Below are positions 1-47,361 of a stretch of DNA of 47,361 nucleotides, piece after piece. Source of the DNA: Lachnospiraceae bacterium (GTDB taxonomy: Bacteria; Bacillota; Clostridia; Lachnospirales; Lachnospiraceae); assembly GCA_022796475.1 (NCBI GenBank), contig JAAWIS010000023.1:1-47361 (forward strand), in the 5' to 3' direction. The position numbers and the translations under genes are program-made. Below the pieces are notes generated by a model. It had not been told where the DNA came from. It saw nothing but the letters and a program-made list of their open reading frames with translations, and made no database searches. Position 1 is the stretch's first letter. Each line of letters begins with the position of its first letter.

Positions 1-75
1 ATATTTTCGCTGTCAGATTCCATTTCTCTTTCTTATTTCATCATAGCAACTACATCACCCGCCAAACCACTCGTT

Positions 76-207
76 CTATTTTGTTACAACCATATGTACT
101 GTTGATTTACTAATGCCAAATTTTTTCGCCGTCTGCCTTACTGTCGCATTGTGGTCTATAATATAATTCGCTATGGCCACCGCCCGCTCTTCAATATACT
201 CCTTCAA
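76..207 (-). pseudogene. Truncated SpoIIID-like sporulation regulator
   Basis: A TTG start at 207, preceded by GGGGG with about six bases of spacing, opens a 43-codon frame. Its product resembles the first half of SpoIIID, the mother-cell sporulation transcription factor: it begins MKEYIEERAVAIANYII and continues with TVRQTAKKFGISKSTVH, the helix-turn-helix core. The family is usually about 80-95 residues. Here the frame stops (TAG at 78-76) where other members read H-K-D-x-T-E-R-L, and neither the same frame nor the neighbouring frames below it recover the usual C-terminal half. I read this as a broken copy, or possibly a short paralogue that keeps only the HTH. The cell would need an intact spoIIID elsewhere to sporulate. 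A sequencing error cannot be excluded so close to the window edge. Confidence 0.6.
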
Positions 208-306
208 GGTGTTCCCCCTGAATACGTTTTTACCATCATATGCAGCAGAATGGCAGAATATGAGATTTTGAATGTGCCCTTTTTCATCTATTCCAAAATC
301 CCTTTC

Positions 307-888
307 CTAACAATGCAGCTTGCCAAAAGGGATTATTTGCTCTGGCTGTGCCGGGTGGGGGCTAAGAAATTTTTCCATCCAGATCATGTCGTACCATCGT
401 CCAAATTTGTAGCCGCATTTTTCAAATCTCCCCACAAGCCGGTATCCCATACGTTTATGGAAATTCATGCTGTTATGATCTGCATATTGATCTTCCTTCT
501 CCGTATAGGCAATACATGCGTTCAGATTCAGAATATGCTGCCGTTTTAATATGTCTTCCAGCGCCTGATAAAGTGCTTTTCCGCAGCCCTTTCCAATCTG
601 CCCCTGCTTCACATAAATGGAGGTTTCCACAGACCAGTCGTAGGCTTTTCTGTTTTTAAATTCTGATGCATAAGCATAGCCAATGAGTTCTTTTCCTGAC
701 ACAGCTACAAGATAGGGATATTTTCGAAGAATGGTTTCCACCCTCCCCAAAAATTCTTCCAGGGAGGGTGTTTCATACTCAAAAGAAACTGCTGTATGCT
801 CTACGTAAGGACGGTATATTTCAAGAAGCTTTGGCACATCAAAGGCCTCTGCCCTGCGTATTATAATCGGTTCGTTTCCTGAATTCAC
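307..888 (-). CDS. GNAT family N-acetyltransferase, phosphinothricin-acetyltransferase-like
   Basis: This 193-residue protein matches the phosphinothricin-type (Pat/Bar/YwnH) branch of the GNAT superfamily, which moves an acetyl group from acetyl-CoA to a small amine. Visible features are an N-terminal IIIRRAEAFDVPKLLEIY segment, the central VETSIYVKQGQIGKGCGKAL (strand plus the acetyl-CoA pyrophosphate loop Q-x-G-K-G-x-G), and the C-terminal FHKRMGYRLVGRFEKCGYKF followed by WYDMIWMEK. The start is a GTG at 888 with a GGCGG ribosome site about nine bases before it. It begins 22 bp after the sulfur-enzyme fusion gene and is probably co-transcribed with it. The true substrate is unknown; many relatives act on amino-acid analogues such as methionine sulfone or sulfoximine. 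Confidence 0.85.
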   Translation of the reverse strand: MNSGNEPIIIRRAEAFDVPKLLEIYRPYVEHTAVSFEYETPSLEEFLGRVETILRKYPYLVAVSGKELIGYAYASEFKNRKAYDWSVETSIYVKQGQIGKGCGKALYQALEDILKRQHILNLNACIAYTEKEDQYADHNSMNFHKRMGYRLVGRFEKCGYKFGRWYDMIWMEKFLSPHPAQPEQIIPFGKLHC

Positions 889-910
889 AAAATATGTCCG
901 CCTTTCTCTG

Positions 911-3493
911 TCAGCAGGTAGCGCCGCCTTTCAGATGCTTTTCAGATGCAATATTTTCCGCCTTTCGAATCAGCAGATCATCTGCCAGAAGCTGCTTTTG
1001 TACTTCTTCAAATCCAATCCGTTCTACAGTATCAGCAAAACGTTCTCCTGTAATTCCCTGCTCCCGGAACAGAAGAATCGCTTTCTCAACAATGGATAAT
1101 AATTCTTCTTTATCTGTAAAAATGGGATCCAGATACCGTCCGATCGCCAGTTTCTTTCCCCAACGGCCGCCGATGTAAAGCCTGAAACCGTTGGTGTAAG
1201 ACTCAATGGCCCCAAATGGACAGCTTCCTACACAGCGGCCGCAGTGATTGCAGTGATTCTCATCAATCGTAATCTTACCCTCTGCAACCTTTGCAATTTT
1301 AATCGGACAGCTTGCCTCCACCTGGCAGCGGCTGCAGCCTCTGCACTTTTCCAAATCGATCTGGGGGATCCTCTGGCCGATAATTCCCAAATCATTCAGA
1401 TCCGGCTTAACACAATTATTCGGACATCCTCCCACGGCAATTTTAAATTTATGAGGCAGCTTCACCCCTGCATACCCGTGATAAAACCGCTCATGAATCT
1501 CCTCTGACAGCTCAAAGGTATCAATCAGGCCGTACTGGCATGTGGTTCCTTTACAAGATACCACTGGCCGCACCTTAGATCCGGTTCCTCCTGTTTCCAG
1601 GCCGGCCCTAAGCAGATACTCCCTCAGGGGCTGAATATTTTCGAAAGGAACCCCCTGGATCTCCATGGTAAGACGGGAAGTCATGGTTACCTCACCGCTT
1701 CCAAACCGCTCTGCTGCCTCTGCAATAGCCTTTGCTTCATCTGCAGTAATCTTTCCATTCCGGGTAATCACGCGGCCGTTAAACCGATCCGGCGTTCGTT
1801 TATCTTTTAAAAATCCAAATGCCTTTACCCTGGTTTCTTCTTCCTTTGACACAGGCTGGCAGGTATCCTTAACCACTACATCATTAAAGAATCCTGCCCC
1901 TTCCAGAACAGCCGTATTCTGATATCCGTAATAACGAAGGCGGTTCTGAAGGAAATACCCCCTCTTTCCCTTAGCACAGACTAAAAGCAGCTTTTCGTCC
2001 TTTTCAATGCCTTCTAATTCTCCTGTAACTTTGCTTAAATCAATATACCTGGCCCCTCGGACAGAAGGCTTCGGAGCTACATCAAGAATCTGGTATCCTT
2101 CTGCACATCCGGCAGCGTATTCCGCCGGAGTCATGCTTATCATCGTCCCTTCCAGCTTATTCAGCAGTATATATACTGCCTGCACAAAAGGATGGATTGC
2201 GGTAGAAAAAGGCGGCGCGTAAGCAAAATCTGCATTTTCAAAGTCCTCCAGCCTGGCTCCCATGTTGATTCCCATTACCGCAATATCTACCATCTTATCC
2301 ACTGCCCCGGGGCCAAATACCTGCATTCCAAGAAGCTTATGGCTTTTCTTATCTGCTATTAATTTTGTGGCAAAGAATGATGCATCTGAATAATAATGAG
2401 CCTTGTCATCTGTTACCGCAAGAACCGTTTCCACATCATACCCAGCGCTTTTTGCCTGAGCCTCTGTAAGCCCTGTGCGTCCGCAGTTTAAGGCAGGAAG
2501 TTTTATGACGCCTGTTCCCAATACTCCTGGATATTCTTTCTGGGCGCCGGCCAAAATCTGAGCCAGGGTCCGTCCTTCCAAGTTAGCCGAAGAGCCCATT
2601 GGCGACCACTGCCCTTCCCCAGTTATCCGGTTTACTACCTGCACACAGTCGCCTGCTGCATATACATCCGGCAGATTCGTTTTTAATGCCCGGTCTACAA
2701 CAATCCTACCCCGGTTCATCTCAATTTGGCTTCCTTCCAGGAATTTCGTATTCGACCGGATTCCTGCCGCCAGTACTACCAGCTCACAGTTTAAAGTCCC
2801 GGCTGTGGTTTTCATCCCGGCTACCCTGCCGTTTCCCGTAATTTCCTCTGCTTTGGTTCCGGTAATTACCCGGAATCCCTGCTTTAACAAGTGTTTTTTT
2901 CCAAAGTCAGCCATCTCCGGATCCAGGATCCCCTGCAAAATTTGCGGTGCAAAATCAATGACTGTAACGGAAATCCCCTTTTGCTGCAGATTTTCCGCCA
3001 TTTCCAGCCCAATAAAACCAGCTCCTACCACAACAGCCTTCTTTATCTGGTTTTCTTCTGCATAAGCCCGCACACGGACAGCATCATCCGGAACCCGCAT
3101 GGTAAATACTCCGGGAAGCTCTGCCCCTTTTACCGGGATTTCTGCTGGAGAAGCTCCTGTGGCAATTACTAATTTATCATAAGCAGCCCATTCTTCCTGG
3201 CCGGATGCCAAATTCTTTACCAGCACCGATTTTTTCTCCGGATCCAGCTTAATTGCTTCTTTGCCTGTTAATACCTCTACTCCAGTTAATGCGGCGTATT
3301 TTTCCGGAGTATTTACAATCAGCTCCTCTGGAGTTTCTATCATTCCCCCTACATAATAAGGCAGGCCGCAGCCTGCATAGGAAATATCCCTGCTTTTTGT
3401 AATCAAGGTAACCTGAATACTTCGATCTTCCCGTTTCAGTTTCGCTGCTGTTTTTGTTCCGGCAGCAACGCCTCCAATTACTAATACCTTCAA
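911..3493 (-). CDS. CoA-disulfide reductase / rhodanese / siroheme sulfite reductase / ferredoxin fusion
   Basis: An 860-residue fusion. Residues 1-445 are a flavin disulfide reductase of the CoA-disulfide reductase/Nox type: an FAD loop near residues 4-15, the redox Cys42 in ISYAGCGLPYY, an NAD(P) loop VVVGAGFIGLEMAENL at 154-169, and AAGDC at 279-283. Residues about 455-540 form a rhodanese domain with active-loop Cys506 (VCAKGKR). Residues about 565-700 form a nitrite/sulfite reductase half with the Cys set for a siroheme-coupled [4Fe-4S] cluster: Cys647 and Cys652 (spacing x4), Cys690 and Cys694 in GGCPNNC. Residues 717-758 hold two ferredoxin Cys sets. The start is TTG at 3493 behind AGGGGG. 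The protein is probably cytoplasmic and could pass electrons from NAD(P)H through FAD and Fe-S centres to persulfide, polysulfide or sulfite. The first two domains resemble known persulfide reductases; coupling to a sulfite-reductase module is unusual. The exact reaction is inferred. Confidence 0.88.
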   Translation of the reverse strand: MKVLVIGGVAAGTKTAAKLKREDRSIQVTLITKSRDISYAGCGLPYYVGGMIETPEELIVNTPEKYAALTGVEVLTGKEAIKLDPEKKSVLVKNLASGQEEWAAYDKLVIATGASPAEIPVKGAELPGVFTMRVPDDAVRVRAYAEENQIKKAVVVGAGFIGLEMAENLQQKGISVTVIDFAPQILQGILDPEMADFGKKHLLKQGFRVITGTKAEEITGNGRVAGMKTTAGTLNCELVVLAAGIRSNTKFLEGSQIEMNRGRIVVDRALKTNLPDVYAAGDCVQVVNRITGEGQWSPMGSSANLEGRTLAQILAGAQKEYPGVLGTGVIKLPALNCGRTGLTEAQAKSAGYDVETVLAVTDDKAHYYSDASFFATKLIADKKSHKLLGMQVFGPGAVDKMVDIAVMGINMGARLEDFENADFAYAPPFSTAIHPFVQAVYILLNKLEGTMISMTPAEYAAGCAEGYQILDVAPKPSVRGARYIDLSKVTGELEGIEKDEKLLLVCAKGKRGYFLQNRLRYYGYQNTAVLEGAGFFNDVVVKDTCQPVSKEEETRVKAFGFLKDKRTPDRFNGRVITRNGKITADEAKAIAEAAERFGSGEVTMTSRLTMEIQGVPFENIQPLREYLLRAGLETGGTGSKVRPVVSCKGTTCQYGLIDTFELSEEIHERFYHGYAGVKLPHKFKIAVGGCPNNCVKPDLNDLGIIGQRIPQIDLEKCRGCSRCQVEASCPIKIAKVAEGKITIDENHCNHCGRCVGSCPFGAIESYTNGFRLYIGGRWGKKLAIGRYLDPIFTDKEELLSIVEKAILLFREQGITGERFADTVERIGFEEVQKQLLADDLLIRKAENIASEKHLKGGATC

Positions 3494-3618
3494 GTAACTT
3501 CCCCCTCTCCTCTTTTTGTTTTTTCAAAAACCTTTATAAAAGAGTCCGGCTTGCCGGATATTTGCCGCTCCCGCCATACTTTGGCAGTACATATTATATA
3601 TTATAAATCTCTTTTATT
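3494..3618. other. Intergenic region with a small palindrome
   Basis: This 125-bp gap lies between the MCP gene (which ends at 3619) and the TTG start of the sulfur-enzyme fusion. It holds the perfect inverted repeat TCCGGCTTGCCGGA at 3545-3558, whose 13-base core recurs at 6971-6983, and AT-rich sequence towards 3600. No convincing promoter was identified. Confidence 0.45.
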
Positions 3619-4569
3619 TTATAAGGATCCCTTGTCTGCATCCTTGACAACCAGCGGAATCTGTGACAGCATATTATCAACATCTTCGAACATAGCGCTT
3701 TTTGTAGTGCCAAGGCTGTTGGCCCGCTCAATATGAGTAACCACTTCCTGATACTGGCTCCTCATCCCGCCAAAGAAGCTGCTAATTTCCTGGAGCTCCT
3801 TCTGGGAATTATCAATTACGCTGGAAATTTCTTCCTGAACCGCCGCTGCACCTTCTGCTGCCGTTATAATCTTATGGAAGCTTTCTGAAGTGCTGTTTAC
3901 CATATTAATACTGTCGCCCAATGCGCTTTGGGATGCCAGAATACTGCTGTTTAGCTGGCTGGTTCCAAACTCTACATCACGGATGCCGGAATCAACTTCT
4001 TTAGTCAGATCCTTTATCTCTTCTGCCAGCTCCTTTACACGCGCCGCAACTACAGCAAATCCTTTTCCTTCTGCTCCTGCCCGCGCTGCTTCAATCGATG
4101 CATTAATAGCCAGAATATTGGTTTGATCGGCAATTGCCACAATCCGTCCCATACACTGCTGAATTTCCTTTACAGCAGCCTGAAGCTGCCCAAACATCTC
4201 CTCCATGGTACTGTAAGATTTTTCCACTTCTTCAGAGGTGGTTCTAAGTTCCCCAACCTTTTCCTGTGCTTCTGATACGGTCTGGGCAATCTGTTTCCTT
4301 ACCTGAGCAAATTCTCCTGCTGCCTGATTAATATTGGAAAACGACATGCCAAAATTCTGCAGTTCATTCTGAAAGTTGTCGGCTTCCTTTAATACCCCGG
4401 AAAATGATGATTCTACCAGACTTAACTCTCTCAGGGATTCTACCTCTTTTTGAACCAAATCCTTTTGATAATCTTTTAAACTGCCTGTTACGTGCAGTAC
4501 CGGATAAAGGCTTTTCTCATCATTCTGCGCCTGCCCTGATTTCTGTCGGTTTTTTTTCCAAAATACCAT
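3619..4569 (-). CDS. Soluble methyl-accepting chemotaxis protein (signalling domain only)
   Basis: A 316-residue cytoplasmic chemoreceptor-type protein. The family hairpin tip is clear at about residues 145-185 ([20 protein letters not shown] followed by [16 protein letters not shown]), flanked by long coiled-coil arms. This tip normally contacts CheA and CheW. I see no membrane helix, no HAMP domain and no ligand-binding domain, only a short polar N-terminus ([12 protein letters not shown]), so it must take its input from another protein. It starts 12 bp after the FIST-domain gene and has a strong AGGAGGGG ribosome site, so the two are one operon and FIST is the obvious sensory partner. No che genes are in the window. 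The output could be chemotaxis or another receptor-kinase pathway. Confidence 0.88.
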
Positions 4570-4581
4570 GCTTCCCCTCCT

Positions 4582-5637
4582 TTATTCAAATACCACGCAA
4601 GTCATAGATTGGTTCACGAACCGGTTATTATAATGCTCTCCATATCCTACAAATCCCGCATGACTGCCTAATGAGCTCATCTCCTGCAAATAGGACTGCA
4701 TATAATTCTGCTCACTAAACAATTTATACCGGAACAGACAGTTTACGGAAAAAACAGCGGATCGTTTTGGAAAATCCCGGCAGATTGTCTGTATCGTTTC
4801 CTTTGTAATTGCTTTAAAATCTCCAAGTTCCAGCAAAATCAAAACATCGGAATCATTCACCTGGCGGAAACATGCCAAAGCATTTCCTTCAACGTCTTTA
4901 ATCGAAATAATGCAGGTATCATCTCCATTTATCTTTCCAAATGGATTTTTAAAGGTTTGGGTTAGGATCTGCTGATCCGTTACATGCAGGATACTCTGAT
5001 ATACCTGTTTTGCCGGTTTCCCGTTCAGGGCTCCGATTATGTATCTTGCTTTATCCGTATTAGAAGCAATAAAGCGATAGTCGCCAAGCTGGTGGTAAAT
5101 ATTTTCTTTGTAAGTTTTTACACGTCCGTTCTGGTTCCGAATCATCCCATAGGCAACGGCGTCCGGATAAATTTTTCCATTTGCTGATACCTTGCCTTTA
5201 TCGCCTGTTCCGCCAACCAATGAAATCCCTTTACGTTTCAGAACAGTATTAATTGTAGTTAATACACATGCATCATTTCCGCTGCAAAAATCAATGCAAA
5301 CGGTATCCCGATCTGATCCTCCTACTTTTGCCACATCCTGCTCCAGGCGTTTGATATACTTCACCGGCATTGTTGATACCTGCTCCAGCACATTTGCCGC
5401 AGCCGTAACCCCGTCTGTGAATGCGATAATGCCAACCCCTCTTTCCACAATTTTAGTATCGTAGCTCATCCCGATACATCCGATACTTGGGATCCCAGGA
5501 TAAAGTTCCTCTAATTCCTTTACGTGGGCTTCAAACTGTGTATCATTTGATAACAGCATAATAAACTGGGGCCTGCCAAGCCCCCGGGTTGCTTCTGCCA
5601 GATTGCCGCTCTGGCTCATTCCAAAAAACTGCCTCAT
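4582..5637 (-). CDS. FIST-domain sensory protein
   Basis: A 351-residue soluble protein with FIST_N and FIST_C architecture, a sensory module thought to bind small ligands such as amino acids. Typical segments are PSIGCIGMSYDTKIVERGVG near residue 75 and GISLVGGTGDKGKVSANGKI near residue 167. The C-terminal half carries the conserved NPFGKINGDDTCIISIKDVE region, FSVNCLFRYKLF, and near the end SLGSHAGFVGYGEHYNNRFV followed by NQSMTCVVFE. No signal peptide or membrane helix was seen. The start is supported by GGAGG seven bases before the ATG. It sits directly before the soluble MCP gene, which suggests it supplies that receptor with its input signal. A good sigma-A-type promoter lies at 5696-5725. 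Confidence 0.85.
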   Translation of the reverse strand: MRQFFGMSQSGNLAEATRGLGRPQFIMLLSNDTQFEAHVKELEELYPGIPSIGCIGMSYDTKIVERGVGIIAFTDGVTAAANVLEQVSTMPVKYIKRLEQDVAKVGGSDRDTVCIDFCSGNDACVLTTINTVLKRKGISLVGGTGDKGKVSANGKIYPDAVAYGMIRNQNGRVKTYKENIYHQLGDYRFIASNTDKARYIIGALNGKPAKQVYQSILHVTDQQILTQTFKNPFGKINGDDTCIISIKDVEGNALACFRQVNDSDVLILLELGDFKAITKETIQTICRDFPKRSAVFSVNCLFRYKLFSEQNYMQSYLQEMSSLGSHAGFVGYGEHYNNRFVNQSMTCVVFE

Positions 5638-5695
5638 GTAGTGGCCTCCCTCCTACAAGCTTCTTTTTCTTTTCCTTTTAATATGACCAATATCC

Positions 5696-5725
5696 ATTAT
5701 ACGTTGAAACAAACTGGAGCGTCAA
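5696..5725 (-). promoter_or_regulatory. Sigma-A-type promoter for the FIST-MCP operon
   Basis: On the minus strand, TTGACG (5725-5720) and TATAAT (5701-5696) are separated by 18 bp. The expected RNA start is near 5689, giving a leader of about 50 nt before the FIST start codon. Confidence 0.65.
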
Positions 5726-5799
5726 TGGTTATTGAAGATATTTCCAGCTATCCTGCCTGGCTTAGCAGGCAGGCTCCCTTCACCCTTTTTTATAACAAA

Positions 5800-5997
5800 G
5801 CAACTGCAAGGGGCTGTTGTATTATCCTTTTATAATGCAACAGCCCCTTTCTTTGTTGAGCACTTATATGAACTTGTTTTAACCTGCAATCATTTTGTAA
5901 ATTAAACCGTATTCATTCAGCGTTAACTTTAGAAGAATTCAGGTATCATTACCCTCAGCGGACACGGGATATATACTGGAATAAAAGCGAATTTCTT
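5800..5997 (-). ncRNA. Candidate structured small RNA of unknown class (about 190-200 nt)
   Basis: A strong promoter at 6004-6033 would start an RNA near 5997 on the minus strand. No plausible reading frame with a ribosome site follows. The 5' part can form a long hairpin: TAGAAGAAATTC at its start pairs with GAATTCTTCTA (5940-5930) around an inner stem capped by CCC-GTGTCCGCTGA-GGG. A 12-bp GC-rich hairpin at 5808-5850 could end the transcript. The next gene (FIST) has its own promoter at 5696-5725, so this looks like an independent unit, not just a leader. I compared it by eye with TPP, c-di-GMP, fluoride and 6S RNA signatures and found no match. Termination is uncertain because the T-tract after the hairpin is weak; an unusually long FIST leader is the alternative. 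Confidence 0.42.
5808..5850 (-). terminator. Strong hairpin, likely terminator of the small RNA
   Basis: AAGGGGCTGTTG (5808-5819) pairs with CAACAGCCCCTT (5838-5849), and the stem can be extended by ATTAT/ATAAT inside the loop. On the minus strand it is followed by a mixed, T-containing stretch (TTGCAGTTGCTTTGTT), so it may be a weak or Rho-assisted terminator. The stem is strong in either direction. Confidence 0.5.
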
Positions 5998-6003
5998 CTA
6001 TAT

Positions 6004-6033
6004 ATTATAATAGTTTCCTTCCTGGCATGTCAA
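6004..6033 (-). promoter_or_regulatory. Consensus sigma-A promoter of the candidate small RNA
   Basis: On the minus strand a perfect TTGACA (6033-6028) and a perfect TATAAT (6009-6004) are separated by 18 bp. The nearest downstream gene in this direction begins 360 bp away and has a promoter of its own. Confidence 0.68.
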
Positions 6034-6205
6034 TCATTTTATTGTCTATCCCCATAAATTCTCTGTATATCTGACGGAGTTTTCAGACTCCCGCGTGCCG
6101 GGAATGACAGAACGGTGCAGAAGGTTTGTGAAGGGAGGAATACACAAGCCGCCCCGCTGCTTAATGACAAATACGAAAGCGTGTCTGAACAGACATAATT
6201 TAATC

Positions 6206-6853
6206 TTACAGTCCATTTTTTGGACAAATATCTTCCAGGCAGCACTTGTCACAGTAAGGTTTGGTTCTTGCTGTACAAATTTCTCTTCCGTGATATACAA
6301 GCCGATGACAGAAATCGCTTCCTTCCTTGGCTGGAATGATTTTCCAAAGAGCCATTTCCACTTTCTTAGGCTCTTTGATGCCGTCTACCAGCCCCATCCG
6401 GTTAGTCAGACGGATACAGTGGGTATCGGTAACAATCGCTGGCTTCCCGAATACATCTCCCATAATCAGATTCGCGCTTTTGCGTCCCACTCCCGGAAGT
6501 TTTAAAAGCTGATCAAACTGATCCGGCACCTTCCCTTCATACTGCTCTTTTAATATCTTCATGCAGGCGCTGATATCTCTGGCCTTGCTGTGCCCTAAGC
6601 CGCAGGGTTTTACAATCGCTTCGATCTCCTCAACCTTAGCCTCTGCTAACGCCTCCACACTGGGAAATTTTTGATACAACCCTTCTACCACCACATTTAC
6701 CCTGGCATCTGTACACTGGGCAGCCAGGCGGACGCTTACCAAAAGCTTCCATGCCTCATTATAATCCAGCGTACATCCTGCATCTGGATACTGTTTTTTT
6801 AAACGCTTGATAATTTCCAGCGCCAATTCCTCTTTTTTCATGGTCTGTTTCAT
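6206..6853 (-). CDS. nth: Endonuclease III (DNA glycosylase/AP lyase)
   Basis: A 215-residue base-excision repair enzyme that removes oxidised pyrimidines and nicks the abasic site. The helix-hairpin-helix and catalytic block reads LPGVGRKSANLIMGDVFG followed by IVTDTHCIRLTNR: the Lys of GRKSA is the lyase nucleophile and the Asp of VTDTH the catalytic acid. The C-terminus has the four Cys of the Nth iron-sulfur cluster (CTARTKPYCDKCCLEDIC). Spacing is x7-x2-x5, so the first gap is one residue longer than in E. coli. I chose the ATG at 6853 because AAAGGA lies about ten bases upstream; an in-frame start 11 codons earlier lacks a good site. Downstream is a gap with a small-RNA candidate; upstream is a palindrome cluster. 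Confidence 0.95.
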   Translation of the reverse strand: MKQTMKKEELALEIIKRLKKQYPDAGCTLDYNEAWKLLVSVRLAAQCTDARVNVVVEGLYQKFPSVEALAEAKVEEIEAIVKPCGLGHSKARDISACMKILKEQYEGKVPDQFDQLLKLPGVGRKSANLIMGDVFGKPAIVTDTHCIRLTNRMGLVDGIKEPKKVEMALWKIIPAKEGSDFCHRLVYHGREICTARTKPYCDKCCLEDICPKNGL

Positions 6854-6970
6854 TCGTAATAATTCCTTTCTAAGCCCCACCTGCACTCCAAGGCCGCCAA
6901 ACAGAACAAACTAAGCTCCGGCGCTGGCAGCAAAAAGGCTTTCCGGCAGCCCCTTGGAAGAACAAAGATC

Positions 6971-7041
6971 CCGGCTTGCCGGACTCCCGCGCCGGAGCGC
7001 GTCTGCGTCAGCAGACAGTTTCCTTAAGCGCGAAGCGCGCA
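6971..7041. repeat. Cluster of four small GC-rich palindromes
   Basis: Within 70 bp there are four consecutive stem-forming units: CCGGCTTGCCGG (6971-6982), GCGCCGGAGCGC (6989-7000), GTCTGCGTCAGCAGAC (7001-7016) and GCGCGAAGCGCGC (7028-7040). The stretch is much richer in GC than its surroundings. It lies between the nth start and the LacI terminator. The first palindrome recurs at 3546-3557, and a related GACTCCCGCG string occurs near 6086. It could be a dispersed REP-like repeat or a structured RNA end. Confidence 0.5.
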
Positions 7042-7066
7042 TCCCCCGGAGGTTTTTTCCTTTCGT

Positions 7067-7109
7067 AGGAAGAAAAACAGCGCCGGACAACTTGCCGTTA
7101 TCCAGCGCT
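7067..7109 (-). terminator. Rho-independent terminator after the LacI gene
   Basis: On the minus strand AGCGCTGGA pairs with TCCGGCGCT (7109-7101 with 7087-7079; one mismatch opposite the middle T) and is followed by GTTTTTCTTCC. It lies 35 bp after the lacI-type stop codon and should end the whole catabolic operon. Confidence 0.7.
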
Positions 7110-7143
7110 TTCCCTTTTTATTATATGCAAACATACGTAAAAA

Positions 7144-8154
7144 TCAAGCCATTTTTTCACCTACATAGTTTACGGATCCTCTTTCCACCAGCTCTCCTTT
7201 CAGGTTTACCTGACAAATGGCCTCCAGATTTTCGATTTGATCAAGAATGCAGTCGATGCTTTTCTTAGCCAGCAAATCCACCGGAGCATTATATGTAGTC
7301 AAAGGCGGAATCATATACTGGGCCATGAAGATATTATCAAAGCCAACCACCGAAATATCCTTCGGAATTGTAAGGCCGCTTTTGCTGATGCCGCTGTAAA
7401 TCCCGATAGCCAGAATATCCATTGATGCAAAAAATGCCGTAGGCCTGTCTTCTCTCTCTAAAATCTCCCTGGTTCTTATGTAAGCTTCTTCAATCGTATC
7501 CACATCGTAAATAAAATACTGTTTATAGTTCTCAATTCCATACTCTTCCATTGCCCGCTTACAGCCTGCATACCGTGAGCGGAACCTTTGCCGCCCAAAA
7601 TCCCCAAACATACCTGCAATCTTTGTGTGTCCCTGGTCTAAGAGATACTTGGTCATTAAATATCCTCCGTATTCATTATCAAAGGATACACTGCTGACAG
7701 GCTGGGATACCATACGATTCACTAATACCACCGGAATTTTATTGGATTTTTCAAACTCCATCAGATGCTTAATCTCATCCTCTGTGCTCATGCAAAGCAG
7801 TCCGTCCACCCCTCTGCTTCCCAACATAGCGATATTTTTTTTCTCATTTTCAATGCTCTCGTTATTGTTGCACAGAATCAGTGCATAGCCTTTTTCTGCC
7901 GCATACTTTTCCATGCTTTTCATCACCATCGGATAAAAAAGGCTGTTAATATCCGGAACCAGAAATGCCAGTGTATGGCTCCGCCCTTCCCGCAGCCCCT
8001 TTGCCAGCACGCTAGGACGATAATTTAACTCTTCCACTGCTTTAAGCACTTTCTGCCGGGTTTCCTCTTCCACAAACACCCGGTTTGATAACGCCCTAGA
8101 TACCGTACTTGCAGAAACACCAGCCAGCTTCGCAACATCTTTAATTGTGGCCAT
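7144..8154 (-). CDS. LacI/GalR family transcriptional regulator
   Basis: A 336-residue repressor. The N-terminal DNA-binding headpiece MATIKDVAKLAGVSASTVSR is followed by the hinge-helix region NYRPSVLAKGLREGRS. A periplasmic-binding-protein-like sensor core follows, with SHTLAFLVPDINSLFYPMVM, GVDGLLCMST and the dimer/ligand motif ISVVGFDNIFMAQYMIPPLT. The ATG at 8154 is preferred because AAGGAAG lies just before it and it opens exactly on the headpiece. The gene is last in the run from the flavoprotein to here, but it also has its own promoter at 8238-8265 with an operator-like sequence in the spacer. It is the natural candidate to control the locus. Its ligand would be a sugar or related intermediate, but nothing in the sequence names it. 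Confidence 0.92.
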   Translation of the reverse strand: MATIKDVAKLAGVSASTVSRALSNRVFVEEETRQKVLKAVEELNYRPSVLAKGLREGRSHTLAFLVPDINSLFYPMVMKSMEKYAAEKGYALILCNNNESIENEKKNIAMLGSRGVDGLLCMSTEDEIKHLMEFEKSNKIPVVLVNRMVSQPVSSVSFDNEYGGYLMTKYLLDQGHTKIAGMFGDFGRQRFRSRYAGCKRAMEEYGIENYKQYFIYDVDTIEEAYIRTREILEREDRPTAFFASMDILAIGIYSGISKSGLTIPKDISVVGFDNIFMAQYMIPPLTTYNAPVDLLAKKSIDCILDQIENLEAICQVNLKGELVERGSVNYVGEKMA

Positions 8155-8237
8155 AGTTATCTTCCTTTCAACCGTTCTTCCAAAATTTTCCAAACAATCT
8201 GTTCTGAACCGAAAATAGCTTCGGCACGCTATCATCT

Positions 8238-8265
8238 ATCATACCGAAATCGTTATAAAAATCAA
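8238..8265 (-). promoter_or_regulatory. LacI-gene promoter with operator in the spacer
   Basis: On the minus strand TTGATT (8265-8260) and TATGAT (8243-8238) are 16 bp apart. The spacer contains ATAACGATTTCGG, which shares the AACGATTTC core with the sites at 15662-15687 and 17303-17316. This placement would allow autorepression, by the LacI protein or by CcpA. Confidence 0.55.
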
Positions 8266-8294
8266 GAAAAAGTTTTGAAAAGTCAGACCTTATC

Positions 8295-9854
8295 CTAATC
8301 TCCGAAAACTGGAAACAGCTTCATTTTTTCTTCTCTGAACAGTGTGTTTGCCATCTCTTTTAACTGTCCGCTTATGATGGGAGTAAATTCCATCTGATCC
8401 AGAATGTCCTTCTTTAGATCTATTCCCGGGGCTATCTCTGTCAGCATAATTCCTCCTTCGGTAAGTTCAAATACTGCCCGCTCAGTCACATAGATAACCT
8501 TCTGTCCTCGTTTCCTTGCGTAGCTGCCGCTGAAACTTATCTGGGAAACGTGATTGACAGCTTTCTTTACCCGCCCTTCTGATAGGATAGTCAGGCCGCT
8601 GCTGTCAAAACCGGCTCGGAACCCTCCTGCCTTTAAAGTTCCCACAAAAATTACTTTCCTGGCAGACTGGGAAATATTAATAAATCCCCCTACTCCGTTT
8701 ACCCGCTGTCCAAAACGGCTTACATTTACATTTCCTTCCCGGTCAAATTCTGCAAACGACAGCACTGCCAGATCCAGTCCGCCTCCGTCGTACCAGTCAA
8801 ACTGACTGGGGGCCTCCAAAATCACTTCTGGATTGTAAACCAGGCCAAAATCGCTTCCGCCTGCCGGGATTCCGCCTGTAATCCCCTGCTCAACGGAAAG
8901 CTTCATATACCCGTCAGCTCCTTCCTCATGGATCACAGAAGCCACTCCTGCGGGCATTCCAAAACCAAGATTTACAATATTTCCCTTTTCAACCTCTATT
9001 GCGGCCCGCCGTGCAATTACCTTCCGCTCCGTCAGCTCCATGGGCTTAAGTTTTTCTTCCAGCACCATCCGGCACTCTCCGGACATAGCCGGATCGTATT
9101 CGGTCATCATAGACTGGCGCTGAGCCGGATCCACAACTACCGCATCCACCAGAATTCCTGGCACACGGATATCAAGAGGCTTTAACGTTCCCCTCTTTAC
9201 TACCCGTTTGACCTGAGCGATCACCAGCCCTTTGCTGTTTTTTGCCGCCTGTGCTGCTGCCAGGCATTCCGGAATCATGCCTTCCCGCTCAAAGGTTAAG
9301 TTTCCGTCTTCATCTGCTGTGGTAGCCCGGATCAAAGCCACACCTACCGGGATCGATTTATACAACAGGTATTCTTCTCCGCAAAGCTCTACCACTTCTG
9401 TAAGTTTTTCCACAGAACGGCTGTTCATAGCCCCTGCTTCTACCCGGGGATCCACAAAGGTTCCAAGCCCTGTTTTCGTAACTACTCCAGGCCGCCCGCC
9501 TGCAATTTCCCTCGCCATCTGGATCATAGTTCCCTGTGGCAGCACGTAGGCATCAATCTTTTCCTGCCTTGCCAGTTCCTGCATCCTTACAGACCAGGTC
9601 CAGTGGCTGCCTACCACCTTTTTTACCATGCCTTCATGGGCGAAGCGATCCACTCCCCCGCCTTCTTTATCCCCAATTCCGGCGCTGTGCCAAAGGTTTA
9701 AATCTCTGGGATGGCCATTTTCTAAAAACTCTGTTTCCAGTTCTTTTAAAAAATAGTAAGGTTCATTGATCCCGCCTCCGCCTGCTGCCAGCCATACATT
9801 GGAGCCGTCAGGGATCATAGCCGCTCCATCCCGGGCCTTTATTACTTTTTTCAT
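8295..9854 (-). CDS. Acyl-CoA:carboxylate CoA-transferase (family I, fused alpha/beta)
   Basis: A 519-residue single-chain CoA-transferase of the propionate/acetate CoA-transferase (YdiF-like) family. These enzymes move CoA from an acyl-CoA such as acetyl-CoA to a free carboxylate through an enzyme glutamyl-CoA intermediate. Both halves are present: the alpha part begins with the MIPDGSNVWLAAGGGG loop and the beta part holds GNIVNLGFGMPAGVASV. The catalytic Glu is Glu322 in KLSVEQGITGGIP. The ATG follows GGAGG with a short ATAC spacing. It lies 97 bp after the SDR gene and 140 bp before the LacI gene. A second member of the family (12061-13602) is in the same operon, so the two may act on different acids. 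The acid activated is not evident from sequence. Confidence 0.9.
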   Translation of the reverse strand: MKKVIKARDGAAMIPDGSNVWLAAGGGGINEPYYFLKELETEFLENGHPRDLNLWHSAGIGDKEGGGVDRFAHEGMVKKVVGSHWTWSVRMQELARQEKIDAYVLPQGTMIQMAREIAGGRPGVVTKTGLGTFVDPRVEAGAMNSRSVEKLTEVVELCGEEYLLYKSIPVGVALIRATTADEDGNLTFEREGMIPECLAAAQAAKNSKGLVIAQVKRVVKRGTLKPLDIRVPGILVDAVVVDPAQRQSMMTEYDPAMSGECRMVLEEKLKPMELTERKVIARRAAIEVEKGNIVNLGFGMPAGVASVIHEEGADGYMKLSVEQGITGGIPAGGSDFGLVYNPEVILEAPSQFDWYDGGGLDLAVLSFAEFDREGNVNVSRFGQRVNGVGGFINISQSARKVIFVGTLKAGGFRAGFDSSGLTILSEGRVKKAVNHVSQISFSGSYARKRGQKVIYVTERAVFELTEGGIMLTEIAPGIDLKKDILDQMEFTPIISGQLKEMANTLFREEKMKLFPVFGD

Positions 9855-9951
9855 GTATCCTCCATCCTGCCGCTGCTTCTGCCGGCTGCTTCCTAATGTC
9901 CTCCTTTTGCCACATAATCGTCAAAAGCTTATTTCATATGATGAAGTTTTC

Positions 9952-10719
9952 TTACAGTTTCTTAATATGGAACCCGCCGTCAAGATCAATATAATTTCCA
10001 GTGCTATAGATAAATTTCTCGCTGCAAAATGCGCTTACTGCATCTGCAATATCCTGGGGAGTTCCCCACCTTGCAATCGGAAATGCACCCTGTTCAATTA
10101 AATCGCTGTATTTTTTATGTACCACTTTCGTCATATCTGTATCAATCACTCCCGGGCGGATCTCATACACCTGGATATCCTCTGCTGCCAGGCGATCTGC
10201 ATACAAGGTAGTAAGCATGGCAACGCCTGCTTTCGATACACAGTACTCACCCCGGTTAGTAGAAGAAACGGTAACGGAGCTGGAACTGATATTTACAATC
10301 ACGCCGCGGCGGCGGCCCTTCACTGGCTGAGTCAGCATCTGGTTTGCCACCAACTGGGTCATAAACATGGTTCCCTTTGTATTGGTTCCTACAACATAGT
10401 CAAAACTTTCCTCTGTCATTTCCAGAAGATCCAGTCTTACCTTGGGCGCAACTCCTGCGTTGTTCACCAGCACATCAATATCGCCGTATTTCTCTACTGC
10501 CTGCTTCAGGAAATTTTCCCTGTCATCCTTGCTGGTAGTGCTGCCCTGCACATACAGATAGTCAATTCCCAGACTTTCTAATTCCTTTAAGTTCTCCTGA
10601 TACTGCTTCGGATCATTGATATCAAGGATTGCCACTTGATATCCGTCCAGACCAAGCTGCTTAACAATCCCAAATCCGATCCCTCTGCTTCCTCCTGTTA
10701 CAATTGCGGTTTTCTTCAT
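9952..10719 (-). CDS. Short-chain dehydrogenase/reductase (3-oxoacyl-reductase type)
   Basis: A 255-residue classical SDR. The cofactor loop is TGGSRGIGFG near residue 8. DINDP follows the second strand, and its acidic Asp suggests preference for NAD(H). The structural NNAGVAP, the catalytic Ser in VNISSSSV, the YCVSK catalytic Tyr/Lys pair and the C-terminal GNYIDLDGGFHI are all present. Proteins of this sort are often labelled 3-ketoacyl-ACP reductase, but the CoA-transferase and crotonase neighbours point to oxidation of a hydroxyacyl-CoA or sugar-derived alcohol. RBS AAGGGGGA precedes the ATG. A stable hairpin (10748-10772) lies in the 103-bp gap between it and the cupin gene. Confidence 0.9.
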   Translation of the reverse strand: MKKTAIVTGGSRGIGFGIVKQLGLDGYQVAILDINDPKQYQENLKELESLGIDYLYVQGSTTSKDDRENFLKQAVEKYGDIDVLVNNAGVAPKVRLDLLEMTEESFDYVVGTNTKGTMFMTQLVANQMLTQPVKGRRRGVIVNISSSSVTVSSTNRGEYCVSKAGVAMLTTLYADRLAAEDIQVYEIRPGVIDTDMTKVVHKKYSDLIEQGAFPIARWGTPQDIADAVSAFCSEKFIYSTGNYIDLDGGFHIKKL

Positions 10720-10747
10720 GATAAATCCCCCTTATTGTTCTTTAAAT

Positions 10748-10780
10748 GCTGCCCTCTGCAGAAATGGGCAGCGCTTTTTT
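10748..10780. other. Intercistronic hairpin between cupin and SDR genes
   Basis: GCTGCCC (10748-10754) pairs with GGGCAGC (10766-10772). The T-run (GCTTTTTTG) lies on the plus-strand side, so it would terminate antisense transcription, while the sense operon (minus strand) meets the stem without a T-tract. It may act as an RNA-stability or processing element within the operon. Confidence 0.5.
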
Positions 10781-10822
10781 GTTTTCGCCTATTCAGACAT
10801 TTTTATTTTAGCTGCCGGTTTG

Positions 10823-11203
10823 TTACTTTAGTTCCCCGGACATTTCCTGAGCCCAATGGTCTACCACCATTTTGGGCGCATATACAAACATCATGTGCAT
10901 GTCTTCCGTTCCTGTATTAATCAGACCATGGGGCAGATTTCGGTCAATATATACGGAATCGCCTTCCTTCACGGTTTCGGTTTCTCCTCCAATGGTCATT
11001 TCCCCTTTTCCTTTTATGATCGTATACGTTTCGATGGTTTCATGGCCATGAAGTGGGATGGAGCCGCCGGGATAAAGCACCACATAGCCCTGACAGAAAT
11101 ACTCCCCGTTAATCGCCCCATTTTCTCCATACATCACTCTGGTCCGTCTTCCAGTAGGAAATTCCATCCCTTCAATATCCTCAAAAATATTTATCTTTTT
11201 CAT
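10823..11203 (-). CDS. Cupin-domain protein
   Basis: A 126-residue single-domain cupin. Motif 1 reads GGSIPLHGHETIETYTIIKG, with the His-x-His and Glu usually used to hold a metal. Motif 2 includes GDSVYIDRNLPHGLINTG with the fourth ligand, His. Small cupins of this kind may be isomerases, lyases, dioxygenases or ligand sensors; under anaerobic conditions an isomerase or sensing role is more likely than oxygen chemistry. It starts 5 bp after the crotonase gene, so the two are tightly coupled. The function within the pathway is unknown. Confidence 0.85.
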   Translation of the reverse strand: MKKINIFEDIEGMEFPTGRRTRVMYGENGAINGEYFCQGYVVLYPGGSIPLHGHETIETYTIIKGKGEMTIGGETETVKEGDSVYIDRNLPHGLINTGTEDMHMMFVYAPKMVVDHWAQEMSGELK

Positions 11204-11208
11204 AGATT

Positions 11209-11991
11209 TTACCTTCCCTCATATTTTGGCGGCCGCTTCTCTAAAAATGCGGTCAGCCCTTCAATGGCATCGTGAGTAGTAAACAAAAATCCTAATGTCA
11301 TCGCATCCCTCTGGGCAATGTCAGTAGGCTGTTTGCCTGCTGCATCGTACACCAGTTTCTTGTCAAATTTCATGGTAAGCGGCGCTTTTGAGGCCAGCTC
11401 AACTGCAAGCTCTTCTGCCTTTTGCCGCATCGTTGCCACGTCCTCATACACCTCTGCAATCAGTCCATAGTCAAAGGCCTGCTGGGAGGTAATCATCTTT
11501 CCTCTAAGAAGCATATTCTTAGCCCGGCTCTCCCCAATCAGCCTTGAAAGCCGCAGCGTACCGCCCCATCCGGGAATCATTCCGATATTAATTTCCGGCA
11601 GGCCAAACTTGGCGTTTGCCGAACAAATGCGGATATCACAGCACATGGCGATCTCCAAGCCGCCTCCTAAGCAGTAACCGTTTACTGCAGCAACTACCGG
11701 AATATCCATGGTTTCAATCTTAGAAAACAGCTTATGTCCCACTTCGATCGAATATCTGGATTCCTCAGGACTCATTTTTACCAACTGGGCAATATCCGCC
11801 CCTGCCACAAATGATTTCTCCCCGCCTCCGGTAATAATCAAAGCGCGGATCTTTGGATCTGCTATTACCTCATCTACCAGCGTATCCATATACTCTACAA
11901 TCGGCACGCTGAGGGCGTTTCTGGTTTTTGGAATATCCACCATTAATATGGCATAGTTTTCTTTTTTCTCCAATGTGATTCCTTCTATCAT
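11209..11991 (-). CDS. Enoyl-CoA hydratase/isomerase (crotonase) family protein
   Basis: A 260-residue crotonase-fold enzyme that adds water to, or isomerises, an enoyl-CoA. The oxyanion-hole segments are GGEKSFVAGADIAQL and NGYCLGGGLEIAMCCDIRI. Both hydratase glutamates appear to be kept: one in GGGLEIAM and one in GLPEINIGMIPGWGG. It therefore should be an active hydratase rather than one of the divergent crotonases. The ATG follows CAGGAGGG. It is 69 bp downstream of CoA-transferase 2 and 5 bp upstream of the cupin. The substrate would be the CoA thioester formed by the transferases. No acyl-CoA dehydrogenase or thiolase is encoded nearby, so this is not a standard beta-oxidation operon. 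Confidence 0.92.
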   Translation of the reverse strand: MIEGITLEKKENYAILMVDIPKTRNALSVPIVEYMDTLVDEVIADPKIRALIITGGGEKSFVAGADIAQLVKMSPEESRYSIEVGHKLFSKIETMDIPVVAAVNGYCLGGGLEIAMCCDIRICSANAKFGLPEINIGMIPGWGGTLRLSRLIGESRAKNMLLRGKMITSQQAFDYGLIAEVYEDVATMRQKAEELAVELASKAPLTMKFDKKLVYDAAGKQPTDIAQRDAMTLGFLFTTHDAIEGLTAFLEKRPPKYEGR

Positions 11992-12060
11992 CTTGTAACC
12001 CTCCTGTTTTAATTGATTCTATCCATTGTTTTGCTTTCTGCTTTCGGCATCAGCCCTGCT

Positions 12061-13602
12061 TTATTTCAGTCCCATAATCTCCGGTGAAAAAATCCTGGCA
12101 TCCATAAGTTTTGGGGCTTTTGGCATCAGCGGCACAAAGTCCATCTGCTCTAAAATATCCTTCTGGAGATCCACCCCCGGGGCAATCTCTGTAAGCACCA
12201 GACCTTCTGGAGTCATTTCAAACACAGCACGCTCTGTTACATAAAGAACGGTCTGGCCGCTTTCCCTTGCATACTCGCCGCTGAAGGTAATGTGTTCCAC
12301 ATCTTTTAAGAATTTCCTGTTTTTTCCTTCCTGAAGGATATGGATCTCTTTGTCCTTAATCTCTGTTTTCAGTCCCCCGGCAGTAAAGGTGCCGCAAAAC
12401 ACACATTTTTTTGCAGTCTGAGAAATATCGATAAAGCCTCCGGCTCCTGCTATAGTAGCGCCAAACTTGCTTACATTCACATTTCCGAAGCGGTCTGCCT
12501 GGGCTAACCCCAGACAAGTCATATCCAGTCCATGGCCGCTGTAAAAGTCAAACTGGGATGGCCCGTCGATCATGGAATCGGAATTATAGGCCACACCAAA
12601 GATCGCTCCGCTGGCCGGAACTCCTCCGATAATCCCCTGTTCAATGGTCATTTTCACATAGTCTGCAATCCCTTCCTCTGCCGCTACCCTGGCTACCCCG
12701 TCAGGCATTCCAAAACCTAAATTAATAATACTTCCTTTTTTCAATTCCATAGCTGCCCTTCTGGCAACCACTTTCCTCTGATCCAAAGGCATAGGAGGGA
12801 TGGCATCTACAGGCATCTTTAAATCTCCTGTTAAGGCCGGGTTATATTCCCCTTCTATCGTCTGCACCTGATCCGGACATACCACCACAGCATCTACCAA
12901 GATACCTGGAATTCTCACATTCTTCGGATCCAAAGACCCTGCCTTGGCTGCAAATTTTACCTGGCAGATTACCGTTCCGCCGCTGTTATGCACCGCCTGG
13001 GCAATGGCTAAAGATTCCAGATAAGCCGGCTCATATTCCAGGGAAATATTCCCCTCAGAATCCCCGATGCTGCCCCGGATTAACGCCACATTCAGGGGAT
13101 AGGTTTTGTACCGGAGCCATTCTTTCCCATCCATCTCAATCAGCTCTACTAAGTCTTCCTTCGTTACATCATTTAGCTTTCCCCCTGATACCCTGGGATC
13201 CACAAATGTTTTAAGTCCTGTCTGGGTAATGGTTCCTACACGCTTTGCCGCAATCTCCCGGTACTGCAGCGCCACAATTCCCTGCGGCATATTATAGGCC
13301 TCAATCTTATTTTCATTTGCCAGCTTCTGCATCCTGGGCGACCATCCCCAGTGGCCGCCTACCACCCGCTTAATCATCCCTTCATGGGCAAACCGGCTGA
13401 TTCCTCCATTTTCTTTATCGCCGATTCCTGCGGAATGGGTGAGGCTCAAATTCTGTGGATGCCCTTCCTCTAAGAATCTTTTCTCCAGCGCTTCAAACAG
13501 GAAATTCGGTTCCATAATTCCCCCGCCATTGCCGGACACTGCAACACTGTCGCCGTCTTTGACCAGTTTTACCGCATCTTCTGCAGTCATAAATTTGCTC
13601 AT
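12061..13602 (-). CDS. Acyl-CoA:carboxylate CoA-transferase, second paralogue
   Basis: A 513-residue member of the same single-chain family I CoA-transferases as 8295-9854, and clearly a paralogue along its whole length: shared HSAGIGDKE, FAHEGM, LGFGMP and the C-terminal YVTERAVFE and LTEIAPG(I/V)DL blocks. The catalytic glutamate sits in MTIEQGIIGGVP. The ATG at 13602 has AAGGAG about eight bases upstream; an earlier in-frame ATG would add 23 basic residues without family resemblance. It begins 22 bp after the flavoprotein gene. Two transferases in one operon could activate two different acids, or activate the substrate and then recover CoA from the product. Confidence 0.9.
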   Translation of the reverse strand: MSKFMTAEDAVKLVKDGDSVAVSGNGGGIMEPNFLFEALEKRFLEEGHPQNLSLTHSAGIGDKENGGISRFAHEGMIKRVVGGHWGWSPRMQKLANENKIEAYNMPQGIVALQYREIAAKRVGTITQTGLKTFVDPRVSGGKLNDVTKEDLVELIEMDGKEWLRYKTYPLNVALIRGSIGDSEGNISLEYEPAYLESLAIAQAVHNSGGTVICQVKFAAKAGSLDPKNVRIPGILVDAVVVCPDQVQTIEGEYNPALTGDLKMPVDAIPPMPLDQRKVVARRAAMELKKGSIINLGFGMPDGVARVAAEEGIADYVKMTIEQGIIGGVPASGAIFGVAYNSDSMIDGPSQFDFYSGHGLDMTCLGLAQADRFGNVNVSKFGATIAGAGGFIDISQTAKKCVFCGTFTAGGLKTEIKDKEIHILQEGKNRKFLKDVEHITFSGEYARESGQTVLYVTERAVFEMTPEGLVLTEIAPGVDLQKDILEQMDFVPLMPKAPKLMDARIFSPEIMGLK

Positions 13603-13624
13603 TGCCCTTCTCCTTCCTGACATT

Positions 13625-15631
13625 TTATTGATAGTATGCGTTTTCCCGCCAATCTCTCCACACTTTTTCAAACCAACTGTCTTCCTCCGGAATCGGACGC
13701 ACAGGCCTTAAAAAGCACCGGCACCCATCCGGTCGGTATTCCACTTCCTGAATCTGTTCCGACATCCCATTATCTTCCAGAGAAAATGTAAATTGTTCCG
13801 GAAGACAGGAAAGAGGCTTTGCACCCTTCGGGTCATAAATAAGATATGAGCCTCTGCTGGCGCCGCCGCGGCGAATGTAATCCCCAATAGCTTCCAGGTA
13901 AACCTGCTGGCTTACTAAAAGATCCCGAAGGCGGTACAGCCGTTTTAAATCTGCCGGCTTGCTGATCCTTGCCGTTTCTGCCCGTTTCTGCTGAATCCGG
14001 TTCTTTACAAGTGCCTCGGTTACGCCTTCCAGAGAGCGGATATTTGCGCCTTTTTCAGACATCCTGACGCCTAATTCCTTTCGCTCTGCTTGTAAATCAA
14101 TCTCTTCCCCATGACGGTTAAATGCTTCCATCCCAAACCCTATGGCTTCTTCTATCTGAGCGCCGCAGTACCGTAAGATTCCTTCCTGGTCCATAGCAGG
14201 CCCTGTGTATTTATGAGCGATAAACTGGGCTGCCCGCAGACTTCCTGCCTGGCCGGAATTCAGCGCACTGCCTCCTGGCCGGTAAACACCATGGCTTCCG
14301 TTTACCTCCCCTACAGGGAAAAGATGGCGTAAGTTGCTTTCCCACCAGCAGTTTCCAGCCAGTCCTCCATTATTATGCTGGGCACATACGGCAATTTCTA
14401 AAAGCTCCGAATATAAATCAATATTGTGAGAGCGGTAAAGCTGGATCGCTGCCGGGTTCATGTGTTCTAACCGCTCAATCGGCGTATTCCATAAGCCGTC
14501 GGAATTTTTTAAATACGCATACGCTTCCTGGTTAAGAAGCTCTGAGGCAAAGAGGCCGTTTTTCTCAGCTTTCTTCGGGTTCTTTGTATAGTCTAAGAAT
14601 ACCCGCCTTCCCTTAATCACACATTCCTGATAAACAAGAATATCGATCAGGGAAGAGCCGTAGTTCATGGTCTTTCTCGGATCAAAGGGCCACTGATAGC
14701 CTTTTAGAAAAATGGCAGTAAGCATACTTTCTGTATCCTTAAAATACTCATCTAAAAACTCTTTCTCGTCGCTGCCGTCTGGCGCTGTAGACACGTATCT
14801 GGGAATAACCTGCTGATAGGTGCCGGACAAGTTCCAGCGGAATTTTATAGAAGCCATGCCGTACTGAGATTCTGTCAGGTTTTTCCCTCTGGCGCCTGCA
14901 CGGAAAGCTGCTCCCATGCCGCCAGTTTGGCTCACCGGATATACAGACGTATCATACATACCGGCTTCACCGCCTACTGCATAGACCACATTCTCAGCAG
15001 AAAATATGGTGTACTGGCTTTGCGCCTGAATTTCCCTGCCATTCAGCGCAAGGACACCGCAGGCCCGGCGCTCCGGTTTTGTTTTGCTTTCTTCCTCATC
15101 TTTCGTAAGAATCTCAATTACCTGGTATCCTTCAAATACCGGAATCTGATACCGGTCTGCTTCTCTCCAAAGGGCCTCAGTCATAAATTTGGAGGTCAGC
15201 GGTCCCGCTGAAGTTCCCCTTTGATTCGGATCATGATCCGTTTTATAACCTACATATTCGCCGCTTCCGTTGCATGGAAATGGCACGCCAATATCCACCA
15301 GATGATAAAAACCTCTTACGGAAAGGGCCGCTTCCGCTAAAGCCAAATCTCCGTCCATAGCCTGGCCTTCAAACAACGTCTGTGCCATTTTCCTGACACT
15401 GTCCGGCTCACTGCCGCAGGTGGTAAGCTTATAATAGGTCTGCTTGTCAGAACCAGTATTCCTGGAAGTTCCCATAAGCCTCCCTTCTGTAAGGATCCCG
15501 ATATCTCTCTGACCCTCCTTATAAAGGGAAACCGCAGCATTCAGCCCGGCCGCCCCGCTTCCCACTACTATGGTCTGCAGTGAGTAAAACCCATACTCCT
15601 GTCCCCCGATACGGATGGTTCCCTGTTCCAT
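13625..15631 (-). CDS. FAD-dependent oxidoreductase of the fumarate reductase/aspartate oxidase type
   Basis: A 668-residue flavoprotein. The FAD-binding loop is TIVVGSGAAGLNAAV near residue 20. The C-terminal half has the flavin/substrate region HNNGGLAGNCWWE, then LFPVGEVNGSHGVYRPGG and SALNSGQAGSLRAAQFI, like succinate dehydrogenase/fumarate reductase flavoproteins and L-aspartate oxidase. There is no Tat or Sec signal, haem site or membrane anchor, so it is cytoplasmic and its electron partner is unknown. It could reduce an activated C=C bond or oxidise a C-C bond of an acid or CoA thioester. It is the first gene of the operon and has a strong promoter and two operator-like cores just upstream (15662-15722). 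The substrate cannot be told from sequence. Confidence 0.85.
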   Translation of the reverse strand: MEQGTIRIGGQEYGFYSLQTIVVGSGAAGLNAAVSLYKEGQRDIGILTEGRLMGTSRNTGSDKQTYYKLTTCGSEPDSVRKMAQTLFEGQAMDGDLALAEAALSVRGFYHLVDIGVPFPCNGSGEYVGYKTDHDPNQRGTSAGPLTSKFMTEALWREADRYQIPVFEGYQVIEILTKDEEESKTKPERRACGVLALNGREIQAQSQYTIFSAENVVYAVGGEAGMYDTSVYPVSQTGGMGAAFRAGARGKNLTESQYGMASIKFRWNLSGTYQQVIPRYVSTAPDGSDEKEFLDEYFKDTESMLTAIFLKGYQWPFDPRKTMNYGSSLIDILVYQECVIKGRRVFLDYTKNPKKAEKNGLFASELLNQEAYAYLKNSDGLWNTPIERLEHMNPAAIQLYRSHNIDLYSELLEIAVCAQHNNGGLAGNCWWESNLRHLFPVGEVNGSHGVYRPGGSALNSGQAGSLRAAQFIAHKYTGPAMDQEGILRYCGAQIEEAIGFGMEAFNRHGEEIDLQAERKELGVRMSEKGANIRSLEGVTEALVKNRIQQKRAETARISKPADLKRLYRLRDLLVSQQVYLEAIGDYIRRGGASRGSYLIYDPKGAKPLSCLPEQFTFSLEDNGMSEQIQEVEYRPDGCRCFLRPVRPIPEEDSWFEKVWRDWRENAYYQ

Positions 15632-15661
15632 CTAATCTACACTCCTTTCCAGCTGTCGCAA

Positions 15662-15722
15662 GAAATCGTTTGTACAATCGTTTTCATAGCTATAGCATAT
15701 CACAAATTATTCGGCTGGTCAA
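15662..15722 (-). promoter_or_regulatory. Main catabolic operon promoter and tandem operator
   Basis: On the minus strand TTGACC (15722-15717) and TATGCT (15699-15694) are 17 bp apart. Where transcription would start lies TGAAAACGATTGTACAAACG followed by ATTTC (15687-15663), in which AAACGATT occurs twice, separated by GTAC. This fits repression by a LacI-family protein, either the local one or CcpA. Confidence 0.65.
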
Positions 15723-15819
15723 TCCTTTTTCTATATAAACTGAACTGTTTTTCCTCTAATTTTCTTCCCTGTTATTCACCTTACGACTGACGTATCCAAA
15801 TGCCTTGAGTTGAAACGCA

Positions 15820-15859
15820 GATTTTAAGCGGCGGCACAAAAAATGAACCGCCGCTTAAA
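15820..15859 (-). terminator. Terminator after the MaoC operon
   Basis: A perfect 12-bp stem, TTTAAGCGGCGG (15823-15834) with CCGCCGCTTAAA (15848-15859), lies 44 bp after the last MaoC gene. It has A/T-rich flanks on both sides and should work for minus-strand transcripts. Confidence 0.7.
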
Positions 15860-15902
15860 AATCCTTTGTTCTGCTTCTTCACGAAAGCTTCCGGAAATAT
15901 TT

Positions 15903-16358
15903 TTATTTTTCAAATGGAAGGATTTCAAGTTTCTGTATAAATGTTGCCAAGATCAGTGGCCTGTCCTCTGGGCCTGTCCCTTGTTTCCGGCAAACCACAT
16001 CAATCATTACCTTATTTTCCTCTGGAATCACTTCGGTTACTTCTCCCCGTACCGTTACTGTATCATTTAACAGTACGGCTGATTTAAACTTAATTTCCTG
16101 AGAATACGTAACAGAACCGTCACCGCAAAGCCGGTTCAGCACCGGGCAAATTAACCCTGCTGTCAGCATACCATGTGCAATTCGAGAGCCATACATCATG
16201 GTTTTCCCAAATTCTGCACTTACATGCTGGGGCGCGTAATCACCTGATAATTGGGCAAACATCATAATATCTGCCTCTGTTACCGTTTTGGAAAACCAGG
16301 CTACCTGACCTGGATGAATATCTGCGATCTCCTTTAACACAATCCCTTCTAAGCTCAT
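15903..16358 (-). CDS. MaoC-type (R)-hydratase, paralogue 1
   Basis: A 151-residue hot-dog-fold protein. The MaoC/hydratase-2 motif LSGDYAPQHV keeps the catalytic Asp and His, and GSRIAHGML follows, as in (R)-specific enoyl-CoA hydratases. It should hydrate a 2-enoyl-CoA or dehydrate a 3-hydroxyacyl-CoA, likely as a dimer. It is the last of three MaoC genes and begins one base after the stop of the second, so translation is probably coupled. A terminator follows at 15820-15859. It is separate from the flavoprotein operon, whose promoter lies just beyond. Confidence 0.88.
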   Translation of the reverse strand: MSLEGIVLKEIADIHPGQVAWFSKTVTEADIMMFAQLSGDYAPQHVSAEFGKTMMYGSRIAHGMLTAGLICPVLNRLCGDGSVTYSQEIKFKSAVLLNDTVTVRGEVTEVIPEENKVMIDVVCRKQGTGPEDRPLILATFIQKLEILPFEK

Positions 16359-16359
16359 A

Positions 16360-16818
16360 TTAGCACTGTCCCCCTTTGCTTTTTTCTGCCGCTAAATCCA
16401 TTCCTTCAAGGGATACGCCGCGAAGCACTAATTCCCGTTTTTGGTTATAGGCCTCAAACTCCACTGACACCCTTTTACTTTGCTGATCCACTGCTGCCAC
16501 TTCAGCCCGTATGGTTACCGTATCCCCTGGATAAACGGGTGCTTCCATCTGAAATTCCCGCTTAATCGGATAGGCTCCTGGGGAAAGCAGACGAAAAATC
16601 GCGCCTCCAGCCATGGCTCCTATCAGCATGGGATGTGCTACACGCCCGCCAAATCTGGTTTCGCGGCCAAAGGGCTCATTCATATGAACCGGAGCAAAAT
16701 CTGCAGAAATACCGGCGTATAAGGTGATATCTGTTTCACTGACTGTTTTGGTAAACAGCGCAAATTCTCCTACTTTAAGAGTTTCTACTGTTTTTTCTTC
16801 AAACTGCATAATTGCCAT
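16360..16818 (-). CDS. MaoC-type (R)-hydratase, paralogue 2
   Basis: A 152-residue MaoC-fold protein. The hydratase motif ISADFAPVHM keeps the Asp and His, with FGGRVAHPML following. It resembles paralogue 1 over its whole length (the shared EF/FAPxH block and the C-terminal strand with V-x-I/V-x-F/V). RBS AAAGGGGG precedes the ATG. The gene lies 14 bp after the third MaoC gene and 1 bp before the first. With two active-looking and one inactive-looking copy, the products may assemble as heteromers. Confidence 0.87.
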   Translation of the reverse strand: MAIMQFEEKTVETLKVGEFALFTKTVSETDITLYAGISADFAPVHMNEPFGRETRFGGRVAHPMLIGAMAGGAIFRLLSPGAYPIKREFQMEAPVYPGDTVTIRAEVAAVDQQSKRVSVEFEAYNQKRELVLRGVSLEGMDLAAEKSKGGQC

Positions 16819-16832
16819 ATCTGTTTCCCCCT

Positions 16833-17270
16833 TTAATGTACCCGCATAAGTTCAACAACGGAACCATCCATTACCATTTCGCCTTCCTGGTTATAGCAGG
16901 TGGTTCGCACAATCACAATCTTTTTTTCCAAGATCTTTTTCGTAACCTCACCTACAGCCGTAATCGTATCCCCGATTTTTACCGGCTTTAAAAACGTAGA
17001 TTCCTGAGCGATAGTTACCGCTCCTGGAGATGCGATTTGGGTTGACACCGGCCAGGTGTATGTGGCAAGAAGCATGGTCTGTACCCTGCGGCTTAAGCTT
17101 GGAGTTTTCTCTGCAAACTCCTGATTCATGCTCAGCGGTTCAAATGCCCCTGTAATCCCGGCAAACAGGGCCACATCGCCTTCTGTTACTGTCTTGGAAA
17201 AGTAGGCCTTTTGTCCCATAGGAATACTTTCCACTGTCTTTTCCACTTCCTTTAGTTCCAGTTCCTTCAT
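16833..17270 (-). CDS. MaoC-fold protein lacking the catalytic pair, paralogue 3
   Basis: A 145-residue MaoC-like protein, first in the three-gene run. Aligned by eye, the motif that reads GDYAPQH and ADFAPVH in its two neighbours is here GAFEPLS, so the catalytic Asp and His are replaced by Ala and Ser. The later RxAH is RRVQT. The fold signature is otherwise kept (KAYFSKTVTEGDVALFAGIT near the start; GAVTIAQESTFLKPVKIGDT in the middle). It is likely inactive as a hydratase by itself and may be a structural or regulatory partner of the other two, or a binding protein. The ATG at 17270 is supported by AAGGAGG eight bases upstream; an earlier ATG lacks a good site. An operator-like sequence lies 33 bp upstream. 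Confidence 0.85.
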   Translation of the reverse strand: MKELELKEVEKTVESIPMGQKAYFSKTVTEGDVALFAGITGAFEPLSMNQEFAEKTPSLSRRVQTMLLATYTWPVSTQIASPGAVTIAQESTFLKPVKIGDTITAVGEVTKKILEKKIVIVRTTCYNQEGEMVMDGSVVELMRVH

Positions 17271-17302
17271 ATCTGGCTCCTCCTTTATACGCTTTAATTT
17301 CA

Positions 17303-17316
17303 TGAAATCGTTTTCA
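17303..17316 (-). promoter_or_regulatory. LacI/CcpA-type operator before the MaoC genes
   Basis: On the minus strand this is TGAAAACGATTTCA: inverted arms TGAAA/TTTCA around a central CG. It fits the cre (CcpA) consensus and the LacI-family operator style, and shares AAACGATT with the site before the flavoprotein operon. I saw no clear -35/-10 pair, so it may act on read-through from the gene upstream. Confidence 0.55.
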
Positions 17317-17335
17317 CAGCAATTAAAAATTTACT

Positions 17336-18472
17336 TTACGGCTCTTTCCCGGCGTTTCGGATTGCTTCTACAATGTCCATATAGTCACTGCAGTACTTTT
17401 CATAAAGAGGTGCAACGGCCTCCCGAAACCGCTCTTTCTCCTCCTCAGACAGCAAAATTACCTGGCAGCCTTCAGCCCTTACACGCTCCTCTGAGGACTT
17501 TTCCCTTTCCTTCCACTGTATGCGCTGATAGGTTGCTGACTCTCTGGCACATTCCCGAATAATCTGCTGATCTTCTTTTGACAGTTTATCCCAGGTTACC
17601 TGGGAGGCTAACTGCATCTCCGGCACCCGGGTATGCTCATCCAGGATATAATACCCTGCCACCTCATAATGCTTTTCTGATTCATAAGATGGCCAGCTAT
17701 TTTCAGCTCCGTCGATTGTTCCTCTCTGAAGACTGGAATATACCTGATCAAAGGCTGTGGGCACGGCCTCTGCTCCCAGACTTTCCATTGTATCTTCCAT
17801 CAGACTTGACTGCTGAACCCGGATCCGCATTCCTTTCATATCTTCCAGGCTTCGGATCGGCATATTAGAAGTGTAAAAATTCCTGGTTCCTCCGTCATAC
17901 CAGGCAAGGGGCTGTATGGGAATCCCTTCAAAAAATCCAATAAAGATTTCCCCAATCTCTCCGTCCAGAACCTTCCACATATGTTCACTCCCGGTATAGA
18001 TATAGGGCATCTGAAGTACATTCAGCTCCGGAACAATTTCTGACAGCGGAGATAATGACACCCTGGTAAAATCAACTCCTCCAAACTGCAGTTGTTCTAA
18101 AATTGCCTGTTCATCTCCCAGAAGTCCTCCTGCCTTAACCTGGATCTCAATCCGTCCTCCAGTTTTTTCCTTCACAAGCTCTGCAAACCGATATGCCCCA
18201 AGGCTGGTCGGATAATCCTCTGCCTGGTTTTCTGCGTAGGTAAATACGTATTCCGGAACTCCGGATATACTGTCATTTCCATTCTCCTTCATCCCGCAGC
18301 CTGTGAAAAAAAGCGCCATTCCGGCAAGCGCCAGCCCCATCCAAACCTTTAAGCACCCGATTGCGGATATGTTTCCTCCCTTAACAGGCTGTCTGGCTCC
18401 CTTTCCTTCCCTGATTCCCTGCCGCCTGTCCGTCAGCGGACTGCTATCTGAAAAAGCATCAAATCCCTTCAC
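17336..18472 (-). CDS. TRAP-type periplasmic substrate-binding lipoprotein (DctP), orphan copy
   Basis: A 378-residue DctP-family protein. After a 55-residue leader comes a lipoprotein signal ending LALAGMALFFTGC; the Cys would be lipidated and the protein held on the outer face of the membrane. The solute-binding signature is present: MKGMRIRVQQSS, with the Arg that normally holds a carboxylate, and QRGTIDGAENSWPSY. A GTG at 18472 is preferred (AGGAGG six bases before it); an ATG two codons earlier touches the ribosome site. The leader before the signal is unusually long, so a later start is possible. No DctQ/DctM is beside it. It lies 44 bp after a YesN-type regulator and may serve as the extracellular sensor of that system rather than for transport. 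Confidence 0.85.
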   Translation of the reverse strand: MKGFDAFSDSSPLTDRRQGIREGKGARQPVKGGNISAIGCLKVWMGLALAGMALFFTGCGMKENGNDSISGVPEYVFTYAENQAEDYPTSLGAYRFAELVKEKTGGRIEIQVKAGGLLGDEQAILEQLQFGGVDFTRVSLSPLSEIVPELNVLQMPYIYTGSEHMWKVLDGEIGEIFIGFFEGIPIQPLAWYDGGTRNFYTSNMPIRSLEDMKGMRIRVQQSSLMEDTMESLGAEAVPTAFDQVYSSLQRGTIDGAENSWPSYESEKHYEVAGYYILDEHTRVPEMQLASQVTWDKLSKEDQQIIRECARESATYQRIQWKEREKSSEERVRAEGCQVILLSEEEKERFREAVAPLYEKYCSDYMDIVEAIRNAGKEP

Positions 18473-18516
18473 CGGCATCCTCCTGTTTTAGCTGATTCAG
18501 CGATTCTCTTCCTTTA

Positions 18517-19392
18517 TCACTGCTGATTGTCCTTATAAACGTGCATCCGGTACTCGGTAGGGCTGTATCCTGTAATACGCTTAAATACTTTGGCAAAATA
18601 ATTGGAATCCCCATACCCTACTGCCTTACCGATATCCCTTACGTTTGCCATGGGTTCAACTAAAAGCTTCTTTGCCTCTGACACCCGGTATTCCGTCAGG
18701 TAAGAAGTAAAATTTTTACTGAAACACTGTTTAAACAGTTTGCAGAAATACGTTTCCGAATAGTTCATGGCCCTGGCAGCATCCTGCATGGAAATATCCT
18801 GCTGGTAATTCTCATGTATATATTCCTCTATCTTTTCTGCAACCATGTATAAGCGGGTATTAGAAGGTTCCCGATCAGCCCCCCCAACATCCTCTTCCAG
18901 CTCCGGTTCCGCCACCATATCCCTTCCTTCTGTATCCGAAAAAAGCTGTAAAACCGCCTCTTTTTCATTCATCTTTTTCTCCGGGCGGTCTGCCGCCAAC
19001 TGCTTTCTGACTTCACTCTCATCTACCAGACGCATTGCTTCCTCAATAACGGAAATCAGCTCATTTTCTTCATATGGCTTTAGCAGATAGTCCAGCGCAC
19101 GCACTGCAATCGCCTTTTTTGCATAAGAAAATTCATCAAACGCTGTAAGAAATATGATGCAGCACTCCCGGTCTTTTTTGCGGATCTGCTCTGCAGCCTG
19201 GATTCCGTTAATCCCTGGCATCTCAATATCCAAAACAGTAATCTGTATCTGCTCTCTCTCGTAAACTTCCAAGGCTTCCCTTCCGTTATCCGCCTCAAAA
19301 ATCTGGCATTGGTCGCCTAAATTTTTTTGAATGGTTTTATATAAAACCATACGCTCTATCTTTTCGTCATCCGCGATCAATAAACGGTACAT
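18517..19392 (-). CDS. YesN-type response regulator with AraC DNA-binding domain
   Basis: A 291-residue regulator. The receiver domain (residues 1-125) has the acidic pair Asp8-Asp9, phosphoacceptor Asp55 in VLDIEMPG and the Lys of LDYLLKPYEE. A charged linker (about 130-175) follows, then an AraC double helix-turn-helix (about 185-285) with QDAARAMNYSETYFCKLFKQ and VRDIGKAVGYGDSNYFAKVF followed by FKRITGYSPTEYR. The start is clear (GGAGG six bases before the ATG). An extended -10 TGCTATAAT lies about 60 bp upstream of the start. No kinase is adjacent; the YesM-type kinase at 26098-27597 is the best partner in the window. The likely targets are the TRAP and pectin-type genes around it. Confidence 0.9.
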   Translation of the reverse strand: MYRLLIADDEKIERMVLYKTIQKNLGDQCQIFEADNGREALEVYEREQIQITVLDIEMPGINGIQAAEQIRKKDRECCIIFLTAFDEFSYAKKAIAVRALDYLLKPYEENELISVIEEAMRLVDESEVRKQLAADRPEKKMNEKEAVLQLFSDTEGRDMVAEPELEEDVGGADREPSNTRLYMVAEKIEEYIHENYQQDISMQDAARAMNYSETYFCKLFKQCFSKNFTSYLTEYRVSEAKKLLVEPMANVRDIGKAVGYGDSNYFAKVFKRITGYSPTEYRMHVYKDNQQ

Positions 19393-19537
19393 TTAATTCC
19401 TCCGAAACATTCAATATTCAAGTATATTGTCAGTCATTTCGATTATAGCAAATCACAGCCAATTTTTCCATACAAAAATAGCTGCGTCCAAATATTCTCC
19501 GTTCCGAAGGCATTTTCTTGCTCTGAAAAGGCATTTC

Positions 19538-19592
19538 CAAAAAGCGGCCGCTTATTGACAATCTATTTTGATCATCAAAGCGGCGCCTTTTT
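19538..19592 (-). terminator. Terminator after the oligogalacturonate-lyase-like gene
   Basis: On the minus strand AAAAAGGCGCCGCTT pairs with AAGCGGCCGCTTTTT (a one-base shift in the middle), followed by TTTTTGG. It lies 16 bp after the stop codon. Confidence 0.65.
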
Positions 19593-19607
19593 CGTTGCAG
19601 AACCAAT

Positions 19608-20897
19608 TTATTTTTGAGGCGGCTGTGCTGATACACAGTATACGTTTACGGTCCGCCCTTTGCGGCTGTTAAAGAAAATCCGATCCCCTGCATGGCTGTA
19701 GATGGGATGGGGATGGGCATCCTGACCAAGCCAGTCGCTTTCATGTTTGCACAGAGGCACCCAGGTAAGCAGGCCGTTTTCCCAGTCCGGAACTACTTTA
19801 CAGATATATTCTGCGTCTTTTTTGTGAGGATCCGGCCCGTTATCGGTACTGTTATCCCATACCTTCTTCACTTCCCAGGGATACTTAAAATATCCGTCGC
19901 ATACCAGGTTTCCTTTATGATCCATGGTAAAATGACCGTAAGCATCATAATCCTTTGGCAGGGCAATTTCCCAGTAACGGTCTGTTGCCAGCTCATAGCA
20001 TCCTACCATTGCCGGGCCGTCGGCATATCCTCCATGGTAGATCACGGTTTTCCCATCATCACTCCACATTTCATGGCACACCCAGTCTTCTCTGCTTCTT
20101 GGATAACCATTGGGAGCCCCCAGAGTATTCCTTCCTTCTGTACGGATAGGTCTTATTTGATCCGACTCGTGATCATAAAGCCAAATCCGGCGGATGCCGC
20201 AGTCAAAACTGGCCCACTCATGATTATACATAATCTGCTCCGGATTCACCGGATTAAACTGTACATGGGTAATCCAGCACTTTGGCACCTGCTTTTCAAA
20301 AAGCAGTTCCCCTGTTTCAGTGTCGTAAACACACAGATAACTGCTTAAATTTTCTTCCTGAACCCTGCCGTCAATATTATATACGGGACGCTTATCCAGC
20401 CCGCTTCCCTCTGTTTCCGGATCAAAGTCCAGACAGCGACCGTCTGTCATGGGAACACACAGCCGCTTCCCGTCAGCGCTAACGTGGGTAAATGCTGTCA
20501 TTCTCCCGTCGGGAACCCGGTTTAAAATCCGTCGGTTCCCATCCATATCTGCCTTACAGATAGCATCATCTTGAATATAATAAATTACGCTGTTTTCACA
20601 ATCCAGGCAGACACTGGCCTTTCCCAGGCCTTTATTAAAAGTCCCGTCAAAGTATACATAGCTTTTCAAAGTTCCGTTTTGATTATCTGTCAAAAGCCAC
20701 TCTTTTCCAGTTTCCATATCTTTGACTGCCACATTGGGACTTCCCGTCCTGTCGCTTAAAAGAAAAATCTTTCTGTCATCCCGGCTTAAAGAGGAACAGG
20801 TGAAATATAAAAGCTGGGTATTCCAATCCTCCCTGTCACTGCAGCCGCTTACCAGCATATGACCGTTTATTGGCGTCTTTCTTTCTGTTGCTTCCAT
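19608..20897 (-). CDS. Oligogalacturonate lyase-like beta-propeller protein (PL22 family)
   Basis: A 429-residue cytoplasmic protein resembling oligogalacturonate lyase, which splits short (unsaturated) pectin oligomers by beta-elimination. WD40-like propeller blades repeat through it (for example SRDDRKIFLLSDRTG, SADGKRLCVPMTDG, SDDGKTVIYHGGYA). The manganese site known from the PL22 enzyme appears kept: a His in VCHEMWSDDG, and Gln, His, His in LGQDAHPHPIYSHAGDRI. No signal peptide is seen, as expected for the family. The ATG at 20897 overlaps the stop of the esterase gene (TAATG), so the two are translationally coupled; AGGAGAG lies upstream. It suggests use of imported pectin fragments. 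Activity on another acidic oligosaccharide is possible, since PL22 relatives vary. Confidence 0.82.
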   Translation of the reverse strand: MEATERKTPINGHMLVSGCSDREDWNTQLLYFTCSSLSRDDRKIFLLSDRTGSPNVAVKDMETGKEWLLTDNQNGTLKSYVYFDGTFNKGLGKASVCLDCENSVIYYIQDDAICKADMDGNRRILNRVPDGRMTAFTHVSADGKRLCVPMTDGRCLDFDPETEGSGLDKRPVYNIDGRVQEENLSSYLCVYDTETGELLFEKQVPKCWITHVQFNPVNPEQIMYNHEWASFDCGIRRIWLYDHESDQIRPIRTEGRNTLGAPNGYPRSREDWVCHEMWSDDGKTVIYHGGYADGPAMVGCYELATDRYWEIALPKDYDAYGHFTMDHKGNLVCDGYFKYPWEVKKVWDNSTDNGPDPHKKDAEYICKVVPDWENGLLTWVPLCKHESDWLGQDAHPHPIYSHAGDRIFFNSRKGRTVNVYCVSAQPPQK

Positions 20898-21685
20898 TAT
20901 TCTTCTCTCCTTTTTGCTCCTGCCTCTGACATCCACTGTAAACACAAAGAAAACCAACTGGCAATATGTTCATCCGGGTGGAGGTTTTCTGCTTCTGATT
21001 CCACCTGCAAAGTGGCCAGGCTCATGCCGTGAAGCCCTTTATGATACAGATGATATTCACAGCTTGCCCCGTCCTCTGCTAATTTTTTTGCAAATAAAAT
21101 GGAATTCATGGCCGGAACCTTTTCATCCTCCAGCGTATTCCAGATAAATACTGGCGGACATTGGCTTAAATCTCTTTTTTCCAGAGAAAACAACTCTTTT
21201 TCTTCTTCCCTTCCGCCAGTAAGCCTGGCAGCGGAGCGGGCGTGGCCGTAGTTGTCCATACAGATAACCGGATACGCCAAAATCAGCCCGTCGGGTCTGT
21301 TTCGTCTTTGCTCTTCCTGGGAAAAAATACAATCTGCATTCCAAAGAGCGCCTAGACTGGCAGCCAGATGGCCTCCTGCTGAAAATCCCGCAACCCATAT
21401 TTTCTCATTTTTCCCCTGCCAGGTTTCACTTGTTTTCAGAAATCGCAGGCACCAGGCCAGCTCCTTTAAAGGTCCTGTACCCAAAACTTCTGGTTCCAGG
21501 CAATACTCCAGCACTGCTCCGTGATAGCCTGCCTGGCAAAATGCTTCTGCTATGGGTTTTCCTTCCCTGGGAGATAAAAAGCTGTATCCTCCTCCAGGAC
21601 AGATCAAAACCGTTTCCTTCCTGCTTCCCTCTGCCGCCGGGTAACAGGTCAGCCTCCCGCCAGCAGGTGTTTGGATCTGCATCAT
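20897..21685 (-). CDS. Alpha/beta hydrolase, probable carbohydrate acetylesterase
   Basis: A 262-residue alpha/beta-hydrolase of the BD-FAE/acetylxylan-esterase-like group. The oxyanion segment is ICPGGGYSFLSPREG, the nucleophile elbow GFSAGGHLAASLG, the acid lies in WNTLEDEKVP, and the catalytic His in KGLHGMSLA. It has no signal peptide and should act in the cytoplasm. The ATG at 21685 is preferred because GGAGG is five bases upstream; two earlier in-frame ATGs precede or overlap that site. Its stop overlaps the lyase start, which suggests removal of acetyl groups from pectin fragments before lyase action. An inverted repeat at 21747-21765 may control the pair. Confidence 0.85.
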   Translation of the reverse strand: MMQIQTPAGGRLTCYPAAEGSRKETVLICPGGGYSFLSPREGKPIAEAFCQAGYHGAVLEYCLEPEVLGTGPLKELAWCLRFLKTSETWQGKNEKIWVAGFSAGGHLAASLGALWNADCIFSQEEQRRNRPDGLILAYPVICMDNYGHARSAARLTGGREEEKELFSLEKRDLSQCPPVFIWNTLEDEKVPAMNSILFAKKLAEDGASCEYHLYHKGLHGMSLATLQVESEAENLHPDEHIASWFSLCLQWMSEAGAKRREE

Positions 21686-21746
21686 ATTCTCCTCCATTCT
21701 CTGCATATTTCACATTTAATAATTGATCACAATCATAAAACATATC

Positions 21747-21765
21747 ATGTATTTCATGAATACAT
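21747..21765. promoter_or_regulatory. Perfect inverted repeat upstream of the esterase-lyase pair
   Basis: ATGTATT-TCATG-AATACAT is a 7-bp-arm perfect inverted repeat, 62 bp before the esterase start and just after the TRAP terminator. Its size and position suit a regulator binding site. No clear promoter hexamers could be fixed. Confidence 0.42.
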
Positions 21766-21771
21766 AATCTT

Positions 21772-21814
21772 AAAAAGGAGGCTCTTTGATTTCAAATTAT
21801 CACAAAGAGCCTCC
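21772..21814 (-). terminator. Terminator of the TRAP transporter operon
   Basis: On the minus strand GGAGGCTCTTTG (21814-21803) pairs perfectly with CAAAGAGCCTCC (21788-21777) and is followed by TTTTTAAG. It lies 50 bp after the dctM stop. Confidence 0.85.
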
Positions 21815-21864
21815 ATATATTCATAATAAATCAATTTGCTTCATCTTTCAGAATCCGGCACATG

Positions 21865-23163
21865 TTACAGTGCTGCACCTCCAAGTACTGTCGGAAGCCA
21901 CAGGCTGATCGCCGGAACAAAGGTAATCAGAAGCAGCGTAACAATCATGCACAGGTAGAATGGCAGCGTTGCCTTAACAACCTTTTCCATAGGCAGTTTT
22001 GCCACAGCAGAGCCGATGAAAAGAACGGATCCTACAGGAGGCGTCAAAAGGCCGATACCACAGTTCAGCACGATCATAATACCAAACTGGATAGGACTGA
22101 TGCCAATAGAAATGGCAATTGGTGCCAGGATAGGAGCTGCAATCAAAATAATAGGCGCCATATCCATAATACATCCCAATACCAGCAGAATCACGTTTAA
22201 CAGTAATGCGATTAAAATAGGATTGTTGGTTAAACCGGTGATCGCATTTGCTGCCAGATCCGGAACATGGAGCAGAGTCAAACAGTTTCCAAATACACTG
22301 GATGTGGAAATCAGAATTAAAACGATAGATAATGTATCCACACAGTCATCCAGGATATTCCATACGCCTTTCCAGTCCAATCCTTTATAGATAAATACAC
22401 TGACAATCAAGCTGTAGATAACTGCAATGGCTGCAGATTCCGTTGCAGTAAATACACCGCAGATAACGCCTACAACCACAATAAGAACGGCTGCCAAAGC
22501 CCAGATGGAAATGGACAACTGCTTAATCAGCCTTCCAATGCTAAATGACTGGCCTTTAGGATAATTTCTCTTAACAGAGATAATGTAAGATCCGATCATT
22601 AAGGAAAGAGCCAAAATCGCACCGGGAATATATCCGGCCAAAAACAGGCTTCCTACCGATACGCCGCCAATGGTCGTTGCATAGATAACCATATTATGGC
22701 TCGGGGGAACTAAAAGTCCCTCGCAGGAAGATGTAATGGTAACGGCCGTAGAGAAATCTCCGTCATAACCCTGGTCAACCATCATAGGAATTAAAATAGA
22801 ACCAAGAGAAGCCGTATCCGCTGCTGCAGAACCGGAAATTCCTCCGAAGAAATAGGAAGCTACGATATTTACCATTGCCATACCGCCCCGCATCCATCCA
22901 ACGCAGGAGTCAGCCAGGGCAATCAGTTTTTCTGAAATACCTCCGGACCCCATCAAACATCCCATGGTAATAAAGAAGGGAACAGCCATCAGGCTAAAGG
23001 AGCTGATACCTTTTACCATCTGCTGGCAGATAGTCTGTAACGGAAGCCCCTGATACTGCAGACACAGCACTGCTGATATCGCCACTGCGTAAGCAATCGG
23101 GAATCGCAGGATAATCATAAGCAGGAAGCTGCCAAGTAAAATCCAAATTGCCATATTCTCCAT
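21865..23163 (-). CDS. dctM: TRAP transporter large permease subunit
   Basis: A 432-residue, very hydrophobic DctM-family protein with about 12 membrane helices. It is the channel subunit that moves a carboxylate substrate inward with sodium ions. Family segments include GCLMGSGGISEKLIALADS, YFFGGISGSAAADTASLGSI, LVPPSHNMVIYATTIGGVS and the C-terminal NCGIGLLTPPVGSVLFIGSA. The ATG overlaps the dctQ stop (TAATG), so the two membrane subunits are coupled. A strong terminator follows. The binding protein of the operon is at 23778-24929. Confidence 0.95.
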   Translation of the reverse strand: MENMAIWILLGSFLLMIILRFPIAYAVAISAVLCLQYQGLPLQTICQQMVKGISSFSLMAVPFFITMGCLMGSGGISEKLIALADSCVGWMRGGMAMVNIVASYFFGGISGSAAADTASLGSILIPMMVDQGYDGDFSTAVTITSSCEGLLVPPSHNMVIYATTIGGVSVGSLFLAGYIPGAILALSLMIGSYIISVKRNYPKGQSFSIGRLIKQLSISIWALAAVLIVVVGVICGVFTATESAAIAVIYSLIVSVFIYKGLDWKGVWNILDDCVDTLSIVLILISTSSVFGNCLTLLHVPDLAANAITGLTNNPILIALLLNVILLVLGCIMDMAPIILIAAPILAPIAISIGISPIQFGIMIVLNCGIGLLTPPVGSVLFIGSAVAKLPMEKVVKATLPFYLCMIVTLLLITFVPAISLWLPTVLGGAAL

Positions 23164-23681
23164 TACTTCTCCTCCTTTACAAAAATACTTTTTATATGAT
23201 TATACAATGACTCCAGCTCGAAGATAATCATAACCAGGCCGGCAACCGGAATCGGCATGTACATCCACCGCTTGCTCAGCTTTGGAAGACTGGGATAAAA
23301 GCCCTTTGCACCGATACCATTTGCATACTTCCAGCCTACGGTCAGCATAATAAACGCCAAAACTAATACTGCAATATCTGCAATAACATCTAATGATTTT
23401 ACTAAAGCCTTCGGCAGATAGCGGTCTAAAGCTGTCATACGGATATGGGCGCCGCGGCGAATCGCCAACGCTGCAGAAAGCACTGCCATATAGGACATCA
23501 GCGTTAATACGATTTCCTCACTCCATGTAGGATCCGGAATAAATGGAACGTAACGCCCTAAAATCGCATACGATGTGATGCAGATGTCTGCAATCAACAG
23601 AATCTTGCAGACAAACATGATTGCTTTATACGTCAGATCATATAGTGGTTTTATCTTATCAATTTGATCAAAAATCGACAT
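23163..23681 (-). CDS. dctQ: TRAP transporter small permease subunit
   Basis: A 172-residue DctQ-family membrane protein with four predicted helices. The conserved PDPTWSEEIVLTLMSYMAVL segment is present, followed by IRRGAHIRMTALDRYLPKAL, the typical DctQ core. It acts with DctM. AAAGGAGG lies before the ATG. It is separated from the binding-protein gene by 96 bp holding a hairpin with a T-run (23693-23731), which may reduce expression of the membrane subunits relative to the binding protein. Confidence 0.94.
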   Translation of the reverse strand: MSIFDQIDKIKPLYDLTYKAIMFVCKILLIADICITSYAILGRYVPFIPDPTWSEEIVLTLMSYMAVLSAALAIRRGAHIRMTALDRYLPKALVKSLDVIADIAVLVLAFIMLTVGWKYANGIGAKGFYPSLPKLSKRWMYMPIPVAGLVMIIFELESLYNHIKSIFVKEEK

Positions 23682-23692
23682 ATCTGCCCTCC

Positions 23693-23731
23693 TTTAAAAA
23701 ATAGGCACAGAGGCCTTGACACCCCTGTGCC
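23693..23731 (-). terminator. Partial terminator (attenuator) between dctP and dctQ
   Basis: On the minus strand GGCACAG (23731-23725) pairs with CTGTGCC (23710-23704) and is followed by TATTTTTTAAAGG. The T-run overlaps the approach to the dctQ ribosome site. Such hairpins after binding-protein genes usually allow partial read-through. Confidence 0.62.
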
Positions 23732-23777
23732 CTGGTTCATTTATAACAGTCCAGCTTATCCTGTAACTATCATTCCT

Positions 23778-24929
23778 TTATTTTGCCAAATCTACGATCT
23801 GCTGATACAGATCTGCATAGTCCTTGGAAGCATCAGCAATTACGTCCTTACAAGCTTCAACCCATGGAGCCTTGTCCGTTACTTCGATTACATTGATTCC
23901 ATCTGCCTTCAGTTCTTCCAGAACCTGATCTTCGCTTTCCTGAACCATTTCCTTATTATAAGCGCCGGCAATCTCAGCAGCCTGTACCATGCATTCCTTC
24001 TGTGCGTCAGTCAGCTTATCCCATGCAGCGTCTGTAATAATTACTTCGATTAAACCAAGCTGATGGCCATCCAGGATCAGGTTGGGAGCAACTTCCGTAA
24101 ACGCATTTGCCTGATAGTTGCTGATCGGGTTCTCAGCACCATCTACCACACCAGTCTGAAGAGAAGAATACAGTTCAGTATAAGCAACAACCGTTGCATT
24201 TGCTCCAAGAGCATTAATCATGTTAACCATAACCGGGTCAGTGGAAACACGGATCTTTAATCCGGCTAAGTCTTCAAGACCATTGATCTCTTTGGATGTA
24301 AAGATATGACGGAATCCTTCCTCACCATAGAACAGACCTCTTACACCAAGGCCAACTTCCTGGGTTTCATTCATAATTTCCTTAGCAACATCACTAGCAG
24401 CAAACTTCCAGAAATGTTCGCGGTCAACAAAGGTATATGGAATCGCAAGCAGTGTAGATTTCGGAACACCGTAACCAGTTAAGGTAGATACGGATACACG
24501 AGCCATATCAATGGTTCCTACGCCGCCAAGCATGTTATCAAGTACATCGCCTTCTGCGCCAAGAACACCGCTGGCCTGTAAGTCAATCTTAATGGATCCG
24601 CCAGAAAGTTCTTCTACCGTTTCCTTAAATTTAACGTCTACTTTTCCGATAAGGGAATCCGGCGGGTTAACTTCTGCATATACCAGTGTTACTTCCGGAT
24701 CATTAGCTGCCGGAGAATCTGCACCGCCTGCTGCATCAGCAGAATCTTCTGATTTTTCTTCTGCTTCTGCTCCATTTTCTGCCTTTTCTTCAGACTTTTC
24801 TTCTTTTGCAGAAGCTTCTGTAGCTTCTGTAGCTGCTGTGGTTGGTGTTTCTGGACTCTTTAAACCACAGGCTGCCATAGAACCGATCATAGCAGCACAT
24901 AATACTGCACTTAACAATTTTTTCTTCAT
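23778..24929 (-). CDS. dctP: TRAP transporter substrate-binding lipoprotein
   Basis: A 383-residue DctP-family solute receptor. The lipoprotein signal MKKKLLSAVLCAAMIGSMAAC is followed by a 60-residue linker rich in Glu, Ala and Ser, then the binding domain. Signature segments are LAGLKIRVSTDPVMVNMINA (the Arg normally contacts the substrate carboxylate) and LQTGVVDGAENPISNYQANA. It is the first gene of dctP-dctQ-dctM and has AAGGAGGAAG before its ATG. The upstream region holds a promoter at 24972-25000 with an operator-like GAAAACG. The substrate should be an acid; the pectin-type neighbours suggest a uronate or unsaturated uronide, but dicarboxylates cannot be excluded. Confidence 0.93.
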   Translation of the reverse strand: MKKKLLSAVLCAAMIGSMAACGLKSPETPTTAATEATEASAKEEKSEEKAENGAEAEEKSEDSADAAGGADSPAANDPEVTLVYAEVNPPDSLIGKVDVKFKETVEELSGGSIKIDLQASGVLGAEGDVLDNMLGGVGTIDMARVSVSTLTGYGVPKSTLLAIPYTFVDREHFWKFAASDVAKEIMNETQEVGLGVRGLFYGEEGFRHIFTSKEINGLEDLAGLKIRVSTDPVMVNMINALGANATVVAYTELYSSLQTGVVDGAENPISNYQANAFTEVAPNLILDGHQLGLIEVIITDAAWDKLTDAQKECMVQAAEIAGAYNKEMVQESEDQVLEELKADGINVIEVTDKAPWVEACKDVIADASKDYADLYQQIVDLAK

Positions 24930-24971
24930 TTACTACTTCCTCCTTATAATGCAATTTTACTGACTTCTTTT

Positions 24972-25000
24972 ATTATATATTAATACTTAATTTATGAAAA
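24972..25000 (-). promoter_or_regulatory. Promoter of the TRAP operon
   Basis: On the minus strand TTTTCA (25000-24995) and TATAAT (24977-24972) are 17 bp apart. The -35 is overlapped by an operator-like GAAAACGG sequence (24996-25003) related to, but weaker than, those of the catabolic operons. Confidence 0.5.
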
Positions 25001-25141
25001 CGGTAAAATATTGACATTCATAGCATAATTTTATCCTAATCCTTTTTCAAATTGTGCATTATTTACGATTATAAATCGACAAACTATCCAACATTCTCCT
25101 ATTTCTGGTAATTGTGCTGTAAAATATTATTTATTTTATCC

Positions 25142-25195
25142 TTGCGTTTCCGGTAAAAAACCGATATACTATCTATATGTTGCAAACGTTTGCAA
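25142..25195 (+). promoter_or_regulatory. Isomerase promoter with downstream 16-bp palindromic operator
   Basis: TTGCGT (25142-25147) and TATACT (25165-25170) are 17 bp apart. The perfect palindrome TTGCAAACGTTTGCAA (25180-25195) starts right after the expected transcription start, an ideal position for a LacI-family repressor. It resembles a CcpA cre site with one mismatch in each half. Confidence 0.7.
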
Positions 25196-25246
25196 ATTAA
25201 ATCAGCAAACAGGCAAGAAAAAATACACCACGGATTGGAGTATACT

Positions 25247-26101
25247 ATGATACAGCTAGGTCTGCGCCTTCACGACGCCGAGAAACTTCCTATGGAGGAA
25301 TTACTTCCCACTATCCGGGCAAAAGGTTATTCCTGTGCCCACCTGGCCTTAAGCAAGGCTATGAAAGAATACCCATGCCATCCGGCTGCACTGACTCCCG
25401 GCTACGCCCATTATTTAAAGCGGCTGTTTGAAAAAAATGAAATGGATATTGCGCTGCTTGGCTGCTACCGGAATCTGACAGAGTCAGACCATTCCCTTCT
25501 GCGCCAAAACCAGGAGCAATACATTTCTCATTTCCGCTTTGCCTCTCTGTTAGGCTGCGGTATGGTAGGCACGGAAACGCCTATGGCAAACTTTAAAAAC
25601 CGTCCGGATCCCCGTTCCGACGAGGCCTTTTCCATACTGGTTAAAAATTTAAAGCCAGTTGTGAAAGCGGCTCAGCAGTTTGGCATTATTCTGGCTCTGG
25701 AACCGGTGGCACGCCATGTAATCTGGTGCCCCAAGCGTGCCAGACAGCTTCTGGATGAAATCGCCTCTCCTAACCTTCAAATTCTTTTTGACCCGGTAAA
25801 CCTGCTGGATCTGGAAAATGTCCGGCGCCGTGATGAAGTATTTGCAGAAGCTATTGAACTCTTAGGCGCCGATATCGCCATGGTGCATCTGAAGGACTTC
25901 CAGTTTGCCAGTCCCGGCGGCGGCTTAGACGGCAGCGGTTTAGAAGCTGTAGGCGCCGGTACCGGACAAATGGATTTTACTTTTATTATGAAGTACTTAA
26001 AAAAAGAAAAACCTTTTATTTACGCTACTCTGGAAAATACCACGCCGGAAAATGCCGCTCAGTGCCGAAAAAACATGCAGGCTCTATATGAATCCGTTTA
26101 A
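25247..26101 (+). CDS. Sugar phosphate isomerase/epimerase-like TIM-barrel protein
   Basis: A 284-residue member of the xylose-isomerase-like/AP-endonuclease-2 TIM-barrel family, which often acts as keto-sugar or uronate epimerase, isomerase or dehydratase. Metal-site style residues are seen in GIILALEPVARHV (Glu), LQILFDPVNLLD (Asp), DIAMVHLKDFQF (His) and FIYATLENTTPE (Glu). The ATG at 25247 is chosen because TTGGAG precedes it and the reading frame further up would begin inside the operator. It is one of only two plus-strand protein genes, divergent from the TRAP operon, so it is probably part of the same catabolic response. Its stop overlaps the stop of the convergent kinase gene by 4 bp. 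Confidence 0.82.
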   Translation: MIQLGLRLHDAEKLPMEELLPTIRAKGYSCAHLALSKAMKEYPCHPAALTPGYAHYLKRLFEKNEMDIALLGCYRNLTESDHSLLRQNQEQYISHFRFASLLGCGMVGTETPMANFKNRPDPRSDEAFSILVKNLKPVVKAAQQFGIILALEPVARHVIWCPKRARQLLDEIASPNLQILFDPVNLLDLENVRRRDEVFAEAIELLGADIAMVHLKDFQFASPGGGLDGSGLEAVGAGTGQMDFTFIMKYLKKEKPFIYATLENTTPENAAQCRKNMQALYESV

Positions 26102-27597
26102 TAGCCGGCAGCCTTTGCCTCGCCTTGAGGGACGGTGATTTGTATCACTGTCCCTCTGCCTTCTTTGCTGTATATCTTCACTTCTCCGCCCTGATACATA
26201 GCATGGATTCTCTGATAGATATTTCCAAGTCCGATCCCCATAGTTTCCGTTGCATGTTCCTTCAGTGCAGCCACTAATTGTTCCTTCTTCACCTCAGACA
26301 TTCCCTGGCCTGTATCAGCGACTGAAATTCTCACTGCCCCGCCCTGTTTCCAAATCCGCAGAAATAACCGTCCTCCCTGCTCTTTTTTAGACAGTCCATG
26401 GACAATCGCATTCTCTATCAAAGGCTGAAGGGTAAAGGAAGGAATCATTACTTCGCTTTTGTCCACCTCCAGGCTGCAGCTATACTGAATGCGGCTCCCA
26501 AAACGCATCTGCTGGATATAGATATAATCCCAGGCTATCTTAAGTTCCTGCTGCAGCGGTACAATCTGCTCCTCTGTTTTTAAATTATACCGAAACAGAC
26601 TGCTCATACTGGTAATCATCTTTTCTGTTGTTGCAGCATCTTCCAGCTTTGCCATGCAGGAAATCATATTCAGCGTATTAAACAGGAAATGTGGATTAAT
26701 CTGACTCTTTAAAAATTCCAGTTTCGCCGCATTCAGCCGTTTTTCCATTTCTATTTTTTCCAGCTCTTCTTTATGAAGCAGCATCGCCATTTCATTATTC
26801 TCTTTCAGCGTATTAATATACGCTTCCATGGCATGTTTCATCTTGTTAAACGATAATACCAGTTCTCCTACCTCATCTCCATTTTCAGTAACCAAATCTT
26901 CCCATCCAAAATCATTTTTCTCCATCTTCCGGCTGCACTCTGCCAGCATAACTAAAGGTGAAACCAAAGTCCTGGACAAAATTTTTGTAAGCACCATAGC
27001 AACCGCTAAAACAATAGCAGAAAACAGTAAAATTGCATAAGGAGTTGCCAGAAAGACAGAGGCATTATCTTGATACACATCCATCCCTTCTGTCAGTGTG
27101 GCCGAGAGCAGCCGCCTGGCATAATCCTGCAGATAATCCTGCATCCCGTATACCTGGTACAAGTTTGGAATAAAGCTGGTTTCAAATGGGCTTTCCTCTA
27201 TAACCTGCTCCCTGAATTCTTTGTAGTTTTCATAGCTGTTTATAATATTCCATGTTCTGGCATACCGTTCCGAACCAATTTTGCTGTAATCATAGGGCAG
27301 CGCATTCATTCTTTGCTCTGTATTTGCGCAGGCTGTGGCATACTGCTCCAAGTTTTCACCGCTTTGTTCCCTTATCAAACGCTCAAACGCCTTGATTTCC
27401 GTTTCCAATGCCTCCTGGAATGCATAGCACCTGGAATTGTCATCCAGCACCACATAGAAACTGCCCAGAGAAAAATTCACTACCTGAATGTTAAAAAAAA
27501 CCGATATCCCCATAACGAAAACAATCAAGACAGAAAATACACCTAGTTTCCGGCTTAAAGAAAATTTTAGCCATTGCTTCTTAATATAGGTAATCAT
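26098..27597 (-). CDS. YesM-type sensor histidine kinase
   Basis: A 499-residue membrane kinase. Helix 1 is near residues 18-38 (LGVFSVLIVFVMGISVFF), an extracellular sensing region runs to about 183, and helix 2 covers about 186-205. A HAMP domain follows (about 207-260), then the His_kinase domain with phosphoacceptor His303 in INPHFLFNTLN. The ATPase domain has PLIENAIVHGLSKKEQGG and DTGQGM, and MGIGLGNIYQRIHAMY near the end. This type usually works with a YesN-type AraC response regulator; the only one in the window is at 18517-19392, so they may be a split pair. It starts 24 bp after the acetate kinase stop and is probably read with it. Its stop overlaps the convergent isomerase stop. 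Confidence 0.92.
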   Translation of the reverse strand: MITYIKKQWLKFSLSRKLGVFSVLIVFVMGISVFFNIQVVNFSLGSFYVVLDDNSRCYAFQEALETEIKAFERLIREQSGENLEQYATACANTEQRMNALPYDYSKIGSERYARTWNIINSYENYKEFREQVIEESPFETSFIPNLYQVYGMQDYLQDYARRLLSATLTEGMDVYQDNASVFLATPYAILLFSAIVLAVAMVLTKILSRTLVSPLVMLAECSRKMEKNDFGWEDLVTENGDEVGELVLSFNKMKHAMEAYINTLKENNEMAMLLHKEELEKIEMEKRLNAAKLEFLKSQINPHFLFNTLNMISCMAKLEDAATTEKMITSMSSLFRYNLKTEEQIVPLQQELKIAWDYIYIQQMRFGSRIQYSCSLEVDKSEVMIPSFTLQPLIENAIVHGLSKKEQGGRLFLRIWKQGGAVRISVADTGQGMSEVKKEQLVAALKEHATETMGIGLGNIYQRIHAMYQGGEVKIYSKEGRGTVIQITVPQGEAKAAGY

Positions 27598-27621
27598 ACC
27601 GCTCCACTCTGCTGCCTTTTC

Positions 27622-28839
27622 CTACTTTTGCCTTGGAAAACCAAGATCCCTGGCAACTGCTGCTGCTTCTCTGGCAATTTCCAGCTCTTCATTCGTTTTA
27701 ATTACCAGAACATTTACCTTTGAACTCCAGTCAGAAATTTTCACTGCCTCTGCCTGTTCCCTGTTTTTCACCTCATCAATGGCAATTCCTAAAAACTCCA
27801 GATACTCACAGATTTCTTCACGGATATCGGAATCATTTTCCCCTACCCCGGCAGTAAACACAATATTATCCACGCCGTTCATGGCCGCTGCATAGCTTCC
27901 CACATACTTGGCTACCTTATAGGCAAAAATTTCCCTGGCTAGAGCTGCCATTTCATTATATTTAATTTCTGCATCCTTCAGCTCTCTAAAATCGCTGGAA
28001 TAATTTTTGGAAATTCCTAAAACCCCTGATTCCTGGTTTAAAATAGTCATTACCTGCTGAAATTCCAGATTTTCCTTTTTTGCCAGAAACTCAAGTGCGC
28101 CAGGATCCACATCTCCGCACCGGGTTCCCATTACCAGACCTTCCAAAGGGGTAAATCCCATAGAATTATCCACTACTTTTCCAAATTTTACTGCACAGAT
28201 ACTGGCTCCATTGCCAAGATGGCAGACAATGGTTTTTACCCTCCTTGGATCCTGTCCCATAAATTCTGCCGCCCGCAAGGATACATACTTATGGCTGATG
28301 CCATGAAATCCATAACGGCGAATCTTATACTGCTCATAATACTGATAGGGAAGACCATACAAAAAAGCCTTGGGTTCCATGGTTTGGTTAAACGCCGTGT
28401 CAAATACCCCTACCATCAGAGTGTCCGGCATCAATTCCCGGCAGGCATCCACACCTACCAGATTAGCCGGATTGTGAAGCGGCGCCAAATCATTACACTC
28501 CGTCATAGCCTGAATCACTTCGTCTGTTATAATCACAGAACCGGTAAATTTTTCTCCCCCGTGTACCAGCCGATGACCAATTACATCAATTTCTGCAAAA
28601 TCTTTAATTACACCTTTTTCTGAATCTGACAGAGTATTCAGGATAACGGTAACTGCCTGCTTGTGGGTTTCCATAGGAACCGGTTCCTTCATAGAAATTC
28701 CCTGATCAGTCCGGTAAGTAAAAATTCCGTCAATTCCAATCCGCTCACAGACCCCTTTTGCCAAAACCTGCTCTGACGCAGAATCAATTACCTGAAATTT
28801 CAAAGAGGAGCTTCCACTGTTAATCACTAAAATTTTCAT
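27622..28839 (-). CDS. ackA: Acetate kinase
   Basis: A 405-residue enzyme that makes ATP and acetate from acetyl phosphate and ADP, the last step of mixed-acid or acetogenic fermentation. The N-terminal phosphate loop MKILVINSGSSSLKFQV, GHRLVHGG, FDTAFNQTM, RRYGFHGISHKYVS (catalytic His), VCHLGNGASICAV, MGFTPLEGLVMGTRCGDVDP and FTAGVGENDSDIRE are all intact. AAAGGTG precedes the ATG. Phosphotransacetylase (pta), the usual neighbour, is not in the window; upstream is an unknown exported protein of a two-component unit, 21 bp away. Confidence 0.97.
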   Translation of the reverse strand: MKILVINSGSSSLKFQVIDSASEQVLAKGVCERIGIDGIFTYRTDQGISMKEPVPMETHKQAVTVILNTLSDSEKGVIKDFAEIDVIGHRLVHGGEKFTGSVIITDEVIQAMTECNDLAPLHNPANLVGVDACRELMPDTLMVGVFDTAFNQTMEPKAFLYGLPYQYYEQYKIRRYGFHGISHKYVSLRAAEFMGQDPRRVKTIVCHLGNGASICAVKFGKVVDNSMGFTPLEGLVMGTRCGDVDPGALEFLAKKENLEFQQVMTILNQESGVLGISKNYSSDFRELKDAEIKYNEMAALAREIFAYKVAKYVGSYAAAMNGVDNIVFTAGVGENDSDIREEICEYLEFLGIAIDEVKNREQAEAVKISDWSSKVNVLVIKTNEELEIAREAAAVARDLGFPRQK

Positions 28840-28860
28840 CTTAAAACACCTTTCTATCTC

Positions 28861-29652
28861 TTATCTTCCGGGGCTGGTTGCAAGAAACATTTCCCGAATC
28901 CCTTCGTAAAATCCTACCGTTACCACGGTCCGCTCTCCCTGGCTGCCTGCAACGCTGTATTTCTTAAAATACGGAGTCGCTTCCAACAGCGGATTTGGCG
29001 ATTCATACGGTTCCATACCAGTTAACCCCAAATATCTGCTCCATGCCTGAATCACCTGATCCGGATCGATCTCATCCCAGTTTTTATCGGCCCGGGCATA
29101 AAACTCATAAATTTTTCCGCTTTCTGCATCCAGATACGCATCGATTAAACGGTTTTCCTTACTTACATTGTGCAGCTCAGAAGACAGGCTCACCTTCCAC
29201 ACTGCCACGTGGTTTCTGGGATCCCTCGCATCAATAGCAGAATAAAGCATGGCTTCATAAAGCTTCGAATCCACATCCTGCAACGTTTCTGAAAGAATTC
29301 CTGCCTCCTTTAACGCCAGAATCTCCTGATTGCAGATATGATAAATTTCCTCAGCCGAAATCTCCTGGGCAGATGATCCTTTATGGTTAACGATAAATGC
29401 AAAATCAGATCCGCCCTGTTCCTGTTCTACTCCATCCTGGCTGATTTTCGCCCTGGAAAAAATATAAAGCTTTTCATTGCTGTTTAATACATAGCGGTAT
29501 CCCTCGCCAGTGGCTTCCACCTGCTGCTGGTAAATCATTCCGAACAGTTTCTGATCATGATATCTGGAAAATCCTTCCGGTCCCCACACCGAGAGAGCTA
29601 CCGTACCTCCAACGAAAAGCAGAAACAGCAAATTTACCATCTTTTTTATCAT
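28861..29652 (-). CDS. Unknown exported or membrane-anchored protein
   Basis: A 263-residue protein with one N-terminal hydrophobic helix (about residues 7-24: VNLLFLLFVGGTVALSVW) and no lipobox, so it is probably anchored with the rest outside. The outer part is acidic and aromatic (for example EGFSRYHDQKLFGMIYQQQV, AYLDAESGKIYEFYARADKN). I do not recognise the family. Its start overlaps the histidine kinase stop by 4 bp, so it belongs with the kinase and regulator and may modulate sensing, as accessory proteins do in YycFGHI-like systems; that is inference. Acetate kinase follows 21 bp later. Confidence 0.75.
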   Translation of the reverse strand: MIKKMVNLLFLLFVGGTVALSVWGPEGFSRYHDQKLFGMIYQQQVEATGEGYRYVLNSNEKLYIFSRAKISQDGVEQEQGGSDFAFIVNHKGSSAQEISAEEIYHICNQEILALKEAGILSETLQDVDSKLYEAMLYSAIDARDPRNHVAVWKVSLSSELHNVSKENRLIDAYLDAESGKIYEFYARADKNWDEIDPDQVIQAWSRYLGLTGMEPYESPNPLLEATPYFKKYSVAGSQGERTVVTVGFYEGIREMFLATSPGR

Positions 29653-31106
29653 CCGGCACCGCTTCTTTCTTCTTTATCATCCGGCAGAAGAAAACTCATG
29701 CAGGTTCCCTCTCCCGGTTCACTTTCAATTTCCAGCCGGCTCCCGTGAATCTCCAGAATTTCTGCACAAAGAGCCAGCCCTAATCCCGCTCCGTTCCGGC
29801 TTCTGGAACGAGATTTATCCACCATATAAAATGCCTTTGTAATCTTTTTCTGTTCATCCTTTGGGATACCGATTCCGTAATCTCTCACAGTAAACTGGTA
29901 TCCCTCTCTTAACCGGCATCCCCTTACCCTTACAAGGCCTCCTGGCAGGGAGGCTTTTAAGGCATTGTCAATTAAGTTCATTAATACCGATTTTATCAGG
30001 TTTGGCTCTGCCCGTACCACCCCTTTCTCATAATCTATCTGCAGATGCATTTGTGATTCCGCAGCGTACATCTCATATAAATACTGCATAAGAGAATCTA
30101 TGGTTACTCTCTGAAATTTTACTTCGCTTCTTTTGGTTACAATAATATCCAAAAGCCGAAAGGACATGGCTTCCAGCCGTTTGCCCTCTGTATAAATATA
30201 ATTTGCAGACATAAAACTTTTTTCTTCATCCATCTTTCTTGAACGAAGCATGTCTGCATAACCAATAATCGCCGTCAACGGCGTTTTCAGCTCATGGGCA
30301 AAAGCCGCCACGAAATCTTCTCTGGATTTCAGCTCTTCTTCCAGTTTTCCAATATTTTCTTCCAAAGTATTAGCCATCCGGTTGAAATCCATCGTTAACT
30401 GCCCTAATTCGTCCTGACTTACCTGCCTGGCCCGATATCCATACTCTCCTTCTGCCATCCGCTTAGTCGCTCTTGTCAAAAGGCGTATCGGACGAGTCAG
30501 CCAGGAAGAAATTCCGTGCATTGCAAATGTTCCCAGCAAAAGCATCAGCACCGTAACACGCCGGTATACTGTAAAACCCAATTTCCGTTCCCGGAATACC
30601 TCCGATACATCCCGCATCGTTTCCAAATAAAGGGAGCGGTTCAAAGCACCTGCCATCATGCAGGTACGGATGTAATAATGTTCTCCCCTTTTTACAACCT
30701 GATACGAATTATGGCTCTCATCTGTCCAGGGAAGCAGGCTTTCTTCCTCAGCATCCGTCACCCACTTTGCCCCTTCCTTTTGTCCATCCTCCCAAAAGCC
30801 GTCGCTTTCGTATATTACCTGCCCGGCTTCATCACAAATTCGAAGCAGCCGGCTGCTTCCTCCATTGGCTAAATTATAGGTAATCTGCTCTATGGTGTGA
30901 TCCGGAAGCAAATCATACTGAACCGGAACGCTTAATGCCGCCGTTTCAAAAGCAAACCGAAGAATCCTGCTTTCCTCCATAGCCTGTCTGGTTTCCCTGG
31001 CAATGGACGTTTCAAACACATAATTTACAAAATAAAATCCGCTGAATCCGAAGGCAAGCGCCATAATAATAACCGTCCAAAAAAGCAATTTCAGCGAAAA
31101 TTTCAT
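29649..31106 (-). CDS. Sensor histidine kinase (HAMP-HisKA-HATPase)
   Basis: A 485-residue membrane kinase. Helices lie at about 8-30 and 183-205, enclosing an outer sensor of about 150 residues. HAMP is about 203-256. The dimerisation/phosphoacceptor helix has His271 in AAFAHELKTPLTAIIGYAD. The ATPase part includes SVLMNLIDNALKASLPGG (N box), VRDYGIGIPKDEQ (G1) and RNGAGLGLALCAEI (G2). The start overlaps the response regulator stop by 4 bp and its end overlaps the next gene by 4 bp, giving a tightly coupled four-gene unit. The signal sensed is unknown. Confidence 0.93.
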   Translation of the reverse strand: MKFSLKLLFWTVIIMALAFGFSGFYFVNYVFETSIARETRQAMEESRILRFAFETAALSVPVQYDLLPDHTIEQITYNLANGGSSRLLRICDEAGQVIYESDGFWEDGQKEGAKWVTDAEEESLLPWTDESHNSYQVVKRGEHYYIRTCMMAGALNRSLYLETMRDVSEVFRERKLGFTVYRRVTVLMLLLGTFAMHGISSWLTRPIRLLTRATKRMAEGEYGYRARQVSQDELGQLTMDFNRMANTLEENIGKLEEELKSREDFVAAFAHELKTPLTAIIGYADMLRSRKMDEEKSFMSANYIYTEGKRLEAMSFRLLDIIVTKRSEVKFQRVTIDSLMQYLYEMYAAESQMHLQIDYEKGVVRAEPNLIKSVLMNLIDNALKASLPGGLVRVRGCRLREGYQFTVRDYGIGIPKDEQKKITKAFYMVDKSRSRSRNGAGLGLALCAEILEIHGSRLEIESEPGEGTCMSFLLPDDKEERSGAG

Positions 31107-31762
31107 TCGGATACCTCTAAACGGTATCCCACCTTATAGACAGCCGCCAAAAGCCGTTCCCAGCCAAGCTTTTTCCGCAGCCTTTGTACATGAAGATCCA
31201 GAGTACGGCTGTCCGCAGTATATTCCCCCTGCCAAACCTGCTCGTATAAGGTTTCTCTGAACAGCGCTACATTTTTATTCCGGATAAACAATACCAAAAG
31301 CCCAAACTCCTTATTTGTCAGCACCACTGGGATTCCATTTTTTGTCACCTTTCGCCCGTCTAAGTCCACCACCACATCACCTGCTGTTAAAATACTTTCT
31401 GTCTTGTGATACCTCCTCAGCACAGCCTCCACTCTGGCTGCCAGCTCCACCACTTCAAAGGGTTTTACCAGGTAATCATCTGCCCCCAGTCTAAGTCCTT
31501 TTACCCGGTCCCGTACCTCGTATTTGGCAGTAATAAAGATAACCGGAATTCCCATAGGCCGGACATACTCCATAATGTCATAACCGTCTACCCCTGGCAG
31601 CATAACATCCAAAAGGATTAAATCAAACCGGTTTTCATCCAGTACCTTTAAAGCCTCTATTCCATCCTGAACGGTTCTGCATTGATATCCGGCAGCTGAA
31701 AGATTGAAATCGATCAAATCACATATTGGTTTTTCATCATCCACTATCAATATCCGTATCAT
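31103..31762 (-). CDS. OmpR-type response regulator
   Basis: A 219-residue regulator. The receiver domain has acidic residues Asp8 and Asp9, phosphoacceptor Asp52 (LILLDVMLPGVDG), and the Thr and Lys of FITAKYE and DYLVKPFEVVEL. The winged-helix C-terminal domain includes LTNKEFGLLVLFIRN and TLDLHVQRLRKKLG followed by VYKVGYRLE. Both ends overlap neighbours by 4 bp: the FG-GAP protein upstream and the kinase downstream. It is phosphorylated by that kinase with high probability. Targets are unknown. Confidence 0.95.
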   Translation of the reverse strand: MIRILIVDDEKPICDLIDFNLSAAGYQCRTVQDGIEALKVLDENRFDLILLDVMLPGVDGYDIMEYVRPMGIPVIFITAKYEVRDRVKGLRLGADDYLVKPFEVVELAARVEAVLRRYHKTESILTAGDVVVDLDGRKVTKNGIPVVLTNKEFGLLVLFIRNKNVALFRETLYEQVWQGEYTADSRTLDLHVQRLRKKLGWERLLAAVYKVGYRLEVSE

Positions 31763-33153
31763 TTCTCATTCGCTTCCTTTTCCTCAAATAACCCCCAGCC
31801 CCAATAGGACCAGGCCTGTTTAAGCAGTTCTTCCATATTGGTATCTTCATGGCAGAAAATCTCATCCTTAATCTCTATATCCTCCCGAAAGCCTCCTGTC
31901 TGCTGATAGAAAACGGAATAATCTTTCTCAATCAGCATCTCCCCGCCGGAGCCTTCATAACTGTAATTCCCTAAAATCACCAAATCTTTCATTCCATCCC
32001 CGTCAATGTCACAGCAGCTAATTTCCTGAAGGGAATACAAATTTTCATAGTCGCCCATGGGCTGGAAGCTTTGGACAATATATCCTTGTTCATTCACCAG
32101 ATAGACCATAAAAATATAATACTCTGCCATCTTATAAATACCTGGAACTACTTTTAGCTTTCCCAGCTTTTCAAAATCCTGCCAGGAGCACTGCTCTTTT
32201 ATAGGCTCAAATCCATGACTTAGTAGGCCTTTCAGCGTAACGGTTGTATATAAAAATTCTGTAGAATAATTATCCTTTACAAACGATCGGACGAATCCGG
32301 CACTTTTATTCATGTGAAACCGGTTCAGCTTATCAGACAGCCGCCAGTCACGATAAAAGCCTTCGGCTCCCTGAAACAGCACATCTCCCACCTTATCAAG
32401 CTTGCCTGCATCTTTCCCCGGCTCCTTGCAGAATGTAATTAAAATAATATCGGTAAGGCCATCCTCATTCATATCCTGGAAAGATACCGCAGCGATTCCT
32501 TCATTGGTCTGTTTCAGAATTCCCCGGTTCTGATAATTTGCAGCCAGCCTGTCTGTGGTGTAGCAGATATCCCCCTGGGGCGACGCAAAAAATAATGCCA
32601 GCCGATGATAGGTTTGATCCAGAGCTGGAATCAAAAATACTTGTCCATACTTTTCGGTTTCCATGGGAAAGGTATGCTCCCGAATCTGGACAAATCCCAT
32701 TTCTTCTATCTGGGATTCTTTCCTGACTGCCAAAAGCCGCTGGATGTATGCCTCATACTCCCTGGCCTCCTCTTCTCCCCAGGCCTCCAAACTGCCGGAT
32801 TCCCCAAACTCTCCCGGATAGGGTTCTTCCGCCTTAATCTGAGATTCTTCACCGCTAATTTTAATCATAGGTTCTTCTGCCTGATAACCGCTTTTGTAAG
32901 ATTGCCCATCTTCAGACAGCCCATAGGCCCCCTTCTGACCATCTTTTAATGCCCTGTTGTCCGCCGCTTCCATCCTGCTTTCCGGCATTCCCACAAAAAA
33001 CGGCAGCCATCCTTTTTTTATCCCCATATAACCTAAAATCAGGAATCCGCATCCGAGGATACTGACCAGCCCTGCTGTCAGCAGAACTTCTTTTATCAGT
33101 CCTGGCCTGACTGCTGCCCTTTTATCTCCTTTTCCCGATTTTTTTCTTCCCAT
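31759..33153 (-). CDS. Membrane-anchored FG-GAP/VCBS-like protein
   Basis: A 464-residue protein with a basic N-terminus, one membrane helix at about 23-45 (VLLTAGLVSILGCGFLILGY) and a long outer part. The outer part has an acidic linker and then repeats with calcium-loop sequences of the FG-GAP/VCBS type: DMNEDGLTDIILITF and DIDGDGMKDLVILGNYSYEG. It resembles propeller-like surface proteins. As the first gene of an overlapping unit with an OmpR-type regulator and kinase, it may sense an outside signal for the kinase, or be the main regulated product. The ATG at 33153 follows AGGAC, a modest site. A promoter lies at 33199-33227. Confidence 0.8.
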   Translation of the reverse strand: MGRKKSGKGDKRAAVRPGLIKEVLLTAGLVSILGCGFLILGYMGIKKGWLPFFVGMPESRMEAADNRALKDGQKGAYGLSEDGQSYKSGYQAEEPMIKISGEESQIKAEEPYPGEFGESGSLEAWGEEEAREYEAYIQRLLAVRKESQIEEMGFVQIREHTFPMETEKYGQVFLIPALDQTYHRLALFFASPQGDICYTTDRLAANYQNRGILKQTNEGIAAVSFQDMNEDGLTDIILITFCKEPGKDAGKLDKVGDVLFQGAEGFYRDWRLSDKLNRFHMNKSAGFVRSFVKDNYSTEFLYTTVTLKGLLSHGFEPIKEQCSWQDFEKLGKLKVVPGIYKMAEYYIFMVYLVNEQGYIVQSFQPMGDYENLYSLQEISCCDIDGDGMKDLVILGNYSYEGSGGEMLIEKDYSVFYQQTGGFREDIEIKDEIFCHEDTNMEELLKQAWSYWGWGLFEEKEANEK

Positions 33154-33198
33154 ACCTGTCCTAACCGTTCTGTGCTTTATTAAAGTCTTACCTTTACT

Positions 33199-33227
33199 AT
33201 CTTACGTGATTCAGAAAAGAATTACAA
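33199..33227 (-). promoter_or_regulatory. Promoter of the FG-GAP/two-component unit
   Basis: On the minus strand TTGTAA (33227-33222) and TAAGAT (33204-33199) are 17 bp apart, 46 bp before the start codon of the FG-GAP gene. Confidence 0.55.
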
Positions 33228-33263
33228 GAAGTTCTGTAAAAAAGCTCCTCCGCTTTAATAAGC

Positions 33264-33306
33264 AAAACGCCGCTGTACTTACGATAACCATGTACAGCGG
33301 CGTTTT
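33264..33306. terminator. Bidirectional terminator
   Basis: AAAACGCCGCTGTAC (33264-33278) pairs perfectly with GTACAGCGGCGTTTT (33292-33306). On the minus strand the T-run GTTTTGC follows the stem, so it ends the operon running from the MMPL gene to 33330. Confidence 0.88.
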
Positions 33307-33329
33307 CTTCTTTATTCCATTAATTTTCC

Positions 33330-33989
33330 TTATGCTCTTACATCAACCGATTTCAATCCCAGGGAGTCCGTACCAGTCTGCACGATCCTGGCCTCTACCG
33401 ATTCCCGGGTGATGCCATCCAGCACGCTGGCATCAAAATACTGGCCCGGCTGCCAGTCAGGGTTGCTGGCCCGGACAGCTTCATACATGGCTTTATTATA
33501 CTGCCTTTCGTACTGCCCTAATGTCCATGTGGCAGACAAGCGATCTGCTTTGGGAATACTTTTCTGATACGCCGCAAATACTTCGCTCCGCTTCGTAGTA
33601 TCGCCATTAGCAATTCCGTATTCCTGGATAAACTCACGTTTTACCATGTCAAACATACTTTGCCGCCCTTTTTCTGAAACTGATACAATCTTATGCCATT
33701 CAGAAGGGTCTTTCCCGGTAATATCCATACCGGCTACTCCGTGAGAATTGATCAGATCCCCGTCTTTGTCAAAATTTTTGCGGAAATTTGCAATTATTTT
33801 CGGATCATTTTTGCAAAAATATCCCGGCACCACTTCTACCATATCTGAATGATCAGTCATGCCATTAATACTTTTCTGAATATTCGAATTAAAAATCCCG
33901 AAGGGATCTTTGGCAGACTTTCCATTTAACTGCTGAAGCATCCGTAAAATAGACTGGTAATTGTTTGTATTGACTTCTCCAATCCCCAT
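33330..33989 (-). CDS. Unknown soluble 219-residue protein (DUF3879-like?)
   Basis: A 219-residue protein with no signal peptide or membrane helix. It begins MGIGEVNTNNYQSILRMLQQ and has an EF-hand-like NFDKDGDLINSHGVAGMDIT near residues 93-112; the Asp and Asn spacing could bind calcium. WHKIVSVSEKGRQSMFDMVK and FDASVLDGITRESVEARIVQ are other recognisable stretches. It looks like a family of unknown function common in Clostridia (perhaps DUF3879); I could not confirm that. GGAGAAA precedes the ATG. It is last in the run from the MMPL gene and is followed by a strong terminator. Confidence 0.72.
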   Translation of the reverse strand: MGIGEVNTNNYQSILRMLQQLNGKSAKDPFGIFNSNIQKSINGMTDHSDMVEVVPGYFCKNDPKIIANFRKNFDKDGDLINSHGVAGMDITGKDPSEWHKIVSVSEKGRQSMFDMVKREFIQEYGIANGDTTKRSEVFAAYQKSIPKADRLSATWTLGQYERQYNKAMYEAVRASNPDWQPGQYFDASVLDGITRESVEARIVQTGTDSLGLKSVDVRA

Positions 33990-34079
33990 AATTTCTCCTT
34001 TCCATCTGTTCTTATTAGTGTACTGACCATATTGTATATTTCTATATATCGACTGGTTTCTTAAAATCTTTCATCCATC

Positions 34080-34349
34080 TTAACGAATAAACCGCTTTAT
34101 TTTTGATTTAGGGATCAGCGCCTGATAGCCGCAGCATTCTCCTGTTTCCGGATCTTTTTCACAGCACCGTTTCCACAAATGCCGGACTGCTGCCAAACGG
34201 ATTCCCGTAGCAAGAAAGATTTCCTTTGCACTTTTTCCCGTTTGGTACAGCTCCAGGGCCCGCCTCCTGGACTGGTACACGCACCGTTCTGCCACCGTCA
34301 AATTATTTTCGTCAATTTCCTTCCACTGATTCTCCTGTTTCTTCATCAT
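34080..34349 (-). CDS. Short HTH protein resembling a Mu-type transposase N-terminus
   Basis: An 89-residue basic protein. The middle part, SRRRALELYQTGKSAKEIFL followed by TGIRLAAVRHLWKRC, looks like a helix-turn-helix. The following GYQALIPKSKIKRF resembles the sequence found just before the catalytic core in Mu/TnsB-type transposases (GFRALIP...). Here the frame stops at 34080 and no DDE catalytic domain follows, so it is either a remnant or a small stand-alone DNA-binding protein. The start at 34349 (ATGATG, AAGGGG upstream) lies within the last 38 bp of the GLUG gene, in another frame; a longer frame to 34451 is possible but adds only a Lys/Arg-rich tail from overlapping sequence. Confidence 0.55.
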   Translation of the reverse strand: MMKKQENQWKEIDENNLTVAERCVYQSRRRALELYQTGKSAKEIFLATGIRLAAVRHLWKRCCEKDPETGECCGYQALIPKSKIKRFIR

Positions 34350-37300
34350 TGCTGGCCGCCCCTTCCATAGGTTCCGGATCTTTTTGGGTTTCAAGTTCCT
34401 CTTGCTTCTTGGCTTTTGCTTCTTCTTTCTGTCTGTCATCTGTTTCTGCATTCTGGCTTTCTTGTATTGCTTCCTGGGATTCTGACTGCTGTTTCCTCTG
34501 CTTTACTCTCTTTTTCCTGAATCCTTTTTTGGAAGCTGCAGTCCAAATAATACTGACTGCCACAGCTACACCTGCAAAAAGCAGCCATATAAACCGGTTT
34601 TCCTTCGGTTTTAAAATCACAAATTCCCCCGGACCATTTGTTTCAAATACAAGGTAACTCCCATCCCATCGCGGTTCCCCTATCCGAAGGCTGCCATTTT
34701 CCACGATTCCAATTCGGGAATCCTTTTGATGCCCCTCTGCCAAGATATGAACCGTAATTTGATCCGGCATCGGAACCTGTTCCGGCTGAGTAATGATATA
34801 CTCATACATGTTTGCGATCTCATAACGCTCCTGGTATTCTTCCGGCAGCTTAATCCCTTCTGCCATTTTCTCTTCTGCTGTCAGGACAGTTCCCGGATAG
34901 AAGTTAGCTTCTGCTAACAGCAGTGGCATTTTATCTTCAGAGGAAGCGATGGTGGTATTCCACGGCTTATAGATAGCGTGCACCTTTTCATTTCCTGTTA
35001 TATAAGATAATTCTTTTTCTTCCCACTGATAGTAATACCCATCTTTCATAGGCAGCAGCGGAAATTGGCTTTGGGGCACAGCACTTCCATAATTGCATAA
35101 AATCTTTTTAATCACCTGGTCCTCTACCAGGAAACTTACCGATAATTGACCGAATGCTTCCGGCATCTGTTCCAGATTTCGGAAATCTTCATAGGAAAGT
35201 CCTTCTGCCTGACCGATATAAGTAATTCCGTCTAAAGCCCCAATCCCTTCTTCTACATAATAATTTCCCTCTATCCTTCCTTCCGGATCTGTGCTGCCTG
35301 CAATGGTTCCAACCCACTGTCCCTCTGGATTCTCAAATGATACCATGGAATAATTATCCAGAATATCCCTTCCCCAGCCGGCAATGCCGCCAACATAATC
35401 ATTGCCGTTTATGCTGCACATATTATAATTGCCGCGAAGCACATACGCGCTGCTTCCTGTGATTCCGCCTGCATAATTGCCCTCCTCTGCCGCAATATCT
35501 CCATAGTTCTGATTTTGAATCAGGGCTCCTAAGTTGGCTTTTCCCACAATTCCGCCTGCATAATCATTTTTTACGGTTACTGTTTCCTGATTGGTACACT
35601 GGAATACAATCGCTTTTATGTTTCGGCTTACATTCAGCGTCCGCTCTGTATCTGCTTCTAAGTCCATCTCTGGATCCAGGCTTGTTTCCATACCAATGAT
35701 CCCTACAATTCCGCCTGCCTGGAAATCGGCAGAAACGGCTCCCAGGTTGACGCAGCCATTTACCATCCCATCCCCCAGAACCTCTTCCGATTCTAAATCT
35801 GAGATATCTTCAAACAGCTCCTTCTCTTCCCTTGCCCGGTTTACACCGTCAGAAATGGTGGTCCGCATTTGATCAATCTGGCTTTGGATCTCATTTTTCT
35901 GCTCCCGAATCCTGGTCTTCCTGTCTTTTAAATTATCGGTAAGCAGATGCATATCATCGGAAAGCACATCCAGCTCAGAAGTTAATTCTTCATCCATCTC
36001 TTTCAGGTCCGCCTGAATCTCATCCCCGTAATAACGCATGGTATCAATCAAAGTTCCCGTTTCCTGAAAAAGCTCCTCCAGTTCCGCTCCAAAATCTTCC
36101 ACACCTTCTACCGCGTCTTTAGGGGCATGGGCAATCAGATACAGCAGATCGGTCTGCAGATCCTGTCCGCACTGAATTAACCGTTTAACCTGTCTGTGCC
36201 TTTCTTCCAGCCACTGCTTTAACGCCGGGATATCTCCTAAATTTCCTTCATATCCGGTTCTAAGCTGCCGCCTTAAATCCTCTATTTCCTGAGCGCATCT
36301 TTTCGCAGATCCGATATGCCGTTTCGTATCCGTGTCAACTACCACTACATCCAAATGGTCCAGAATAAATTCAATTTTGTCCAGAGAATTGCCTGCATCC
36401 TCACTTAGCAGATCCCGGTCCTCCTGATACACATTTTTATATGATCTTCCGATTTCCTTTATTCTGGCAAGCTGGCCGTCGATCTGCTCCAAATCCATAG
36501 AAGCCGTATCCCCAGCTTCTTCCAAAAGCGAGGACAGCGAATCCCCCATGTTGGACAGAGCATCCATCTGCCCTTCCAGGCTTCCAAACATATCTTCCTC
36601 ATAGGAAACAGTCAAAAATGGTTCAAACTGTCCTGCGATCCCGCCAACATCTTTTCTGCCCTGAATCCGTCCATAGTTGGTGCAGCCGTCTGTCAGCCCT
36701 TTCTGGCGTCCCACGATTCCCCCCAGATTGTATCCGATATGAGGATATCCCACAGCCCCATAATTTGCACTTCCCCGGATGGTTCCGGAAGACAGGCCTG
36801 CTATTCCTCCTGCATCATTGACCCGCTCAACCAAAAGCCGTTCCTCCAGGTCAATATTTCCAATAAGCAATTGGTTTCCCCTTTCCTCCAAAACCCCTTC
36901 GCCTGTAGCGTTCACATCGCCCCGGCTGACACATTCTGCAATAAGCCCTTCATTCCAGCCAACAATCCCTCCGGTTTTTAAATTTCCTGTTAACGAAGCC
37001 TGATTTTCACAGCCTGTAATCACTCCCGTTTCTTCATTATAACCTGCAATTCCGCCTAATGCTTCCTGAGCCATAATCTGCCCGGAAAATACGCAGTTTT
37101 CGATGGTTCCCCGGTTTGTCCCTGCAATTCCCCCAATATTCGTTCTGCTTCCTCCAGGCCAAATCCTTCCCTGAACATTCAGGTTTTTTACTACTGCCCC
37201 TTCCTGAATATACCGGAACAGCCCCAGATTAGAACCGGAACTTTCGATGGTAAGACCAGTGATTTTATGATCTCCCCCGTCAAAGGAACCAGCAAACACC

Positions 37301-37575
37301 CCGACAGGTTCAAAATCTGTTTCCAAAAGATTTAAATCTGCCTCTAAGACAAAGGATTTTCCTTTTGAATACGTTTCCAATGTGCAGCTTTTGGAAAATG
37401 CTAAAAATTCTTCTTCCGTCCGGATTACAACTGTATCCTGCACAGCTTCCGGCGCTGCCAGGCATTCCAGACTCCACAGACTTGCACCTGCCCCGCTGGA
37501 ACATGCCAGGGACACCGCAAGAATAAGGGCTAGCTTCGAACCGCCTGTTTTTCTTTTAAAAATTCCCTTTCTCAT
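34312..37575 (-). CDS. Large GLUG-repeat/coiled-coil cell-surface protein
   Basis: A 1087-residue surface protein. A signal peptide (about 1-40, ALILAVSLACSSGAGASLWS) is followed by GLUG-type repeats (about 85-320), such as NIGGIAGTNRGTIENCVFSG and LGGIAGYNEETGVITGCENQ. A long, acidic, alpha-helical coiled-coil region runs about 325-600 (LKDRKTRIREQKNEIQSQID). More GLUG repeats follow (about 605-770), then a beta-rich region, and a single membrane helix near 995-1015 (LFAGVAVAVSIIWTA) with a Lys/Glu-rich cytoplasmic tail. Thus it is anchored and faces outward. It starts overlapping the MMPL stop by 4 bp, so it should be made with that transporter. GGAGGAGG precedes the ATG. Role unknown: adhesin or transporter partner. 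Confidence 0.82.
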   Translation of the reverse strand: MRKGIFKRKTGGSKLALILAVSLACSSGAGASLWSLECLAAPEAVQDTVVIRTEEEFLAFSKSCTLETYSKGKSFVLEADLNLLETDFEPVGVFAGSFDGGDHKITGLTIESSGSNLGLFRYIQEGAVVKNLNVQGRIWPGGSRTNIGGIAGTNRGTIENCVFSGQIMAQEALGGIAGYNEETGVITGCENQASLTGNLKTGGIVGWNEGLIAECVSRGDVNATGEGVLEERGNQLLIGNIDLEERLLVERVNDAGGIAGLSSGTIRGSANYGAVGYPHIGYNLGGIVGRQKGLTDGCTNYGRIQGRKDVGGIAGQFEPFLTVSYEEDMFGSLEGQMDALSNMGDSLSSLLEEAGDTASMDLEQIDGQLARIKEIGRSYKNVYQEDRDLLSEDAGNSLDKIEFILDHLDVVVVDTDTKRHIGSAKRCAQEIEDLRRQLRTGYEGNLGDIPALKQWLEERHRQVKRLIQCGQDLQTDLLYLIAHAPKDAVEGVEDFGAELEELFQETGTLIDTMRYYGDEIQADLKEMDEELTSELDVLSDDMHLLTDNLKDRKTRIREQKNEIQSQIDQMRTTISDGVNRAREEKELFEDISDLESEEVLGDGMVNGCVNLGAVSADFQAGGIVGIIGMETSLDPEMDLEADTERTLNVSRNIKAIVFQCTNQETVTVKNDYAGGIVGKANLGALIQNQNYGDIAAEEGNYAGGITGSSAYVLRGNYNMCSINGNDYVGGIAGWGRDILDNYSMVSFENPEGQWVGTIAGSTDPEGRIEGNYYVEEGIGALDGITYIGQAEGLSYEDFRNLEQMPEAFGQLSVSFLVEDQVIKKILCNYGSAVPQSQFPLLPMKDGYYYQWEEKELSYITGNEKVHAIYKPWNTTIASSEDKMPLLLAEANFYPGTVLTAEEKMAEGIKLPEEYQERYEIANMYEYIITQPEQVPMPDQITVHILAEGHQKDSRIGIVENGSLRIGEPRWDGSYLVFETNGPGEFVILKPKENRFIWLLFAGVAVAVSIIWTAASKKGFRKKRVKQRKQQSESQEAIQESQNAETDDRQKEEAKAKKQEELETQKDPEPMEGAASNDEETGESVEGN

Positions 37576-39911
37576 GCCTGGACCTCCTCCTTTTGCTGAT
37601 CGGACTTTCCCGCCTTAGTTAATTCCGTTTTATCAATTAGCTTATCCCCTAGCAGTAACAGCTGCGGCAGTACGGTCATAACCAGAATAATTGAAATCAG
37701 CGTACCGCGGCCCAGCACCTTTCCAAGGGACGCAATTACCGCATTATTGGTCAGACAGCCGATTACAAATCCGGCGCTGGTTAAGATGGTTCCTGAGGTA
37801 ATAATAGTGGGAAAAGACTGGTTTAAAGCTTCCACCACCGTCTTTTTCCGGTCATCCATAGATTTTCTCAGTTCCAGATACCGGCTGGTAATTACGATAG
37901 CATAGTCAATGGTTGCGCCCATTTGAATGGAGCTGACTACCAAATAGCTTAAAAAATACATGGTGCTGCCTGTCAGATACGGCATGGAAAAATTAATCCA
38001 GATACTTCCCTGGATGGTCAGCACCAGCAGGAACGGAAGCCCTGCTGACTGGAACGTAAACAGCAGGATAATCCCTACAAACAGCGCCGTCAGTACGCTG
38101 ATAATCACATTATCCCTCTGGAAAGAAGTGCTTAAATCGTAATTGCTGGTAGCATCTCCCACTACATAGGCCTTGTCATAATATTCCAGGGCAAGGTTCC
38201 GAATCCGGTCAATGGTTGCAAAGGTTTCTTCCCCTTCCACAGGGCCTTTTAAGGTAAACACCAGCCGATCATATTCCTGCCCTTCCAACTGCTGCCTGGC
38301 ATCACACATTGCCTTATATAAATCATCAATCTCCTCTGACAACTCATCATCAAACTCTATTCCGCCATTCTCTTTCTGCTGGTAAATAAAATCAACCATA
38401 TCGATAATGGAAATCCGGTAATCCTCCAGATTTTTCATAAATGCGCTGTACTGTTTTTCTTCCAGAGCATAAAACTGATACAAAAGCCTTACCAGATCCA
38501 AATCCACTTCTGCCACCTCAGAAAATTCTCTGGGGCTTAATTTGTCTACTAAGATATAATTTCCGTCATCACTGACCTCCACATTTGCCAGACCAAGGGC
38601 GGTATCTACCTCATCCATTGCCTCCAGCCTCTTTAAAATCTTTCCTTCTTTCTCATAGTCACCTTTTGGGATCACGATCGCCATGGTATTCGTAACCTGG
38701 AAGGTTTCCTGAATCCGTTCCTTTGAGGCCATAAACTCATTTTTCTTGCTGGATTCGATAGAATTTACATCGTAAATATAAGGACATTTCCCTGAATAGA
38801 TACAGGCTGCTGCCACTATTACTAAAAATGCCGGCATTCCGATATAGCGGATTTTCACCACAATCTTTCCCCAAAAATTAATGGAAGGCACAAAATTAGG
38901 GTGAACGGTCCGGTCAATGGCTTTTGCAAACATTACGATCAGCGCCGGCATAAAAAGGAATACGGTCAGCAGGCTGATAATAATTGCCTTGGTCAGCACG
39001 CTTCCCAAATCCAAGCCAATCCCAAACTGCATGAACATCAAAGCGATCATGCCGGATACGGTGGTTAAGCTGCTGGAAGAAATTTCCGGGATAGCTTTGC
39101 TTAATGCCACTGTTACCGCTTCAATGGTTTCTTTTGTTTCATGCTCCTCCATAAAACGGTGGAATAAGATAATTGCATAATCAATGGCCAGTGCCAACTG
39201 AAGTACTGCCCCCACTGCATTGGTTACAAAAGAAATCTCCCCAAACCAGTAATTCGTTCCCATATTCAGCAATGCCGCCACCCCAAATACTGCCAGGAAA
39301 ATCACAATCTCCATATAGGTTTTGGAAGTAAACAAAAGCACTACCAGGATAATTAAGATTACGATTACCACAATCACCTGCATATCTGCCTTTAAAGCTG
39401 CTGCATCATCCTTATCTACCGTCGTATACACATAGGCAGAATAGCCTTCCAGTACACTGCGGATCTGAGCGATTGCCTGCTGGGAAACCTCTGTATCCTC
39501 CTCTTCTTCAAAGGTAATGGTAAACAGGGCGCTGGCATCTTTGTAAAAATCCTCCAGTTTTTCTTCTTCACCGTGTTCCTCCTGCTGATCGTAAAAAGAT
39601 ACGCCGGAGATTCCCGGGATTTCTTCCAGCTCCTCAGACAATGCCAGCGCCTTTTGGTATGTAATATTGCTGACCAGGATTTTTGCCGATCCGAAGGTGG
39701 TAAATTCAGCATTCATAATATCCAGCCCCTGCCTGGTTTCTGTGCTTTCCGGCAGATACTCCGTCAGATCATTAATCACTCCTACTTTTGGAATGGAAAC
39801 CGCGCTGTAGATGCAAGCCAGGGCAAACAGTGCAATAAACGCCTTTCGCTTATTTACAATAAACGATGCCAGCTTCATCATAAAATTTTCAGAAGTCTTT
39901 TTCTCTTCCAT
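37572..39911 (-). CDS. MMPL/RND-family transporter
   Basis: A 779-residue membrane protein of the MMPL (hydrophobe/lipid exporter) branch of the RND superfamily, with two repeats, each a first helix, a large outer loop and a five-helix bundle. Repeat 1 starts at about 20-40 (KAFIALFALACIYSAVSI); the bundle includes LQLALAIDYAIILFHRFMEE with the Asp-Tyr relay pair. Repeat 2 has IQMGATIDYAIVITSRYLEL. The C-terminus is cytoplasmic. The start at 39911 is preferred because the promoter (39954-39982) would put the RNA start downstream of two earlier in-frame ATGs. It is divergent from a TetR-type gene, so it is probably repressed by that protein and induced by a lipid or drug-like compound. Confidence 0.9.
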   Translation of the reverse strand: MEEKKTSENFMMKLASFIVNKRKAFIALFALACIYSAVSIPKVGVINDLTEYLPESTETRQGLDIMNAEFTTFGSAKILVSNITYQKALALSEELEEIPGISGVSFYDQQEEHGEEEKLEDFYKDASALFTITFEEEEDTEVSQQAIAQIRSVLEGYSAYVYTTVDKDDAAALKADMQVIVVIVILIILVVLLFTSKTYMEIVIFLAVFGVAALLNMGTNYWFGEISFVTNAVGAVLQLALAIDYAIILFHRFMEEHETKETIEAVTVALSKAIPEISSSSLTTVSGMIALMFMQFGIGLDLGSVLTKAIIISLLTVFLFMPALIVMFAKAIDRTVHPNFVPSINFWGKIVVKIRYIGMPAFLVIVAAACIYSGKCPYIYDVNSIESSKKNEFMASKERIQETFQVTNTMAIVIPKGDYEKEGKILKRLEAMDEVDTALGLANVEVSDDGNYILVDKLSPREFSEVAEVDLDLVRLLYQFYALEEKQYSAFMKNLEDYRISIIDMVDFIYQQKENGGIEFDDELSEEIDDLYKAMCDARQQLEGQEYDRLVFTLKGPVEGEETFATIDRIRNLALEYYDKAYVVGDATSNYDLSTSFQRDNVIISVLTALFVGIILLFTFQSAGLPFLLVLTIQGSIWINFSMPYLTGSTMYFLSYLVVSSIQMGATIDYAIVITSRYLELRKSMDDRKKTVVEALNQSFPTIITSGTILTSAGFVIGCLTNNAVIASLGKVLGRGTLISIILVMTVLPQLLLLGDKLIDKTELTKAGKSDQQKEEVQA

Positions 39912-39953
39912 CTGTCTTTTCGTCCTTTCTTTCTGAATCTTGCTACTTGCCAT

Positions 39954-39982
39954 ATTATGTATAATCATGATAAAATACTCAA
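39954..39982 (-). promoter_or_regulatory. Promoter of the MMPL operon
   Basis: On the minus strand TTGAGT (39982-39977) and CATAAT (39959-39954) are 17 bp apart. The imperfect inverted AGACGG/CTGTCT pair near 40008-40034, between this promoter and the TetR gene, is a possible operator. Confidence 0.55.
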
Positions 39983-40061
39983 GAATCAGTTTTTTTAATA
40001 TGTGTCAGACGGAACAGATTAGAAAGAACTGTCTATCTTTATACAAAAAAGGAGATTTGTT

Positions 40062-40640
40062 TTGGACCCTCAAATTGAAAAAAAAGAAAAAATATCCACC
40101 CGTCGGACCTATTTGCTGCTGAGCCGTTCTCTATTGTCCCTTTTAGAGGAAATGCCTTTTGAAAAAATTACATTAATCCAGCTATGCAGCCATTCCATGG
40201 TTCCCCGGTCTACCTTTTACCGGTATTTTGAGGATAAATATGATCTGCTCTACTACTGTCTTCAGACCTTTTTTGAAGATGCCAATCTGGATCAGGATGT
40301 GGTGTACTTAAAGGAAGGAAAAGGAAGAAAATTTGTGACAAAGCTGATTTCTATTCTTCATGACAACAAAGCTTCCTTCCAAAAAATCTGTCAGCTTAAT
40401 AAAAATGGAATTTTTATGGATATCCTTCGGAATTACCTGATTCAGGTTTTAGATCAGACCATTAACCGTTTAAAACAGGAGGGCTGTAAATTAAAAATCA
40501 GCCAGCCGGTTTTCACCTACCTGCTGGCTGACTTATATATCAGTATGGCAAAATGTTATCTGGAATCCGTGGAGGATCCGCCGGAAGCCTTTGCGGAGCA
40601 TGTGTGCCTGTTTGCAGAACGTGATTTTTTTGTGGATTAG
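40062..40640 (+). CDS. TetR family transcriptional regulator
   Basis: A 192-residue regulator. The N-terminal HTH region reads RRTYLLLSRSLLSLLEEMPF then ITLIQLCSHSMVPRSTFYRY followed by FEDKYDLLYY, the TetR signature. The remaining helical domain should bind a ligand. The TTG start at 40062 is supported by AAAAGGAG seven bases upstream. It is divergent from the MMPL transporter gene, the standard arrangement for a repressor of an efflux operon. A hairpin terminator lies at 40683-40724. Confidence 0.9.
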   Translation: MDPQIEKKEKISTRRTYLLLSRSLLSLLEEMPFEKITLIQLCSHSMVPRSTFYRYFEDKYDLLYYCLQTFFEDANLDQDVVYLKEGKGRKFVTKLISILHDNKASFQKICQLNKNGIFMDILRNYLIQVLDQTINRLKQEGCKLKISQPVFTYLLADLYISMAKCYLESVEDPPEAFAEHVCLFAERDFFVD

Positions 40641-40898
40641 TCCCTCTAATCTATGCTGGCAGAGCGGATCAGATAGGATCAAAAGAGGCACTGCAGCGCT
40701 GAATTCGCATCTGCAGTGCCTCTTAATCTACACACTTTCTGACTCTTATTCTGACCATCTGGCAGAATTTCTTTCGGCTGTGAATCCTTTCGGATTCCAC
40801 TATGATGAGGGAATACACCCTGCAGCCTTAAAATCCCATTCTGCATAAATTTCAGCGCCAAGTCACATGATCTGTGTTGAGCAGTGTATTAGGGCATT
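40641..40898. other. Intergenic region with two hairpins
   Basis: A 258-bp gap between convergent genes. It holds a terminator-type stem at 40683-40724 and a smaller one (TGAATCC-TTTC-GGATTCCA) at 40781-40799. I see no supported gene. Confidence 0.5.
40683..40724 (+). terminator. Terminator after the TetR gene
   Basis: AAGAGGCACTGCAG (40683-40696) pairs perfectly with CTGCAGTGCCTCTT (40711-40724). The T-tract is short, but the stem lies between two convergent genes and may serve both. Confidence 0.65.
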
Positions 40899-41540
40899 CT
40901 ATTCATTTGATTTGCTGTACCCTTCCAACGTTACATCTTCGAAAACCTTCTCTTCCAAAGCTTTCTTGGTAGAATCGGTTCCGTCAAAGTTCCGGTAATC
41001 TGCATTGTAATACATGGTTCCGTCCTCGTCTGCTTCCACAGAATCGATGGTATATACCTGCCCGTTTTCCTGTAAAATCAGACCGCTTTCCAGCTCAAAA
41101 TTCTCAGTAAACGTATTTACCAGGGACTCTACTACCAGGCGGATTTCCATAGGATCCTCCTGACTGGTAATCTTGCTTAAGTTAAGGACTGCCTTTCCGT
41201 CATTTTGCTCAAAGCTAATCAGCTCAGTACCTTCCTCAAGGATTTCGTATTGGATCAGCATTTGAATAACGCCTTCTGTTTCCAGTTCCTCTGTTTCTAA
41301 CGACTCCATCTCCTGAACCAGCCCGTTGCGGTTTTTGTTGATCCGGTAGACAGAAACGGTGGCCATCTCTGGCAGTTCTTCATTCCCGCTGTTGCGGATT
41401 TCCATGGTATCTGCCTTAAATGCCTCTGTGGTAGGCGGCATGGCTGCACTGCTCTCTCCTTGTTTTTCAGGGGTTGGGGTACATGCTGCTAAAGACAGGG
41501 AAGCAGCGGCGGATAATAAAAACACAATGAATTTTTTCAT
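40899..41540 (-). CDS. GerMN-domain lipoprotein
   Basis: A 213-residue lipoprotein: the signal MKKFIVFLLSAAASLSLAAC is followed by a Thr/Pro/Glu-rich linker. The central part (VIQMLIQYEILEEGTELISF, DGKAVLNLSK, VVESLVNTFTENFELESGLI) matches the GerMN (sporulation and spore germination) domain. GerM helps build the spore envelope at engulfment in bacilli; related lipoproteins exist in vegetative cells. It starts 16 bp after the MarR-type gene and has GAAGGAGG before its ATG. Confidence 0.78.
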   Translation of the reverse strand: MKKFIVFLLSAAASLSLAACTPTPEKQGESSAAMPPTTEAFKADTMEIRNSGNEELPEMATVSVYRINKNRNGLVQEMESLETEELETEGVIQMLIQYEILEEGTELISFEQNDGKAVLNLSKITSQEDPMEIRLVVESLVNTFTENFELESGLILQENGQVYTIDSVEADEDGTMYYNADYRNFDGTDSTKKALEEKVFEDVTLEGYSKSNE

Positions 41541-41556
41541 AATATATTAGCCTCCT

Positions 41557-42009
41557 TCATACAATACAAGAATTCTCTTTTTCCCGAAACCATTGATTTA
41601 AAACGGTCAGGGCCTTGGTCAGCGCTTCCAGTTCCCCTGCTGTCAGACAGTCCATCACATTTTGAATCATTTCCTGATGGAATCTGGCATGATGCAAAAA
41701 CGCTGCCTTGCCTTTTTTAGAAAGAGAAATATACACCACACGGCGGTCTGTCTGTCCTCTCTGGCGGGTTACATAACCTTTTTTCACTAAGCTGTTCATG
41801 GCAATTGTAAGGGTGCCTACTGTAACAGATAATGCCTTGGCAATGGATGACATGTTCTTCGGCTGGCCTAAGCCAATGGCCTCAATCACATGCAAATCAT
41901 TATTGGTAAGATCTTGAAACTCTGATGTAGCCAAAGCTTTCTGTTCAATCTCTAAAACATCCCGAAACAGACTTACTAATACCTCATTCAATGTTCCGTA
42001 ATTGTCCAC
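41557..42009 (-). CDS. MarR family transcriptional regulator
   Basis: A 150-residue winged-helix regulator. The recognition part reads SIAKALSVTVGTLTIAMNSL followed by VKKGYVTRQRGQTDRRVVYI, with the wing Asp-Arg-Arg typical of MarR. A GTG start at 42009 is chosen because AAAGGA lies six bases upstream; an earlier ATG would add 12 residues without a ribosome site. FabT-like regulators of fatty-acid genes are among its look-alikes, but no fab genes are near. It begins the pair with the GerMN lipoprotein. Confidence 0.88.
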   Translation of the reverse strand: MDNYGTLNEVLVSLFRDVLEIEQKALATSEFQDLTNNDLHVIEAIGLGQPKNMSSIAKALSVTVGTLTIAMNSLVKKGYVTRQRGQTDRRVVYISLSKKGKAAFLHHARFHQEMIQNVMDCLTAGELEALTKALTVLNQWFREKENSCIV

Positions 42010-42159
42010 ATCTATTCCTTTCTCAGCCTTCGCTTTTCCCCGCACCTTTCTTCTCTCCGTGTTCTGCGTACTTGCTGATTATACATGATTTTTTCAGGTT
42101 TCACAACTGGGTAATCCTTATGAAATTCTTACAAGGTTGTGATTTTTTTGTGTTTTTTC

Positions 42160-43575
42160 TTAAAATTGGATGGATTGTTTCACTGGCGTTCCAAAAACAA
42201 GCCTTTCAAATACTTGACCCCGTTCTTCAAAATTCCGGAAAATTCCGTAACTGGCAGCAGCCGGGGATAACAGACAGCTTGCTCCAGGTTTTGTCAGCTC
42301 CTTTGCCAGTGCCACCGCATCTTCCAAATGGCTCACAAGCACCAGGCGTTCCTGACGTTTAAATTCCGGAACGTCTTCTTTTATCTCTTTGTAGATCCGC
42401 TTTCCGGTAGCTTCCATTAAAATAATATGGTTTACCTGGCTTTCTGACAGATAGGAAATTAATTCCCTATAGTCAATTCCCCGATCCATCCCGCCGATTA
42501 AAATGGTTTCTGTATCCTTTATGGTATTAAGCGCCTGGATAGTGGTATCACATATGGTAGAAATGGAATCGTCATAGTATTTTACTCCCTTATGCTCTCC
42601 CAGAAAATGAAGCCGGTGAGGAAGAGGCTGATACGTTTCTAATCCCCGGGTAAATTCATCATCCCTTAACCCTTTTTGTTTGCAGGCTTCGTATACAAAT
42701 GCGATGTCAAAGTAGTTGTGATGGCCAAGAAGCTGGATTTTATCACATGGAATGGAATAGCTTTCTTCTTTCCGCCAAATACAGGAGCCAGACAGAAGGA
42801 TTTCTTCTTTATAAGATTCGTTCTTATATTGTGCCTGACAAATTGCATCTTTATTCTCCGGATTTTCTCCCAAATCTATGACTGGAATCAACTGTGAGGG
42901 ACAGGTTCCCTTTTTTGGAAGGCACTGACTGCTGCAGATTAAAATATCCCCGGCTTCCTGATTACGGTAAATCTGTTCTTTTGCTGCCACATAATGTTCC
43001 ATATCACCGTAATGATCCAAATGCTCTTCATGGATATTAAGCAGGATGCCTATGCGGGGCGATACTGTCAAATGCTCTAATTGATGGCAGGATAGTTCAA
43101 ATACAATAATTGTGTCCTCTTCCACCTCATGGATCTGATCAAACGCAGGGATCCCAATATTTCCCGCAATCAAAACTTTTCGCCCTGCTGATTTTAAAAT
43201 ATGGTACAAAAGTGATGTGGTGGTGCTTTTTCCTTTTGTTCCGGTGATCCCAATAATTTGATTTCGAAACAGCCGAAAAAACACCTCTGTCTGGGATAGG
43301 ATTTGACATTTGTAAGATTTTGCAGGCCGCTCCAAAACAATTCCCGGACTTTTAAACACCACATCATACTCATCCATCACTTTCTGATAATCCGGCCCGG
43401 TAATCCAGGTAATCCCTGACTCTTTCAGCCAGGATACCGCTTCCTTTTGATCCGCTATCCCAAGCTCTTTATAAACCTTTTTCTCTGCTAACATCCGGTA
43501 GGCAGACTGGCCTTCTTTTCCGAATCCCAGCAATAGTACCTTTTTCCCTTTTACAAAAGGGTCTATCCCTGCCAT
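42160..43575 (-). CDS. murD2: MurD paralogue, probable UDP-MurNAc-L-Ala:L-Glu ligase
   Basis: A 471-residue Mur ligase. The N-terminal Rossmann-like region is VLLLGFGKEGQSAYRML. The ATP P-loop is IIGITGTKGKSTTTSLLYHI, and FELSCHQLEHL (where MurD usually reads ELSSFQLE) is followed by GILLNIHEEHLDHYGDM. The C-terminal domain has YYDDSISTICDTTIQALNTI and ILIGGMDRGIDYRELISYL. It adds an amino acid to UDP-MurNAc-L-Ala. Because the next gene upstream encodes a MurL-type epimerase, it most likely adds L-Glu (MurD2) rather than D-Glu; this is inferred from the pair and the altered motif. The ATG follows GGAGG with 11 bases. A standard murD may be present elsewhere. Confidence 0.8.
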   Translation of the reverse strand: MAGIDPFVKGKKVLLLGFGKEGQSAYRMLAEKKVYKELGIADQKEAVSWLKESGITWITGPDYQKVMDEYDVVFKSPGIVLERPAKSYKCQILSQTEVFFRLFRNQIIGITGTKGKSTTTSLLYHILKSAGRKVLIAGNIGIPAFDQIHEVEEDTIIVFELSCHQLEHLTVSPRIGILLNIHEEHLDHYGDMEHYVAAKEQIYRNQEAGDILICSSQCLPKKGTCPSQLIPVIDLGENPENKDAICQAQYKNESYKEEILLSGSCIWRKEESYSIPCDKIQLLGHHNYFDIAFVYEACKQKGLRDDEFTRGLETYQPLPHRLHFLGEHKGVKYYDDSISTICDTTIQALNTIKDTETILIGGMDRGIDYRELISYLSESQVNHIILMEATGKRIYKEIKEDVPEFKRQERLVLVSHLEDAVALAKELTKPGASCLLSPAAASYGIFRNFEERGQVFERLVFGTPVKQSIQF

Positions 43576-43672
43576 AACGTTATTTTCCTCCAGTTTCTTA
43601 CTCTAAGTGCCTGATTCTTAAACTGTGCCCCACATACTTTACCTTACACAAAGAAACCCTTGGTAAAAAGGA

Positions 43673-45121
43673 TTATTTTCTGCAGCATCTGTTTCTTACC
43701 AGCGCTTTCCAGAATTCCGGCACCAAATTTTCTTCATCGAAATACCCTGAGTATAAATCGCCGATTTGGCTGTAGGTTTCATACAGGCCAGAATCCTGAT
43801 ACTTCTTAAGCAGTTTCGGCAGCTCTTCTTTCTCCTCCTCCATCTTGCGGATCACCAGCGTAATTGCCGTATTCACTTCGCTGCGGCTGCCCACACACTC
43901 AAAGGGCTTTTCTTCCTGAATTCCTGTAAGCTGTTCCAAAGTTTGATACAACGATTCATCTTCTAAAAGATCCCTGCCGAAAATTTCTTTCATTTCCTCC
44001 TGACTTAAAAAGGGCGAAAGAATCAGATAAACAAATAAACATTTGGGGCAATGGCCGCACCAGATATCTTCCTTGCTTCCTGCATTGCAGCTTCTAAAAA
44101 TTTTGTGGTAGTGTTTGCATTCTGCAAAGTAACCGGCAATCTGAAATTCACTTAATGGACGAAGGAGGCTGAAATAATAGCTGCTGCCAGGAAGATACCT
44201 GGATGCATATTGATGGAAATCCCTTTCAAATTGGAAACTTTTCGAGTACTGGTGATTTACGCTGCTTCCCAGAACTGTACTTTCATTAGCACTGGATTCA
44301 TTTGATAAGGCAATATACCCCAGTCGGTATAAATACGCAGCAATCAAAGATGAAAATGCCACAACTGCTGAAAACGGGGTGTGTCCGTTTAAAAACCCTT
44401 TCCGGTTTAATTCCAGCATATTTTGATCCAAACTTCTTTTGGCACAGATCACCTTTTCTGCCGGAAGCCCCGCTGCTTCTGCTGTGTGGCAGGTAGCTCC
44501 TCTGGGATTAATGATATATCCGAAGCAGTCGCCGCCGCCTTCTTTTAAAAGCTCCAAAGTAACGGCAGAATCCTTTCCCCCTCCAATGGGAACAAGCAGT
44601 CTGGTGTTTTCCGGCTGATTTTCTGACAGTTCCTTTTGGGAAACCCACATCCCGTCATGGGAATCGTTTCTTTCCCATTCACTTCCATCCGCTTTATAAC
44701 CACTCTCCTCCAAAGGGCAGGCATAAATCTCCATAAAACTCTTTCTATCGGCTTCCTGGATCCCATTTATATAAAAAAACTCACCTAGTCCATGGTAATA
44801 TAACCGTTTCCACCATGTAATCTGTTCCTGGTTTAAATACCCGGCCTTCACCGTTACCCGCGGAGAACAGGTGAGCTTCCAATAGCTAACCAGTTCCGCC
44901 ATCCCCAAGGAAACGATCATTTCCTTCGGTAATTTTCTGTTTTCCTTCCCTTTTGGGAACCGCCAAACCGGCGCAAATTCTGACAACCCCAAAATTTGGA
45001 AATGATACGTTATAATCAGCTCTGTTTCCGTTTCTTCCGTTTCATACCGGTCATAAATAAATTCCGGATAAGTGTTCCGGAATATTTTGTATTTTTCTCT
45101 GTTTTGTTCTTTTGATCCCAT
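43673..45121 (-). CDS. murL: MurL-type UDP-MurNAc-L-Ala-L-Glu epimerase
   Basis: A 482-residue protein resembling MurL, which turns the L-Glu of UDP-MurNAc-L-Ala-L-Glu into D-Glu with ATP, so peptidoglycan can be made without free D-glutamate. The PP-loop-like motif LLVPIGGGKDSAVTLELL is clear. YIALSNESSANESTVLGSSV, YYFSLLRPLSEFQIAGYF and the Cys cluster CNAGSKEDIWCGHCPKC also suit the family. The ATG at 45121 (GAGGA nine bases upstream) is preferred to an earlier in-frame ATG that would add 38 unrelated residues. It is followed after 97 bp by the MurD paralogue and has a promoter at 45268-45296. Confidence 0.8.
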   Translation of the reverse strand: MGSKEQNREKYKIFRNTYPEFIYDRYETEETETELIITYHFQILGLSEFAPVWRFPKGKENRKLPKEMIVSLGMAELVSYWKLTCSPRVTVKAGYLNQEQITWWKRLYYHGLGEFFYINGIQEADRKSFMEIYACPLEESGYKADGSEWERNDSHDGMWVSQKELSENQPENTRLLVPIGGGKDSAVTLELLKEGGGDCFGYIINPRGATCHTAEAAGLPAEKVICAKRSLDQNMLELNRKGFLNGHTPFSAVVAFSSLIAAYLYRLGYIALSNESSANESTVLGSSVNHQYSKSFQFERDFHQYASRYLPGSSYYFSLLRPLSEFQIAGYFAECKHYHKIFRSCNAGSKEDIWCGHCPKCLFVYLILSPFLSQEEMKEIFGRDLLEDESLYQTLEQLTGIQEEKPFECVGSRSEVNTAITLVIRKMEEEKEELPKLLKKYQDSGLYETYSQIGDLYSGYFDEENLVPEFWKALVRNRCCRK

Positions 45122-45267
45122 AATATTGTTTCCTCGCATATAGGCGGTTCTTGATTCGTTTCCTGACCACTTGGCACCTGGGCTAATTATGTGCCGGAAT
45201 TTACGAATGGTGCAGCAGAGTGCAGAGAAGGCCAAAATGTCCGAAAGGCCCGCTTTTCACATTATTG

Positions 45268-45296
45268 ATTATAGCGGACAAATGCAAATTTTGCAA
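45268..45296 (-). promoter_or_regulatory. Promoter of the murL-murD2 operon
   Basis: On the minus strand TTGCAA (45296-45291) and TATAAT (45273-45268) are 17 bp apart. The leader to the murL ATG is about 140 nt and has no obvious reading frame or riboswitch. Confidence 0.62.
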
Positions 45297-45392
45297 CAAC
45301 TGTACGCTCTTAAAAAGAGCAGGCTGTCAGGCCTTTTTTCATGGCAGGGAAAGCCTATGCCTTTCTCCAACAGGGAAGCTGGCTCTGTACTT

Positions 45393-45935
45393 TTATCTGG
45401 CTATAAAGAGAATCCGGCCCAGATATACGCTTACGCCAAATCCTGCCGCTGTAGCAAAAAGGGCGCCAGTCAGAGCATACCTGGTTTTTCGGATCCCAAT
45501 GCTTCCAAAATAAACGCTGAGGCAGTAAAAGACAGTTTCTGTACTGCTTAGCAGAAGGGAGGCTGTGAGGCCCAATACACTGTCCGGGCCATATTCTTTA
45601 AAAATATCCAGCATCAGCCCGGTAGCAGCAGAATTGGATACCAGGCGGAGGATGGAAAGAGGCGCCAGTTCTGAAGGAAAGCCCAAAAAAGCAGCCGGCC
45701 CTTTCAGCGTCTGGCCAATAAAGTCAAGAAAGCCAGAGGCCCGAAGGGCTCCCACAGCTACTAAAAGCCCTGCCAGGGTAGGAAAAATATCCGCCGTCGT
45801 TTTCATCCCTTCCCGGGCTCCGGCCAAAAAATCATCAAATACCGGGCGCTTTGCCAGCAGACCAAATCCAACAATATAAAAGACGGAAAAAGGTACGAGA
45901 GCAGAAGAAAGCCAAATAAAAAATGATATCCACAT
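45393..45935 (-). CDS. spmB: SpmB-like nucleoside-recognition (gate) domain membrane protein
   Basis: A 180-residue membrane protein with about five helices, close in length to spore maturation protein B (178 residues in Bacillus subtilis). VFDDFLAGAREGMKTTADIF, PTLAGLLVAVGALRASGFLD, NSAATGLMLDIFKEYGPDS and SSTETVFYCLSVYFGSIGIR are typical of the nucleoside-recognition/gate family. SpmA and SpmB work together in spore core dehydration. No spmA is adjacent: the gene upstream is a GH5 glucanase and downstream is murL. It should be checked whether spmA is elsewhere. Other members of this gate family are vegetative, so the sporulation role is likely but not certain. Confidence 0.82.
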   Translation of the reverse strand: MWISFFIWLSSALVPFSVFYIVGFGLLAKRPVFDDFLAGAREGMKTTADIFPTLAGLLVAVGALRASGFLDFIGQTLKGPAAFLGFPSELAPLSILRLVSNSAATGLMLDIFKEYGPDSVLGLTASLLLSSTETVFYCLSVYFGSIGIRKTRYALTGALFATAAGFGVSVYLGRILFIAR

Positions 45936-46051
45936 AGCCGCTCATTTCCATAAAACGTTTCCACATTATACGCTGTACTGTTGTGGAATATTCAATTTTT
46001 ATGTCTGAGGCGGGAAACGCTTCTGGCAGATTCCCCTCCTTCTTTTATCTG

Positions 46052-47089
46052 CTACGGAAGGCTTCGAAAATAATTCCGCAGCCATCTCCCTCCTTCACTT
46101 AAATCTGCTTCTGTCCAGTCGGAGGTTTTCCCACATCCGGCAGCTATTACACTGCTGCTTTCTGCTTTATTGGCCAAATTCCAGCCACAGCAGCTAACCT
46201 GGTACTGCTCCAGAAGCTCCATCCAAAGTTCTGCCTGCCGAAAATCATTCTGCCCGTTTCCAGAGGCATCACAGAGGCCAAACTCACTGACAAACACCGG
46301 CAGACCATGCTTAATACACTCCTTAAGCCGCATACGCAGCCAGTCGGTATGGGTTGCCGCATAAAAATGAAGTGTATACATAATGTTTTCATACTCTAAG
46401 GGATCCTCTGCTGCCTTCTGGATCTCCTGGCTCCACATTGGAGTCCCAACTAAAATCACAGCGTCTGGGTCATTGGCGCGGATTACCGGAATTACCTCCT
46501 TAGCATAAGCTTTAATACTGTCCCATGCAGCATATCCGTTAGGCTCATTACAGATCTCATAAATTACGTTACTTTGATTTTTACAATACCAGGACATTTC
46601 TTTAAAAAAAGCTATGGCCTCCTCCTTATGAATATTCGGATCGGAATCACTTAATATATGCCAGTCTATAATCACATACATCCCCAGATCCGTACCAAAG
46701 TCCACGCCTTTTTTCACTAATGCCTTTAATTCTTCCTGACTGCCTCCGCTGCAATATCCATTGTATTCTTCTGTATACATTGCCAGACGAACACAGTTGG
46801 TTTTCCAGTCATCCCGAAGCGTACGGAATGCGTCATAATTCACATATTCCGGAAACCAGGCAATCCCATGGGTTGACATTCCCCTCAGCCGGATGGATTC
46901 CCCATTCTGATCCACCAGTCCTGCTCCTTCCACCCGCAAAGCGCCATGAACAGAGAATGGAGCAAGCTCCGCCTTTGAGCTTTCAGTTTCTTCACTCCCC
47001 CATACACCCTTTCCGAAATCATTTCCCAAAAAAGGGATGAAAATGAAAAGAGCTGTCCAAAAAAACAGAATCCTAACGTATTGTTTCAT
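46052..47089 (-). CDS. Secreted GH5 endoglucanase
   Basis: A 345-residue glycoside hydrolase family 5 enzyme, subfamily-2-like, expected to cut beta-1,4-glucan. A hydrophobic N-terminal signal (about residues 5-22) is followed by a TIM barrel. Characteristic parts are IRLRGMSTHGIAWFPEYVN, RLAMYTEEYNGYCSGGSQEE, MYVIIDWHILSDSDPN, the acid/base Glu182 in IYEICNEPNGYAAW, LHFYAATHTDWLR and the nucleophile Glu269 in PVFVSEFGLCDASGNG. There is no cellulose-binding module or sortase motif, so it could be released or kept near the membrane by its signal helix. AAGGAGG lies before the ATG. An inverted repeat (47151-47167) lies 60 bp upstream. Confidence 0.93.
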   Translation of the reverse strand: MKQYVRILFFWTALFIFIPFLGNDFGKGVWGSEETESSKAELAPFSVHGALRVEGAGLVDQNGESIRLRGMSTHGIAWFPEYVNYDAFRTLRDDWKTNCVRLAMYTEEYNGYCSGGSQEELKALVKKGVDFGTDLGMYVIIDWHILSDSDPNIHKEEAIAFFKEMSWYCKNQSNVIYEICNEPNGYAAWDSIKAYAKEVIPVIRANDPDAVILVGTPMWSQEIQKAAEDPLEYENIMYTLHFYAATHTDWLRMRLKECIKHGLPVFVSEFGLCDASGNGQNDFRQAELWMELLEQYQVSCCGWNLANKAESSSVIAAGCGKTSDWTEADLSEGGRWLRNYFRSLP

Positions 47090-47150
47090 TTGCTTTCCTC
47101 CTTGAGCTTTTTAACTTTTCACAAGCTGATCCTGTACTGACACATTTATT

Positions 47151-47167
47151 GTTACGGTTCACGTAAC
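47151..47167. promoter_or_regulatory. Perfect inverted repeat before the GH5 gene
   Basis: GTTACG-GTTCA-CGTAAC has 6-bp perfect arms and lies between the GH5 start and the tRNA-Phe promoter. It may be a regulator site for the glucanase; no promoter hexamers for GH5 could be fixed. Confidence 0.35.
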
Positions 47168-47207
47168 CCCATTTATTTGAGGCAAATAATTTTTTTCAAA
47201 AAAAGTA

Positions 47208-47236
47208 TTGACATTTTGATAATTCTTTAGTAGAAT
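47208..47236 (+). promoter_or_regulatory. Promoter of tRNA-Phe
   Basis: TTGACA (47208-47213) and TAGAAT (47231-47236) are 17 bp apart, about 29 bp before the mature tRNA 5' end. Confidence 0.75.
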
Positions 47237-47265
47237 ATCATCGTTGCTTCTGATAAGCAGCAAAT

Positions 47266-47338
<73 letters not shown>

Positions 47339-47361
47339 TTGTATTGAAAAATACAGTTCTA

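Follow-up and report, generated by a model that had tools for sequence, protein, structure and literature searches.

What reaction would be carried out by a single polypeptide that joins a CoA-disulfide reductase (CoADR), a rhodanese, a siroheme sulfite reductase and a ferredoxin? Such a protein is encoded in the window, a stretch of 47,361 nucleotides of Lachnospiraceae DNA. The preliminary description read it as a complete electron path from NAD(P)H to sulfite or polysulfide. The identity of the modules, their order and their key residues stand, but a complete path from NAD(P)H to siroheme is still only a proposal: the characterised CoADR relatives reduce a thiol or a persulfide.

Module layout and conservation

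The gene is a single open reading frame with all modules on one chain, in the order CoADR, rhodanese and siroheme sulfite reductase, the last of which holds a 2[4Fe-4S] ferredoxin as an insert:

911..3493, minus strand: whole fusion gene, 860 residues, TTG start (open reading frame; alignment with 86 other full-length proteins)
2633..3493, minus strand: FAD/NAD(P)H-binding CoADR module, residues 1-287 (Pfam PF07992 Pyr_redox_2, 4.8e-62; phmmer to 6pfz, 8a56 and 3icr)
3368-3370, minus strand: Cys42 codon (87/87 full-length proteins)
2195..2488, minus strand: CoADR dimerisation domain, residues 336-433, with conserved motifs DKAHYY and YAPPFST (Pfam PF02852 Pyr_redox_dim, 4.3e-17)
1898..2113, minus strand: rhodanese domain, residues 461-532, with loop CAKGKR from Cys506 (PF00581, 21.3 bits; alignment to the CoAPR rhodanese)
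1976-1978, minus strand: Cys506 codon (87/87 full-length proteins)
1826..1873, minus strand: linker between the halves, residues 541-556 (mean column conservation 0.62)
1610..1801, minus strand: ferredoxin-like half domain of sulfite/nitrite reductases, residues 565-628, which holds Arg574 as a putative sulfite ligand (Pfam PF03460 NIR_SIR_ferr, 6.5e-14)
989..1582, minus strand: siroheme/4Fe-4S domain, residues 638-835 (Pfam PF01077 NIR_SIR, 1.6e-31; alignment to Fsr 7npa and 9tn7), with Cys647, 652, 690 and 694 and putative sulfite ligands Arg642, Lys682 and Lys684 (invariant, 95/95)
1202..1366, minus strand: inserted 2[4Fe-4S] ferredoxin, residues 710-764 (Pfam Fer4 families; eight cysteines in 87/87)
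914..955, minus strand: C-terminal tail, residues 847-860, ending in GGATC with Cys860 last (column conservation; census of terminal cysteines)

Adjacent to the TTG codon, on its upstream side, a purine-rich stretch is seen by eye at 3501-3512.

The one-chain fusion and its module order, as first described, are borne out by the open reading frame, the Pfam and phmmer matches and an alignment of 87 full-length proteins, window included (58 at 90% identity). Phmmer aligns residues 1-534 with the solved CoADR-rhodanese proteins 6pfz, EfCoAPR (8a56) and Bacillus CoADR-RHD (3icr); these and Shewanella Npsr (3nta) match nearly end to end, including Cys42 and the rhodanese cysteine. The Pfam match to the rhodanese (461-532) is weak, 21.3 bits against a cut-off of 22.2. 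The CoADR-rhodanese persulfide reductases end soon after the rhodanese domain, whereas the fusion continues into the siroheme half.

The other fusion proteins are 58-82% identical to the window protein. Cys42, Cys506, the siroheme-cluster residues Cys647, 652, 690 and 694, and the two ferredoxin sets of four cysteines, all named at the outset, are present and invariant in 87/87. Cys860 is equally invariant, whereas C236, C337, C463 and C545 vary in the same alignment. The linker is the least conserved of the stretches measured (0.62, compared with 0.77 for the rhodanese and 0.87 for the siroheme domain). Compared with the homologue at locus L009, the gene differs at 141, 79 and 467 of 860 first, second and third codon positions, respectively, indicating that it is under purifying selection. 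Chimeric assembly or chance joining is excluded: of the 80 contigs kept, 78 encode a match that starts no later than residue 3 and runs to residue 860, and there are fusions in a second family of the same class and in a second class of the same phylum. Many of the records with the fusion bear the names Lachnospiraceae, Mediterraneibacter, Blautia and Oscillospiraceae in their titles. In five genomes the halves are neighbouring genes (split form).

The preliminary description knew of no characterised enzyme with this module order. In accordance, an open-access full-text search, including the names of both halves combined, gives no description of the fusion among the matches listed, and no PDB chain among those listed covers both the CoADR and siroheme halves. 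The architecture is not mentioned in the available parts of papers on selenium (PMC5322559), Faecalicatena sulfoquinovose (PMC11659671), Dsr evolution (PMC10504309) and dairy sulphite-reducers (PMC6041559). Among the 25 of 108 NCBIfam matches listed, no model reaches its cut-off; the scores are 374.5 bits for CoA-disulfide reductase TIGR03385 (cut-off 578.8), 100.9 for AsrC TIGR02912 (324.1) and 239.9 for NirB TIGR02374 (578.35).

The siroheme half and its carriers

The nearest solved structure for the siroheme half is F420-dependent sulfite reductase (Fsr). The C-terminal half of Fsr (7npa, 7np8, 9tn7) and group III Dsr-like proteins share with the fusion a siroheme domain, a 2[4Fe-4S] insert and four sulfite ligands. 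The ligands of MiFsr, R356, R424, K461 and K463 (reported in PMC13381448), align with R574, R642, K682 and K684. R574 is kept in 94/95 rows (one gap) and the other three in 95/95, as are the four siroheme-[4Fe-4S] cysteines. Fsr differs in its electron-input module and in its cluster motif: Fsr (C-X5-C), like DsrA, has one residue more than the C-X4-C (CKGTTC) of the fusion. In addition, the alignment to Fsr stops near residue 832, and the fusion continues past it to a terminal cysteine. AsrC of AsrABC has the same domain make-up as the siroheme half, but the fusion falls below the AsrC cut-off. The window's own genome encodes a separate AsrC in an asr operon, with His at the position of Lys682 and without a terminal cysteine; sulfite reduction is thus not unique to the fusion protein there.

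A siroheme-synthesis match (TIGR01470) is present in 13 of 15 carrier genomes and 95 of 280 others (Fisher p = 6e-5, relatedness not controlled); the carriers without it are G180 and G094. TIGR01470 also serves cobalamin synthesis. The split pair of genome G254 has a divergent LysR gene and adjoins YeiH, CbiK, HemA and SirC, and a divergent LysR gene is also found at locus L091. In Salmonella, yeiH is reported to be required for sulfite resistance, with no contribution from sulfite reductases in the part of the study available (PMC12880088). The conserved ligands, the siroheme-synthesis gene in carriers and the YeiH/LysR neighbourhood at one split locus support a predicted sulfite role for the fusion.

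Carriers show no association with assimilatory sulfate reduction, as judged by CysD matches (E <= 1e-60; 3/15 carriers and 38/280 others), nor with replacement of AsrC by the fusion (AsrC in 4/15 and 37/280). The window's own genome has no CysD match, making sulfite from activated sulfate less likely there. No riboswitch is found, the only Rfam matches in the window and ten loci being tRNAs. Among the 87 loci, a DUF134 regulator-like gene is nearby in 25, a FecBCD-type transporter in 9 and a divergent TenA in 5; few neighbour clusters are annotated, and on inspection by eye a number of the largest seem to be mere chromosomal surroundings, namely a region with ribosomal-protein genes and dnaB. 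The GNAT, MCP and FIST neighbours in the window have no match at any other locus (850 neighbour proteins, 87 loci; E <= 1e-5).

The C-terminal cysteine and its link to CoADR

The last residue, Cys860, was absent from the preliminary description. The last five residues are 0.996 conserved, compared with 0.78 for the preceding nine. A terminal cysteine is present in 93 of 95 siroheme rows, the other two being incomplete, and also at L132, L133 and L137. Every fused or CoADR-linked siroheme module that reaches the C-terminus has it (96/96), and it is missing from all 39 siroheme relatives that have no linked CoADR of the fusion clade. These 39 include proteins of six genomes (G017, G153, G244, G252, G260 and G268) that have no CoADR match at E <= 1e-80, with the three best candidates per genome scored. 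In the split forms, the tail is on the siroheme subunit, not on the flavoprotein.

The tail carriers do not form one clade (AU p = 0.029), and a single change is obtained in 0% of 200 bootstrap trees, indicating that the tail and the CoADR linkage changed together at least twice on this tree. The branch separating the four split copies from the rest has support of 95/93, but support for the inner branches is lower (80/88 and 81/88), and the branch of L140 is long. In the CoADR tree, the fused, split and stand-alone copies examined form one clade, apart from two ordinary CoADRs (100/100). Unlike ordinary ones, fused and split copies have a siroheme partner with a C-terminal cysteine. At L115, where an ordinary CoADR adjoins the siroheme gene, there is no tail. 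In three genomes (G216, G224 and G201, the last judged only from a match ending at residue 850), a fusion-type CoADR lies apart from a tail-less siroheme protein, indicating that the two occur without the tail, which speaks against a role for the tail between them.

From this pattern of sequences, Cys860 may carry sulfur between the siroheme and persulfide-reducing modules. With this cysteine present, a relay of sulfur is no less likely than one of electrons alone.

A possible sulfur arm and its alternatives

We propose, with a probability of roughly 0.4, that the protein, on a single chain, reduces sulfite to sulfide in the cytosol with NAD(P)H as reductant, and that Cys860 plays the part of the DsrC arm. 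Sulfite would be reduced at the predicted siroheme-[4Fe-4S] centre, with electrons supplied by way of the ferredoxin insert. The sulfur would exit as a persulfide on Cys860, and the tail would pass it to Cys506 of the rhodanese or to CoA. The CoADR half (Cys42, FAD and NAD(P)H) would then reduce the handed-over persulfide to HS-. The invariance of C42 and C506 (87/87) is as expected if thiol chemistry is still in use.

DsrC is described as carrying sulfur on the conserved penultimate cysteine of a flexible tail (PMC3397948), and S0 is reported as a direct product of assimilatory sulfite reductases (PMC13188885). Release of S0 would make sense of the fusion to a persulfide reductase. Against this, the Fsr authors argue that an aSir-like site yields sulfide without intermediates (PMC10229431). 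The proposed likeness to DsrAB with DsrC is a siroheme sulfite reductase with a sulfur-carrying C-terminal cysteine arm. In the fusion, however, the arm would be a covalent part of the siroheme protein, and the cysteine is last, not penultimate. No DsrC family is found among 22 Pfam matches or the 25 of 108 NCBIfam matches listed. DsrC of DsrAB-containing organisms is reported to have two tail cysteines (PMC3397948), and the single one of the fusion counts against the analogy. DsrL was considered as a carrier of a rhodanese domain and dropped; the word "rhodanese" is absent from the available main text of PMC7596348. More tentatively, the fusion may be a self-contained counterpart of DsrAB, DsrC and the DsrC-reducing complex, in which the arm would deliver an S0-level product to the rhodanese/CoA-persulfide reductase and NAD(P)H would finish the job within the cytosol, with no need for a membrane complex.

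Two alternatives are live. NirB, too, has a Pyr_redox_2 flavoprotein and NIR_SIR domains on a single chain. By analogy, electrons might pass from NAD(P)H through FAD and the ferredoxin insert to siroheme for a six-electron reduction of sulfite to sulfide, with the thiols and tail being relics or structural. The NirB model does match, under its cut-off, and Fsr is reported to join an F420H2 oxidase to a like siroheme module via [4Fe-4S] clusters (PMC10229431). We consider this unlikely, as C42, C506 and C860 are invariant while four other cysteines vary, and the characterised CoADR-rhodanese relative reduces CoA-persulfide. Furthermore, Pfam finds no Fe-S domain fused on the CoADR side. NirB differs: the fusion has no BFD-like [2Fe-2S] domain among its Pfam matches, and has instead a CoADR-type flavoprotein with Cys42, a rhodanese and the ferredoxin insert.

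The second alternative, which we find doubtful, is a reductase of thiosulfate or an organic thiosulfate. The rhodanese would split thiosulfate into sulfite and a Cys506 persulfide, and the siroheme and CoADR modules would give two sulfides. This would account for the joining of all three activities, and the lack of CysD in the window's genome fits it. The rhodanese loop is more basic than in ordinary CoADR-rhodanese proteins, with basic residues at both C+2 and C+4 in 87/87 and a loop-end Arg in 81/87. Such an Arg is reported to be required for thiosulfate splitting in RDL2 and DUF442 (PMC8533005), and rhodanese with Asr has been proposed for thiosulfate reduction in Halanaerobium (PMC5497025). 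However, the Arg is missing in 6/87 and also occurs in three aligned CoADR-rhodanese structures, CoAPR included. Solitary siroheme relatives have no rhodanese, and no known thiosulfate gene is found among the annotated neighbours, a minority of the 850.

It is improbable that the tail is a thiol/disulfide electron shuttle in an enzyme whose substrate is an external disulfide, a persulfide or a metal and whose siroheme half provides a side activity. The pyridine nucleotide-disulfide oxidoreductase superfamily does include proteins with C-terminal cysteine tails, which are shuttles of this kind in mercuric reductase and large thioredoxin reductases; however, the split-form tail sits on the siroheme subunit, and the usual redox pair within the tail is impossible with one cysteine. 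Least probable is reduction of nitrite to ammonium: M. infernus Fsr is reported to oxidise F420H2 with nitrite or sulfite, the same four ligands binding both (PMC13381448), but persulfide-reductase thiols would then be purposeless, one split locus has a sulfite-like neighbourhood, and K684 is kept where the plant enzyme has Asn, although Fsr with that Lys takes nitrite.

Several gut bacteria related to Clostridium appear to encode a large enzyme with a siroheme module for sulfite reduction and a flavin module for persulfide reduction on the same chain. Gut sulfide production is commonly scored by dsrAB and asrABC. The fusion scores below the AsrC and NirB cut-offs, and would probably be overlooked in surveys with those models. 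Should the tail function as we propose, the protein would show how a sulfite reductase can be wired to a persulfide reductase within a single polypeptide. It would then also have a direct bearing on which product, sulfide or S0, siroheme sulfite reductases release.

Architecture and distribution of the fusion

The preliminary description placed CoA-disulfide reductase (CoADR), rhodanese, siroheme sulfite reductase and ferredoxin on one chain in that order, and Pfam and phmmer bear this out for the following gene of the window (G000:C51, from a draft genome of 3.77 Mb in 170 contigs).

911-3493, minus strand: fusion gene, 860 aa, TTG start with a purine-rich stretch ahead of it

The Pfam order is Pyr_redox_2, the dimerisation domain, rhodanese (sub-threshold), NIR_SIR_ferr, NIR_SIR and ferredoxin families. 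In phmmer searches, residues 1-534 align with the CoADR-rhodanese structures 6pfz (1.6e-93), 8a56 (8.3e-88) and 3icr (5.5e-83); the C-terminal region aligns with the F420-dependent sulfite reductase (Fsr) 7npa (4e-39). No PDB chain spans both halves among the best 60 of 246 matches or in a second set of 42, and none of the best 25 of 108 NCBIfam models matching the protein reaches its cut-off.

The fusion architecture is real and conserved. In a scan with one genome per species, the best 80 of 169 relatives were retained; 78 cover residue 3 or earlier through 860, identity is 65-82%, and the record titles are mostly Lachnospiraceae, Mediterraneibacter, Blautia or Oscillospiraceae-type names. 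We also sampled 295 genomes of the order and 398 of the phylum evenly, and in each genome only the top two to five candidates were scored. The full fusion is present in 10 genomes of the order sample and, at E <= 1e-140, in 3 of the phylum sample, including the window's genome; the fusion of G538 (phylum sample) lies outside the class of the window's genome. In one further genome of the order sample (G094), the N-terminus of the copy is beyond the edge of the examined locus. The CoADR and siroheme halves are adjacent genes in four genomes of the order sample (G283, G096, G254 and G080) and in G390 of the phylum sample, where the contig start truncates the CoADR. The split pair at locus L104, nested among fusions in the tree, is probably a later fission. 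At loci L100-L103, CoADR-rhodanese proteins that belong to the fusion clade (57-60% identical) stand alone, with no siroheme gene adjacent.

Conservation was read from an alignment of 87 proteins of full length, which reduce to 58 at 90% identity and are 58-82% identical to the window's protein. Cys42, Cys283, Cys506, Cys860, the four siroheme-cluster Cys and eight ferredoxin Cys are invariant, in agreement with the earlier claim that Cys42, Cys506, the siroheme-cluster Cys and two ferredoxin sets are kept; C236, C337, C463 and C545 vary in the same proteins. The four sulfite ligands reported in M. infernus Fsr (PMC13381448) align with Arg574, Arg642, Lys682 and Lys684, each retained in 94-95 of the 95 siroheme modules. 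The siroheme-cluster motif is C-X4-C, a spacing common to most close solitary relatives in a comparison where the motif finder mis-read loci L107 and L110 and rows scored 3, and was blank in six rows. Codon-position differences indicate strong purifying selection on the fusion gene.

The C-terminal tail

The most novel part of the architecture is the DsrC-like tail, the C-terminal stretch of the siroheme module. In 48 aligned fusions, its last five residues (GGATC) are conserved at 0.996, versus 0.78 for the preceding nine. A terminal Cys is present in 93 of 95 modules fused to or adjacent to a CoADR (GGATC 90, GGAKC 2, IGATC 1; 92 distinct sequences), and the remaining two are incomplete, L061 stopping at residue 777 and L069 at a contig end. 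Three further modules carry it (L132, L133 and the split L137); L134-L136 are repeats of the window's module, L132 and L133, not extra cases. Among 39 siroheme relatives that lack a linked CoADR from the fusion clade (13 from one alignment plus L138-L163, with ~1.5 kb of flank checked for CoADR in most), none has a terminal Cys and three have a Cys among the last 20 residues; one of the 39, L115, adjoins an ordinary CoADR (37% identity).

In a 43-module tree built without the tail, the tail carriers require two changes, with a single change in 0% of 200 bootstrap trees, and forcing them into one clade gives AU p = 0.029. The arrangement is the same in a wider 59-row tree, which carries long-branch warnings.

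Genomic context

TIGR01470 (siroheme synthesis, also serving cobalamin synthesis) is matched in 13 of 15 carrier genomes, G180 and G094 being the exceptions, and in 95 of 280 others (p = 6e-5, in a test that ignores kinship). The split pair of G254 adjoins a divergent LysR gene and YeiH (PF03601), CbiK, HemA and SirC (TIGR01470) genes, along with HemC-like and CobA-like frames assigned by eye. A divergent LysR gene is adjacent to the L091 fusion; the L034 fusion has a YeiH gene nearby, as well as a gene that is weakly LysR-like.

A DUF134 regulator-like gene (Pfam on one gene) is near the fusion in 25 of 87 loci (for example, L017:1347-1745), on the same strand and directly upstream in 23. A TenA-family gene is divergent from the fusion in 5 of 87 (L093-L096, L098) and is also listed at L129:8863-9519. 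Directly upstream of the fusion are a GGDEF-EAL protein with a C_GCAxxG_C_C redox domain at L013:109-1905 and an MnmA-type tRNA thiolase gene at L012:4751-5836, the latter in 2 of 87 loci. FecBCD-type ABC transporters adjoin siroheme proteins at L050, L057, L058, L063, L067, L068, L079, L085, L092, L120, L127 and L128, beside fused, split and solitary members of the subfamily; no riboswitch was found in those of these loci that were searched. At L121:4763-9724, a molybdopterin oxidoreductase comes after the asr operon of the window's genome, and past it lie a ferredoxin-like frame and a flavoprotein.

The GNAT, MCP and FIST neighbours in the window have no counterpart at the other fusion loci.

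307-888, minus strand: GNAT acetyltransferase similar to arsinothricin-resistance ArsN1 family B (156.6 bits, below the 210 cut-off)
3619-5637, minus strand: MCP signalling-domain protein and FIST-domain (weakly NosP-like) protein, immediately upstream of the fusion
8295-16818, minus strand: two CoA-transferases, enoyl-CoA hydratase, SDR, cupin, two MaoC-like and one FAD-binding protein, then TRAP transporter genes reaching 24929
34312-37575, minus strand: 1087-aa open frame without a Pfam match at 1e-10
37572-39968: MMPL-family gene sharing a few bases with the 1087-aa frame

A putative sulfur relay

In CoA-persulfide reductase, the CoADR Cys and the rhodanese Cys are described as both required, persulfide in cells was found on the rhodanese Cys only, and CoA is proposed to be a swinging arm between the two (PMC9405070). 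The penultimate Cys of DsrC, the sulfur carrier of DsrAB, is described as carrying sulfur, its C-terminal arm entering the DsrA/DsrB cleft beside the siroheme (PMC3397948), and S0 release is reported for assimilatory sulfite reductases (PMC13188885). In the fusion, the invariant thiols 860, 506 and 42 beside the siroheme centre could pass sulfur along as a relay, which would end in sulfide, formed by NAD(P)H-dependent reduction; siroheme electrons may come from the same FAD or from an outside ferredoxin.

The contrary is argued for Fsr, whose site would produce sulfide with no intermediates (PMC10229431). Several genomes also speak against the relay. G216, G224 and G201 pair a fusion-type CoADR with an unlinked siroheme protein lacking the tail, an absence read in the alignment for L127 and L128 and judged for G201 only from the match end at residue 850. 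At E <= 1e-80, G129 shows no siroheme match alongside its fusion-type CoADR, and the window's genome, itself a carrier, also bears an asr operon (L121). No association of CysD or AsrC with carriers was found (15 carriers versus 280 other genomes). Taken together, the thiols of CoA-persulfide reductase, the DsrC arm and S0 release make the sulfur relay the simplest account of three invariant thiols next to a siroheme centre.

In the open-access literature, a scope that excludes most subscription journals and preprints, none of the papers listed describes the fusion, and the architecture is apparently undescribed. The fusion is a new variant among siroheme sulfite reductases.
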